Virus record (IMG/VR): IMGVR_UViG_3300008448_000192
Location: 1 to 42,648 of that record
Origin: a virus
Strand: one strand, 5' to 3'
Length of the DNA stretch: 42,648 nt
The translations under genes and the position numbers were made by a program. Each line of letters starts with the position of its first letter. Within the stretch, counting starts at the first letter, position 1. The notes under the pieces were generated by a model, which saw only the letters and a list, made by a program, of their open reading frames with translations, was not told where the DNA came from and did not search any database. This document shows positions 1 through 42,648 of this stretch, one piece after another.

Positions 1-150
1 ATGGTTGCAAGAGCAGACAAGAGCCTCTTCGGTGTTCGGGCCTACAAGCAAGCCGTCCCATTCAACACACCAATGCCAACCCTGATCCCACTCTTCGGGG
101 GTGAGATCCTGTCCTGTGCTGTTGAGTTCAATGTAGCGTTCACGATTCAT
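1..150 (-). CDS. Small phage protein, 3' part outside window
   Basis: An open frame starts with ATG at 150 behind GGAAG and is still open after 50 codons at the window edge, so the C-terminus is missing. The visible protein contains the segment GWHWCVEWDGLLVGP followed by several cysteines. This resembles small phage proteins with a G-W-H-x-C-x-E-W-D-G-L-L pattern, whose function I do not know. It overlaps the end of the preceding gene by 11 nt, as is usual for this tightly packed block. No function is proposed. Confidence 0.65.
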   Translation of the reverse strand, partial: MNRERYIELNSTGQDLTPEEWDQGWHWCVEWDGLLVGPNTEEALVCSCNH

Positions 151-469
151 TTAAGTCTTCCTTCGGTATGTTATAGTAACTCATGTATGGAGAAAAGTCA
201 ATATTGTTTTTCTTGAGTGTTTCTTCAAGATGCACTATATGCATCGACATCCGAAATACAAACTCACGAATTTCTTCCTCTTTCCACTTGTCCCGAATCC
301 TATCTGCCGCATCCAAAATTACATCACTCATACGAGGGGAACAATTGCGCTGCTCATGCCGTTCGTAGATCATCTTATCTATAATTTCAGGCTGACCAAT
401 GCCTCGCTTGATCTTGTAGTATTCATCAAGGAACGGATCATTGGTCACATTGTCGTAGTCATCAGTCAT
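140..469 (-). CDS. Hypothetical protein, 109 aa
   Basis: Not recognised. The ATG at 469 lies 7 nt after a strong AGGAGG, so I chose it over the ATG pair 29 codons upstream, which would extend deep into the preceding gene. The protein is charged, with a predicted helical C-terminal half (IREFVFRMSMHIVHLEETLKK) and no membrane segment. It overlaps the upstream gene by 8 nt, implying translational coupling in the middle-gene operon downstream of the deaminase-like gene. Confidence 0.65.
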   Translation of the reverse strand: MTDDYDNVTNDPFLDEYYKIKRGIGQPEIIDKMIYERHEQRNCSPRMSDVILDAADRIRDKWKEEEIREFVFRMSMHIVHLEETLKKNNIDFSPYMSYYNIPKEDLNES

Positions 470-692
470 TACCGTGCCTCCTAAAGTATCCAAGCAATCC
501 ACCGTGATCCCAAGACTCTTGGCGTAGTTCATCAGCTTCTCGTATAGCTTCATCACGCTCCTTGCGGAGTTCCTTTATATACGCGACCACCTGATTAAAG
601 ACATCCTCAGTCACACTGAATTGCATGAACCGAGACTTGTATGCCAAGAAGCGATCAAGAATATCCACACCGTTTGAATCTATATCAGGCAT
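462..692 (-). CDS. Hypothetical coiled-coil protein, 76 aa
   Basis: Not recognised. It starts with ATG at 692, six bases after AGGAG. The C-terminal half is a heptad-like charged helix (YIKELRKERDEAIREADELR), suggesting a coiled coil. It overlaps the end of the upstream 163-aa gene by 8 nt and the start of the next gene by 8 nt. This position in a coupled string suggests co-translation with the nucleotide-metabolism genes. Confidence 0.65.
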   Translation of the reverse strand: MPDIDSNGVDILDRFLAYKSRFMQFSVTEDVFNQVVAYIKELRKERDEAIREADELRQESWDHGGLLGYFRRHGND

Positions 693-1176
693 GCTTATCT
701 CCTAGGATTTTTCTAAGTGCTTCTTCTTCTTGGAGCCAATCAAGATAGGCTTCATCGTTATTATTCTGAAAACAATCAAGCAACTCTGTCTTTGTTCTAC
801 GCCCAAACCACGCCTCTTCAGGCACATTGGGTTTATCATTACTGCCCTCTAACTGATAGACATAAGCCATATCAATATGATAGTCCTGATAAACCTTTAC
901 TGTATAGCGGTCTTTAAAATTAGCGGGATTGATTTCAATCTTCTTATAAGGGACAAAGAACTGGCGTACTGCTTTCTTCATTACATAACGAACCCATTTA
1001 ATATCTTCAAACGGTAGTGGGCTGCTATCAGTATACCAGTTACCAATACTGTAGGCTTGTTCGTCTACTGCTTTGTATTCTGGACACATACAAAGCTTAT
1101 ATGGAATCGTCTGTCCATCCTTGGGACCACCGTTGAATACAACAATCTGTGGCTGTTCAGATATTTTGTTCAGCAT
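685..1176 (-). CDS. Hypothetical protein, 163 aa
   Basis: Not recognised. It begins at ATG 1176 behind GGAAGG and overlaps the end of the deaminase-like gene by 7 nt. The N-terminal part has a short beta-strand and glycine motif (IVVFNGGPKDGQTIP), followed by a region rich in aromatic residues and an acidic C-terminal helix. There is no signal peptide or transmembrane segment, so it is probably cytoplasmic. Proteins with this N-terminal GGPxDGQ pattern occur in phages without a known role. Confidence 0.65.
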   Translation of the reverse strand: MLNKISEQPQIVVFNGGPKDGQTIPYKLCMCPEYKAVDEQAYSIGNWYTDSSPLPFEDIKWVRYVMKKAVRQFFVPYKKIEINPANFKDRYTVKVYQDYHIDMAYVYQLEGSNDKPNVPEEAWFGRRTKTELLDCFQNNNDEAYLDWLQEEEALRKILGDKHA

Positions 1177-1520
1177 ATAATCTTACCTTCCTCGTTAGAG
1201 TAAACGATTCGATCAAACACATGGGAACACCAAGGCATACAGAACTTGCACGGCCTAGCCATTCCTAATCTACCTGTCTTACTAAATCTAAAGTTATAAA
1301 GAACCATCTTATCATGTGGTGTCTTTATCTTTCGGAAGGCATCCAACTCAGAATGAAGATATGGATACATGTACCCATACTCAGCAGTCTTAGGATGAGT
1401 CTTCCAATTGTTAGTACCCAGAGCAAGCAGCCTATTCTTTCTAACGATCAACGATATATGCGCCCTGTCTCTATCGACAGTCGATGCAATATGTTTAGCT
1501 AGATCAATCCACTGTTCCAT
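1170..1520 (-). CDS. Deoxycytidylate-deaminase-like zinc enzyme
   Basis: The likely role is zinc-dependent deamination of a cytosine nucleotide, most plausibly dCMP to dUMP. The 116-aa product carries the two hallmarks of the cytidine/dCMP deaminase fold. One is H56-S-E58 (zinc ligand and proton-shuttle glutamate); the other is P90-C91-x2-C94 (two zinc-binding cysteines). The start is ATG at 1520, 6 nt after GGAAGG, overlapping the thyX end by 17 nt; a longer upstream reading would lie inside thyX. Coupling to ThyX fits a route dCMP to dUMP to dTMP. It is short for a dCMP deaminase, so a related cytidine or base deaminase is possible. The family is fairly certain; the substrate is inferred. 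Confidence 0.78.
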   Translation of the reverse strand: MEQWIDLAKHIASTVDRDRAHISLIVRKNRLLALGTNNWKTHPKTAEYGYMYPYLHSELDAFRKIKTPHDKMVLYNFRFSKTGRLGMARPCKFCMPWCSHVFDRIVYSNEEGKIIC

Positions 1521-2160
1521 TAAGAGCCTTCCAAGACATTGGGAACGCCTGAGCACATGCATCATCAAGACACATGGCAACCTGTCGGCATTCGTTCTGA
1601 GCATGGGCATCAAGCCGTAGCTGGCACACACGGGCAAAGCCGTACAGAGAACCCGTCCAGTACCACTCAGTCATCATAGACTGAGGAAGCACGGCACGGG
1701 CTTGCTCCGGGCATACACCGTTGGCAAGCATGAGGCTATAGGTCAACATACAATAACGCATGGCATCTTCAAAGATATCTTGAGACTCCAAAGGATCATC
1801 GACTAGATCATCCATAGATCCCTGCTTCTTGTTTTCAGCCTTCTTTCTCCAGTTACCATCTGGACTCCAGAAGGTTGGATCATAGTCAACATAGCGGCGG
1901 CTTACTTCATTCCAAGCAAACCCGACCTGATGCTTCTGCAACTGTCGGGCAACAAAGATAGGAGCCTTGATTCTAAATTGTAGAGTACAATGAGCGAAAG
2001 GACTCCAGTGATTATGCTTTGCCAAGTACTTGATAAGCTTACTATTCTGCTCTTCTGTGTAGTTGGCAGCTTCTTTGCTGAACGACACTCTAGCAGCATC
2101 AACAACCGTGTTGTCTGTTCCCATCTTGTCGATCAACTCAACTGAAATATTTTCGTACAT
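1504..2160 (-). CDS. thyX: Flavin-dependent thymidylate synthase ThyX
   Basis: ThyX methylates dUMP to dTMP using methylenetetrahydrofolate and reduced FAD. The 218-aa length fits the family. The ThyX signature region is RQLQKHQVGFAWNEVSRRY at residues 72-90. The usual RHR of the RHRx7S motif is replaced by KHQ, a variant I associate with phage enzymes, while the following NE-x-SRRY is intact. The start is ATG at 2160 after AAGGAG. It lies just downstream of an intrinsic terminator that follows rusA, and its 3' end overlaps the deaminase-like gene, so the two probably act as one dTMP-supply unit during phage replication. Confidence 0.95.
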   Translation of the reverse strand: MYENISVELIDKMGTDNTVVDAARVSFSKEAANYTEEQNSKLIKYLAKHNHWSPFAHCTLQFRIKAPIFVARQLQKHQVGFAWNEVSRRYVDYDPTFWSPDGNWRKKAENKKQGSMDDLVDDPLESQDIFEDAMRYCMLTYSLMLANGVCPEQARAVLPQSMMTEWYWTGSLYGFARVCQLRLDAHAQNECRQVAMCLDDACAQAFPMSWKALNGTVD

Positions 2161-2172
2161 GATTCTCCTTTT

Positions 2173-2207
2173 GAAAAAAGGAAAGGGGATTTCTCCCCTC
2201 TCCCTTT
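2173..2207 (-). terminator. Intrinsic terminator after rusA
   Basis: On the minus strand a purine-rich arm (AAAGGGAGAGGGG) pairs, with one bulged G, to CCCCTTTCCTTT across an AGAAAT loop. Six T residues follow immediately. It overlaps the rusA stop codon and ends about 13 nt before the thyX start, so it would end or attenuate transcripts between the two genes. Confidence 0.75.
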
Positions 2208-2577
2208 AGTTAGATACTTCTAATGTGAAGTAACCATCTTCACCTTTATTAGCCCACTGTTTAGATACATAGAGTGATGTGATCTGAGAGTCATCCTTCC
2301 AGATCTTAGTATTCATTGTATCCAGAACAGCCTTAGCAAAGTTGTCTATGTCTGCCTTTGGCCATCCTCTTTCAGTAGACTTTGGTTGCTTTACATACAG
2401 TTCTATTGTTACTGATAGCTCACCCTCAAGGGCTTGCCAACTAGTACCAATAGTATCCCATACAATTTCAGAGGCTTTCTCTCTGAACTCTTTGTATGTG
2501 CCTGTATAGTATGCACCCCATTTACCAACCCGTGGTCTTGAAGCAGCCACGGGATTGATATTAAACTTCCAGTTCAC
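2206..2577 (-). CDS. rusA: RusA-family Holliday junction resolvase
   Basis: RusA endonucleases cut Holliday junctions as homodimers with magnesium. In this 123-aa protein the family core is clear: GWPKADIDNFAKAVLD around residues 71-86 gives D76 and D78, and IWKDDSQI around 92-99 supplies D95/D96, corresponding to the catalytic aspartates of the E. coli enzyme. The N-terminus (NPVAASRPRVGKWG) matches the conserved basic strand. It directly abuts the single-strand DNA-binding gene upstream. It probably replaces the T7 gp3 endonuclease in resolving branched replication or packaging intermediates. It ends in a terminator. Confidence 0.92.
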   Translation of the reverse strand: MNWKFNINPVAASRPRVGKWGAYYTGTYKEFREKASEIVWDTIGTSWQALEGELSVTIELYVKQPKSTERGWPKADIDNFAKAVLDTMNTKIWKDDSQITSLYVSKQWANKGEDGYFTLEVSN

Positions 2578-3114
2578 TTAGAATGGAAGGTCTTCGTCCT
2601 CAGTCTCTTCAACTTCGGGCGCAGACTTTGGGGTTGCTGCGCCAACAAACCCACCATCGACAGCACTAAAGCCACCGCCAGTAGATCCGGTCATGTTGTT
2701 GGCATTCTTCTCTACGATCTGGATACCATTAAGATAAACAGACAGACTGTTATCACGGGCGACAACAGCAGGGGCAAGCTTCAGTCGAACCTTGTCACCG
2801 CCAAATGGAACCGCATCAGTTTCCTGTGCAGCAGAGTCAACGCAAGGGAACTTACCCTGCTCTACATAGACACGGCTCTTAGCCTTGAGTGTCTTGACTC
2901 CATCCTTCTCCATGATACCATTGATCTTCTTAGCACCAGACTGCTTGAGCAACTCAGCGAGCTTCTTCTCAAGAGTCTTGTCCAGAAGAATCGTAATGTT
3001 ATGATTAGCAGAAGCCTCACCAAAAGCCGTGTCTGGCTTAAGGAGATTGCTCCACTTAACTTCAGAAACCTCAGTCACAAACTGAGGCATCTTCTTCATC
3101 TTCTTATTAACCAT
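2578..3114 (-). CDS. Single-stranded DNA-binding protein (gp2.5-like)
   Basis: A 178-aa protein resembling the ssDNA-binding proteins of T7-like phages (DUF2815-type). It has a beta-rich OB-like body (for example VKWSNLLKPDTAF and VRLKLAPAVVARDNSLSVYLNGIQIV) and a glycine-rich linker. The acidic tail ends EETEDEDLPF, like the protein-interaction tails of bacterial SSB and T7 gp2.5. It starts at ATG 3114, overlapping the previous gene by 8 nt, and is followed without a gap by rusA. The inferred role is coating of single strands during replication and recombination, and recruitment of replisome partners through the tail. Confidence 0.85.
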   Translation of the reverse strand: MVNKKMKKMPQFVTEVSEVKWSNLLKPDTAFGEASANHNITILLDKTLEKKLAELLKQSGAKKINGIMEKDGVKTLKAKSRVYVEQGKFPCVDSAAQETDAVPFGGDKVRLKLAPAVVARDNSLSVYLNGIQIVEKNANNMTGSTGGGFSAVDGGFVGAATPKSAPEVEETEDEDLPF

Positions 3115-3316
3115 TAGTGGTCTTATCCTTATTCATTTCGCCAGTGATTTGATTCACTTGCATGTTCAGGTCGTTAACAATAGCACTCAGACCGGAAGCA
3201 AGTCCGCTGAGATACGCAACTACGCTATCACTACGGATAGCAGGAACCATTTCCTGTGCGGGAGTGGTGGTAGCTTCAGTAACAACGCCATCAACCATTT
3301 CAGTTTCAGTATTCAT
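3107..3316 (-). CDS. Hypothetical protein, 69 aa
   Basis: Not recognised. The start is the ATG at 3316, after an AAAGGAG box about 10 nt upstream. A longer reading would run into the promoter-like element. The N-terminus is acidic and Thr-rich, followed by a helical amphipathic segment (VVAYLSGLASGLSAIVNDLNMQV). This is the first gene after a candidate phage promoter and is coupled by overlap to the ssDNA-binding gene, so it is probably expressed with replication genes. Confidence 0.6.
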   Translation of the reverse strand: MNTETEMVDGVVTEATTTPAQEMVPAIRSDSVVAYLSGLASGLSAIVNDLNMQVNQITGEMNKDKTTNG

Positions 3317-3329
3317 AATTTCTTTTCTC

Positions 3330-3374
3330 CTTTCTGATATACAGTATATCTGTAGCCCCAACCATAGGGCTTAT
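3330..3374 (-). promoter_or_regulatory. Candidate phage RNA polymerase promoter, copy 3
   Basis: The minus strand reads CCCTATGGTTGGGGCTACAG (core TAGCCCCAAC on the plus strand at 3353-3362), followed by the palindrome GATATACTGTATATC. The ten-base core GTTGGGGCTA also occurs at 11339-11348 and 17009-17018 in the same orientation. Here it sits in a true intergenic gap upstream of the 69-aa, ssb and rusA block. That it is the promoter of the encoded T7-type polymerase is inference. Confidence 0.5.
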
Positions 3375-4031
3375 TTAAAGACTCATCATTTCAATATAGG
3401 GCTTGCCATCAACGACAACGCCACAACTAATTACGGGTTTCTTAATATGGTCTTCACCATACTTCATAGCAAGGTGCTTGCGATCAACACCACATCCAAC
3501 ATTCATTCCAAAGAGCGAATGCATTGGGCTAACTTGCCAGTTAATTCCGGCGCAAGAATGGTGATGACCAGCAACCACAGAAATACCCATACCTTTAGCA
3601 GTGTTGAAAGCAGGGTATAGACCGCCACCCCCAATACCATGATAATAAAACACATTATCAACAGTGTGGTTCTTAACCCAGTGCCAACTTGTATTATAAA
3701 TTTCATTGAAGCTCCTGATATAAAAGTCTGGAATACCAGCATCACCTGCTAGTCGGCGCACTCTATCATCATGGTTACCAACAGTAACAATCATGTTCTT
3801 GAATGCAGCCTTCCATTCTTTAATACATTCCATTGCTTGCTTGTATTCCGACACAGCACCGGGATGATCCGGGTGCTTAGTATGGAATGAGATACAATGG
3901 TGGTCGATCACATCGCCAATATGAATAACCTTGTCACACTTGTATTCCTTCTTGACATCCTTCACAAACTGAAGGTATCCATCTAGAACTGCGGGGAAGT
4001 GTGTATCCCCGATAATTAAAACTCTACTCAC
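3375..4031 (-). CDS. Calcineurin-like metallophosphoesterase
   Basis: A 218-aa metal-dependent phosphoesterase. The signature motifs appear in order: D9-T-H11 (GDTH), G39-D40-V-I-D43, G85-N86-H87-D88, H131 and the AGHHH cluster at 154-158. I chose the GTG at 4031 because AAGGAGG lies 7 nt upstream and it overlaps the preceding stop as GTGA; a longer frame to 4124 lies wholly in the upstream gene. The substrate is unknown and could be a nucleotide, a cyclic nucleotide or nucleic acid. The neighbours are replication genes, which favours a DNA or nucleotide role, but this is not shown. Confidence 0.88.
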   Translation of the reverse strand: MSRVLIIGDTHFPAVLDGYLQFVKDVKKEYKCDKVIHIGDVIDHHCISFHTKHPDHPGAVSEYKQAMECIKEWKAAFKNMIVTVGNHDDRVRRLAGDAGIPDFYIRSFNEIYNTSWHWVKNHTVDNVFYYHGIGGGGLYPAFNTAKGMGISVVAGHHHSCAGINWQVSPMHSLFGMNVGCGVDRKHLAMKYGEDHIKKPVISCGVVVDGKPYIEMMSL

Positions 4032-4225
4032 TTGCCGTCCTCCTTGAAGCAATCCCATCCACGCCGCTGCGCTTCTCTGCGCGCATCCGCCATCGTTGGC
4101 AGATGGTTGGCCTCGTTGTTGCACACTTCCCGCCTCGCCTCGTCGCGCTCTCGCAACGCATCAACGAGTTGATTGTTGAGACTCCGAATCATTTCGTTCA
4201 GGTATTCGCGCTCTTCTTCGCTCAC
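4028..4225 (-). CDS. Small coiled-coil protein, 65 aa
   Basis: Not recognised. The start is assigned to GTG 4225, which follows GGAGG by 8 nt and forms a GTGA overlap with the stop of the preceding gene; a GTG at 4258 has no ribosome-binding site. The protein is a charged helix (SEEEREYLNEMIRSLNNQ, then ALRERDEARREV), likely a coiled coil, with two cysteines. Its own stop forms another GTGA junction with the phosphoesterase, so the three genes look translationally coupled. Confidence 0.6.
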   Translation of the reverse strand: MSEEEREYLNEMIRSLNNQLVDALRERDEARREVCNNEANHLPTMADARREAQRRGWDCFKEDGK

Positions 4226-4413
4226 TTGCGCTTCCTCCGGTTGAATGAATCCTTCCACTGCTGAGCAAGGGAAGGAAGTCCATTGATTGAGGCGTAGACA
4301 TCAAGCTTACCATCAAAGTGATCCTTCTGTAGTTGATTCCAACTATCATAGAGATCACCCCAACGCCAATGCTTTCCATTAAGCATCTTGTTCGGTTTCC
4401 AGATCGTCTTCAT
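4222..4413 (-). CDS. Hypothetical protein, 63 aa
   Basis: Not recognised. It begins with ATG 4413, 5 nt after GGAGG, within the end of the previous gene (35-nt overlap). The protein is rich in Trp and Lys (MKTIWKPNKML, WRWGDLYDSWNQL, ending NRRKRK), basic and soluble, and could bind nucleic acid. It forms a coupled unit with the coiled-coil protein that follows. Confidence 0.6.
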   Translation of the reverse strand: MKTIWKPNKMLNGKHWRWGDLYDSWNQLQKDHFDGKLDVYASINGLPSLAQQWKDSFNRRKRK

Positions 4414-4639
4414 TATCTCCTCCAATATAGATATTAATATTCATGTTAGGCTGCGGTGGTATGTTCTTCAAAGAGAACTCCGTATACGCAGCGTTTAAAA
4501 AGATATCACTGAATGCTTCAGTAGCAAACCATAGCGATAACTTCTTACGCTTTTTCTTTGACAGAGCCAAAGCAGTAAATACTTTAACTGCTTCTTCCAT
4601 GTCACCTTCACTTGTTATTTTGTACACTTTGTCTTTCAT
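4379..4639 (-). CDS. Hypothetical protein, 86 aa
   Basis: Not recognised. The start ATG at 4639 overlaps the RNA polymerase stop as ATGA, so it should be translated with the polymerase. The first 60 residues are predicted helical and contain a basic patch (LSKKKRKKLSLW). The tail is acidic (GGDNEDDLETEQDA). No known motif or membrane segment. Being directly coupled to the polymerase could mean a role in transcription, but this is only positional. Confidence 0.6.
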   Translation of the reverse strand: MKDKVYKITSEGDMEEAVKVFTALALSKKKRKKLSLWFATEAFSDIFLNAAYTEFSLKNIPPQPNMNINIYIGGDNEDDLETEQDA

Positions 4640-7107
4640 TGAAAGAAGTACTCGGCATCTAAAACATTATCAATGTTGAATATGCCTACCTCTGGGGTCT
4701 CGGGCAATTCAATACCAATGTTTTGAATAAGTTCTTCTCGCATATCTGCTAACAGATTAGTGCTGTGCATCTTATGAAACTCCTCATTAGTAAAGGCTCT
4801 CATAAGATTGACATCTGGAGCAGGACAACCATAAGAGTCGTGGATCATGCTGAACTGAGTGATACCTGAATCAATCATTCGCTTGATGGTAGACCACATA
4901 TGACTCGCATCCAACGAGTGTATGTAATTTGGAGAGATAGCCAGATTAACTGAGCTTCCATCTATTGTTTCCTTATCTGGCGCACCAAAGTGCAGCTCTT
5001 TCATGTCGAACAGTTTGGCAACTGATCGTCTGGTTAATATTTCATAGTACTGGTGAACAACCTTAAAGCCACATGGTGTAGTCCACTCAACATTCTTACC
5101 AACTTCAGAGAACATATCAGCTGTAACCTTGAGCCAAGCCTTACCCTTATTAGGTTCAATCAGTGTACCCTTGAGGGCGCGGTCAATAAAGGAAGCAAGT
5201 TCCATAACTGCACCAGCAATCTGATCTTTACCTACCCAATCAAGATGTCCTTCAGTCTTACAGTATCTGCGAATACCGTAGAATGTTACACCATATGGGT
5301 CAGTCATCACTGCTCTCTTAACTACTGAGCGATCAATATCCCCTTCCCAATACTCAAGAAATTTACTTGCCCACCGCCCCTTATTACTGTCTTCTTCTTT
5401 TACAGCAATCATATTATCAGTCATGCTATCTGCAACAAACTGATATAGATCCTGTGGCTGTGCTGTCTTGACTAGATTAACCTGCTTAGCTAGAGCAGGA
5501 TCACGCATAAGCGCAGCCCAATGCTGTACACCATTGCAGGAACCATCCATCTGTACGGGAACCTGCGTCATACCATCAGTACGACACAGATCAAACACAG
5601 CAGCAAGTCTCTGGAAAGAAGGATTCTTTTTCTTCTTGTCCGACACCCATAGCTTGCGTGTCTCATACGGATCATCATTGATTCGTCTAAACATATCCAT
5701 ATTATCTTGTACCCACTTAGCTCGTTGATCAAAAGGAACTTTGTCCTGATCAAAGAGATTAGCGACATGTACCTGTAGCCAGTACTTACCAGTTGTGGTT
5801 TGCTTGCGCGGTTCGGCAAACATAATAAGACCACGATCAAAGTCAGATGCTTGTGGTGACAGTAGATCACATGCTGAGTTAGCACGACCACGAAAGTCAC
5901 AAGTAAAGATATGATAGAAGAACTTCTGAGGGATCAGATACTTAGCAAGCTGTAACCTGACAAGCATACGACCACGCAACTGTTCTTCTTTATACCAGTT
6001 ACTATAAGCCTCTTCCTTTTGAGCACACCATCTTGCTTGCTCTTCTTTAGTACCACTAGCAGGATATGTTTCAGCAAAGTCAAATGCTGAGAAGTCATAC
6101 GCAGGAAGATTAGCTTCCCGTGTATTATTCTTAAACAAGTTCTCCATTACTTCAAGTACTTTAGTATTGATAGTCCACTCAGTATGCATCATTGCATTAA
6201 GACCATCAAGCACAGTCTGTGATGGTGTACTACCATTCTGCTGTACCTTCTCATCCCACATTACATCTTTAAACTTCTGAACCACAGGCTTACGAACATA
6301 CTGGAGAAGATTACCTCCGCTGCTGGTAAGCGTGTGCTCAATAGGTGGAACAATCATAGGACGATAAAGCAATGCTGCCTTAGCAATAACATCTTGATGT
6401 CGCTTGTGCAACTCGCTAAGAATATCATCAGTAAAGGTAACAACTACTCGCTCAGTCCATCGCTTGCCTGTATGCTTACGAATATTCTTGAGCTGAATAA
6501 TCTCAGACATCTCTGCAATACGCAGCATGTGATGTCCAAAGTCTTCTCGTTGTTTCCTATTGAAGTTCTTCTTGTTTAGCGTACCCATCTTATAAGCAAA
6601 TGCTTTGCATCGCTTAGCAGTCCACTTCTTTTGGTAGTGAGATTGCTTAAGCCAATCCTCACGGAACTGTTTCTTAGCTTGCTGATAAGCAACAATCTCA
6701 ATTACCATCTCAGATATAACATGAGCAATATGCTGAGCAGTAGGCAGAGGAAAGAGATCTCCCTCATACTTACGCTCCCAGAAAGATGAGTTGAACCACT
6801 CAAGAATCAAAGCTCTGATAGTAATGTCAGCCATCTTTGCAGCACCTACTGCAAACAAAGGCGTAGCCCACTCAGGAGTCTTTCTATTCTCTGAGATAGT
6901 ATCAATCCACTGCTGATAGAAAGGAGTAAGATGAATAACACAAGCATCAATCAATGTCTGTTCTGGAATACCTTCATCGGGATTAGCATTGTATGCATCC
7001 CAATACTTATTCTCAGATAGAGCAAGCATCTCCTCTTCAGTAACGATCTGAAGGGTTGTTCTCTTCTCCTGTTCCGTCTTCGTCATCTGATTCCATAGTC
7101 TCGTCAA
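4636..7107 (-). CDS. T7-type single-subunit DNA-directed RNA polymerase
   Basis: The 823-aa enzyme transcribes phage genes from its own promoters. All catalytic motifs are present. The DFRGR motif is at 404-408. Motif A is MDGSCNGVQHW with D521. Motif B runs from R593 to G606 (RSVVKRAVMTDPYG) with K597 and Y605. Motif C is H756-D757 (MIHDSYG). The ISPNYIHSLDASH helix precedes motif C, and the C-terminus ends in a hydrophobic foot (YFFQ). The start is TTG at 7107, 6 nt after AGGAGG; the next ATG (7086) has no good ribosome-binding site. The specificity-loop region after GFKVV appears shorter than in T7, consistent with a different promoter. Length (T7 883 aa) and catalytic residues leave no doubt on family. 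Confidence 0.97.
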   Translation of the reverse strand: MTRLWNQMTKTEQEKRTTLQIVTEEEMLALSENKYWDAYNANPDEGIPEQTLIDACVIHLTPFYQQWIDTISENRKTPEWATPLFAVGAAKMADITIRALILEWFNSSFWERKYEGDLFPLPTAQHIAHVISEMVIEIVAYQQAKKQFREDWLKQSHYQKKWTAKRCKAFAYKMGTLNKKNFNRKQREDFGHHMLRIAEMSEIIQLKNIRKHTGKRWTERVVVTFTDDILSELHKRHQDVIAKAALLYRPMIVPPIEHTLTSSGGNLLQYVRKPVVQKFKDVMWDEKVQQNGSTPSQTVLDGLNAMMHTEWTINTKVLEVMENLFKNNTREANLPAYDFSAFDFAETYPASGTKEEQARWCAQKEEAYSNWYKEEQLRGRMLVRLQLAKYLIPQKFFYHIFTCDFRGRANSACDLLSPQASDFDRGLIMFAEPRKQTTTGKYWLQVHVANLFDQDKVPFDQRAKWVQDNMDMFRRINDDPYETRKLWVSDKKKKNPSFQRLAAVFDLCRTDGMTQVPVQMDGSCNGVQHWAALMRDPALAKQVNLVKTAQPQDLYQFVADSMTDNMIAVKEEDSNKGRWASKFLEYWEGDIDRSVVKRAVMTDPYGVTFYGIRRYCKTEGHLDWVGKDQIAGAVMELASFIDRALKGTLIEPNKGKAWLKVTADMFSEVGKNVEWTTPCGFKVVHQYYEILTRRSVAKLFDMKELHFGAPDKETIDGSSVNLAISPNYIHSLDASHMWSTIKRMIDSGITQFSMIHDSYGCPAPDVNLMRAFTNEEFHKMHSTNLLADMREELIQNIGIELPETPEVGIFNIDNVLDAEYFFQ

Positions 7108-7237
7108 GTATATCCTCCTGTTCGTCTACATATTCTTGACAAATCCAACAGAGCATTTCGTATGGGTCTTCTGTTCTTCGACAGTCACACACATACCCAT
7201 GCTCGTCACTATAGTAAGCACGATTACGCTTACACAT
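7037..7237 (-). CDS. Small cysteine-rich acidic protein, 66 aa
   Basis: Not recognised. ATG 7237 follows AAGGAG. It contains C-x-C and C-x2-C pairs (CDC, CWIC) plus an N-terminal cysteine, which might bind a zinc ion. A strongly acidic C-terminus (MESDDEDGTGEENN) follows. The last 71 nt overlap the RNA polymerase start in another frame, and the polymerase ribosome-binding site lies inside it. Such an acidic partner directly before the polymerase could be regulatory, but that is speculative. Confidence 0.6.
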   Translation of the reverse strand: MCKRNRAYYSDEHGYVCDCRRTEDPYEMLCWICQEYVDEQEDILDETMESDDEDGTGEENNPSDRY

Positions 7238-7246
7238 TGTTACTCC

Positions 7247-7528
7247 TTATCCGATATACCAATCATCATCGTCACCGTCATCATAGCCATCGTCATCGTC
7301 TTGAACTACTTCAATAGTATCAAGTGCCTTATCAAGTGCATGGCACAGTTCAAACAAACGCTCTACTAGTTCCTTATTACTAACCTCTCCGATAAAAACA
7401 TCATCCTTTAGATGGAAGAGACTATAGTGAACCTCACTAACCTCATCGGCAAAGGTCTTATAAAGAGTCAATTCTTCAACAACAACATTCTTTTTCTCAG
7501 TCTTCTTCTTAGTCTTCTTAGTAGCCAT
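7247..7528 (-). CDS. Hypothetical protein, 93 aa
   Basis: Not recognised. The start is ATG 7528, 6 nt after AAGGAG. A longer frame from 7558 would begin inside the DUF932 gene. The N-terminus is very lysine-rich (MATKKTKKKTEKKN), the middle is helical, and the C-terminus is a poly-aspartate stretch (DDDDGYDDGDDDDW). This bipolar charge pattern suggests a nucleic-acid or protein-binding scaffold. No motif identifies a function. Confidence 0.6.
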   Translation of the reverse strand: MATKKTKKKTEKKNVVVEELTLYKTFADEVSEVHYSLFHLKDDVFIGEVSNKELVERLFELCHALDKALDTIEVVQDDDDGYDDGDDDDWYIG

Positions 7529-7538
7529 AGTGTTCTCC

Positions 7539-8519
7539 TTAAGCGAAAGTAAGAGCATACTTCATAACCTCAATAGTAGCATCCTGATTCTTACCCAACA
7601 AGTTATTGTAAGCAGCCGACTCAAAGGTAGGCTTCTTACCACGGGCAGGAATACGATGCTGCATTTCCTTAGTCACAGCATTAGCAACAAGCCACAGATT
7701 AGCAGTGCTATTAAGAGACTGCCGCTCACTATCAAAGGTATCAGACCACTTAGCAATCGTGGTAGTAGCCTTAAGGTAGTTAGTATACTCAGCCTCAGTC
7801 TGCGGATTGGCAACAATAGGAGTCTCAATCATACCCCAAACATCCATCCAGAACTTCTGGATCTCAGTCTTGGTAAACTCCTTGTTAACAAGGGCAGACA
7901 CCTTCTCTTCAAACAACTTACCAGTCTTCTGGTAGAACTTAAGAGCATCAGCCATAGCTTCCTGCTTCTTCTTGATATCACCAGTATGAGTAATACGGAA
8001 AGCCTTCTTAGCACCCGCTGCCATAGCCATACTCAAAGTATTCTGACAGACAATGCGGATACTGGTAGGCATAACAGACTTAGCAAGCGTACCATCATGG
8101 CTGTTAATAAAAGCCATGTACTTCTCAATTGGATCATTACTTCCTGCACCATCCATAGTTCCCGTCTTACAGAGAACAACAAGACGGCGACCACCATTCA
8201 TTGAGAGGGCAGACTCAACCTTAATGTCAGCACCAAGATTGTATGCCATCTCAAACACTTCGCTATTCTGAATCACCTGATAATCAGGGGACTGAATAGA
8301 CAAGATAGCGTTAGTATCATCACGAACAATAGCATTGTACTCATCAGACTGAGCATCACCAGCAAACACAGGGCCAACCTTAGAGACAGTCCAGTTAAGA
8401 CCAGCAATCTCCATAGCCTCAGTTGGACTCATATCATTCTGAATAACAACACCAAGTCCATGCCAAGCAGCTTCCTTATGAAAGACTGCGCCATCAGTAT
8501 CGGTAATATTGTGAGCCAT
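7539..8519 (-). CDS. DUF932 / TIGR03299 phage-plasmid protein
   Basis: The 326-aa product matches the DUF932 family found in phages and plasmids. It has the N-terminal AWHGLG motif (residues 18-23), central strands around a polar YMAFINSHDGT segment, and RIVCQNTLSMA, the usual R-x-V-C-x-N-T-L block. ATG 8519 is preceded by AAGGA. The biochemical function of the family is not established; DNA-modification or defence-related roles have been suggested only from context. Here it lies between small early genes and the RNA polymerase, in the early-to-middle transition region. Confidence 0.82.
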   Translation of the reverse strand: MAHNITDTDGAVFHKEAAWHGLGVVIQNDMSPTEAMEIAGLNWTVSKVGPVFAGDAQSDEYNAIVRDDTNAILSIQSPDYQVIQNSEVFEMAYNLGADIKVESALSMNGGRRLVVLCKTGTMDGAGSNDPIEKYMAFINSHDGTLAKSVMPTSIRIVCQNTLSMAMAAGAKKAFRITHTGDIKKKQEAMADALKFYQKTGKLFEEKVSALVNKEFTKTEIQKFWMDVWGMIETPIVANPQTEAEYTNYLKATTTIAKWSDTFDSERQSLNSTANLWLVANAVTKEMQHRIPARGKKPTFESAAYNNLLGKNQDATIEVMKYALTFA

Positions 8520-8527
8520 TAGTTTCC

Positions 8528-8686
8528 TTAATAGGTTTCTTCGCCATCTTCGTAGCGACCATGACGATCATTGTCGCGTACCTTACTCCGTCTATAAGGA
8601 TCAAGCTTAGGCTTGACCTTCTCCAGTTCCTTGTGCTTCTGCTTCTCTAGCAGCCGCTTCTTTCTTTTCTCTCTGTCTTCGCTCAT
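8528..8686 (-). CDS. Small basic protein, 52 aa, overlapping gene
   Basis: A frame from ATG 8686 reads MSEDREKRKKRLLEKQ, then PKLDPYRRSKVRDND and a GRYEDGEETY tail. The tail fills the otherwise empty 77-nt gap before the DUF932 gene, and its stop abuts that gene's ribosome-binding site. The lysine-rich helix followed by a DPYRR-type motif resembles small basic phage proteins. It overlaps the last 80 nt of the upstream gene in another frame. The start has only a weak ribosome-binding site, so confidence is moderate. No function is known. Confidence 0.5.
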   Translation of the reverse strand: MSEDREKRKKRLLEKQKHKELEKVKPKLDPYRRSKVRDNDRHGRYEDGEETY

Positions 8687-8909
8687 AGTTAGCAGTTGCT
8701 TCCCAAGAAATCATTGAAAGGTTTTTAAGATCATTGTAAGTAATAAACTGCGAGACAGCAGTGATAGTACCATGATCATTCTTAATCACATTAAAAGTAA
8801 AGCCATCTTCAATACCAAGATAATCCTTATAGGAAATATCCATGATAGAGACAATGCTATAATTATCCGGGCGTTCTCCAATAGTTTTAGTATACGAATT
8901 ATTAATCAT
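8607..8909 (-). CDS. Hypothetical protein, 100 aa
   Basis: Not recognised. ATG 8909 follows GAAAGG and overlaps the preceding stop as ATGA. The first 70 residues form a mixed alpha/beta region (YSIVSIMDISYKDYLG). The C-terminus is a charged Ala/Glu/Arg helix that coincides with the overlapping 52-aa gene. Cytoplasmic, with no known motif. Confidence 0.6.
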   Translation of the reverse strand: MINNSYTKTIGERPDNYSIVSIMDISYKDYLGIEDGFTFNVIKNDHGTITAVSQFITYNDLKNLSMISWEATANYERRQREKKEAAAREAEAQGTGEGQA

Positions 8910-9196
8910 TTGTACCTTTCATTCATAAGTGGATTGACAAAGACGATCTTAGTAATACATCCAAGTGGAATACAGTTTACATCGGAGACAATAGTCTTCT
9001 CTTCATCCCATGTAGCAACAAGAGTTAAATACTCTTCAGTCATTTCAAGGATACGACCAATTGATATACAAGAGTGAGGACGCATATCAATAATGTTATT
9101 GCGCTCCATCCATGAGTCAGAGTATCCTGCAATGTCTTCCCAATAAATGTAGACATCGTGATCAATGAATCGCTCAAGTGTTTCATCATGTTTCAT
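8906..9196 (-). CDS. Small beta-rich phage protein, 96 aa
   Basis: It resembles a recurrent small protein of T7-like phages. A tryptophan-containing acidic N-terminus (YIYWEDIAGYSDSW) is followed by an SH3/Sm-like strand pattern (SIGRILEMTEEYLTLVATW, then IPLGCITKIVFV). The family has no established function that I can name; the fold is inferred from the strand pattern. It starts at ATG 9196, immediately after the previous stop, and ends coupled (ATGA) to the next gene. Confidence 0.62.
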   Translation of the reverse strand: MKHDETLERFIDHDVYIYWEDIAGYSDSWMERNNIIDMRPHSCISIGRILEMTEEYLTLVATWDEEKTIVSDVNCIPLGCITKIVFVNPLMNERYK

Positions 9197-9556
9197 TTAC
9201 CACCACCCAATAACTTGTCCATTATTTTCCTTTATAACTGTAAACCAATCAAGCAGTCCTTTAACTTCTTTCAAAGAAAAACCCCATGACTTATGTAAAG
9301 TATACACAGCATTAGTATTAGTGGGATCGGCAGCACCTGCGTAGTATACACTAAGTTGCGTTACGATGCGCTGCAAATCTTTAGTGGGAAGTTTCTCCTG
9401 ATAAACATCAACATCACAAATGTCGCTGATAAATTTAGCATAAACTTTACCACGAATACTAGACTGACCATCAGTAAACATACTGCCACACAGAACAGTA
9501 GGAAGATCCTGAAACGCTTGAGGATCAACACCATGTGCAAACAAATCAAGTCCCAT
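9197..9556 (-). CDS. Hypothetical protein, 119 aa
   Basis: Not recognised. ATG 9556 lies after AAAGGA, just downstream of the tRNA-Lys gene in transcription order. It starts MGLDLFAHG, which is reminiscent of small phage proteins beginning MGLDM-Y, and has a helical C-terminal half ending in WW. No catalytic motif is visible. It is the first protein gene after the tRNA cluster and is followed directly by the beta-rich 96-aa gene. Confidence 0.62.
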   Translation of the reverse strand: MGLDLFAHGVDPQAFQDLPTVLCGSMFTDGQSSIRGKVYAKFISDICDVDVYQEKLPTKDLQRIVTQLSVYYAGAADPTNTNAVYTLHKSWGFSLKEVKGLLDWFTVIKENNGQVIGWW

Positions 9557-9575
9557 TATAATCCTTTCTATGGAA

Positions 9576-9648
9576 TGGGTCGGGAGAGACTTGAACTCTC
9601 AACCAATTGATTAAAAGTCAACTGCTCTACCTATTGAGCTACCAACCC
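9576..9648 (-). tRNA. tRNA-Lys (anticodon UUU)
   Basis: A 73-nt cloverleaf. The acceptor stem is GGGTTGG/CCGACCC, the D-arm contains AGCTC...GAGC, the anticodon stem is GTTGA/TCAAT with loop CTTTTAA, and the T-loop is TTCAAGT. Discriminator A; CCA is not encoded. It reads AAA/AAG, matching the AT-rich phage coding sequence. Confidence 0.93.
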
Positions 9649-9651
9649 TAA

Positions 9652-9724
9652 TAGCACTGGTGGGAGTCGAACCCACACTTTATTGATTTTGAGTCAACTG
9701 TCTCTGCCTTTGGACTACAGTGCC
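9652..9724 (-). tRNA. tRNA with anticodon CAA (Leu), short variable arm
   Basis: A 73-nt cloverleaf. The acceptor is GGCACTG/CAGTGCT (first pair G-U), the anticodon stem is GTTGA/TCAAT with loop CTCAAAA, the T-arm is GTGGG/CCCAC with TTCGACT, and the discriminator is A. By codon it is leucine (UUG). The variable region is only about five nucleotides (AAAGT), whereas bacterial tRNA-Leu normally has a long variable arm, so its charging identity is less certain than that of its neighbours. Confidence 0.85.
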
Positions 9725-9729
9725 ATATA

Positions 9730-9777
9730 GATTCTATGTACCTTGGATGGGTCAAAGCCATCTGTATACATAGAATC
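9730..9777 (-). other. tRNA-like stem-loop (possible tRNA remnant or spacer RNA)
   Basis: Between two tRNA genes the minus strand forms an 11-bp stem, GATTCTATGTA/TACATAGAATC. This encloses a 5-bp stem GATGG/CCATC with a 7-nt loop CTTTGAC, the geometry of an anticodon arm (UUG if read as an anticodon). No D- or T-arm is present. It could be a degenerate tRNA, an armless tRNA-like RNA, or a processing hairpin separating the tRNAs. Confidence 0.5.
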
Positions 9778-9808
9778 CGTAATAAAAATGTACCAGTATT
9801 TCTTACAA

Positions 9809-9882
9809 CATCCCTGACAGGGATCGAACCTGTAGCCTATGACTTAGAAGGTCATTGCTCTATCCAGTTGAGCTACAGGGAT
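9809..9882 (-). tRNA. tRNA-Arg (anticodon UCU)
   Basis: A 74-nt cloverleaf. The acceptor is ATCCCTG/CAGGGAT, the D-arm starts AGCTC, the anticodon stem is ATGAC/GTCAT with loop CTTCTAA, and the T-arm has TTCGATC. Discriminator G; CCA is not encoded. It decodes AGA/AGG, codons common in this phage and often rare in higher-GC hosts. Confidence 0.94.
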
Positions 9883-9887
9883 ATACA

Positions 9888-9963
9888 TGGAAGGGGCGGG
9901 AGTTGCACCCACATATTCACGCTTATAAGGCATGCGCTCTATCTACTTTTCAGCCACCCTTCC
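9888..9963 (-). tRNA. tRNA-Ile (anticodon UAU)
   Basis: A 76-nt cloverleaf. The acceptor is GGAAGGG/CCCTTCC and the anticodon stem is CATGC/GCGTG (one G-U) with loop CTTATAA, giving UAU for the rare AUA codon. The T-arm is GTGGG/CCCGC with an unusual T-loop TGCAACT instead of TTC. Discriminator A. A directly encoded UAU anticodon avoids the need for host lysidine modification. Confidence 0.9.
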
Positions 9964-9969
9964 TATTAA

Positions 9970-10155
9970 TTACTTCTTCTTAGACGAACACTTCTTAGTT
10001 AGGCCAGCAATCTTTTTATCTTGCTCGTTAATACGTCTGTTTAGAAGATAAAACTGATCGGTAATAATATCAAACTTATTTGCAGCAACCCAGCTAATAC
10101 CAAGAATTCCAATATACGGCAACACAATAAACAAAGTTTCAAAAAACACAGTCAT
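9970..10155 (-). CDS. Single-span membrane protein, 61 aa
   Basis: Not recognised. ATG 10155 follows AAAGGA. The N-terminus holds one hydrophobic segment (about residues 4-24, FFETLFIVLPYIGILGISWV). A charged helical tail ending in KKCSSKKK follows, so the bulk of the protein should face the cytoplasm. It lies immediately upstream of the tRNA cluster in transcription order. It could be an early membrane-active host-takeover or superinfection protein, but only the membrane topology is supported. Confidence 0.65.
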   Translation of the reverse strand: MTVFFETLFIVLPYIGILGISWVAANKFDIITDQFYLLNRRINEQDKKIAGLTKKCSSKKK

Positions 10156-10167
10156 ATAGTTCCTTTC

Positions 10168-10413
10168 TTAATCGTCGTGGTCATCGTCGTTATCAGGCAA
10201 CTCTTCCCACTCATCTTCATCATCATCCCCGAGAACATCTTCATCAAGCCATTCATCGGGAACCATATCCATAAAGTAATCACCGACAGCTTCTTCCATC
10301 TCATTCATCCATTCGACTAGATCCTTATTAGGAATCTTAGTATAGTCAATACGATGTGCGTCCAACCAATCCATCCAATAGTTAAGGGTAGTATCCTGAT
10401 TAGGTTCACTCAT
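10168..10413 (-). CDS. Acidic protein, 81 aa
   Basis: Not recognised. The ATG at 10413 overlaps the preceding stop by one base (TAATG), with GAGGT upstream. It is extremely acidic, ending in DDDEDEWEELPDNDDDHDD. Small acidic early phage proteins often mimic DNA or bind basic host proteins, as T7 Ocr does, but no homology is visible and this remains a suggestion. Cytoplasmic. Confidence 0.65.
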   Translation of the reverse strand: MSEPNQDTTLNYWMDWLDAHRIDYTKIPNKDLVEWMNEMEEAVGDYFMDMVPDEWLDEDVLGDDDEDEWEELPDNDDDHDD

Positions 10414-10655
10414 TAATCGACCTCAATACGGAGAGAGACATTGCTCACATGATCATCAATAATATCAGACATCTTTTCCTTGATAGTATCCTCAAGGCTA
10501 TAGAGGAAGTCACCATTATCCATGTAGTCCTCAATGGCACGGCTGATCTTAAGGTTAATAGTATCGTTAAGATTCTTAGTAACTCGCTCAGCAATAGCCT
10601 CAGACAGAACAGCAAGAGCCTCAGTCATAGCATCAGTCTTAGTAGTGTTATCCAT
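10413..10655 (-). CDS. Hypothetical helical protein, 80 aa
   Basis: Not recognised. I start it at ATG 10655, overlapping the previous stop as TAATG; an upstream in-frame start lies inside that gene. The sequence is almost entirely helical (ALAVLSEAIAERVTKNLND, then ISRAIEDYMD, then IKEKMSDIIDDHV) with an acidic bias. There is no membrane segment. It forms a coupled pair with the acidic protein that follows. Confidence 0.65.
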   Translation of the reverse strand: MDNTTKTDAMTEALAVLSEAIAERVTKNLNDTINLKISRAIEDYMDNGDFLYSLEDTIKEKMSDIIDDHVSNVSLRIEVD

Positions 10656-10864
10656 TAGCAGCAACTTTCAATAGTGTGAATAGCCTGATTGATAAAAAGT
10701 TCCTCATCGTCAGTCAACCAGTACTGATCGTGAGTCATATGATCAAACTCATTTAGCATACTCATGCACAGATCCCTCTTCTTAGGGTCGTCCATCCAGT
10801 TATGCCTATTCTCAAAAACTTCTACAATAAAACTAATGTTATCACTTGTGATATAGGTTGTCAA
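10655..10864 (-). CDS. Hypothetical protein, 69 aa
   Basis: Not recognised. The best start is TTG at 10864, 7 nt after GGAG; the TTG seven codons further upstream has a poorer site. The product (MTTYITSDNISFIVEVF, then DDPKKRDLCMSML) is acidic and helical, ending in HTIESCC. It overlaps the upstream gene by 23 nt and couples to the next by TAATG. Confidence 0.55.
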   Translation of the reverse strand: MTTYITSDNISFIVEVFENRHNWMDDPKKRDLCMSMLNEFDHMTHDQYWLTDDEELFINQAIHTIESCC

Positions 10865-11072
10865 AGTCTTTCTCCAAGTTAGCAATCATAGGATTAAGTT
10901 TGTTACGCTCATACTCCATATACTCAGGCAGATCCTCAACAACCTTGCCGCTATCGACAAGTGTGAAGTATCCGTTAAGCTCACGCTCATCAATCATCTG
11001 TTGAAGAACTTCATATAGAAGCCACTGCTTCTCTTCATCTTCAACTTCAATCAACATAATAAGTCTCTTCAT
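10842..11072 (-). CDS. Hypothetical acidic helical protein, 76 aa
   Basis: Not recognised. The start is ATG 11072, 6 nt after AGGAG; an ATG five codons upstream lacks this spacing. The protein begins with a strand (MKRLIMLIEVED) followed by acidic helices rich in Glu and Tyr (YMEYERNKLNPMIANLEKDF). It overlaps both neighbours by 23-26 nt, part of a string of overlapping early genes. Confidence 0.62.
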   Translation of the reverse strand: MKRLIMLIEVEDEEKQWLLYEVLQQMIDERELNGYFTLVDSGKVVEDLPEYMEYERNKLNPMIANLEKDFDNLYHK

Positions 11073-11313
11073 CGGGATCTCCTGCATAATCTAGAGGCGA
11101 AATACCTGACTCAATAATTTTATCTGTGATAATATCATAGACTAGATCAAGGGGCATAACATCAGGATCAATATCATTGATACAAATACCTGCAAATAGC
11201 CATTCATTATCAGTAGGATCTATAGTCCAATTAATATCATATTCTATATCAACATAGCCATAGGCTTTAGTATAAATTTTTGTATTGTGTCTATTAGTTC
11301 TTGCTACAATCAT
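11047..11313 (-). CDS. Hypothetical protein, 88 aa
   Basis: Not recognised. ATG 11313 follows AGGAG by 5 nt and overlaps the preceding stop as ATGA. The product is acidic and beta-rich (YGYVDIEYDINWTIDPTDN, then DPDVMPLDLVYDIITDKI). It is the first gene after the second copy of the candidate phage promoter (11339-11348), which lies in the 3' end of the upstream gene. Confidence 0.65.
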   Translation of the reverse strand: MIVARTNRHNTKIYTKAYGYVDIEYDINWTIDPTDNEWLFAGICINDIDPDVMPLDLVYDIITDKIIESGISPLDYAGDPDEETYYVD

Positions 11314-11585
11314 TTAGTCTCCTGTAGTACTGTATCAGTAGCCCCAACCATTCGGCATGCAGCCGTAAGTGCTAGCGTTGGAGTTTCACCAGCACAGATT
11401 GGTTCCCATACGGGGTAATCATAGGTTAGAATCTGGGCCAACCATATATGACTGTCGTTCATTAGTACTTTCTTTACTTGAATTTGTATACCATTCTCCA
11501 AAGAGATAGGCATCTTTCGGATCTCTGAAGCCATCAATGGGGTGTTCTCCAACATACACTGTGAACCATACTCCATTGATGTCAT
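11310..11585 (-). CDS. Hypothetical protein, up to 91 aa (start uncertain)
   Basis: The conserved-looking part is an aromatic-rich C-terminal domain (WLAQILTYDYPVWEPICAGE followed by TPTLALTAACRMV). It resembles small phage proteins with a W-x-A-Q-x-L-T-Y...P-x-W-E-P-I-C pattern of unknown function. The frame is open from 11585, but the start could be ATG 11513 or 11462; none has a convincing ribosome-binding site. It overlaps the upstream 66-aa gene in another frame. Confidence 0.5.
   Translation of the reverse strand: MTSMEYGSQCMLENTPLMASEIRKMPISLENGIQIQVKKVLMNDSHIWLAQILTYDYPVWEPICAGETPTLALTAACRMVGATDTVLQETK
11335..11362 (-). promoter_or_regulatory. Candidate phage RNA polymerase promoter, copy 2
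   Basis: The minus strand reads GCCGAATGGTTGGGGCTACT. It shares CGAAT-R-GTTGGGGCTA with the copy at 17009-17018 and the ten-base core with the copy at 3353-3362. It is inside the end of the 91-aa frame and about 25 nt before the next gene. Because it overlaps coding sequence, chance identity is more possible here. Confidence 0.4.
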
Positions 11586-11619
11586 GTTCCTTTACAATAT
11601 TATAATATGAATCAGCCAT
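11419..11619 (-). CDS. Hypothetical protein, 66 aa
   Basis: Not recognised. ATG 11619 is preceded by AAGGA, and the gene begins 9 nt after the kinase-like gene. The N-terminal 45 residues form a compact aromatic domain (NGVWFTVYVGEHPIDGF, then DAYLFGEWY). The C-terminal part overlaps the next frame. Cytoplasmic, no motif known. Confidence 0.6.
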   Translation of the reverse strand: MADSYYNIVKEHDINGVWFTVYVGEHPIDGFRDPKDAYLFGEWYTNSSKESTNERQSYMVGPDSNL

Positions 11620-11627
11620 TTGTTTCC

Positions 11628-12467
11628 TTACTGAACGCAGTGATATCCAAAGTCAATACACACAAGTTCACCGTTCCAATAACCCATGTTACTAGCATGG
11701 AGATCACCACCCATAGTACGGTGGCATCCAAGAATACCAATGGCATGCCAATCATTCTGCACATGACTGATGTCAATGTTCCTTAGATTCTCATAGAGAT
11801 TATTCTTACCGTTGTACTGCTCATAGCCATTATCATCACACCAATCATGGAAGTTACAATCATCAGGATGAGAGCCAATCTCTCCGGCAATATCATTTAG
11901 GATACTACGGCTATAGATACCCATCCCATCCAAGAGATCAGAGATCTCATCATACTTATCCCACTTATGCATCTGCTCAGTAACATAGGAATTATACTCA
12001 CACATGGAGTCATCACATTCCTCAATATCCCCAACACTACCTGCTACACAAGAAAGATATCCCCAATAAGTGGTGACACTACGATTCTCTTTATTGTAAT
12101 ACTTGAAGCAGCACATACCATGAACAGGGGGAGCACAGAATGCCTCAGCTGCTGCCTTCTGTCTTTGATACATAGCAAACGCTGCTGCCTTAGCCTTACC
12201 ATCACCAATGTTTTGAGCAGTAAGTTTAATACCAAACTCTTCTTCGTTGTCTTCTTCTGCATTATTCTCAAGCCACATACATTGTGCTCCACCGTTATCA
12301 CCACGGAATGGAACATCAACCCAATAGAAAGACACCCATTCATTCAGATCAGCATCAAAAAGATACTGCTTAGGTTTATACTTCTGCCTATCAAAAGAGG
12401 GTGCGGACTTAGGAGAACGAACAATAGTATTGAACTCACCAGTAGAGTTCTTTTGAAGAATAGTCAT
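11628..12467 (-). CDS. Protein-kinase-like early protein, 279 aa
   Basis: The last 30 residues carry a kinase-type catalytic loop and metal site. GGDLHASNMGYWNG gives D255, H257 and N260, and VCIDFG gives D272-F-G. This is the D-L-H-x-x-N...D-F-G arrangement of protein and small-molecule kinases. The protein ends only five residues after DFG, so the usual C-terminal lobe is absent; T7 gp0.7-like phage kinases are likewise compact. The N-terminal two thirds are divergent and no glycine-rich loop or lysine is obvious. Early location fits a gp0.7-type role in phosphorylating host proteins, but activity is inferred. ATG 12467 follows GGAG by 7 nt. Confidence 0.6.
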   Translation of the reverse strand: MTILQKNSTGEFNTIVRSPKSAPSFDRQKYKPKQYLFDADLNEWVSFYWVDVPFRGDNGGAQCMWLENNAEEDNEEEFGIKLTAQNIGDGKAKAAAFAMYQRQKAAAEAFCAPPVHGMCCFKYYNKENRSVTTYWGYLSCVAGSVGDIEECDDSMCEYNSYVTEQMHKWDKYDEISDLLDGMGIYSRSILNDIAGEIGSHPDDCNFHDWCDDNGYEQYNGKNNLYENLRNIDISHVQNDWHAIGILGCHRTMGGDLHASNMGYWNGELVCIDFGYHCVQ

Positions 12468-12471
12468 TTAT

Positions 12472-12618
12472 TTACTCCGTTACATCGTCAATGTACCATT
12501 CAATCAGATCGCCAGCATATTTCTTCATGTCATATGATAGACATTCAATAGTAAAGTCTGCTTCGGTAGACTCAACATCCTTCACAGCAGGAAAGTCAAA
12601 CACAACATGAATCTTCAT
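12472..12618 (-). CDS. Hypothetical protein, 48 aa
   Basis: Not recognised. ATG 12618 follows GAGG, and the frame ends 4 nt before the kinase-like gene. The product starts MKIHVVFDFPAVKDVESTEA and ends in an acidic helix (YAGDLIEWYIDDVTE). It overlaps the previous small gene by 23 nt. Coding is supported by fit into the tight gene string and an intact ribosome-binding site. Confidence 0.58.
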   Translation of the reverse strand: MKIHVVFDFPAVKDVESTEADFTIECLSYDMKKYAGDLIEWYIDDVTE

Positions 12619-12733
12619 CGGTGTCATCCTCGTAATAGGTATTGATCACTATATCAATGGCATCATACCACTCATTGATAACTTCGGTTCGCTCTTCATA
12701 CAGAGCATCTACATCAGGGTAATAGTCTTCCAT
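12596..12733 (-). CDS. Hypothetical acidic protein, 45 aa
   Basis: Not recognised. The ATG at 12733 overlaps the preceding stop by one base (TAATG). The sequence is very acidic (MEDYYPDVDALYEERTEV, then YYEDDTDEDSCCV) and ends in two cysteines. It is coupled to genes on both sides. Small acidic early proteins can be inhibitors of host factors, but no evidence identifies a target. Confidence 0.55.
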   Translation of the reverse strand: MEDYYPDVDALYEERTEVINEWYDAIDIVINTYYEDDTDEDSCCV

Positions 12734-12948
12734 TAGAACTGAGTATCCATATTATAAATGTGTCCCCAACTACTCCAACGAGTACCACAACACTCACAGT
12801 ACTCATCAGTATACCAAGACTGTGCCTTAAGAATTTCCCATGCCTCATCAAGACTAAAGGCAGTCACAACAAACTCATCAGGCCCAACATAATATCCACC
12901 ACTATTGTTTTGCTGAAACACATAATGCAGATAATCATTACTTGCCAT
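12733..12948 (-). CDS. Hypothetical protein, 71 aa, with CxCC motif
   Basis: Not recognised. I start it at ATG 12948, 6 nt after AGGTGG; a longer upstream frame is a shadow of the overlapping 51-aa gene. An N-terminal aromatic region (DYLHYVFQQNNSGGYYV) is followed by a helix and a cysteine cluster, EYCECCGTRW. The cluster might bind zinc. It overlaps the upstream gene by 11 nt. Confidence 0.58.
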   Translation of the reverse strand: MASNDYLHYVFQQNNSGGYYVGPDEFVVTAFSLDEAWEILKAQSWYTDEYCECCGTRWSSWGHIYNMDTQF

Positions 12949-13093
12949 TGTAGACCACCTGCACATTAGATCCTGCGTAATTAGAAGCATAGGCAATAGC
13001 GTACCTATTAGCCTCATACTTATTACAGAAAGAAGCAAGGCACATACCATTCACGACCACATCATACACATGTTCAACGGTAGAAACGCTCAT
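12938..13093 (-). CDS. Hypothetical protein, 51 aa
   Basis: Not recognised. ATG 13093 lies 7 nt after AAGGAG. The product (MSVSTVEHVYDVVVNGMCLA, then CNKYEANRYAIAYA) is a small alpha/beta protein resembling other short early proteins in this cluster, with strand, helix and final strand (NVQVVYNG). It overlaps the 39-aa membrane gene by 20 nt. Confidence 0.58.
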   Translation of the reverse strand: MSVSTVEHVYDVVVNGMCLASFCNKYEANRYAIAYASNYAGSNVQVVYNGK

Positions 13094-13193
13094 TGACAAT
13101 CTCCTTTATCCAATTAAAGAAACCTAGATAGTCTAGGTAACAACACAGCAAGAGAGAAAGAATAGTACCTGAAACAATGAATGGAATATACAT
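13074..13193 (-). CDS. Small membrane protein, 39 aa
   Basis: The start ATG at 13193 overlaps the previous stop (TAATG). Residues 2-19 are strongly hydrophobic (YIPFIVSGTILSLLLCCY), giving one membrane span. A basic tail (WIKEIVNERFYR) follows. The coding sequence also contains a small CTAG-rich inverted repeat at 13121-13136. Function unknown; tiny membrane proteins are typical of phage early regions. Confidence 0.55.
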   Translation of the reverse strand: MYIPFIVSGTILSLLLCCYLDYLGFFNWIKEIVNERFYR

Positions 13194-13345
13194 TATCCTT
13201 CAGCCCCAAAGATGATAGCAATGATAGTAGTATCCTTATAGAGCGCACGAATAGAAAGTATTACTTCATCTTCAGTACCCGCATACACAAGATGCGTAAT
13301 CACTTCCTCATTACCAGTAACAACAGCAATATCATACGGTCCCAT
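13193..13345 (-). CDS. Hypothetical protein, 50 aa
   Basis: Not recognised. ATG 13345 follows AAGGA by 6 nt. The product (MGPYDIAVVTGNEEVITHLV, then GTEDEVILSIRAL and IIAIIFGAEG) has a strand-helix-strand pattern similar to the neighbouring 44- and 51-aa proteins. Together they may be duplicated or at least structurally similar small proteins. It couples to the membrane gene by TAATG. Confidence 0.58.
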   Translation of the reverse strand: MGPYDIAVVTGNEEVITHLVYAGTEDEVILSIRALYKDTTIIAIIFGAEG

Positions 13346-13354
13346 TGTATTCCT

Positions 13355-13489
13355 TTATGCAGAAACAACGATGTAGTTAGTACCACCACGATAGTTCATC
13401 TTCTTAGCACATTCCTCTGCATCATTACGATTGAGGAACCAAGCAACGCTAGTATACTTGCCCCATACAAAGTAACCCTTAACAGTCAT
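13355..13489 (-). CDS. Hypothetical protein, 44 aa
   Basis: Not recognised. ATG 13489 is 6 nt after AAGGA. The product (MTVKGYFVWGKYTSVAWFLN, then DAEECAKKMNYRGGTNYIVV) has a strand, a helix with DAEECAKKM, and a final strand. The helix resembles those of short phage proteins that align residues for a compact alpha/beta fold. It follows a structured untranslated segment. Confidence 0.58.
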   Translation of the reverse strand: MTVKGYFVWGKYTSVAWFLNRNDAEECAKKMNYRGGTNYIVVSA

Positions 13490-13504
13490 ATGTATTCCTT
13501 TAGA

Positions 13505-13570
13505 AAGAAAGAAAGTAATCCCTAGCCTTGTCGAAACAAGACACAGCCGAAGCCTATTCGGGATTTACCA
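13505..13570 (-). other. Structured intergenic RNA segment
   Basis: The minus strand between two small genes can fold into an outer stem AATCCC/GGGATT enclosing two hairpins: CTTGT-TTCG-ACAAG, with a stable UUCG-type loop, and CCGAA/TTCGG, which competes with the outer stem for two bases. A ribosome-binding site for the 44-aa gene follows at once. It could be a leader structure or a processing site. Confidence 0.4.
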
Positions 13571-13584
13571 AGGTGGACAAAAGA

Positions 13585-13782
13585 TTAGGTAGTAACTTCA
13601 ACAACAGAGCAATCAATGGCATCAAACCAATCACCATTGATACGACAAACATTCATCTTATGCTTTGCCATACCAATCACATGCTCTCTTTCGCTTTCCC
13701 GTTGCGTCATTGTTTCCACAGTAACAGAAACAGAAACACCACAACAGGTATTACATGCCCAAGTTACCTTGAAGGTACGCAT
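13585..13782 (-). CDS. Hypothetical protein with CxxCC motif, 65 aa
   Basis: Not recognised. ATG 13782 follows AGGAG. It begins MRTFKVTWACNTCCGVSVSV, with a C-x2-C-C pair that might bind metal. A glutamate-rich helix (QRESEREHVIGMA) and a final strand region with two further cysteines follow. It is soluble, and four of its five cysteines could form a small zinc site, but this is only a pattern. Confidence 0.6.
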   Translation of the reverse strand: MRTFKVTWACNTCCGVSVSVTVETMTQRESEREHVIGMAKHKMNVCRINGDWFDAIDCSVVEVTT

Positions 13783-13796
13783 TTATTTCTCCTAGA

Positions 13797-14066
13797 TCAA
13801 GTACCGTACACAGAGACAGTCTGAACCCGTGCCATATAAGTAGCAACAGGTTGAATGTAATCATCCGTAGTAACAATCACTACAAAGTCACTATGCCTTG
13901 CGTGTTCAATGTGAATGTGGAAGTTACCACCATCCGAATAGAAGTCACGCATGAGGATATAACTAATGGCCTCCACAATATCAGTATCATCCTTCTTATT
14001 CTCACCAAGGATGCACAGATTAAAGGGATTCTTACCATTCAAATCAGAGAGAGTAATGACTCGCAT
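13797..14066 (-). CDS. Hypothetical protein, 89 aa
   Basis: Not recognised. ATG 14066 follows AGGAG by 6 nt, and the box lies at the end of the preceding 30-aa membrane gene. The product is alpha/beta (MRVITLSDLNGKNPFNLCIL, then DIVEAISYILMRDFYSDGG and FVVIVTTDDYIQ) with no membrane span. No identifiable motif. Confidence 0.62.
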   Translation of the reverse strand: MRVITLSDLNGKNPFNLCILGENKKDDTDIVEAISYILMRDFYSDGGNFHIHIEHARHSDFVVIVTTDDYIQPVATYMARVQTVSVYGT

Positions 14067-14078
14067 TGTTATCTCCTA

Positions 14079-14171
14079 TTAAAGATTCTTATTCTCTTCA
14101 GCACACCAAAGAAGAACATACACACCAAAGATTCCAAGCAAAGCCACACCAATCAAAAGAAGTGTAGACAT
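14079..14171 (-). CDS. Tiny membrane protein, 30 aa
   Basis: ATG 14171 follows GAAAGG. The whole protein is essentially one transmembrane helix (LLLIGVALLGIFGVYVLLW) with a short charged tail (CAEENKNL). It exactly fills the gap between two early genes, and its stop overlaps the next gene's ribosome-binding region. Small size limits confidence, but start signal, fit and hydrophobicity agree. Confidence 0.5.
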   Translation of the reverse strand: MSTLLLIGVALLGIFGVYVLLWCAEENKNL

Positions 14172-14172
14172 G

Positions 14173-14421
14173 TCAAACCTTTCCCGGCATAGCCGGAGTG
14201 CTCATTCCTTCAAGATCCTTGCGGAGATTCTTGTTCTGTTCCATACAATCTTCTAGATCTTGAGCAAAGTAATTCATTGTCTGAAACATACACTCAAGAA
14301 GTCCGTGCTTATCTTCAGGAAGGGATTCCTTCAAACGAGAGTAGAAGATTTCCTGACAACCAATGATCGACATAACAGTACGATCCTTAAAGTTAGATGA
14401 ATGTCTAATTGCGATTGCCAT
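14173..14421 (-). CDS. Hypothetical protein, 82 aa
   Basis: Not recognised. ATG 14421 follows AAAGG. The sequence is mostly helical, with an interior amphipathic stretch (LLECMFQTMNYFAQDLEDCM) and a basic helix near the end. Its last codons encode a CCGGC/GCCGG hairpin that precedes the next small gene, similar to the CGGCA/TGCCG hairpin at 14735-14745 upstream of the 93-aa gene. Confidence 0.6.
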   Translation of the reverse strand: MAIAIRHSSNFKDRTVMSIIGCQEIFYSRLKESLPEDKHGLLECMFQTMNYFAQDLEDCMEQNKNLRKDLEGMSTPAMPGKV

Positions 14422-14436
14422 TGTATCATACCTTTC

Positions 14437-14718
14437 TTAGTTAGATTGGAGTTTCATAACTGCACCCGAATCACCACGGGTAAGATGGCAAACCTTCACT
14501 TCCCGCTGCCTAACATAGACACCGGAGAGAGAACCACTGGCATAGAAGAACAAAGCATCTTCTCGCCATTCATTGTGCCAACCAACACAATCATCCTCAC
14601 CAAAGAAGTCTTCATTCTTCAGCAAAGAAACAAGATGTGCTGGCGTAAAGGGAACGAAAGAAACACAAAGAACTTTGTAATCTTCCGAACCATCAAGACG
14701 AAACTCAACAAGTTGCAT
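14437..14718 (-). CDS. Hypothetical protein, 93 aa
   Basis: Not recognised. ATG 14718 follows AAAGG directly after a CGGCA-A-TGCCG hairpin. The product is a soluble alpha/beta protein with several aromatic residues (DCVGWHNEWREDALFFYAS) and a basic segment (VRQREVKVCHLTRG). It is the first gene after the 585-bp gene-free stretch and may therefore be led by a long untranslated RNA. Confidence 0.6.
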   Translation of the reverse strand: MQLVEFRLDGSEDYKVLCVSFVPFTPAHLVSLLKNEDFFGEDDCVGWHNEWREDALFFYASGSLSGVYVRQREVKVCHLTRGDSGAVMKLQSN

Positions 14719-14912
14719 TGTCTTATACCTTTCTCGGCATTGCCGGATAGAGCATGTGGTTTATGTCTATAGTTATTCCTTACGGAATAGTTGGAGTCCT
14801 CACACAAGATCCAACATCACAAGGTTTACCACAAACCCTAGTTACTTCCACAAACCCAAGGCACACAAAGAGGGTGCTACTTGTTGCACGGATAGTAACT
14901 ATTCGACTGAAA

Positions 14913-14942
14913 GATATACCATAGGTTTCCCTACGATATACC
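14913..14942 (-). repeat. GAAA-loop hairpin, copy 1
   Basis: The minus strand reads GGTATATCGTAGG-GAAA-CCTATGGTATATC, then TTTC. All 13 positions pair, but three only as G-U, so the stem is continuous in minus-strand RNA and broken in plus-strand RNA. This argues for a function of the transcript. Confidence 0.75.
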
Positions 14943-15032
14943 GCTATGATAACACCGACAGGTTACATAGTTAGCCTGTCTGCAAGTCCTATATAAACCA
15001 TCAACACTAGGGACTAATCGTGTCGTGGGAAA

Positions 15033-15062
15033 GATATACCATAGGTTTCCCTATGATATATC
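15033..15062 (-). repeat. GAAA-loop hairpin, copy 2
   Basis: The minus strand reads GATATATCATAGG-GAAA-CCTATGGTATATC, then TTTCCC. All 13 positions pair, with one G-U. Two G-U pairs of copy 1 are A-U here, so pairing is kept while sequence changes. Confidence 0.75.
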
Positions 15063-15267
15063 AACAGGCTTATGATTCAAATGCTAGTGACTACCTGTGG
15101 CGTATAGCAAGTATGTGCAATGTAACGCCCTGCACACTAGACGGTAGATTCGAGAGTCATTTATTATAGAGTAGGATAAAGCGGTACTTACCATAAGAGA
15201 TGCCTTTAGTGCATGTTATGGCAACACATAGCCATCCTACCCAGATTGTGTAAACTCTCAATCCAAA

Positions 15268-15297
15268 GGTATACCATAGGCTTCCCTAGGGTATACC
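15268..15297 (-). repeat. GAAG-loop hairpin, copy 3
   Basis: The minus strand reads GGTATACCCTAGG-GAAG-CCTATGGTATACC, then TTTGG. Twelve of 13 positions pair (one C-U mismatch). The arm change GATATACC to GGTATACC is matched on the other arm. It lies 7 nt after the stop codon of the 92-aa gene, where a weak terminator or processing site would be expected. Confidence 0.72.
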
Positions 15298-15303
15298 GAA
15301 TAA

Positions 15304-15582
15304 TCAGTACCGACCACGAGCCATGCGATCCAAGTTAGGCATATGCCCATGAGTATCACTATGGCGTTCCTGCCACCTTCCAGACCGTTCTCGCGTAGAC
15401 CATGTAGGAACATAGTCACGCATCCTGCGAACATCCTCAATCGTAGCATGAATACCACGATGTCGGTGAATGAACACCAAAGCATCAGATACTGATACTT
15501 TAGCAAACTTGGCAAGCCTAGGGGCAAGCGTAGCCGCATCGTTCACCGAACGGACATTCGCCAGACAAACCGCTAGATTCAT
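15304..15582 (-). CDS. Early hypothetical protein, 92 aa
   Basis: Not recognised. ATG 15582 lies 7 nt after GGAGG; an in-frame ATG two codons earlier is too close to that box, and the longer frame crosses a long hairpin. The protein is basic and helical (LAVCLANVRSVND, then LAKFAKVSVSDALVFIHRHR), with a very Arg/His-rich tail (STRERSGRWQERHSDTHGHM). It is GC-rich relative to later genes. Its place as second early gene suggests host takeover, but this is only positional. Confidence 0.65.
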   Translation of the reverse strand: MNLAVCLANVRSVNDAATLAPRLAKFAKVSVSDALVFIHRHRGIHATIEDVRRMRDYVPTWSTRERSGRWQERHSDTHGHMPNLDRMARGRY

Positions 15583-15597
15583 AGCCATACCTCCGTT

Positions 15598-15648
15598 GGG
15601 TATTCCATCGGATACCCTAGACCATCTAGGGTACCCGAAGGAATACCC
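15598..15648 (-). other. Long intergenic hairpin before the 92-aa gene (possible RNase III site)
   Basis: Two 24-nt arms (15598-15621 and 15625-15648) flank a 3-nt loop. In minus-strand RNA 23 positions pair (one as G-U) and one is a U-U mismatch. The GGAGG box of the next gene follows immediately. T7 early transcripts are cut by RNase III at comparable intergenic stems; use here is inferred. Confidence 0.65.
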
Positions 15649-15673
15649 CGCGCCGTAGCACGGGGTAATCCAG

Positions 15674-15988
15674 TTAGCGACCGTCGAGCAAAGCATCCAA
15701 CTTACCCTGCGCCGACCGCTTATTCACGACCTTGCCGATGTACATCGTACCGACAGCCTCCCACATGAGGCGCTTCGTTTCCTTATCCATGTGGGGAACC
15801 GAATCCATGACGATGTAGCAAGCGCACCGAACCTTGTTGCGGTAGTGCTTGTGATCATGGAAACATTCCATGCCGTACTTCACAACATCTGCGAACATAT
15901 CCGGGCGAACTGCGCCGGAATTCCGCGTCTTATCAATGGCTTCCTTCACGGCGCCCCGGAGCATCGTACCATTCGTAGTAGACATCAT
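15674..15988 (-). CDS. First early protein, 104 aa, unknown
   Basis: Not recognised. It starts at ATGATG (15988), 5 nt after GAGG. The sequence is basic and helical (MMSTTNGTMLRGAVKEAIDK, then DVVKYGMECFHDHKHYRNK and LMWEAVGTMYIGKVVNKRS) with two cysteines. As the first gene after the promoter-rich gene-free region it holds the position of T7 0.3, and may counter host defence or take over the host. GC content is high compared with the late genes. No family match. Confidence 0.66.
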   Translation of the reverse strand: MMSTTNGTMLRGAVKEAIDKTRNSGAVRPDMFADVVKYGMECFHDHKHYRNKVRCACYIVMDSVPHMDKETKRLMWEAVGTMYIGKVVNKRSAQGKLDALLDGR

Positions 15989-16024
15989 GTAATCCTCGCT
16001 AGATTGCGTACCGATACCCAACGC

Positions 16025-16078
16025 GGGTATCGGCTAGGATACACTAGGTTATCCCTAGTGTACCCTAGCCGATATCCC
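16025..16078 (-). other. Long hairpin before the 104-aa gene (possible RNase III site)
   Basis: Arms 16025-16048 and 16054-16078 pair over 24 bp in minus-strand RNA with one bulged A and one G-U, closed by a GATAA loop. It lies about 36 nt upstream of the first early gene. Its loop-proximal arms contain CTAGG and CCTAG, as in the other hairpins. Confidence 0.65.
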
Positions 16079-16258
16079 CTACGAAAGAACGCAGGGGATA
16101 CCAGCCACGCGAATCAATCGCGGGATTATCCGGGCGAATATTGAGGAGGCGTGCGCCTTATCGGATGTAGGCTACCCTTGAGGGTACTTTCCCGCCGTCT
16201 CCACGCATGGTGCTACCCATGAACAGAGCGGAACCTAGTCCATTTCCGTGACCCCATA

Positions 16259-16287
16259 CTCATACCTAGGCTAGTGAGCGTTGACAA
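16259..16287 (-). promoter_or_regulatory. Candidate sigma70 early promoter
   Basis: The minus strand has TTGTCA (16287-16282), a 17-nt spacer and TATGAG (16264-16259), that is 5/6 and 4/6 matches to -35 and -10. The -35 is embedded in the palindrome GCGTTG-A-CAACGC (16279-16291), a possible operator. It points at the 104-aa gene about 270 nt downstream. Confidence 0.4.
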
Positions 16288-16315
16288 CGCAGACCTAGGT
16301 ACCCCTTTGGGTACA

Positions 16316-16417
16316 CCGTAGACTCACCGTTATACTCCGGGAGAGTAGCGTCTACGAGACTTTCATACTAGACCGAGTGACAGCCTAGAGCGGATCGGTA
16401 GACTCCGCTATACACCG
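16316..16417 (-). repeat. Direct repeat containing TATARC boxes
   Basis: Two imperfect copies of CGG-W-GTATA-R-CGG...AGTCTAC-S-G lie at 16316-16340 and 16396-16417 on the minus strand. Each carries a TATAAC or TATAGC hexamer that could act as a -10 element, although no good -35 is seen. They may be tandem early promoters or regulator binding sites. Confidence 0.4.
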
Positions 16418-16516
16418 ATGATCGCCAGACCTTACCGCTCTAAATACTGCGGGGAGGCGACCACTACACTACCGAACGCCGGAGCCGGATGGAATGCTAA
16501 AGCATCCCAGGGTTTG

Positions 16517-16600
16517 CGTCCGATAACATCGTGGGGGCGTTCCTAGATTATCGGACGATGCCTACAGAGGTTATCGGACACGGGCTAGCAAGTCCGATAA
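16517..16600. repeat. Four copies of TTATCGGAC in two inverted pairs
   Basis: GTCCGATAA at 16518-16526 and 16592-16600 alternates with TTATCGGAC at 16548-16556 and 16571-16579. The first pair extends to ten bases (CGTCCGATAA/TTATCGGACG); the second can form a stem with a 12-nt loop. A fifth near-copy TTATCGGAT lies near 16158. The pattern is iteron- or operator-like. Confidence 0.6.
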
Positions 16601-16608
16601 CTCTGGCC

Positions 16609-16646
16609 GGGGGTGACGGGGGGCGCGCAAGGGGGGATCAGGGGGG
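16609..16646 (+). other. G-quadruplex-forming motif
   Basis: Four runs of 5, 6, 6 and 6 guanines at 16609-16613, 16618-16623, 16631-16636 and 16641-16646 are separated by loops of 4, 7 and 4 nt. This is a textbook quadruplex pattern on the plus strand, the template strand for the leftward genes. Confidence 0.65.
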
Positions 16647-16823
16647 ATACCCCTTCGCTAATTTTTGACCCCTAAGTCGATTTCTTACGGGAGCTGTGGT
16701 CCCTGCCTTGTTTCTAAGGGGGCTAGGATGCCTCAGGATTGATTATCTGATTGAGGTCCACCCTGCGGTCCCCTTGGGGTCCGGGGCCATCCCTCCGGTC
16801 AACTGGAGGGAAATCGACAAGGG

Positions 16824-16848
16824 ATAAAACCGGGGGGTTAAACCCCGG
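16824..16848 (-). terminator. Intrinsic-terminator-like hairpin
   Basis: The minus strand reads CCGGGG-TTTAACC-CCCCGG followed by TTTTATCC. The short GC-only stem and T-run fit a terminator. It lies between the candidate phage promoter and the early genes, so it could attenuate read-through into the early region. Confidence 0.55.
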
Positions 16849-16900
16849 AGTGCTTGTTCCTATTGGGTTATTATTGTTGTTGTAATTAACAAGGGATATA

Positions 16901-16990
16901 CCTAGGTTAACCTAGGGGTCTTAGCTAAGACTATACACAACAATAATTAAAACTATAGGGGTTAACAGCTAAGGGATAACCTAAGGTTAT
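16901..16990. repeat. Cluster of perfect palindromes
   Basis: CCTAGGTTAACCTAGG at 16901-16916 and GTCTTAGCTAAGAC at 16918-16931 are perfect palindromes. ATAACCT-A-AGGTTAT at 16976-16990 is perfect around a central base. They may be repressor or initiator sites, or form small stems in the transcript. Confidence 0.6.
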
Positions 16991-17003
16991 ACTATGGTAT
17001 ATC

Positions 17004-17032
17004 TTCATTAGCCCCAACTATTCGGAATACAT
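17004..17032 (-). promoter_or_regulatory. Candidate phage RNA polymerase promoter, copy 1
   Basis: The minus strand reads TTCCGAATAGTTGGGGCTAA, just downstream of the late terminator and upstream of the early control region. The core GTTGGGGCTA is identical to copies at 11339-11348 and 3353-3362, and the extended CGAAT-R is shared with the former. The placement fits a promoter; function is inferred. Confidence 0.5.
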
Positions 17033-17040
17033 GTCGATAA

Positions 17041-17077
17041 AACAAATGGGGCTACCTAGGTTTCCCTAGGTAGCCCC
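17041..17077 (-). terminator. Late-operon intrinsic terminator
   Basis: A perfect 13-bp stem, GGGGCTACCTAGG-GAAA-CCTAGGTAGCCCC, is followed by ATTTGTTTTATC on the minus strand. It starts about 7 nt after the stop codon of the giant gene and ends the late virion operon. The GAAA loop and TAGG/CCTA arms match the early hairpin family. Confidence 0.88.
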
Positions 17078-17083
17078 CATAGA

Positions 17084-20000
17084 TTACTCTAACAATTTGC
17101 CTAATTCTTCTGATACACCTCTCTGGTCGTAACCCATAGTCTTTTGTTTACCTAAGGCTTTTTCTGCTTGAGCTGTCTCCATCACATAGTTGCGTGGAGC
17201 TGGCTGATTAACATCCAGAGATATAGGACGGAACATAGTTCCGGCTTTCTTCTGGTATGGGTAAGGTTCTCTTTGAACCATATCCAAGTATTGTTGAATA
17301 GCATTCATTTCCTTAAATACCTGAGCATCTTCCAATACTCGTACTGGAATTGCTACTGGACTACGATTAACTAGGGAGGTAGGGCCAAACAAGTTACTGG
17401 CTTCCTTAACAGCGTTTATTGAAAAGGGATCTTCAATAAGTCGCTGAGCACTTCGGAAGTCAGACTCTAGTGTATTCATTCCTGCTCCAGCACCAGCTGG
17501 TAGGAAAGGTACACCATAGTACTTATAAGTACCACCTGTTAGACCAGCTACAGTGCTTACACCGGATTCAAGGAATCCGTTGTATAGACCAAGGAATGGA
17601 ACTCTGGTTAATCCACGAAGAACATACTGGCTTGGTTGTTTATCAAGTTCTTCCATTATATCTTCTGTTTCACGACCAGCTAACCATTCTTTGAACAAGC
17701 CTACAATTGTATCCATAGCGGCATATAAGAATATACCACCAGCTAAATACTTAAGTGTGCTTCGTCCACCGTAATCAAGAATAACATTGTCCTGATAGGA
17801 CTGTACCCAAGAAGTAAGAGCATACCACATTCTACCTAGGGCTGACTTAGAATCAAGAGAAGTCATCTTGTTAAGTCCACCCAATTCAGATGTAGCTGTC
17901 TTTATAATTAGGTCTTCAACCATGAAGGCATAAGATGAAATAGCTGATTCCATTACATCCATATCAATACCTTCTACTGGGTTGTTTCTAAGATCTTCAT
18001 GGATATCCATTAGATCTAGAATGTTGACTCGGCCATCTCTATGGTTGGCTTTTTCCATTGCCCACTTAAGATGTCGAATCTGTTCTTTAGTTGTCAAGCC
18101 ATACTTTAAGAACAAGGCAGCTTCGTTTGCATCACCAAACTTTGCTGTATGTCTTGCAATACCAGCAAACTCCTTCCACAACTTGGCTTCAGCTTTGGCA
18201 TCAGTAGCCGCAGCTTTCTTTAACTCAGCCAATTGGGAAGCAGTTGTAGTCTCAGTCAAGGCATCAAATAAAGTCTCAACTCTACCCTTGCTAATATCCC
18301 TCCAGATCATTCTCTGGATTCGTTGCTTAGCTAGAGCGCGTGTACCATTTGTAATTGCCTGTAGAGAACCAATACTTTGCATCCATTTACCAGCTTCTTC
18401 CAAAGTTCTGGTTCCTTTTTCCAAAGCACCTACACCATTCTTTACATTGATTATAGTGTCGTTTACACGAGTTCCAAATCTTGAATCAGATTTGAATGCA
18501 CCATATCCAATCTCTCCCATATATCTATTAGCTAGATCTGTACGGAAGCTTTCAAGAATAAAAGTCATGTCACCAATATCAGACTCCAATAGCTTTCGCT
18601 TTGAAGCACGATAATCAGCTAGGACATAACGCATAGCCTTAATAATGTTTTTTGGTATTGTATATAACTCAGGACTTTGCTTAGCCAACTCAGTCATGGT
18701 TTCAGTGAAAGCTGAAATACCATAACCAGCGGAGAACTTAAAGCGGATTGCTGCCAATCCAATTCTAGCTGAGTGTCCTGTCTCTGACTTTAGATATGGC
18801 AAGGTATCAGCATTAAACTGATACTCTTCATACAATCTATTAAGACCTTCTTCCAAACTATTCTTTGCTGTTCGTAGTTCAGCTTCTGACCAGTCCTGAT
18901 CCTTTGACAGATTATCAAAGCTATCATAAGTTTTCTTACGAACATAATTAAATACATCTAGAATAGTAATACCTGTCTTACCTAACATTCGGTCAAGTTC
19001 TCTCTGGAATGCTAGCTCAAAGTATCTACCCTTTAGGAAATAGAAGTAAGCCTCTGCAAGATTAGTTCTAAGGATAGCCTTAGTCTCGGGAGTACTAAAC
19101 ATCTCTTCTGGGGTTAATCCCTTGATTGGTAATATAGTCTTACCTTCTGGATCTAACTTAAAGAAAGGTTGGTTATAAATAGAGTTAAAGTCTTTAGTGC
19201 TGTTATAGGGATAACTCTTAGTTTTAAACTTAAGCATCTCTTCCATCTCAACACGAACTAGATTTCTACCATCTAGTTTCTTTCGCCACTTCTCTATGTA
19301 CATCGCAGTGTCTCCTTGGATAGCTGCTATGTACTTGGTCTTATCATGTGGAGCAAGATCTGTAACTCTTTCTGGAATACGATAAACAGAATATCTGTCA
19401 TCAAATTCCAATACAAAGTATTTCTCTGGATTACTCTTTCTAAGGAGTTTTAGAATATCAGATTTCTTTCCAGAGATTCCAGACTTAGTGATATCGCTCT
19501 CATGTAACTTTTGTAAAGTATCTAAACTAAACATATTAGCTGCTTCTGAATAAGTGATGGTTCTATCAGGAGCAAATATATTTAATGTCTGGTCTTTCTC
19601 GTTGTATTCAACATCGAGCCAGCCCAAGACAATCAATGTATTGATGTCTAGTTTATCGTCCTTTAACTTTCTATTTGTGCGAACTTCTACTAGTTTATCC
19701 AGTAGATTACTACGAGCAGCCCTGTCTCTCATTATAGATTCAAGACCTTCGTGATCAACTTGCGTTGGTGCAAAGACATCAGGAGATATTGGATTACCAT
19801 CTGCATCTACAGTTAACAAACGACCTGTGTTTGTTTCTAGATCCAGAATGTTTTTGTTTGCCAATCTAGCAGCTTTTAATAATAGAGATAGTTGTTTTGT
19901 TATTGGCTCAGCATACAATGCTGGAATACCAAGAGCAACTATATCTGCTTTATTAGGCTGTTTGTTTGTAAACAAAGTTTCATAAGTATATATATCAAGT

Positions 20001-23000
20001 TGTGCCTTTTGATCATTAGTCATGCGTGGCATGATTGTATTGATTTTAGCATACTCTTTAAATATACGGGTAATCAATCTACCTTCTTCACCTCTGAGTT
20101 GCATTGCTGTCTTAAAGGCAGTCTTTCCAGCACCTACCAAATGTCCTGTTTGAGTCTTACGATCATCAAAGAAACGAGACACAAACGAAAGTAGTGGAGC
20201 AACACTTCGCAGAGTATCACCTTGTCGTGATCCATTCTGTGTTGCATTCACACTCTTGTTCATTAAGTTTTCCCACCATGTTCGACTATCTCTTTGGTTT
20301 CCACCAAAGATTGCTCCAACAAGATTGTTAACTCTTAGTAAACGAGAAGTACCACTCTCTACATTATTGATTGCATTCTCAATAACTTTTTCATTTGGTA
20401 ACTCAGGCTCGGGTGCTGTTGGTTCTGGTGGAATCTCAGCTTCTTTAATATCTTTAATAACAGCATCTGTTGATGGAGGACCGGGAATCTTTGCGTCTAT
20501 TCCGGCTTCATCAATCAAGGATTTAACCTTTTTTGTTTTGCCGTTTAAACGATAATTACCTGCTTCATCTACTTTAGTAAATACAATATCTTCAGGCAAT
20601 ACAGGAATTACAAATTCTGGTTTGCCTTCAATTTGAATTTCTTTTGCTGCTTTATCTAAGAGCTGACGATAGGTAAGTGGTTTCTTTCCTGCTGGTCCTT
20701 CAGTTACTTTTACTCGTAATGAATCAGACACATACAATCTATCAACCGCTTGCCAGAACTTTGTCAGTATATCTTCACCAAGCACACGCTTATTTGCATC
20801 AGCAATAAACTGATTTACATTTACATAGTGTGACCAAAGCATTTCAAACATTGGGGTGACAGTCTCTGAGCCATCTGGTTCAACCTTTGATTCCCAATAT
20901 TTCTTTAGGAACTTTCGGAGGAATCCAGAATCCATTCCAGAAACTCTTAGCAACTCAATGTCTTCATTAAACTTGCGTTCAATCTTTTCTGCTTTAGTTG
21001 TTTCAACAACATCAGTTGGAATTTCTTTGACAGTTGCAACTATCTTCTCAATAGTTGGTAGTCTAGTTTCTCCAGTTGGTACTGTTGTTGTTTTAGATTT
21101 TGGTTTTCTTGGTACTCTAATTTTTTTAGTAGCAACAGGTAAACCTTCTTTTTTCTGTTTAGGTGCATCTATTCTTGGTCTGTTAATAACATTTATAACA
21201 GGGGTATTATCAGCAGCCTTTGCAATCTCTAACATCTTAGGTTGTTCAGGCACAGCATCAATTACAGTTGCTCCTAACACTGGCAGATCTGAAGTTGTTA
21301 AAGGAATAACAGAACCATCTTTAAATACTAAAGCATCAGAACCAATTCTACTTGCTGTCTTTTTTACACTTTCAAGTTTTACTGGATCTGCTGAAAGTAT
21401 ATCAGCTGACTCAACATCCATCTTCAATGGACGCTTTGGAGTAAAGCCGATAGCTTCTTTCTTACCAGAGTTTGTTCCATTGAGAATAGCATCAACTTGT
21501 TTAGCAGGACGAATAGTTTGTTCTGGCTTTTTACCAGTAATAGTTTCTTCTGTTGCTCTAAATAGTGATGCTTCTGTTTCTGGAATAGTAGGAGTTGCTA
21601 GTGACTCTGGATTCTTATTCTTTAAGCTTTCAGCTAAAGCTTGAGTCTGTCGTATACGCGAACCAGCTTCAACAATTGTTCTTTGTTTCGTAACTGGTTG
21701 AACTCTTGTAGTATTTTTAATTTCCTTATTTGCTTTTTCTGCATTCTTTCTTGATTCTTCAATAGCTTTCTTTTTATCATTATCTAGTTCACGAAGCTTT
21801 TGTCCAGCTTCATTTAGAGTTGATTCAAGTAGTTTATGCTTAGCAACTTCTTCAGTAATAAAAAGTTTTAGGGTGTTTAGTCTAGCAGTAATAGCAGCTC
21901 TCTTAATAGCTTTTCCAAACAGCTTTTCAGATTGTGCTGCTACTTTAGAGTCTGTACCTAAAGCAAGTTTTGCTTTTAATAAAGATACAGCTTCAGGCGT
22001 TAACCAACTACCATTAGATGCTTCATGCCACTCTAAAGCTTTTTGTAAATAGACATCACTAAGTTCTGCTTTACCTAGTTTCTTTTTCTCATACAAATTA
22101 GCTAGTCTATTAGTTTGTACTGGCTTTTCATTTGTGCCTTCATCAGAATCAACATTGAGTCTTCCAGCTCTTTGGTCTTTTCTTTCTTGATCTTTAGTTG
22201 CATTCTTACCAGTGGTTGTTAAATAAGCCATTAGATTATTAATAGTAGCAATATCACCATTAGCAACTGCTAGTTCTAAAGATGCTGTTCTCTTTTCACT
22301 TACCTGAATGACAGTATAAGCGTCTATTAAATCTGGACGAAGAGTTATAACTTTAATCAAAGCTTCTTCTAAGTTATCAGTAGTCACTACTTCTGAGAGT
22401 TCACTAGCAGCTTTTTCTTCTGACTTTAACTTTGTTGCTGAAGTAGACTCAGCTGCTTTCTTTCTTTTTGACTTTGTTGTAGGTTTGTTTATTACCCACT
22501 TACCAGATCCTTTGGTTTGCTTTACTTGATCGGTATTAATCATATCATATAAAGTACCAATGAATTCTTCAGGTGATTTACTACCAGTCAAAATTTTATT
22601 TACAATAGCTTCATCTATATTAGCAGCCGCTACTTTAACTAATAGACCTATGTCAACTTTGGTATCTTTTAACATTACAATATTAGCTAAAGCATCTTCT
22701 TTATTTTGCCATCTTACAATATCTTCAGCTGGAGTATTATCTCCATCTAGTTTATTGAATAATGGTAGACCGTCTTTTAGAATAGCCATTCGCATTTCAT
22801 CTGTAATAGGTAGATAAGGCTGTTTACCTATGCCATTAACTTCTTGTAGTTTTACAGAGGTTTTATATTTCTTGCCAATTTTGTTAGCAACTTTTACCAT
22901 TATGTTTTCATAGAACTCTAGATAACCAGTAGCACCAAACAACATAGTCCCACCTTCTTCAGATGGTTTTATAACAAAAGGTTCAAATACATTATCACGA

Positions 23001-26000
23001 CTACTATCTGTAATCTCTTTAGCTTTTGCTTTACCTACATAATTATGCAGTTCATTTGCAGAAATATCATCGAAGTTTCGTTTATTACCAGATTTTTCAT
23101 CAATAGTTATATCGTAAGAACCAAGATAATTTTTAGTTACAAAAATTTCAGAAACATTATCAATTATAATTTTGTTATAACGATCAGCTTGTTGTTGTCC
23201 TGTAGTCCAAGCAACACCATCAAAGCCATGCTCTACAGCATACTTTAACATGCGTTTGAATATCAAACCACCCCATGCTTCTGATGATTTAAAAGGAGCT
23301 AAAGGTAATAGATCTGGATCTATAAGATTAAGACCTTCATTTAATGCTGTTAAGTCATCTAACTCTCTTGCTAAAGTACTTTCATATGTGAATAAAAAGT
23401 CTAATTCCTCAATATGCTGTTTATATGGTTTTACATTAGGTAAAACATCAGATGGCAATTTAGACATTAATTGCTGCTTTAAAAAGTATTTAACTAAAAC
23501 AAGAGCATCTGCTAAGTCTTTAGGTTCTTTTATTAGTTTTAATTCTAAATTCATTCTACTTATTATATTGTCAACACTACTACTACGATAGCCGTATGCA
23601 AACGAAGAAGAATATTTAAATAAAGGATGTTGACTTATACTAATAATGTTATTGCCCATACTATAAACAATATCTTTTGCTTTTGTCATTCCAGTAAGAT
23701 CAAAATTACCTTCTGGAAATATAGCACCTACTCCAACTTCTTGTGAGCCATCAGCTATATCATATAAAATATGTGCAGTAGAATCATTAAATGCATAGTT
23801 ATTGTCCATAAGATCAAAAGTTTTATTACGAATAACAATATAAACTGGTTGTGTTATATCAACTCCATACGCATCAATAGATTGTTTAGATTTCCACGCT
23901 TTTTTAATTTCATCAGCATTAAAAGAAAGCTCAAACAATATATTATACTTATCTAGTTGTTGTGTTTTAGTTGAAAATAATTTATCAGGTAGTTCAGTAT
24001 TAGAAAGTTTTACTTCATTATCCATAATTTTTTTTATATCAGGAACAATTGTATCTAATCTTTCACTAACTTCTTTTATTCTCTGTTCGTTGTTAACAAA
24101 CTCTTCAGGTTTTTCTGGTGTATCTTTAGGACGATAACCTTTTTCGTTTCCTTTTTGATGCCAATCGCTTTGAAATTCTTCACCAAATAAAACTTTAAAG
24201 TTTTCTGGAGTATATCTAGTATTAGCACGACCATGTACAACAACATTTGTTACTGGAGTGTTATTACCATGCCAGCCTCCTTCCCAATGTGTCATACCAC
24301 TTTGTAATTCAATATCAGGAAATCTAATTAAGAATTCTCTTTGATCTTCACCATTAGGTAAAACTAAAGTTTCGTGTTGATATTTATCCCAGATAGTATG
24401 ACCACCGGGTAGTGGCTTTTCTATTGTTTCTCTATAAGGTGCAAATAAATCTAAGATAGCACTCTGAATATTTTCTGGTAATTTATCTAATTCGGTTTTA
24501 AGATATTCTTCAACTTGATTAAAAACAGTACTATAAACCTGAGCGCGTAATTCTTTATTTCTGAAATAAGGATATAATTCAGGTTGTTCTCTCATTAATC
24601 TTTCTTTAGGTAAATTATTGCCCCATAAAAGTGATTCATTAGCTTTAATTACATTTTCAGCAGTTACTTTACCATATTTAGATTCAGGTATTACTTCTTC
24701 AGGATAGAAAGTTGTAGCTTGCTCTTTACTAGTTACAAATTCAATATTATCTTTACTTGAATTAATTAGATTACCATCTTTTAATTTTACATATTCCATA
24801 CCACCAAAGACTTCTGACTTTTCAATATTAGCTGCAATAAACTCTTTAATGGCTGCAATAAGAAGCGGCCAATTATCTTTATCTGTTATTTCTGCTTGTT
24901 TTTCTAAAGCGTATTCTCCTAGCTTTTTAAAAAACAAAGGATCTCTAAGTGTTTTAGAAACAGGAATAACGCTAGAAGGAAATACAATTGTTTTGTAAGT
25001 TTTACCGCCGCTACTAGTAACTGAATCAGTTATTGGAAGTGTATCTGTTTTAATAAAATCGTGTACTAAAACTCTTGAAACATTTTTCGTAGAATGAACT
25101 ATTGTTGTTTCCGAGCCTTTAATAACTTCTTCTATTTTAACAGGTTTAATAATAGAAATAAGTGTATTTAAATCTACTTTAGCATCTTCAGGTAATGCAT
25201 CCATATATTCTTTTAGACCAGTCCATTCAATCTCTTCTTGTTTAATACTACCCTTAACCAACAAAGCAGCAAGTTGTTGCTTTGTCATTGTTCTTTGTGG
25301 ATTAGTCTTTATTGTTTCAACAAGACTAGAATAGAATGTAGACAACATCAATTCTTTTTGCGGTGTTGTGTTAAACGAAATATCAAATAGTTTATTTGAA
25401 GGATCATCAAAGCCTAAAATAAAAGCGGCTCTTCCAAGAAGACCAGTAACACTAGCCATTTCACTTAAACCATTTTTCTCTAATCTATCTCTAACCAAAT
25501 CTAAAATAGAATTATTAAAGTATTCATTTGAGCTAACAGTCTGTAGCAAGTTTGCTCTGTCTTCAACAGACATAAGATCTTTATTAGTAAAAGAAACAAA
25601 ATCATACTTAGGATCTAATACAGGTTTTGCTTTACTACCAAAGACAGTCTTATCAAATAGAGGATCTGAAGCAACTTCAAACAAACGCTTACCTGTAGTA
25701 ACTAAGTAAGCATAGTCATACTTACCTTCAGGAATCTTTTCTTTCTTTGCATATTGTTCAAACACATCAAGGATCTTAAGTGAGCGTTCTTCATAAGTAG
25801 CTGGAATAGCTCCCATGTTTCTTCGCTCAGCGCTGATTGAGAAGAACTGTTCTTTAAAGTATTTTAGTCTTTCTTCGGTAGTCATGTTAATAAACTTATC
25901 GTAGTCTTTAGCTGACTCAAAGAAATACATTACTTTATAAAGAAGAGAGTTAGTCTGTGTCTTTTTATATTCAGAGTAAGCTTCAACAAACATATTAAAA

Positions 26001-29000
26001 TGTTTGCCTATTCTACCACCAGAATCAATTGCAGATAGCCCTTGGCTTTTAACTATAGTCATAGCAGCTATCATAGCTGGATCAAAGTATTGACCATTCA
26101 TCAAGAATTCATACTCACCTCTAGTAAGCATGTACTTGTCATTGATTCCTTTTTTATGGATTATTGTAGCAAACTCACGCGCATTAGTAGCAAACTTAGT
26201 ATAGCCACCAGTTAACTGTGCAGATCTTGCAAAGACTTCATTTAACTCATGGACAGATAATGTTTGATCTGCCATTTGTTTATTGATGTTTGTAATTTCT
26301 TTTACAAGAGCACTAGCAGTATCATAAAACTCAGAACTATTTAAAATCCTAGTTGCGACTAGAACTGCTTTCTGAATATCTAATAAAATAGATTTAGTCC
26401 AAGAGACATCTATTGGATTCATCTGTTGTATTATTGTTTCAGCTTCTGTTAACAATACTTTTGAAAAAGTCTGTACAAAAAATTCTTCAGCATTTATTAA
26501 ATGATAAGTACTTAAGAATCTTTCGTTTAACATAGGATCATCTAGCTTTAAGGTAGATTTAAAACCCTTGTCTTGAACAAGAGCCATACCAAAAGATGAA
26601 ACAGCTTTGTTGTATAACTTAAGATTTGATAAATAGATATTACCTGTAGCTCTTGATTTAAAATAAGCGTGACCTATCTCATGTAGGATAGATCTAATGC
26701 GCTGATTTGATCTTGCTTTTGGAGATAGGAAATAACCAAAGTTTGCATTAAGTGTAATCTTCTTCTTATCATATTCCCATTTAGCAACAGTAGAAGCATC
26801 GCTTACTATTGACTTTGTTCCAGTAACTTCATCTGTCTTTACTGTTGTCATTTTTTCTACACCAAACTCAAGGAATGGAACATCACTAAAGTTTAGATGA
26901 ACAACAGAAGCAAATAAAAGAATACGATCTTCGCTTGTAAGCATGGAGTTAGTTACAAGACTGTCAACATAGTCTGCAAACTTTTTAGCGGAGTCTTTGC
27001 TACCTGAAACAATAGAAACAAAAGCATTTGATACATCTGCTTTGTTATCATTTAGATATTTAATCTTAGCTACTCTATCTTTATCAACCTTTGCAATATT
27101 AATTGCGTTTCTAATTTGCATTGATAGAGCGTTAAAAATAGTTTCTTTGCGTTCCTTAGCTCCAGCAATATCTCTTACGGCATTCTCAGTTGTTTCACTG
27201 ATTTCACCAGTAAGCTTTGCTTCTAAAATAGCAGCATCAACAACATCAGAAGCTTCTGTTGGAATACCAGCTTTTACAGTCGCTTCTCTTTCTGGAGAGG
27301 TTGCAGCAGATTCAATAGCTTCAAGTAACTTATGAGCTGCTTCTTCTGCCGCTACTTTTCTTTCAGCTGCTGGCTTTGCTGTGTCTCTTGCTTCCTTAAT
27401 TAGATCAGGAATATTACGCTGAGATCTTTTTTTTAATCCTTCTAGTTCTGCCTTAAGTGCCTTATAACGATCTGAACCTAGACGCTTACGAAGTCTAAAA
27501 AACTCTCCCTTGCGTTGTCTTTCTAGTTCTTCATAGACACGCTCTCGTTCTTTTGGTAGACCAACAGCTTCTGTTTCTACCTTCTTGGCATCTTCTAGAA
27601 ACTTCTTACCAGCAAACAAGACACGCATTTTATCAGATACTGACATTTGATCAAAGACTTCACCAGACTCAATAAATCGCTCAGAGCCTTCATTATTAGT
27701 ACGACGAGCAAACTCAGTCATTACTTCATGTATATTTCTAAAGACACGATTAGGCGCTGCTCTAGCAATATATTCTGCTGTAGTTTCATTCTCATATCGG
27801 CGTGTACCTACATCTTCTGGTGTTGATCTAGCTACTTCAGGAGAATTCAAAGCTTCTCTTGTTTCAACACGATCAACTCTTGCTTCAGTTTCGGTTGCCA
27901 TTTTTTCTGCAGTAATATCAGTATTTTCAATTACTGCTTCTTTAGCTAGCTTTTCTGGAACTGGAGCATCAATGATTGGCTTTTCAGGCTTCTTCATAAG
28001 ACCAGAAATATTATCAATTGTATTACCTAGTGGAGTTCCTTCAAGGGTAAGACGCTTATCCAATGAGTTTCTAAGCCCACGACCAGCATCAATCTCTACG
28101 CCTTGCACTCTGTTTCTAACAGCACCAACACCACTGCGTAACAATCCACCACCAAGACCAAACACACCACCAAACGCCAAGCCTTCTTCTAATGCTGTTG
28201 TAGCAATCAAAGAAGCATTATAATCAGTGAGTGCGTATGGGTTGGCGTATAGAGTTGCAGCACCAAAGGCAATTTCTCTTTGCTGTCTAGCATACTCAGC
28301 TAAGCCACCTTGTACTGCTCCGAATGTAAACGCAGCAGCAGCTCCACGCAGCAAACCAAAGTTACTTACATAACTAGGCATAATGCCAAGTGGTAGTTTA
28401 TAAAGTGTTTCAGTTGTGTAAGCAGTTGCCCTTAAAGCCTTACCAGCAACAGATGCAGAATCATAGACACGCTTTAAGCGCATAAACAAAGATGTCCCAC
28501 CTAAAGCAGTGGCTGTTGCTTCTGCTGCCATAACACCACCAGCTAAACCAGCGGCGGTTCCTACTCCCGGAACAAGAGATCCAATGGCTGTTGTAATACC
28601 AGCTAATGCCAACTCAGCACCAATACTTGGAATAGTGTCAGGGCTATTAATCATACCTCCAACAAGACCATCTCGGAATAAACGAACATAGTCTAGTGTT
28701 GTTGGTTTGTATGTTCCAATTCTTTTTTGAATGTCAGTAACATTTAGCTGATGCATGATACGAATCATTGCATGGTCAGCATTTGGAGAATCACTTACAA
28801 AAGAAGAATCAATACCATTTTCTAATAGATATTGATTTACAATTGGATTTGAAAACTTACTTGAAAACCAATTATTTGGTTCAAAGTTTGGGTCTTCTCT
28901 TGCCATAATCTTTTCAATATCTTTTGTATCTCCAGCTAATTCTGTATCAGAGAATGAACTAGTAATTCCAAACAAATCTTGAGCGACAAATTGATCGAAC

Positions 29001-29548
29001 CAGTTAAAGCCTAGCTTTTCATCAGCTTTGCTTTGTGCTTCTGCATACAAAAGCTTTGTTGAAATATCTCTAATTTGTTTCTGTCTATCAGTAAGTTCGT
29101 CATAAGACAAACCACTAAGATCCTGTAACTGCTCGGCTTGAAGCATCATGTCTAGATTTTTTCTATCGACATCTAATGCTTCTGTGGTAAGCTCGCTATC
29201 CCCATAGCGCATTGGGGATAGCGGAGCCTTACCGATTAATTGTCGCCATGCAGCACCCTTAGTAGGATCATTAGCAATACCAAGAAGACCGTCTGATACG
29301 CCAGTGAGATTTCCTTCTAATGAGCCTAAAGCCTGAGTCAAAGCATAAAACTGATTATAGGTTTCGACCTTCTTAATGTCACCCTTTACATATGAAAGAG
29401 GATCAGTAAGACGCGCTGGGTCTAAAAATTCTAAATTATCTCCGTCATAAGCAGCTAATACTTGGGCTGGTCTATAAGCATTTAGTTGGAGTAAACCAGC
29501 TGATGGTTTCTCCGAACCTATAGGAAATCCTTCTGAGTAATTTAACAT
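17084..29548 (-). CDS. Giant 4154-aa virion/polyvalent protein
   Basis: The last gene of the late operon, starting at ATG 29548 behind AAGGAC. Glycine/alanine-rich hydrophobic segments at about 300-355 and 395-480, and near 3930-3960, suggest membrane insertion like T7 gp16 ejection proteins. An HEIGH zincin motif (H956, E957, H960) with a downstream NAEEF glutamate (about 1021-1022) indicates a zinc metallopeptidase. EEFQSDWHQKG (about 1790) and FDGVAWTTGQQQADRY (about 2108-2123) are signatures recurring in phage large polyvalent proteins. A Lys/Thr/Pro-rich, probably disordered region spans about 2500-2950, and a long helical C-terminal part follows. The protein is about three times the length of T7 gp16, and I see no lytic transglycosylase motif. 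I infer delivery with DNA, supplying effector domains to the host. Confidence 0.85.
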   Translation of the reverse strand: MLNYSEGFPIGSEKPSAGLLQLNAYRPAQVLAAYDGDNLEFLDPARLTDPLSYVKGDIKKVETYNQFYALTQALGSLEGNLTGVSDGLLGIANDPTKGAAWRQLIGKAPLSPMRYGDSELTTEALDVDRKNLDMMLQAEQLQDLSGLSYDELTDRQKQIRDISTKLLYAEAQSKADEKLGFNWFDQFVAQDLFGITSSFSDTELAGDTKDIEKIMAREDPNFEPNNWFSSKFSNPIVNQYLLENGIDSSFVSDSPNADHAMIRIMHQLNVTDIQKRIGTYKPTTLDYVRLFRDGLVGGMINSPDTIPSIGAELALAGITTAIGSLVPGVGTAAGLAGGVMAAEATATALGGTSLFMRLKRVYDSASVAGKALRATAYTTETLYKLPLGIMPSYVSNFGLLRGAAAAFTFGAVQGGLAEYARQQREIAFGAATLYANPYALTDYNASLIATTALEEGLAFGGVFGLGGGLLRSGVGAVRNRVQGVEIDAGRGLRNSLDKRLTLEGTPLGNTIDNISGLMKKPEKPIIDAPVPEKLAKEAVIENTDITAEKMATETEARVDRVETREALNSPEVARSTPEDVGTRRYENETTAEYIARAAPNRVFRNIHEVMTEFARRTNNEGSERFIESGEVFDQMSVSDKMRVLFAGKKFLEDAKKVETEAVGLPKERERVYEELERQRKGEFFRLRKRLGSDRYKALKAELEGLKKRSQRNIPDLIKEARDTAKPAAERKVAAEEAAHKLLEAIESAATSPEREATVKAGIPTEASDVVDAAILEAKLTGEISETTENAVRDIAGAKERKETIFNALSMQIRNAINIAKVDKDRVAKIKYLNDNKADVSNAFVSIVSGSKDSAKKFADYVDSLVTNSMLTSEDRILLFASVVHLNFSDVPFLEFGVEKMTTVKTDEVTGTKSIVSDASTVAKWEYDKKKITLNANFGYFLSPKARSNQRIRSILHEIGHAYFKSRATGNIYLSNLKLYNKAVSSFGMALVQDKGFKSTLKLDDPMLNERFLSTYHLINAEEFFVQTFSKVLLTEAETIIQQMNPIDVSWTKSILLDIQKAVLVATRILNSSEFYDTASALVKEITNINKQMADQTLSVHELNEVFARSAQLTGGYTKFATNAREFATIIHKKGINDKYMLTRGEYEFLMNGQYFDPAMIAAMTIVKSQGLSAIDSGGRIGKHFNMFVEAYSEYKKTQTNSLLYKVMYFFESAKDYDKFINMTTEERLKYFKEQFFSISAERRNMGAIPATYEERSLKILDVFEQYAKKEKIPEGKYDYAYLVTTGKRLFEVASDPLFDKTVFGSKAKPVLDPKYDFVSFTNKDLMSVEDRANLLQTVSSNEYFNNSILDLVRDRLEKNGLSEMASVTGLLGRAAFILGFDDPSNKLFDISFNTTPQKELMLSTFYSSLVETIKTNPQRTMTKQQLAALLVKGSIKQEEIEWTGLKEYMDALPEDAKVDLNTLISIIKPVKIEEVIKGSETTIVHSTKNVSRVLVHDFIKTDTLPITDSVTSSGGKTYKTIVFPSSVIPVSKTLRDPLFFKKLGEYALEKQAEITDKDNWPLLIAAIKEFIAANIEKSEVFGGMEYVKLKDGNLINSSKDNIEFVTSKEQATTFYPEEVIPESKYGKVTAENVIKANESLLWGNNLPKERLMREQPELYPYFRNKELRAQVYSTVFNQVEEYLKTELDKLPENIQSAILDLFAPYRETIEKPLPGGHTIWDKYQHETLVLPNGEDQREFLIRFPDIELQSGMTHWEGGWHGNNTPVTNVVVHGRANTRYTPENFKVLFGEEFQSDWHQKGNEKGYRPKDTPEKPEEFVNNEQRIKEVSERLDTIVPDIKKIMDNEVKLSNTELPDKLFSTKTQQLDKYNILFELSFNADEIKKAWKSKQSIDAYGVDITQPVYIVIRNKTFDLMDNNYAFNDSTAHILYDIADGSQEVGVGAIFPEGNFDLTGMTKAKDIVYSMGNNIISISQHPLFKYSSSFAYGYRSSSVDNIISRMNLELKLIKEPKDLADALVLVKYFLKQQLMSKLPSDVLPNVKPYKQHIEELDFLFTYESTLARELDDLTALNEGLNLIDPDLLPLAPFKSSEAWGGLIFKRMLKYAVEHGFDGVAWTTGQQQADRYNKIIIDNVSEIFVTKNYLGSYDITIDEKSGNKRNFDDISANELHNYVGKAKAKEITDSSRDNVFEPFVIKPSEEGGTMLFGATGYLEFYENIMVKVANKIGKKYKTSVKLQEVNGIGKQPYLPITDEMRMAILKDGLPLFNKLDGDNTPAEDIVRWQNKEDALANIVMLKDTKVDIGLLVKVAAANIDEAIVNKILTGSKSPEEFIGTLYDMINTDQVKQTKGSGKWVINKPTTKSKRKKAAESTSATKLKSEEKAASELSEVVTTDNLEEALIKVITLRPDLIDAYTVIQVSEKRTASLELAVANGDIATINNLMAYLTTTGKNATKDQERKDQRAGRLNVDSDEGTNEKPVQTNRLANLYEKKKLGKAELSDVYLQKALEWHEASNGSWLTPEAVSLLKAKLALGTDSKVAAQSEKLFGKAIKRAAITARLNTLKLFITEEVAKHKLLESTLNEAGQKLRELDNDKKKAIEESRKNAEKANKEIKNTTRVQPVTKQRTIVEAGSRIRQTQALAESLKNKNPESLATPTIPETEASLFRATEETITGKKPEQTIRPAKQVDAILNGTNSGKKEAIGFTPKRPLKMDVESADILSADPVKLESVKKTASRIGSDALVFKDGSVIPLTTSDLPVLGATVIDAVPEQPKMLEIAKAADNTPVINVINRPRIDAPKQKKEGLPVATKKIRVPRKPKSKTTTVPTGETRLPTIEKIVATVKEIPTDVVETTKAEKIERKFNEDIELLRVSGMDSGFLRKFLKKYWESKVEPDGSETVTPMFEMLWSHYVNVNQFIADANKRVLGEDILTKFWQAVDRLYVSDSLRVKVTEGPAGKKPLTYRQLLDKAAKEIQIEGKPEFVIPVLPEDIVFTKVDEAGNYRLNGKTKKVKSLIDEAGIDAKIPGPPSTDAVIKDIKEAEIPPEPTAPEPELPNEKVIENAINNVESGTSRLLRVNNLVGAIFGGNQRDSRTWWENLMNKSVNATQNGSRQGDTLRSVAPLLSFVSRFFDDRKTQTGHLVGAGKTAFKTAMQLRGEEGRLITRIFKEYAKINTIMPRMTNDQKAQLDIYTYETLFTNKQPNKADIVALGIPALYAEPITKQLSLLLKAARLANKNILDLETNTGRLLTVDADGNPISPDVFAPTQVDHEGLESIMRDRAARSNLLDKLVEVRTNRKLKDDKLDINTLIVLGWLDVEYNEKDQTLNIFAPDRTITYSEAANMFSLDTLQKLHESDITKSGISGKKSDILKLLRKSNPEKYFVLEFDDRYSVYRIPERVTDLAPHDKTKYIAAIQGDTAMYIEKWRKKLDGRNLVRVEMEEMLKFKTKSYPYNSTKDFNSIYNQPFFKLDPEGKTILPIKGLTPEEMFSTPETKAILRTNLAEAYFYFLKGRYFELAFQRELDRMLGKTGITILDVFNYVRKKTYDSFDNLSKDQDWSEAELRTAKNSLEEGLNRLYEEYQFNADTLPYLKSETGHSARIGLAAIRFKFSAGYGISAFTETMTELAKQSPELYTIPKNIIKAMRYVLADYRASKRKLLESDIGDMTFILESFRTDLANRYMGEIGYGAFKSDSRFGTRVNDTIINVKNGVGALEKGTRTLEEAGKWMQSIGSLQAITNGTRALAKQRIQRMIWRDISKGRVETLFDALTETTTASQLAELKKAAATDAKAEAKLWKEFAGIARHTAKFGDANEAALFLKYGLTTKEQIRHLKWAMEKANHRDGRVNILDLMDIHEDLRNNPVEGIDMDVMESAISSYAFMVEDLIIKTATSELGGLNKMTSLDSKSALGRMWYALTSWVQSYQDNVILDYGGRSTLKYLAGGIFLYAAMDTIVGLFKEWLAGRETEDIMEELDKQPSQYVLRGLTRVPFLGLYNGFLESGVSTVAGLTGGTYKYYGVPFLPAGAGAGMNTLESDFRSAQRLIEDPFSINAVKEASNLFGPTSLVNRSPVAIPVRVLEDAQVFKEMNAIQQYLDMVQREPYPYQKKAGTMFRPISLDVNQPAPRNYVMETAQAEKALGKQKTMGYDQRGVSEELGKLLE

Positions 29549-29584
29549 TACAGTCCTTTCTGGGAGCTATGCGCCATGAATAGG

Positions 29585-32500
29585 TTATAGCTGTAGCATT
29601 GCTGCTATAGCTTCAATTCGTGTTTGTTTAGTTGATCTATTAGTCTTACTCATATACCCATCAGGATATAGAGTCATTTGAAAGTATTTTCTTTTGATAT
29701 TTACAAGTTTACTTGGATCTTTAATCGCTTCTAAAATACTATCAGTATTTGTTATTTTTACATTTCTTAAAGAATAAGCTTGTAAGATTTCATCCTTAAG
29801 TTTAATTTCTCTTAGTTCATCTAGAGTAAATTCATTTGGATTAAGCTGTCCAATAACTTCATTCATTGTCTTAGCTGCTTCTTCTTTAGTTGGTTTATTC
29901 CAATCTAATGCACCATTATTTTTCCGAATAGCTTGAGTATTGTTTGGTTGTTTACCAGCAATAACTCTAAGTTGATATTCTAGTTCTGGTTTTGTTAGTG
30001 GAGAATCTTGAATTGTTTTCCAAGATTGCTCACTTAAACCAAAAGAAGACTCAGCATTATAAGGATTGTTTGAGCTTTTAATATAATGAACTACATTAAA
30101 AGTTTGTTCTGGAATATTCCATACTGTTCTTCCTGTTGATCTACGGATTACAGATAATTCGTCAGTTCCAAAAAGAGAGTTCAACCAATCTTGTGGATCA
30201 GCATCTATATTATTTTCTCTGAAGATTTCTATATCTCGCTTGTTTGTATCCACAAAACTAGAATAAACACCACGAACAAAACCTTCAGTACCAGCAATAA
30301 CAGTAGGAGCTGCTGCTAATTCAGGCATTACATTAGGACTAGAAGGTGTTCTTTCTTTGATTGTTTCTTCTATACCTTGCCCAATATAACCCTGCTCTCT
30401 TCCTTGAATTGCAATTCTAGCTCTAAGAGGTAGGGTTGAAGAGTGTCCGGGTAGGAAATATTCACTAGGAATTTCTTCTGGGTTATCTGGAAAACTTCCA
30501 GTGTCTGTATATAGCTGAGTCCAGTTAATATATCTAAAGTCAGGATTATTTATAAGATCCTTGCTATACGCATATTTCATAAAGTCTTGCTGGAATGTAG
30601 CAAGTTTTTCCTGAGAAATTGTAGAAGGCTTTGCTAAATTTTCAAGAGCTTCAGTAGATATTCTTGGAATAGGCTGCGTATAAAAAATTGATTTAGCTGC
30701 TTTTGCTTTTTCTTGCTTGGCTTTTAAACCAGTTAATTCTGATGAATCTGCAGCAGTCGCGGAATCTATAATAAGACGGTAGTCTTTATTACTTTCTTCA
30801 GGACGAAGCATATAATACTTACCGCTCTTATAATATAGATTCAATCCATTGGAAAGATTAGTCTCAACACCAGTAATAAACTTCTCACTGTTTGGAGAAT
30901 AAAGAATTAAACCTTTATTATCTCCTCTTTGAACAGCAAAATCAGTTGAGGAAGATTTAGTAGCTCTTTCCATATTAGTATTTCTACCAAAGTCTACTTG
31001 AGAATTATCTTGATATACACGCATAGCGTTAAAAATATAACCAAGAAATTCTACATTAGTTTTTGCGCCATTAGCAACTGCTTTATCAAACAACTGCTTT
31101 AAGTTAGCGTCAGTAAACAATGCTTTATTTTCATCATAGGTTTGAGTACCATCAGCATCTCTTGCAATTTCCCAAGCTAAGTTTTTAGATTTCTTTAACT
31201 GTGAATCTGACATAACAATATCATGGAATGCTGTATTGTTTTGAGCAAAGAATGCTTTAGCATCTTCAAAGGTAGTTAAAGGACTATTTACATTAGCAAG
31301 AATAGCAGATTTAGTTGGTAGATAAGGTTCATTAACAGCGTAAATAACTTGATCTGCTTCCATTGGTCCAAAATTAGGGGCTGATTCAGAATCAAAAGGA
31401 ACAAAAGTATAAGGATATATACCTCGTTCGGCTTCTAAATACTTAGACATTCCTTTTTCAAGGCTTAGTCTATTACCGCCACTAGCATCTGTTTCTTGTG
31501 GAATATACAATAGTGGTGTTCCATCAGCAGTCATTGGAGTAATGGCGCCTAGTTGTCGTGATCCTTTTGGTGTAATTACTTCTATGTAATCTGTACCAGA
31601 AGCTCCAGTTAATTTTGTAATTTTAATGGGACGGCCTCCTCTTGGAGTTCCCATAAAATTATACATAGTTTGGCTATAATTAAAAGACGCATCAAACCAA
31701 GGAATTGCACCTGTACTAGAAGTAATTGGTAAATCATCAAAGACTTGCTTTGCTGCTACTAATCTAGCTTCAAATGCTGGAGTATATCCCTCAGCAAATA
31801 CAATACCATTCTTACCTTTTGATGTTCGTTTTTCCATTGCAGTTGGAGAAGAAGCAATAGTAAAGCGTAGTAAATCAAAACCAGTAATAGAAGTTTGAAT
31901 TCTAACTCCATTTTTATCTCTGGTTGTGTTTACAGCGCCATCAAGCAAAGCTTCAAAAACTTCAGTATCAACTTGTGGGTTGATTTGTTTTGCAAAATTT
32001 AAAGCACTGCTTTTAAAATCTCTATCAGCAGTCATAGTATTAAGCCAGTTATTCCCAAACATATGGGCTTTAATCAAAGCTTTATCTTTTTCTACTGGAT
32101 CTTTTAACAGTTCCTTTTTTTCTTTAGGCAAACCAGCAAGCATAGGAGATTTATCCAAAGATGCTTTTATGTTTTCCATATAAGACATGTTAGGAGCATA
32201 TAGAATAAGAGGCATGCCTGTATTTGGATTATTAGTTACAATGTAACCTTCTCTTCTTACTTGTTCATCAAGTAAAGTTTCAATTGCTGTTTTTCTAGCT
32301 TCACTATCAGTACCGAATAAACCGGGATTACTTTCTAATGTAGCAGAAACTCTGGCAAGTATAGGAACAAGTGCTGGATTTTCTGCCAATAAAGAAGAAG
32401 CTGAAATATTTGGAGTCTCGTCTATTAGATTACCTGCTTTAGCAGTTAATTCAAGACTACCTTCTTCAATATCTGCTCCAAATTTTTTTAGTAAAGAATA

Positions 32501-33832
32501 GGTTACGCCAACTAATTCTTCAAACTTAGCTACATCTTGTGGATTTTGAGAACCATTAAAGATTGTAGTTCCAGCTCTAAGTTGTTGTATTCTTTTAAAG
32601 GTGTCTTTTAAAGCATCTCTCTTTAAACCAGTAATTTGACCTAACTGAGTAAGATCAAATTTATTCTTAACATGTAGACGCATCATAGATAGTTTAAGTT
32701 TTTGTCCTTCATCAAGACCATCAATTCTATCTATTGCATTTTCTGCTAGGTGATCTGGCATTTCAGCAAAAGTTGTTGCAACAAGAGCAGCCATACCATT
32801 GTTTGGTTGCTCAGTTTCAACAACATCTTTAGTCATTCTTTCCATATCTACAGTAAGTTGACCAGTAGCATTCATAACAGCACTGTATGGACCATAATAA
32901 AAATTATCTGTCTGTACTAATGTTTGAAGATCTTCTGGTGATGTTATAGTATCAATATGTTGAATTTGAAAATACCATTTACCATCTGCTCGTTTAATAA
33001 CGGGAGAATTTTCTGTTCCTGTTACTGGATCTATACTAGTTATTTGTTTCCAATTACCTGCCATATCTTTTTTAAACCCTACTATTGGTATGTTTGGGTT
33101 TTCAGGATGTGGGGGTAGTGAGTAAGCACCAAGAAGAACTTGTGGTTGAATCTTTGGATCTCTAACTCCAGCACCATTCTTCCAAGCAGCATAATTTTCT
33201 TCTTCTTTTACGACACCATTAATAACTCGCTGAGTTTCATATAGTAACTTGTTAGCAAATCTATCAATATCTCTTAAGGAGTTTCTAGACGATAAAGCAA
33301 GCTCTTGGTATTTTAAACCTAGTTTTGTTATATCTAAATCTGGTGCAAAGTATTTCTCATCGCCTAAAACTTTAATAGCATCGGTTCTAAAATCTTCTTT
33401 AGTTTGCTTAATCTGAGTAACTAAATCATTAATTACTTTGCTATTAGCTGGTCTTTTTTCTTTATCTGCATTGTAGATTTCAGTACTCTGTTGAAGATAA
33501 AAATCATCTAAAGTGCTCTGGTACTTATCTTTAAGTTCTACTACACCGTTTCTTTTTGAATCAATAAGGTAGTCTAATACAGTTTCAAAAGTCTGTGATG
33601 CCATTTGAAAAGCATTTTGACCTAGGTTATACCAATAAATATCAGCGTTATCAATTCCAATTTGCTGTTGTGCGAATTGTACTTGACCTTCTTGATAAAC
33701 ATTAGCAACCTCTGGAGGAGTGAATCCAGCCTGTGGGCCTGTCTCAAATACTGTTTGTTCAATGGGATCTAAATTCTTAGAACCACCAAGTAAATTTTGT
33801 AGTTCTTTACTTACATTATTCTGTTGTGCCAT
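29585..33832 (-). CDS. Large internal virion (ejection) protein, 1415 aa
   Basis: No sequence family recognised with certainty. Position between the 350-aa protein and the giant protein, and the large soluble helical/mixed sequence, match T7 gp15/gp16-type ejection proteins (747 and 1318 aa in T7). The N-terminus is Gln-rich (QVQFAQQQIG), followed by long helices. No transglycosylase or peptidase motif is evident and there is no signal peptide. ATG 33832 follows GGAG and overlaps the upstream gene by 17 nt, so the two are coupled. The likely role is part of the periplasmic tunnel through which DNA enters the host. Confidence 0.7.
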   Translation of the reverse strand: MAQQNNVSKELQNLLGGSKNLDPIEQTVFETGPQAGFTPPEVANVYQEGQVQFAQQQIGIDNADIYWYNLGQNAFQMASQTFETVLDYLIDSKRNGVVELKDKYQSTLDDFYLQQSTEIYNADKEKRPANSKVINDLVTQIKQTKEDFRTDAIKVLGDEKYFAPDLDITKLGLKYQELALSSRNSLRDIDRFANKLLYETQRVINGVVKEEENYAAWKNGAGVRDPKIQPQVLLGAYSLPPHPENPNIPIVGFKKDMAGNWKQITSIDPVTGTENSPVIKRADGKWYFQIQHIDTITSPEDLQTLVQTDNFYYGPYSAVMNATGQLTVDMERMTKDVVETEQPNNGMAALVATTFAEMPDHLAENAIDRIDGLDEGQKLKLSMMRLHVKNKFDLTQLGQITGLKRDALKDTFKRIQQLRAGTTIFNGSQNPQDVAKFEELVGVTYSLLKKFGADIEEGSLELTAKAGNLIDETPNISASSLLAENPALVPILARVSATLESNPGLFGTDSEARKTAIETLLDEQVRREGYIVTNNPNTGMPLILYAPNMSYMENIKASLDKSPMLAGLPKEKKELLKDPVEKDKALIKAHMFGNNWLNTMTADRDFKSSALNFAKQINPQVDTEVFEALLDGAVNTTRDKNGVRIQTSITGFDLLRFTIASSPTAMEKRTSKGKNGIVFAEGYTPAFEARLVAAKQVFDDLPITSSTGAIPWFDASFNYSQTMYNFMGTPRGGRPIKITKLTGASGTDYIEVITPKGSRQLGAITPMTADGTPLLYIPQETDASGGNRLSLEKGMSKYLEAERGIYPYTFVPFDSESAPNFGPMEADQVIYAVNEPYLPTKSAILANVNSPLTTFEDAKAFFAQNNTAFHDIVMSDSQLKKSKNLAWEIARDADGTQTYDENKALFTDANLKQLFDKAVANGAKTNVEFLGYIFNAMRVYQDNSQVDFGRNTNMERATKSSSTDFAVQRGDNKGLILYSPNSEKFITGVETNLSNGLNLYYKSGKYYMLRPEESNKDYRLIIDSATAADSSELTGLKAKQEKAKAAKSIFYTQPIPRISTEALENLAKPSTISQEKLATFQQDFMKYAYSKDLINNPDFRYINWTQLYTDTGSFPDNPEEIPSEYFLPGHSSTLPLRARIAIQGREQGYIGQGIEETIKERTPSSPNVMPELAAAPTVIAGTEGFVRGVYSSFVDTNKRDIEIFRENNIDADPQDWLNSLFGTDELSVIRRSTGRTVWNIPEQTFNVVHYIKSSNNPYNAESSFGLSEQSWKTIQDSPLTKPELEYQLRVIAGKQPNNTQAIRKNNGALDWNKPTKEEAAKTMNEVIGQLNPNEFTLDELREIKLKDEILQAYSLRNVKITNTDSILEAIKDPSKLVNIKRKYFQMTLYPDGYMSKTNRSTKQTRIEAIAAMLQL

Positions 33833-34868
33833 TTAAATCTCCGAACATGTTTGGATACTTTGTCATTGCTGTATAAATACTTTCAGCAAGTTCTTGTTCA
33901 TTAGTAATACGCTTGCTAGCAATCTCTCCCTTAAGACCACGAATAATCTGATCTTGTGGGCTGCTTTCAGCGTTAATTGAAAAAGCTTCACCCCAACGAT
34001 CAAGAGTATAAAAGCCTTGCTCAAGAAGTTTAGTAGACTCCATAGCAGCTTGTCTTTCTTGCATTGAGATGACTGAGCGCTGTGCTGATAGTTTCATATC
34101 AACAGCTTGCTTGATTGGATTGATTGCGCTGTCTCTAACTAAGACTTGCTCAGCAAATGAGGGCGCACCAAACTGATCCTTTGGAAATACTTGCTGTCTA
34201 TTTTCCACAGCAAAGCCGGGAATAAAACCTGTATTTTGTCCATAGATTCCAATGCGGCCATTAACAACATTAGCCACATCAAATAAATTTAATTGCTCTA
34301 ATCTTACAAAGTCAGCAGTATGCTGTTCAACAGAAACATCTGGATCAAGATCATTCTTCAAAATAAAGTTATTTACTTTATCTGATAATGACTTACTGTA
34401 GACTTGATTAGCTTTGCTTAGATTAGCATTGGCAACTGTTGTTGATAACTTTGCCAACTCAGGTTCCAATACGGATCTTGCCCATGTTGGTGAGTTGTCA
34501 ATACGATCTCTCAAAAAGAATTCTTTATTGGAGACACCATTAATTAAATTGGTTTCGTTTAAAGTTACATTAACAAAGTCAGACTGTGCGCCTTCTAATC
34601 CCCGTGGATGCATGTTCTCGTATGTTTTCCAATATGTATTTCTAGCATTATTGGACATACCGTCAATATTAATATTCTTCTTCCAGTAGTTAAAACGACT
34701 GGCTGGATTATTTGGATACATGTTGGATGCGACTTCAGCAACTTGCTTGATCTTTGCGACATCCTGTGTATCAATCATATCTTGTTCTTTGGCTTCTGGT
34801 ATTGTTGTCCCTGATACGGACTCAGAAGCAATCTTCTGCAAAGAAGACATAAGATCTTTCTTAGCCAT
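33816..34868 (-). CDS. Internal virion protein, 350 aa
   Basis: Not matched to a named family. It is largely helical and soluble, with a flexible N-terminus (SLQKIASESVSGTTIPEAKE). ATG 34868 lies after GGAGG. It sits between the gp14-like protein and the 1415-aa protein in the same operon, which suggests a component of the ejection apparatus or internal core. Its coupling to the next gene suggests balanced synthesis. Confidence 0.65.
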   Translation of the reverse strand: MAKKDLMSSLQKIASESVSGTTIPEAKEQDMIDTQDVAKIKQVAEVASNMYPNNPASRFNYWKKNINIDGMSNNARNTYWKTYENMHPRGLEGAQSDFVNVTLNETNLINGVSNKEFFLRDRIDNSPTWARSVLEPELAKLSTTVANANLSKANQVYSKSLSDKVNNFILKNDLDPDVSVEQHTADFVRLEQLNLFDVANVVNGRIGIYGQNTGFIPGFAVENRQQVFPKDQFGAPSFAEQVLVRDSAINPIKQAVDMKLSAQRSVISMQERQAAMESTKLLEQGFYTLDRWGEAFSINAESSPQDQIIRGLKGEIASKRITNEQELAESIYTAMTKYPNMFGDLNGTTE

Positions 34869-34883
34869 TAACTACCTCCGTTT

Positions 34884-35645
34884 TTATTTAAATTGAAAAG
34901 TGGGAATACCTGTATAAGTAGTACTGCCCATTCCAGTATATACAGGGACAACATTGGAAGGCGTAGGAACTGAGCCACCACCAGCGCCGCCTCCACCACC
35001 TTGACCGGGGAAGCCATACTTAGCACCAGCACCAACGAATGCAGAAGCTCCAGATAGACCAGCCTGAATTAAACCAGTTGTTAAAGCAGTGCTTGAGTTG
35101 TCTGGGATACCGCCTTTAGCTGGAATAAATACTCCTAGATCTGGGGCAATAGATGAGGCTCTTTGAGAAAGCCGTGCTTGCTGTTGTGTCACAATATCTT
35201 GATATGCACTTCTATGGTTTAACTTTAAAGCAGCCATATTATTACCAAGCGATTCAATGTTCTGTCTAAACAAAGCTCGGGCTGTTCCACTTGTTGGATT
35301 CATTCCTCGGCCTGTCGTTGCTGCCAAGAACTGTGCGTTTACCTGAGCAGTTTGTTTGCTTAGTGTACTCTTTTGATTTGAAAAAGACTTGTCCAAATAA
35401 AGCTCAGCCATTGCTCGTTCTTTATTTGCCGCTTTTTCGATCTGAGTATTTCTTTCAAGATTGGCTTGAAACTGTCGCATTGTATTGCGATCTTGTGCTT
35501 GTTTCTGCCATTGATTCTGGAAGTTAGCATTACGCTGTTGAATTTCAGCAGCCATTGCCTGAGACTCAGCCTGACTTGACTGACCCAATGCACCCATAAC
35601 GCCGGAAGCCAAAGCCATTACGCCCATTCCGATTGCTACTGGCAT
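34884..35645 (-). CDS. gp14-like internal virion protein, 253 aa
   Basis: A compact virion protein of the T7 gp14 type. A hydrophobic Gly/Ala/Met N-terminus (VAIGMGVMALASGVMGALG, residues 3-21) suits membrane insertion. A long Gln/Asn-rich helix (residues about 25-90) follows, with a conserved-type RGM-x-PTSGTARALF segment, a second hydrophobic stretch, and a Gly-rich C-terminal region. T7 gp14 forms the outer-membrane part of the ejection channel; the same role is inferred. ATG 35645 follows GAGG and overlaps the preceding gene by 10 nt. Confidence 0.75.
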   Translation of the reverse strand: MPVAIGMGVMALASGVMGALGQSSQAESQAMAAEIQQRNANFQNQWQKQAQDRNTMRQFQANLERNTQIEKAANKERAMAELYLDKSFSNQKSTLSKQTAQVNAQFLAATTGRGMNPTSGTARALFRQNIESLGNNMAALKLNHRSAYQDIVTQQQARLSQRASSIAPDLGVFIPAKGGIPDNSSTALTTGLIQAGLSGASAFVGAGAKYGFPGQGGGGGAGGGSVPTPSNVVPVYTGMGSTTYTGIPTFQFK

Positions 35646-36133
35646 GATAATCCTCTTTCTATAAATGAGAGAATACTATTTATGGAAGAATCTAGGTCTT
35701 CAGTATACACTCTCATAACTTGTTTATTGTTCAGTGATGATAACCACTGCTCTGTATTTTCTATGAATGGAAGTAGTAAAGAAGATGGTGAATCTAAAGA
35801 TAGTAACTGGTTATTTAGTTTGCACTCGTCTTTAAATACTTTGTAAAGACTGGCAACTTGAGCTACTTTATCCTTACGCTCAAGAGCAACAACACCAACT
35901 ATCTTATTAACATCAATGTCTAAATAAGAAGGATACCATAGCTTAACCAAACAGTTATTAATTGTTGGATCATATATAACAGCATCCCAATATCCATCTA
36001 CATTGTGTTGTTCGACTGTAAAGTTAGGTATAAACTTATAACCATGTATTGGTATTCCTTTTTGTTTTGCTTGCTGCATAACAAATGATGTTCCTGTCCG
36101 TGGACCTAAGCCTGTTACAATAACTATACTCAT
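35636..36133 (-). CDS. P-loop/sulfotransferase-like protein, 165 aa
   Basis: The N-terminus IVIVTGLGPRTGTSFVMQQA looks like a strand, a phosphate-binding loop and a helix, as in sulfotransferases and related P-loop transferases that bind PAPS or a nucleotide. The loop lacks the classical GKS/T ending, so ATP binding is unlikely to be canonical. No C-terminal motif confirms the family. ATG overlaps the terminase stop (ATGA), placing it in the packaging/ejection operon. It may modify a host or virion component, but the function is uncertain. Confidence 0.5.
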   Translation of the reverse strand: MSIVIVTGLGPRTGTSFVMQQAKQKGIPIHGYKFIPNFTVEQHNVDGYWDAVIYDPTINNCLVKLWYPSYLDIDVNKIVGVVALERKDKVAQVASLYKVFKDECKLNNQLLSLDSPSSLLLPFIENTEQWLSSLNNKQVMRVYTEDLDSSINSILSFIERGLSCQ

Positions 36134-37815
36134 CTTCGTTTACGGTTTAAAATAGATTTACCAAACTTATTTTCTTTTGGTTCTTTCCCATTCAGTAGGA
36201 TAGCACCAGAGATTCTATCACCTAGAATACCTAGGGATCTCTTGTTGCTCATCCAATCTTTTACTTTATTCTTATAATCTTCTTCTTGTCTATTGATCAT
36301 TTCTCTTTCGGGATCAACCGCCAGAGCTTCAGTCCAATAGGATACAGCAGCAGCGAGTACATCTACACGGTCATCGTGCTTTAGTGCGCCACGCTTTTCC
36401 TGCATTCTAGTAATTTGAATTTGATTATCTTTATTTTTTAATACTTCGGTATCCATAACTAATCTATGCTGTGCCATAATTGGCTCTAGTATATTAATTA
36501 TTCTATGTTCCTTTTGTCCTGATACTTTGAATTCTTCAATGGCAACAGCACCACAATTCTGCATTACGACAGGTGTAAGGATCTTGCCAAACATACCATC
36601 ACCGTAGTTAGACTCATACCTTACGAGATTAATGTCGTACTGATTAATCAACTTACAGATTTGTTTAAGTGTTGGTGTATCATAGCCACCCTGAATACCT
36701 AGTAGTTCATGGATGACAACATAACCATGAGCGAACGATGCAACGCATACCGCAGTTTCATCCGCGCCTCTACCAGATGGGTCGATAAACAATACAGTCT
36801 GTGAATACGGGACAAACTTAGGTTCAATGTGCATTGGTTCATATACAAGATCTCCTTTCATACCAAAAGAAGAAACTCTTCTATTTACCACGCTCTTAGC
36901 ATGAACAATTTTTACCGGAAAGACTTCTGGATCGACATCAATAACGATGATGTCTTCCAATCTGAGGGGATATTTCTTGTTGTCAGCTGAAGTCGTTTTG
37001 AGTTTATAGTGGAGTTCAAAATTTGTAGGACCAATCTTTGCTTCAAGTTCAGCAAGTTTCTCATCCGAGAATCGCTCTGGCTGTGTCGAACAACCCGGCT
37101 CCATGCCCAACTGCAACACATAGGAATCAACATCTTCAACATCCTCTGCATTATCCAAGTCTGGCATTACTGCCGGAAACTTGATAATCTTGTAGATACC
37201 ACCTAGTTTGTTATATACAGAGTCTTTGGATTGTGGTGTACCAAGGAATCTGATAGAGCAGTCTTCACCTTTGTTCTTGACATTCTCAAGTTCAAGGCAA
37301 CGCTCCCATAATTTCTCTCTAGCCTGTGGGCTATCTGAGTTCTCAGGAATCTCTACATCGTCACCAATGATCTTGTCTGCGTGTAGACCTGTGATCTGGG
37401 AGGTAATACCTCTAGCGGTAACGGATAGATCCTGAGTAAATTTAGTTCTACTGTTTACATTAAAACCAAAAGCACTATCCTTATCGGACTCCTTTGGTTC
37501 TAGGTTTGCCATGTATGGAACCAGAGTTAAAATGTTTCTGGCCTGAGATACAAACTTAATTGCCTTATCCGCTGTAGCAGAAAGTACAAGTATTGTTGTA
37601 TTAGGATTCCGTAGTAGAATCCAAGATACATAACAAGCTGTGATTACACTCTTACCAGCACCACGCCCTGCCTGTAGGATATGATCACTTGGACCTTCCT
37701 GTAGACGGTTAGCTATGGCATACTGGAGAGGGGTGGGTTCACCTAAACCCAAATACTTAAAACAAAAATAAAGGTGATTGCGGAAGTCGTCTATGACCTC
37801 TGGGGGTGGCTTCAT
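36130..37815 (-). CDS. terL: Large terminase subunit (T7 gp19-like)
   Basis: The 561-aa packaging motor cuts concatemers and pumps DNA into the prohead. The ATPase part has Walker A GRGAGKS (50-56, K55), Walker B around KIIGDDVE (149-155) and a coupling motif LGTPQSKDSVY (191-201). The nuclease part has the first acidic site FIDPSGRG (D345), ESNYGDG near 401-407 and a final KHDDRVD (479-485). ATG 37815 lies after AGGAGG, downstream of a terminator that separates it from the small-terminase candidate. The sequence type is closest in pattern to T7-like terminases, whose genomes have direct terminal repeats. Confidence 0.95.
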   Translation of the reverse strand: MKPPPEVIDDFRNHLYFCFKYLGLGEPTPLQYAIANRLQEGPSDHILQAGRGAGKSVITACYVSWILLRNPNTTILVLSATADKAIKFVSQARNILTLVPYMANLEPKESDKDSAFGFNVNSRTKFTQDLSVTARGITSQITGLHADKIIGDDVEIPENSDSPQAREKLWERCLELENVKNKGEDCSIRFLGTPQSKDSVYNKLGGIYKIIKFPAVMPDLDNAEDVEDVDSYVLQLGMEPGCSTQPERFSDEKLAELEAKIGPTNFELHYKLKTTSADNKKYPLRLEDIIVIDVDPEVFPVKIVHAKSVVNRRVSSFGMKGDLVYEPMHIEPKFVPYSQTVLFIDPSGRGADETAVCVASFAHGYVVIHELLGIQGGYDTPTLKQICKLINQYDINLVRYESNYGDGMFGKILTPVVMQNCGAVAIEEFKVSGQKEHRIINILEPIMAQHRLVMDTEVLKNKDNQIQITRMQEKRGALKHDDRVDVLAAAVSYWTEALAVDPEREMINRQEEDYKNKVKDWMSNKRSLGILGDRISGAILLNGKEPKENKFGKSILNRKRR

Positions 37816-37892
37816 GGTTTGCCTCCTAATGGCCCTAGAATGGCCTATAAACGGTTTTAATGTGTTCAGGCTATCTGGGTAGCCTCGGCATA

Positions 37893-37927
37893 CGAAAAAC
37901 CCTAGGGAGCAATTAAGCTCCCTAGGG
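37893..37927 (-). terminator. Intrinsic terminator upstream of terL
   Basis: An 11-bp perfect stem CCCTAGGGAGC-TTAATT-GCTCCCTAGGG is followed by TTTTT on the minus strand. It begins 8 nt after the stop of the 74-aa gene. The terminase and ejection genes downstream must then depend on partial read-through or on a promoter in the 77-nt leader. Confidence 0.85.
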
Positions 37928-37934
37928 CGAACTT

Positions 37935-38159
37935 TTAAATCTGTGAAGACTTAAACTTGAATGGTATCTTGGCCTTCATGCTATCCTCAAGGGTGTTGAG
38001 GGTACTGGAGGGGATGCCATCTAGCACCTCCCGGTTGTCGTTTACCACGCCACGAATGACTTGGTATAGTCCGGGGGTACTCTTTGTATCGTCCTTGAGA
38101 TCGTCCAATAGACGCTCAATAAGACGAGAGTTCAATAAATTGATTAGTTCTGGATTCAC
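37935..38159 (-). CDS. Putative small terminase subunit, 74 aa
   Basis: A small helical protein (MNPELINLLNSRLIERLLDD then an acidic middle and a basic end, IPFKFKSS) directly upstream of the large terminase. T7 gp18 (89 aa) has the same place and similar size, so a DNA-recognition small terminase is inferred from position rather than sequence. It starts at GTG 38159, overlapping the previous stop as GTGA with a purine-rich AAGAAGAA upstream. A terminator follows. Confidence 0.5.
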   Translation of the reverse strand: MNPELINLLNSRLIERLLDDLKDDTKSTPGLYQVIRGVVNDNREVLDGIPSSTLNTLEDSMKAKIPFKFKSSQI

Positions 38160-38269
38160 TTCTTCTTGAACAACTCAGGAAGCTTACTTACGGGAACGAC
38201 TGAACCCGCAACATAGCCTACTACGAAGAGCATGAGAGCAAACCAAACTGAACCTAGGAATGATTCCAT
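38156..38269 (-). CDS. Small membrane protein of the lysis region, 37 aa
   Basis: ATG 38269 follows AAGG. The product has one membrane helix (FLGSVWFALMLFVVGYVAGS, about residues 4-23) and a basic tail (LPELFKKK). It lies between the lipoprotein gene and the small-terminase candidate, a position where T7-like phages place holins and spanin subunits. It could be a pinholin or accessory lysis protein, but only the topology is supported. Confidence 0.6.
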   Translation of the reverse strand: MESFLGSVWFALMLFVVGYVAGSVVPVSKLPELFKKK

Positions 38270-38274
38270 AATTA

Positions 38275-38745
38275 TTATCCTTCTACTTTCTTATATGCAG
38301 CATTGAATGCGGGATCTGAGGCCCGTAGTACTGCAATTGCTTCACGAATTGTTGTGGGGTCTGTTTCATCCTTGGCCTCGGCAAGTACCTTGGCCTGTTG
38401 AATCTTTTTCTCTGGGATGAATAGACCTAATGAATAAACAGTTTTTTGAATTAAAGTTCCGACACCTGTGTACCACAACAATACACAGACACCGATGATA
38501 GCCAAGGCTATGAAACCATAGCTTAACATATCTCCCCACCACGGCGTGATGTCTTTTACATTGCCAACGGCTCCTGCTATGTCAGTAGACTCACCAAGGA
38601 TATTGTGGGCATGCTTGTGAGCAGTCTTAATATCCGTGGTTTGAATAATAGCCATAGCCTCTTGTTGAATATAGTGATTGCTTGTGGATATCTCCTGTGT
38701 AGAAGAACATCCAGCCAAAGCAACCAACCAGAATAGATAACGCAT
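38275..38745 (-). CDS. Lipoprotein with internal membrane segment, 156 aa
   Basis: The N-terminus MRYLFWLVALAGC-SST is a lipoprotein signal with cleavage before C13. A periplasmic helical segment follows, then a strong transmembrane helix (FIALAIIGVCVLLWYTGVGT, about residues 77-96) and a soluble, probably cytoplasmic C-terminal domain (AIAVLRASDPAFNAAY). In a lysis cassette between tail fibre and terminase this recalls unimolecular spanins, but their membrane helix is C-terminal, so the present topology differs. ATG 38745 overlaps the upstream stop. Confidence 0.65.
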   Translation of the reverse strand: MRYLFWLVALAGCSSTQEISTSNHYIQQEAMAIIQTTDIKTAHKHAHNILGESTDIAGAVGNVKDITPWWGDMLSYGFIALAIIGVCVLLWYTGVGTLIQKTVYSLGLFIPEKKIQQAKVLAEAKDETDPTTIREAIAVLRASDPAFNAAYKKVEG

Positions 38746-38999
38746 TACTTGGACTCCAGCATTTCTACACGATAGCGTAGTGCCTTGAGATCTCCTATGA
38801 CGGTTATGATACTCTTCCCATTTTCAATATCAGCCTTTACTAAGTCTTTGGTTATTTCCTTGAGTTGTCTAAGCTCATCGGCATTAGATTCAATCAAGGC
38901 TTCTCGCTTACCTAGTCTGACAATCACAGTGACCACACCAATGGTGAGAATAGCCAACTGCATAAATGAAACAAATATTGCAAGGTTATTCTCTGTCAT
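38745..38999 (-). CDS. Holin-like / membrane-anchored coiled-coil protein, 84 aa
   Basis: The N-terminal membrane segment (about residues 6-28, LAIFVSFMQLAILTIGVVTV) is followed by a charged helix (IESNADELRQLKEITKDLVK) and a second amphipathic helix. This layout occurs in XhlA-like holin-associated proteins and in inner-membrane spanin subunits. It follows the tail fibre gene, where T7 carries its holin gp17.5. It is probably part of the lysis cassette; which part is uncertain. The start ATG at 38999 lacks a strong ribosome-binding site but lies 11 nt after the fibre stop. Confidence 0.6.
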   Translation of the reverse strand: MTENNLAIFVSFMQLAILTIGVVTVIVRLGKREALIESNADELRQLKEITKDLVKADIENGKSIITVIGDLKALRYRVEMLESK

Positions 39000-39009
39000 T
39001 ATTTATTCC

Positions 39010-42000
39010 TTAAGTTAAACGAGTAATAAGAAGTTGTGCATATCTACTAGCTGTTCCTGTGGCTACACCAGCATTTCTAAGTTTTGCTATTGTAAAAGAC
39101 CCAGCAGTTCCAATAAAAGGACCAACACTGTATGTAGCTGGAGCAATACCAAGAGTTTGTAATGCGACGGCCTCTATAAGAGAGTGAGCAACAGCACTAG
39201 GAATACTCTGGTTTGCTGCATCAAAGTCCCAAGTATAAGTTGTACTACTACCATAACCATAAAAAGCACCTGTGGTGACTAAGAATGTTCCAGTTCCAGT
39301 TATAACAACACTTGAGTTTCTACAATCAACACCAGTAGCTAGTGTAACTTTTAAAAGAGTGGGTGTGTTAATAGTAAAAGATGAAATATTAACATTTATA
39401 GTTTGACTTTGTGCAGTAATAGCCGCTGTTACTAAAGTGCTAGTTGGTTTTAAAGTGTCTACATAACCCTTAGTAGCTGCATGATTAGCTACAGTAGGTG
39501 TAGCAACTCCGCTGATTACACCGTTTACTGTTAGTGTACCATAGATAGCAGAGCTACCATTGGTACTTCCAGCAGTACCAGTAGTTAAACCACCAGCAGT
39601 AATGGTAACACCATTTGCTTCTACAGTAAGACCATTCTTAATAGTTGTTCCACCAGTACCAGCAATTGTTAATCTATCTGTGTTATTTGTTTGAATAGCA
39701 AAGGTATTAGCAGTACTTGTACCAAGGGTTTGAGGAGTAGCGCTGACTGCTCCGTTTGTAGGCATGAAGCCGCTGATACCAGAGATTGCAGTATCTAGCA
39801 CACCCTTAGTAATTACTGCATCATTAGCAGTAGTGACTGTTGTGTTTGTAGCATTTGATACTATATAAGCCTTACCACTGGCAGGGGTGCGAAGAATAAT
39901 ATCTCCTATACTGCTTACACCAGCAGCAGCACCAAGACGCTCAATAGATGTTGTGGCTGCTGCAGCTGTTCCACCGAGGGCAACCTTAGCAGCAGCCGCG
40001 CCTAGGGCAAGACTGTCATTAAGAGTTACTGCCCCACCTAGTGTGGTAGTGTTGCTGCCAGTAACAGTCAATGAACCAGCAATGCTAGTAGTATCGTTAA
40101 TTGTGGTAGTTCCACCAAAAGAATCTAGAATTAAACCACCAGTAGAGGTGTTGATTGTATTAGTAGCTAGAGTAATATTACCAAGAGTAGCAGAACCAAA
40201 CTGAACTGCGCTGTTAGTGGCAATATTTTGTGGTAGAGTTAAAGCAACTGAGTCACCTGTTCTTGTTGCAGTTATTGCGTTTGCTCCAGCACCAGTAACA
40301 GCAGTTACCGCTTGACCAGCAGCAAGAGTGGTAGTAAAAGTTAAGTTACTACTTCCTGTAAAAGTTTGCGCTGCTGAAGTTACTGCGCCAGCAATAGCAA
40401 TAGTAGCACCGGGAGTTAAAGCTGTGGCTGTTGCTGCGTTACCAGTAATGCTGCTTGAAGTATATGCAATATCTCTTGTTGTACTGCCGTCAATACGAAC
40501 CTTTAGTGTACCGCTTTGATTCCACACATCTCCAGCAACTGGAGATCCTGTAGTACCAGATGGTAGGTTTAAACCAGCGTTAGTGCTTGGCGTAGCTGTA
40601 GTCAGCTTTCCAGTCATAGCCTGAGTGCCATCGCGTAGCATGGTTAAACCACGCAGGTCATTTACCGCCTTAGAGTTAGCTACAGTTGTGGTACTTGAGC
40701 TACTAGTGCTATCAGTTAGATCGACTGCGATAAGACCAGAGATATTTGTCAAACCACCTGTTGAAGTGTTTACTTTAACACCGCCTAATTGGGTTGGTGA
40801 GGCGGTTGGTAAAGACAGAGCACCTGTCCCAGTGTCTAAATTTAAACCACTGGTATTAACAGCAGCAACCATGACTTGACCAAGGGTGGAGTTTCCAGCA
40901 ACTGAAGTAACACTAACAATACCACTAGCAATAGAAAGACCAGTACCAATTTTAATACCACCAAGTTGAGAAGCTGTAGCAGTATTAAGAGTAATATCTC
41001 CTGTACCACTATTGATTAGTAAACCACCAGCTGTAGGAACTTGAACTAAACCTAGTGTAGCAGCACCAGCAATACTTGCTGAGACTGATCTAGATGTTCC
41101 AAAGTTTCGGATAAAGACAGAACCAGATGGAGTAACTGCACTATCTAAATAAACAATTACTTTTTTAGGGCTTACGCCTGTATCTAAACGGAAGAATCTA
41201 CCAGCTGCGGCTGGAACCGCTGTACTTGGAATATAAATACGACCTTCTGAATCAGTTACTATTAGCATTTCTGCTGTTGTTGCAGCAAGAGTGGCTAAAG
41301 AAAACTCATAAGGTTTATTACCATTTACTATAGTACCAGCAGTAGGCCAAGCATTTGTAAAGGTTTGTGGATCTGTGACAGCCTGACCATAAAGAGTAAG
41401 GGCTTGTACATATCCGTAGTTTACAGCATCATTAGCGGCTAGCGAACCACCAGAACGCATTGTAACATTAATGATTGGGTTGCTATTAGCGTTAATAAGA
41501 CCGCCAGAAATAGCCAAAGCATTGGCTTCTAAATAACTCCTTGTGACTACATCTTGAGCACTTGTTGGATCTACAACATTACTAATCTTTTTAGTACCAG
41601 CGCTAAGAACGCCACCTGTTAGGAATACGGAATTAGTAGCTAATCGGTTATCAATAACGGTGTTAAGACCTGAAGTTAAAGTGTAGTTTGTGTCTACATA
41701 ATTCTTAGTAACAGCGTCTGTAGAAAGAGTAGGCTCACCTAAAAGTAGAATCTTTTGGTTATTAAGACTTACAGCTGCTGTAGGCGCAGTCATTTGATCA
41801 AGTCTATTTGCTTGGACTGCGGTATTAAAATTGGAAACATTACTGGCTGTAATACTGCCACCAGATACGGAAGTCACACGACCATAGGTATCGACAGTGA
41901 TGCTATTGGGGATGCTAGTAACACCTAGACCTGTGGTAATAACTCCAGAAGGAAGATTAGATGCAGCCAATGCACCAGTAACTGCGCTAGCATTAACAGC

Positions 42001-42636
42001 AGGAATATCTGTTGCAGTTAGTGCTCTCTCAGAGGCTGCTGTGATACGACCAGTACTGTCCACAGTTACCTGTGTTAGCACGGTAGTACTATCACCATAA
42101 GTACCTGCAACTCCTCCAACAGTTGGAAGATCTGCGGTAACTAGGCTGCGATGACCAATAGAAGTAATTCTTCCCTTAGTATCTACAGATGCGTATAGCA
42201 TGTTATTGGCATTACTACCAGTGCTAGCACCAAAGGATGTGGTTGATCCCAAGCTGTTTGCTACAGGAAGAGCATCCGAGGGCAGGACATAACCCTGACC
42301 AGACGCATTGGAAAGCTTTCCTAAAGAAAGACTGCTATTGGCGATTAGTGCAGCGGCTAGTGTACCTGTTGTTAGGTTGCTGGCATTGCTAATCTGGCTA
42401 ATAGTTGCAGCATCTGTAGCAGACACACCATTGGCTAGATTTGTTAGCTTAAGACCACCAGCAGTATAGTCTCCGGTAAATGTAGGAGGAGTGGTATCAA
42501 TACCAGTTCTGTGCAATGTACCATTAACTATAGCATTGCGTAATGTTAATAAATTTGTAGCAAATGTTTGAGCATAATAACTTAAATTACCATCAGAAAT
42601 CTGAGTTCCATACTGCGTTAGAGCAGGAGAATTCAT
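39010..42636 (-). CDS. Tail fibre / receptor-binding protein, 1208 aa
   Basis: A very repetitive Ser/Thr/Gly/Ala-rich fibrous protein. Repeats of the type L-x-N-V...D-A-V-T-K-x-Y-V-D, common in phage fibres, occur near residues 75, 305, 359, 402 and 1052. In the N-terminal third there are repeats with TVDSTGRITAASERALTATD-like patterns. The C-terminal 150 residues are less repetitive and may form the receptor-binding tip. The N-terminus (MNSPALTQYGTQISDGNLSY) does not obviously match the T7 gp17 attachment domain. ATG 42636 follows AAGG with short spacing. A trimeric fibre contacting the host surface is inferred. Confidence 0.85.
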   Translation of the reverse strand: MNSPALTQYGTQISDGNLSYYAQTFATNLLTLRNAIVNGTLHRTGIDTTPPTFTGDYTAGGLKLTNLANGVSATDAATISQISNASNLTTGTLAAALIANSSLSLGKLSNASGQGYVLPSDALPVANSLGSTTSFGASTGSNANNMLYASVDTKGRITSIGHRSLVTADLPTVGGVAGTYGDSTTVLTQVTVDSTGRITAASERALTATDIPAVNASAVTGALAASNLPSGVITTGLGVTSIPNSITVDTYGRVTSVSGGSITASNVSNFNTAVQANRLDQMTAPTAAVSLNNQKILLLGEPTLSTDAVTKNYVDTNYTLTSGLNTVIDNRLATNSVFLTGGVLSAGTKKISNVVDPTSAQDVVTRSYLEANALAISGGLINANSNPIINVTMRSGGSLAANDAVNYGYVQALTLYGQAVTDPQTFTNAWPTAGTIVNGNKPYEFSLATLAATTAEMLIVTDSEGRIYIPSTAVPAAAGRFFRLDTGVSPKKVIVYLDSAVTPSGSVFIRNFGTSRSVSASIAGAATLGLVQVPTAGGLLINSGTGDITLNTATASQLGGIKIGTGLSIASGIVSVTSVAGNSTLGQVMVAAVNTSGLNLDTGTGALSLPTASPTQLGGVKVNTSTGGLTNISGLIAVDLTDSTSSSSTTTVANSKAVNDLRGLTMLRDGTQAMTGKLTTATPSTNAGLNLPSGTTGSPVAGDVWNQSGTLKVRIDGSTTRDIAYTSSSITGNAATATALTPGATIAIAGAVTSAAQTFTGSSNLTFTTTLAAGQAVTAVTGAGANAITATRTGDSVALTLPQNIATNSAVQFGSATLGNITLATNTINTSTGGLILDSFGGTTTINDTTSIAGSLTVTGSNTTTLGGAVTLNDSLALGAAAAKVALGGTAAAATTSIERLGAAAGVSSIGDIILRTPASGKAYIVSNATNTTVTTANDAVITKGVLDTAISGISGFMPTNGAVSATPQTLGTSTANTFAIQTNNTDRLTIAGTGGTTIKNGLTVEANGVTITAGGLTTGTAGSTNGSSAIYGTLTVNGVISGVATPTVANHAATKGYVDTLKPTSTLVTAAITAQSQTINVNISSFTINTPTLLKVTLATGVDCRNSSVVITGTGTFLVTTGAFYGYGSSTTYTWDFDAANQSIPSAVAHSLIEAVALQTLGIAPATYSVGPFIGTAGSFTIAKLRNAGVATGTASRYAQLLITRLT

Positions 42637-42648
42637 ATCCTTAATGAA

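Follow-up and report, generated by a model that had tools for sequence, protein, structure and literature searches.

The late operon of a 42,648-bp virus record (the window, meaning here the entire stretch of DNA analysed) ends in a single gene of 4154 codons, and the locus raises the question of what a T7-like phage would do with a protein of that size. The initial annotation had taken this giant for a virion protein in which ejection-type and polyvalent effector modules are fused. The largest ejection protein of T7, gp16, is described in PMC8954989 as a cytoplasmic hub flanked by two membrane regions. PMC12633501 describes the virion RNA polymerase of phage N4 as a giant gp16 counterpart of ~3500 residues that includes an HExxH domain, and reports that in phage DEV the analogous ejection proteins have no detectable sequence similarity to those of T7. 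Polyvalent proteins, in turn, were predicted from domain content and genomic context, and were proposed to be injected and to be processed by peptidases of this kind (PMC5512222). We put at roughly 0.57 the probability that the giant is the largest ejection protein of its phage, a counterpart of gp16 and of the N4 virion RNA polymerase, carrying exchangeable effector cassettes.

The reading frame runs through its 4154 codons on the minus strand with zero internal stops; the longest stop-free run in base-shuffled windows was 161 codons (20 shuffles). A Shine-Dalgarno-like AGAAAGGA lies upstream of the ATG, and because a terminator-like hairpin follows the stop codon (Table 1) the gene looks like the end of its operon, as had been proposed for this uninterrupted gene of ~12.5 kb; in the hairpin scan, terminator-like sites numbered 6 in 1.2 kb against 1.1 expected. 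Comparison of the whole protein with Pfam returned just YopH_N (E 0.0023), which falls under its cut-off and is treated as a chance match, and Gly_rich_SFCGS (E 0.27); PHROGs gave a single match (E 0.38) and NCBIfam zero. Neither a transglycosylase or lysozyme domain nor an RNA polymerase domain was detected in the giant by the Pfam and PHROG scans.

Table 1. Features of the giant gene and its late-operon neighbours, with positions in the window
Feature	Position	Strand	Basis or remark
Terminase large subunit	36130..37815	(-)	late-operon marker
253-aa protein, gp14 position	34884..35645	(-)	hydrophobic N-terminus
1415-aa protein, gp15 position	29585..33832	(-)	without hydrophobic segment
Giant gene, 4154 aa	17084..29548	(-)	ATG at 29548, stop at 17084
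N block of backbone, residues 1-1386	25391..29548	(-)	alignable in relatives compared
Hydrophobic region I, residues 308-342	28523..28627	(-)	Kyte-Doolittle
Weak hydrophobic segment, residues 447-465	28154-28210	(-)	Kyte-Doolittle
Zincin-like metallopeptidase region (putative), residues 750-1099	26252..27301	(-)	conserved motif; weak model/fold matches
HEIGH, residues 956-960	26669..26683	(-)	motif search, conserved in alignments
Partner glutamates E1021/E1022	26483-26488	(-)	conserved in alignments
Slot-1 insert (cargo module), residues ~1387-2285	22694..25390	(-)	missing from L006-L011; polyvalent-type homology
EFQSDWH, residues 1791-1797	24158..24178	(-)	motif in slot-1 module
AWTTGQQQADRY, residues 2113-2124	23177..23212	(-)	motif in slot-1 module
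C block of backbone, residues 2286-4154	17087..22693	(-)	identity to relatives
Slot 2, residues ~2820-2828	21065..21091	(-)	insertion point in L008, L011
Hydrophobic region II, residues 3934-3953	17690..17749	(-)	hydropathy
Terminator-like hairpin, 13 pairs	17048..17077	(-)	3' of giant-gene stop codon

Judged by its genes, the phage is T7-like, and the initial description of it as a T7-like podovirus agrees with its terminase, RNA polymerase, portal, head and tail genes. A T7-type RNA polymerase gene separate from the giant is present in the window (Pfam RNA_pol, E 1e-83), and the best listed GenBank matches of the terminase large subunit are to Autographiviridae-type phages, at no more than 39% identity. 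A second record of 66,203 bp (L003/G020) encodes a protein identical to the window giant and carries portal, scaffold and capsid genes and two tail genes upstream on the same strand; a T7-like portal was found in 5/7 records. The giant gene lies downstream of TerL, and in G020 it also has portal, capsid and tail genes on its upstream side, which places it near virion genes.

Between the terminase gene and the giant lie genes for proteins of 165, 253, 350 and 1415 aa, and the order of 261-285, 348-354 and 1082-1755 aa (measured stop to stop) followed by the giant is repeated at ten relatives' loci, the first gene of the series at L011 not being among ORFs >250 aa. In hydropathy the 253-aa protein, with its hydrophobic N-terminus, resembles T7 gp14, the 1415-aa protein, with none, resembles gp15, and the giant, with a segment near both ends, resembles gp16. 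Neither neighbour matches a model in Pfam or PHROGs, and BLAST and HMM comparisons found no similarity of the neighbours to T7 gp14 or gp15, nor of the giant to internal proteins of T7, ProddE, CRP-804 and a Limnohabitans phage; the sole weak match was of the 1415-aa protein to CRP-804 gp34 (E 0.003). A gp16 identity by sequence was rejected, as both methods were without similarity, and because convincing similarity to T7-like internal proteins is lacking the ejection-type assignment is made by position and anatomy.

The hydrophobic segments near the two ends, noted at the outset, are present in 7/7 full-length giants measured (window, L003, L006-L009 and L011), but their peaks are modest (1.3-1.8) and the window giant has interior segments as well, at residues 876-894 and 2298-2316. 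As a control, the proteins in gp16 position were measured in ProddE, CRP-804 and the Limnohabitans phage: they have none, one and one hydrophobic segment, respectively, so that among four gp16-position proteins measured only that of T7 has segments near both ends. Hydropathy is not diagnostic, because 3/3 non-T7 proteins in this position differ and the window giant has the interior segments. Gene order and hydropathy together suggest, by analogy, a gp16-like role for the giant, which would presumably be packaged in the virion.

The relatives of the giant were found by four scans of viral contigs, and by its sequence matches the backbone appears to be a narrow family. Residues 1-1000 and 3050-4154 gave no match to GenBank phages at E 0.01, and the C block gave 61 pattern stretches in genome contigs and zero relatives. 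C-block residues 2830-4154 are 64-69% identical to those of L006-L009 and L011, and residues 2290-2800 34-41%. Profile searches of the PDB with the C block, the N-terminus, the slot module and the zincin region returned nothing significant, the lone row for the zincin region being Aminopeptidase N (E 1.7).

The N block carries the HEIGH sequence with its glutamate near residue 1021, as initially stated. The pattern HExGHA[YF]F occurs in 20/20 copies (duplicates counted), and H956, E957, G959, H960 and E1021/E1022 are invariant in 10/10 aligned copies and in 13/13 of a wider alignment. The model of residues 750-1099 has a mean pLDDT of 51, and its core, in which strands lead into the HExxH helix, is better predicted. 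Weak PDB matches to this core include selecase (Z 4.1), jannalysin (3.7), a SprT-type protein (3.8) and a lethal-factor domain (4.4), mixed with unrelated rows; these zincins (Z 3.7-4.4) score lower than helical matches to the poorly modelled end, which are unrelated and reach Z 5.5. The metallopeptidase reading of the region draws on the conserved H, E, H and E, and the predicted zincin fold is weakly supported.

Window residues ~1377-2280 are absent from relatives, in which the blocks align at mostly 46-64% identity. We scored the length of this slot (slot 1) from flank anchors in 17 genes, leaving L150 unscored and excluding the truncated contigs L002, L004 and L005; anchors and DNA pairs were used because MAFFT misplaced the slot and global alignments scattered its gaps. 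The slot measures 11-18 residues in 7/17 genes (L007, L009, L010, L011, L143, L144 and L146), 189-233 residues with one ART-PolyVal each in 4/17 (L006, L008, L145 and L147), 474-488 residues with ART in 3/17 (L142, L148 and L149), and 898 residues, occupied by the window's module, in two (the window and L003, whose proteins are identical). Independent cases are fewer than 17, because L003 equals the window, L143 and L144 are the same protein, and L148 and L149 are 99.9% alike. In L150 ~95 residues separate its two BLAST blocks, a stretch in which Pfam found nothing. Across 18 records, ART-PolyVal (PF18760) exceeds the Pfam gathering cut-off in seven, always within the giant frame (3442-3740 aa), and sits in the slot of L006, L008, L142, L145, L147 and L148; the window giant itself has no ART-PolyVal above cut-off. 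The window's module is present in 3/18 records, none of them an ART record, and 8/18 have neither.

Closely related pairs place these differences at the DNA level. L008 and L011 (96.4% and 98.0% DNA identity) show one gross difference, an in-frame stretch of 528 bp, and L006 and L009 (93.0% and 95.1%) likewise one, of 582 bp, gaps of a few bases being ignored in both comparisons; the two stretches encode ART-PolyVal (E 1.5e-17 and 2.8e-16). The flanks of L145 and L148 are 96.3% and 92.1% identical, and their slots are without a blastn match (E 1e-10). The first two pairs show recent in-frame gain or loss of an ART cassette at slot 1, and the comparison as a whole shows the polyvalent block to be an exchangeable insert outside the conserved protein. 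The earlier picture of a polyvalent module fused into a virion protein is thus kept as to the presence of the module, but this module is an exchangeable insert of ~900 residues and not a conserved part. An intein or other selfish element was considered and set aside, given that the insert has homologues among free-standing proteins and among the modules of polyvalent proteins.

The window's module is itself widespread. The 77 homologous ORFs recovered from 80 loci (three of which gave no QSDW-bearing ORF) match the window solely within residues 1314-2325 at E 1e-3, and because all of them stay within these residues the limits of the module are those of the presence/absence block. It occurs alone, in proteins of ~600-870 aa, and embedded in larger ones that reach 4362 aa; in viral contigs at least 571 of 600 module pattern stretches were confirmed, and five plasmid records gave weak tblastn matches (E 0.01-0.03). 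Its partners are LPD38, LPD5, ART-PolyVal and LPD1 in L034 (four proteins scanned), ART-PolyVal and LPD22 in L102, and SNF2/helicase domains in L059; L081 is a stand-alone module with no partner domain, and LPD38 was absent from G000 and five relatives' records searched. No Pfam or NCBIfam model matched the module copies scanned. The sole strong PHROG match, phrog_7348 'endolysin' (residues 2081-2258, E 3.4e-8), involves just positions 1910-2097 of a 2564-position profile, and its label is not taken as a function. EFQSDWH and AWTTGQQQADRY had been proposed as polyvalent signatures; the recurrence of the module with ART-PolyVal, LPD1, LPD5, LPD22, LPD38 and SNF2 helicase, and the ART-PolyVal of the relatives at the same spot as the window's module, bear this out and show the module to be related, on sequence evidence, to polyvalent proteins.

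An AlphaFold model of the module from 71 sequences has a mean pLDDT of 64.7, with core blocks at 90-98. Among the 50 rows listed for this model by VIA against the PDB most are acetyltransferases by title, the best being the C-terminal domain of isocitrate lyase 2 (Z 9.3), followed by NatD (7.7), KacT (7.5) and AtaT (7.3), on a scale where a best Z of 7-8 is common; the ICL2, Rv1916, chimallin, 90S chain and integron cassette protein rows we take to be GNAT-like or ambiguous in title. Plain Foldseek gave no significant match (best E 0.13), and Foldseek against viral models gave 21 matches at E <=1e-3, to proteins that are uncharacterised or are named ART-PolyVal, polyvalent domains and others. 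The canonical acetyl-CoA loop of GNATs is [QR]xxGx[GA] after strand 4; the window's module lacks this motif, which lies near QSDW in just 19/71 rows. We call the predicted fold of the module GNAT-like. GNATs do occur in polyvalent proteins, where one family typically adjoins ART (PMC5512222).

Substitution rates separate the insert from the backbone. The window and L005 differ in the N block by 34 synonymous and 5 nonsynonymous changes (dN/dS 0.04) and in the module by 13 and 29 (dN/dS 0.58; Fisher p 3e-7 versus the N block); between the window and L002 the values are 0.08 and 0.53, the latter from 158 module codons only (p 8e-20). N-block dN/dS is 0.04-0.08 in four pairs, backbone dN/dS is 0.06-0.10 for L008/L011 and L006/L009, and the C block of L148/L149 stands at 0.21, resting on 10 changes. 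GC3 of the window's module is 14%, versus 22-25% in its flanks, and that of the ART inserts is 15% versus 32-38% in L006 and 20% versus 24-26% in L008. Rates and GC3 fit a conserved machine with acquired, fast-changing cargo: the chassis is under purifying selection, and the cargo of the window changes quickly. A module dN/dS of 0.5-0.6 could alternatively mean relaxed constraint, and with the lower GC3 of the inserts it would suit a slot that is a neutral hot spot, a linker tolerating inserts that are passengers without function or artefacts of assembly. We regard such a slot as very improbable, since the reading frame is kept across the inserts and their content is enzyme-like time and again (ART-PolyVal above a curated cut-off in 7/18 records), filled alleles come from different metagenomes by their contig names, and N1768, H1772, R1774, R1778 and other residues are identical in 71/71 aligned rows, including the window and L005, in an alignment for which QSDW was a selection criterion.

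Slot 1 is not the sole point of insertion. Near window residue 2820 (slot 2), L008 and L011 have ~210 extra residues in common, and the domain in L008 is related to proteins of the Cellulophaga phages phi4:1 (E 1e-7) and phi14:2 (E 4e-3), whose records (phi4:1 gp38 and phi14:2 g067) credit MS/MS proteomics. L143 has ~1150 extra residues directly after the zincin-like region, the end of which is related to giant Pseudomonas podophage proteins, some annotated as structural, including gp62 of the Hollowayvirus Epa33 (3799 aa, 'structural protein 5'). These (Epa33 gp62, phi4:1 gp38 and phi14:2 g067) are large late proteins, each having an inserted domain in common with members of the giant family, and the likeness observed lies in that domain. 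The inserts bear on whether the giant instead belongs to an enzyme complex that acts inside the cell late in infection and is left unpackaged. Late genes can encode non-structural proteins, but the gene order argues against such a complex, as does the resemblance of two inserts, one to the Cellulophaga phage proteins for which MS/MS is cited and another to the 3799-aa podophage 'structural protein'; we hold this reading to be improbable.

An ordinary polyvalent protein is a closer competitor: the giant would be a packaged, injected effector carrier outside the ejection channel, and the proteins encoded before it would form the ejectosome. In domain content, with zincin, ART and GNAT-like modules, the family agrees with the class as published; the giant is without similarity to gp16, and hydropathy is not diagnostic. 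Its location at the end of a gp14/gp15/gp16-like series, on the other hand, fits an ejection protein, and backbone dN/dS is 0.06-0.10 in two pairs that each include one member with an empty slot 1; purifying selection of this strength despite an empty slot means that the backbone probably has a role besides carrying cargo. We consider an ordinary polyvalent protein unlikely, though it merits serious attention.

If the giant is an ejection protein, the N and C blocks, together with the hydrophobic regions close to the two termini, would constitute a packaging and ejection chassis. The zincin-like domain stands ~300 residues upstream of slot 1. The slot lies between the two hydrophobic regions, and the corresponding stretch of T7 gp16 faces the host cytoplasm in a published model. 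Depending on the phage, slot 1 is loaded with one or more ADP-ribosyltransferases or with the module of GNAT-like fold, or is empty; any cargo would be sent into the cell with the DNA at infection, to modify host molecules before phage gene expression, and the metallopeptidase may free this cargo or help the chain to pass. Delivery to the cytoplasm, proteolysis and host modification by the slot cargo are thus what we infer, and the slot modules would be active enzymes and the zincin-like domain a cleaving one. More tentatively, at somewhat less than even odds, a T7-type lineage may have made its main ejection protein a modular vehicle, with a metallopeptidase chassis and fixed slots whose host- or defence-matched cassettes (ARTs singly or in tandem, the GNAT-like module, and candidate domains at the further slots) are exchanged among phages that are otherwise nearly identical, like the tips of polymorphic toxins.

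The concept has precedents: polyvalent proteins (PMC5512222) and the N4 virion RNA polymerase (PMC12633501) make the class itself known already. The N4 polymerase (gp50, Schitoviridae) is, as proposed for the giant, the third ejection protein, in gp16 position, with enzyme cargo and an HExxH (PMC12633501). The cargo of N4 is an RNA polymerase, whereas the window giant is without such a domain; in the giant, moreover, the cargo comes after HExxH and varies from one close relative to the next. T7 gp16 compares by its position behind gp14 and gp15 and by its hydrophobic segments near both ends, but the giant is three times larger, without detectable similarity and with no transglycosylase domain found. 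Polyvalent proteins, too, are late-gene products that join a zincin-like motif to ART, GNAT-like or LPD-associated modules in a single chain, and an independent accretion of solo domains is described for them (Iyer et al. 2017, PMC5512222). The relatives have HExxH and ART-PolyVal above cut-off, and the window HExxH with a module GNAT-like by fold only. The giant family differs from them in having a single conserved chassis with a slot at a fixed place, for which alleles with and without cargo are otherwise nearly identical.

A literature search by title and abstract opening, with subscription journals mostly outside its scope, found no report of such a slot, and none combining 'polyvalent protein' with 'internal virion protein'. 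As far as the literature surveyed goes, this suggests novelty on three points: the T7-type setting, one fixed slot whose alleles with and without cargo are nearly identical, and the prediction of a GNAT-like fold for an unnamed module that is very widespread. ARTs were present in only 3% of siphoviruses and podoviruses in one survey (PMC9503650). The family shows where a probable ejection protein tolerates ~900 extra residues, and if our reading is true, slot 1 is a bay whose protein cargo can be exchanged and accompanies the DNA into the bacterium. Because natural pairs differ grossly only by the ART cassette, cargo entry, release by the metallopeptidase and the targets of the cassettes are testable.

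Two further phage proteins carry the window's module. XAI97106.1 of the Dolichospermum phage Dfl-JY45 (30% identity over part) has four ART-PolyVal stretches, and UOF80349.1 of the myovirus ct7L0027 (24% over part) is encoded by the second gene beyond one annotated as 'head to tail connecting protein'. The giant family, for its part, belongs to freshwater T7-like phages.

The EFQSDWH/WTTGxQQ module, which occupies insertion slot 1 of the window's giant protein, is very common in viral contigs, where it is found either fused or as a stand-alone protein. A sample of 80 loci (L025-L104) was retained out of at least 571 confirmed stretches; residues N, H, R, R and E, together with others, are invariant in every aligned row (71/71), and the module copies scanned matched no model in Pfam or NCBIfam. 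The module is also present in WP_042853530.1, a protein of approximately 5000 residues encoded on a Pseudomonas plasmid and named 'LPD23 domain-containing protein', and here the shared part takes in a segment N-terminal of EFQSDWH.

Relatives of the giant protein possess further insertion points. In L143 and L144, in which slot 1 is empty, approximately 1150 added residues (about 1066-2221) immediately follow the zincin-like region; this stretch matches Recep_L_domain only just at the cut-off, and its end is related to giant proteins of Pseudomonas podophages. A second insertion point is found in L008 and L011 (residues near 2043-2260 in L008 numbering), and the domain it holds is related to Cellulophaga phage virion proteins, among them, though weakly, one from the Crassvirales phage phi14:2 that is encoded beside the RNA polymerase subunit gene.

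The 165-residue protein of the window carries a P-loop-like GLGPRTGTS near its N-terminal start and has no Pfam or PHROG matches. In a further record, L109, a ribonucleotide reductase lies close to the portal.

Additional features of the window
Feature	Position	Remark
Thy1 thymidylate synthase gene	1504-2160	
Calcineurin-like phosphoesterase gene	3375-4124	
DUF932 gene	7539-8519	
tRNA cluster, 4 genes	9576-9963	Lys(ttt), Leu(caa), Arg(tct), Ile(tat)
165-aa protein	35636-36133	between terminase and gp14-position gene
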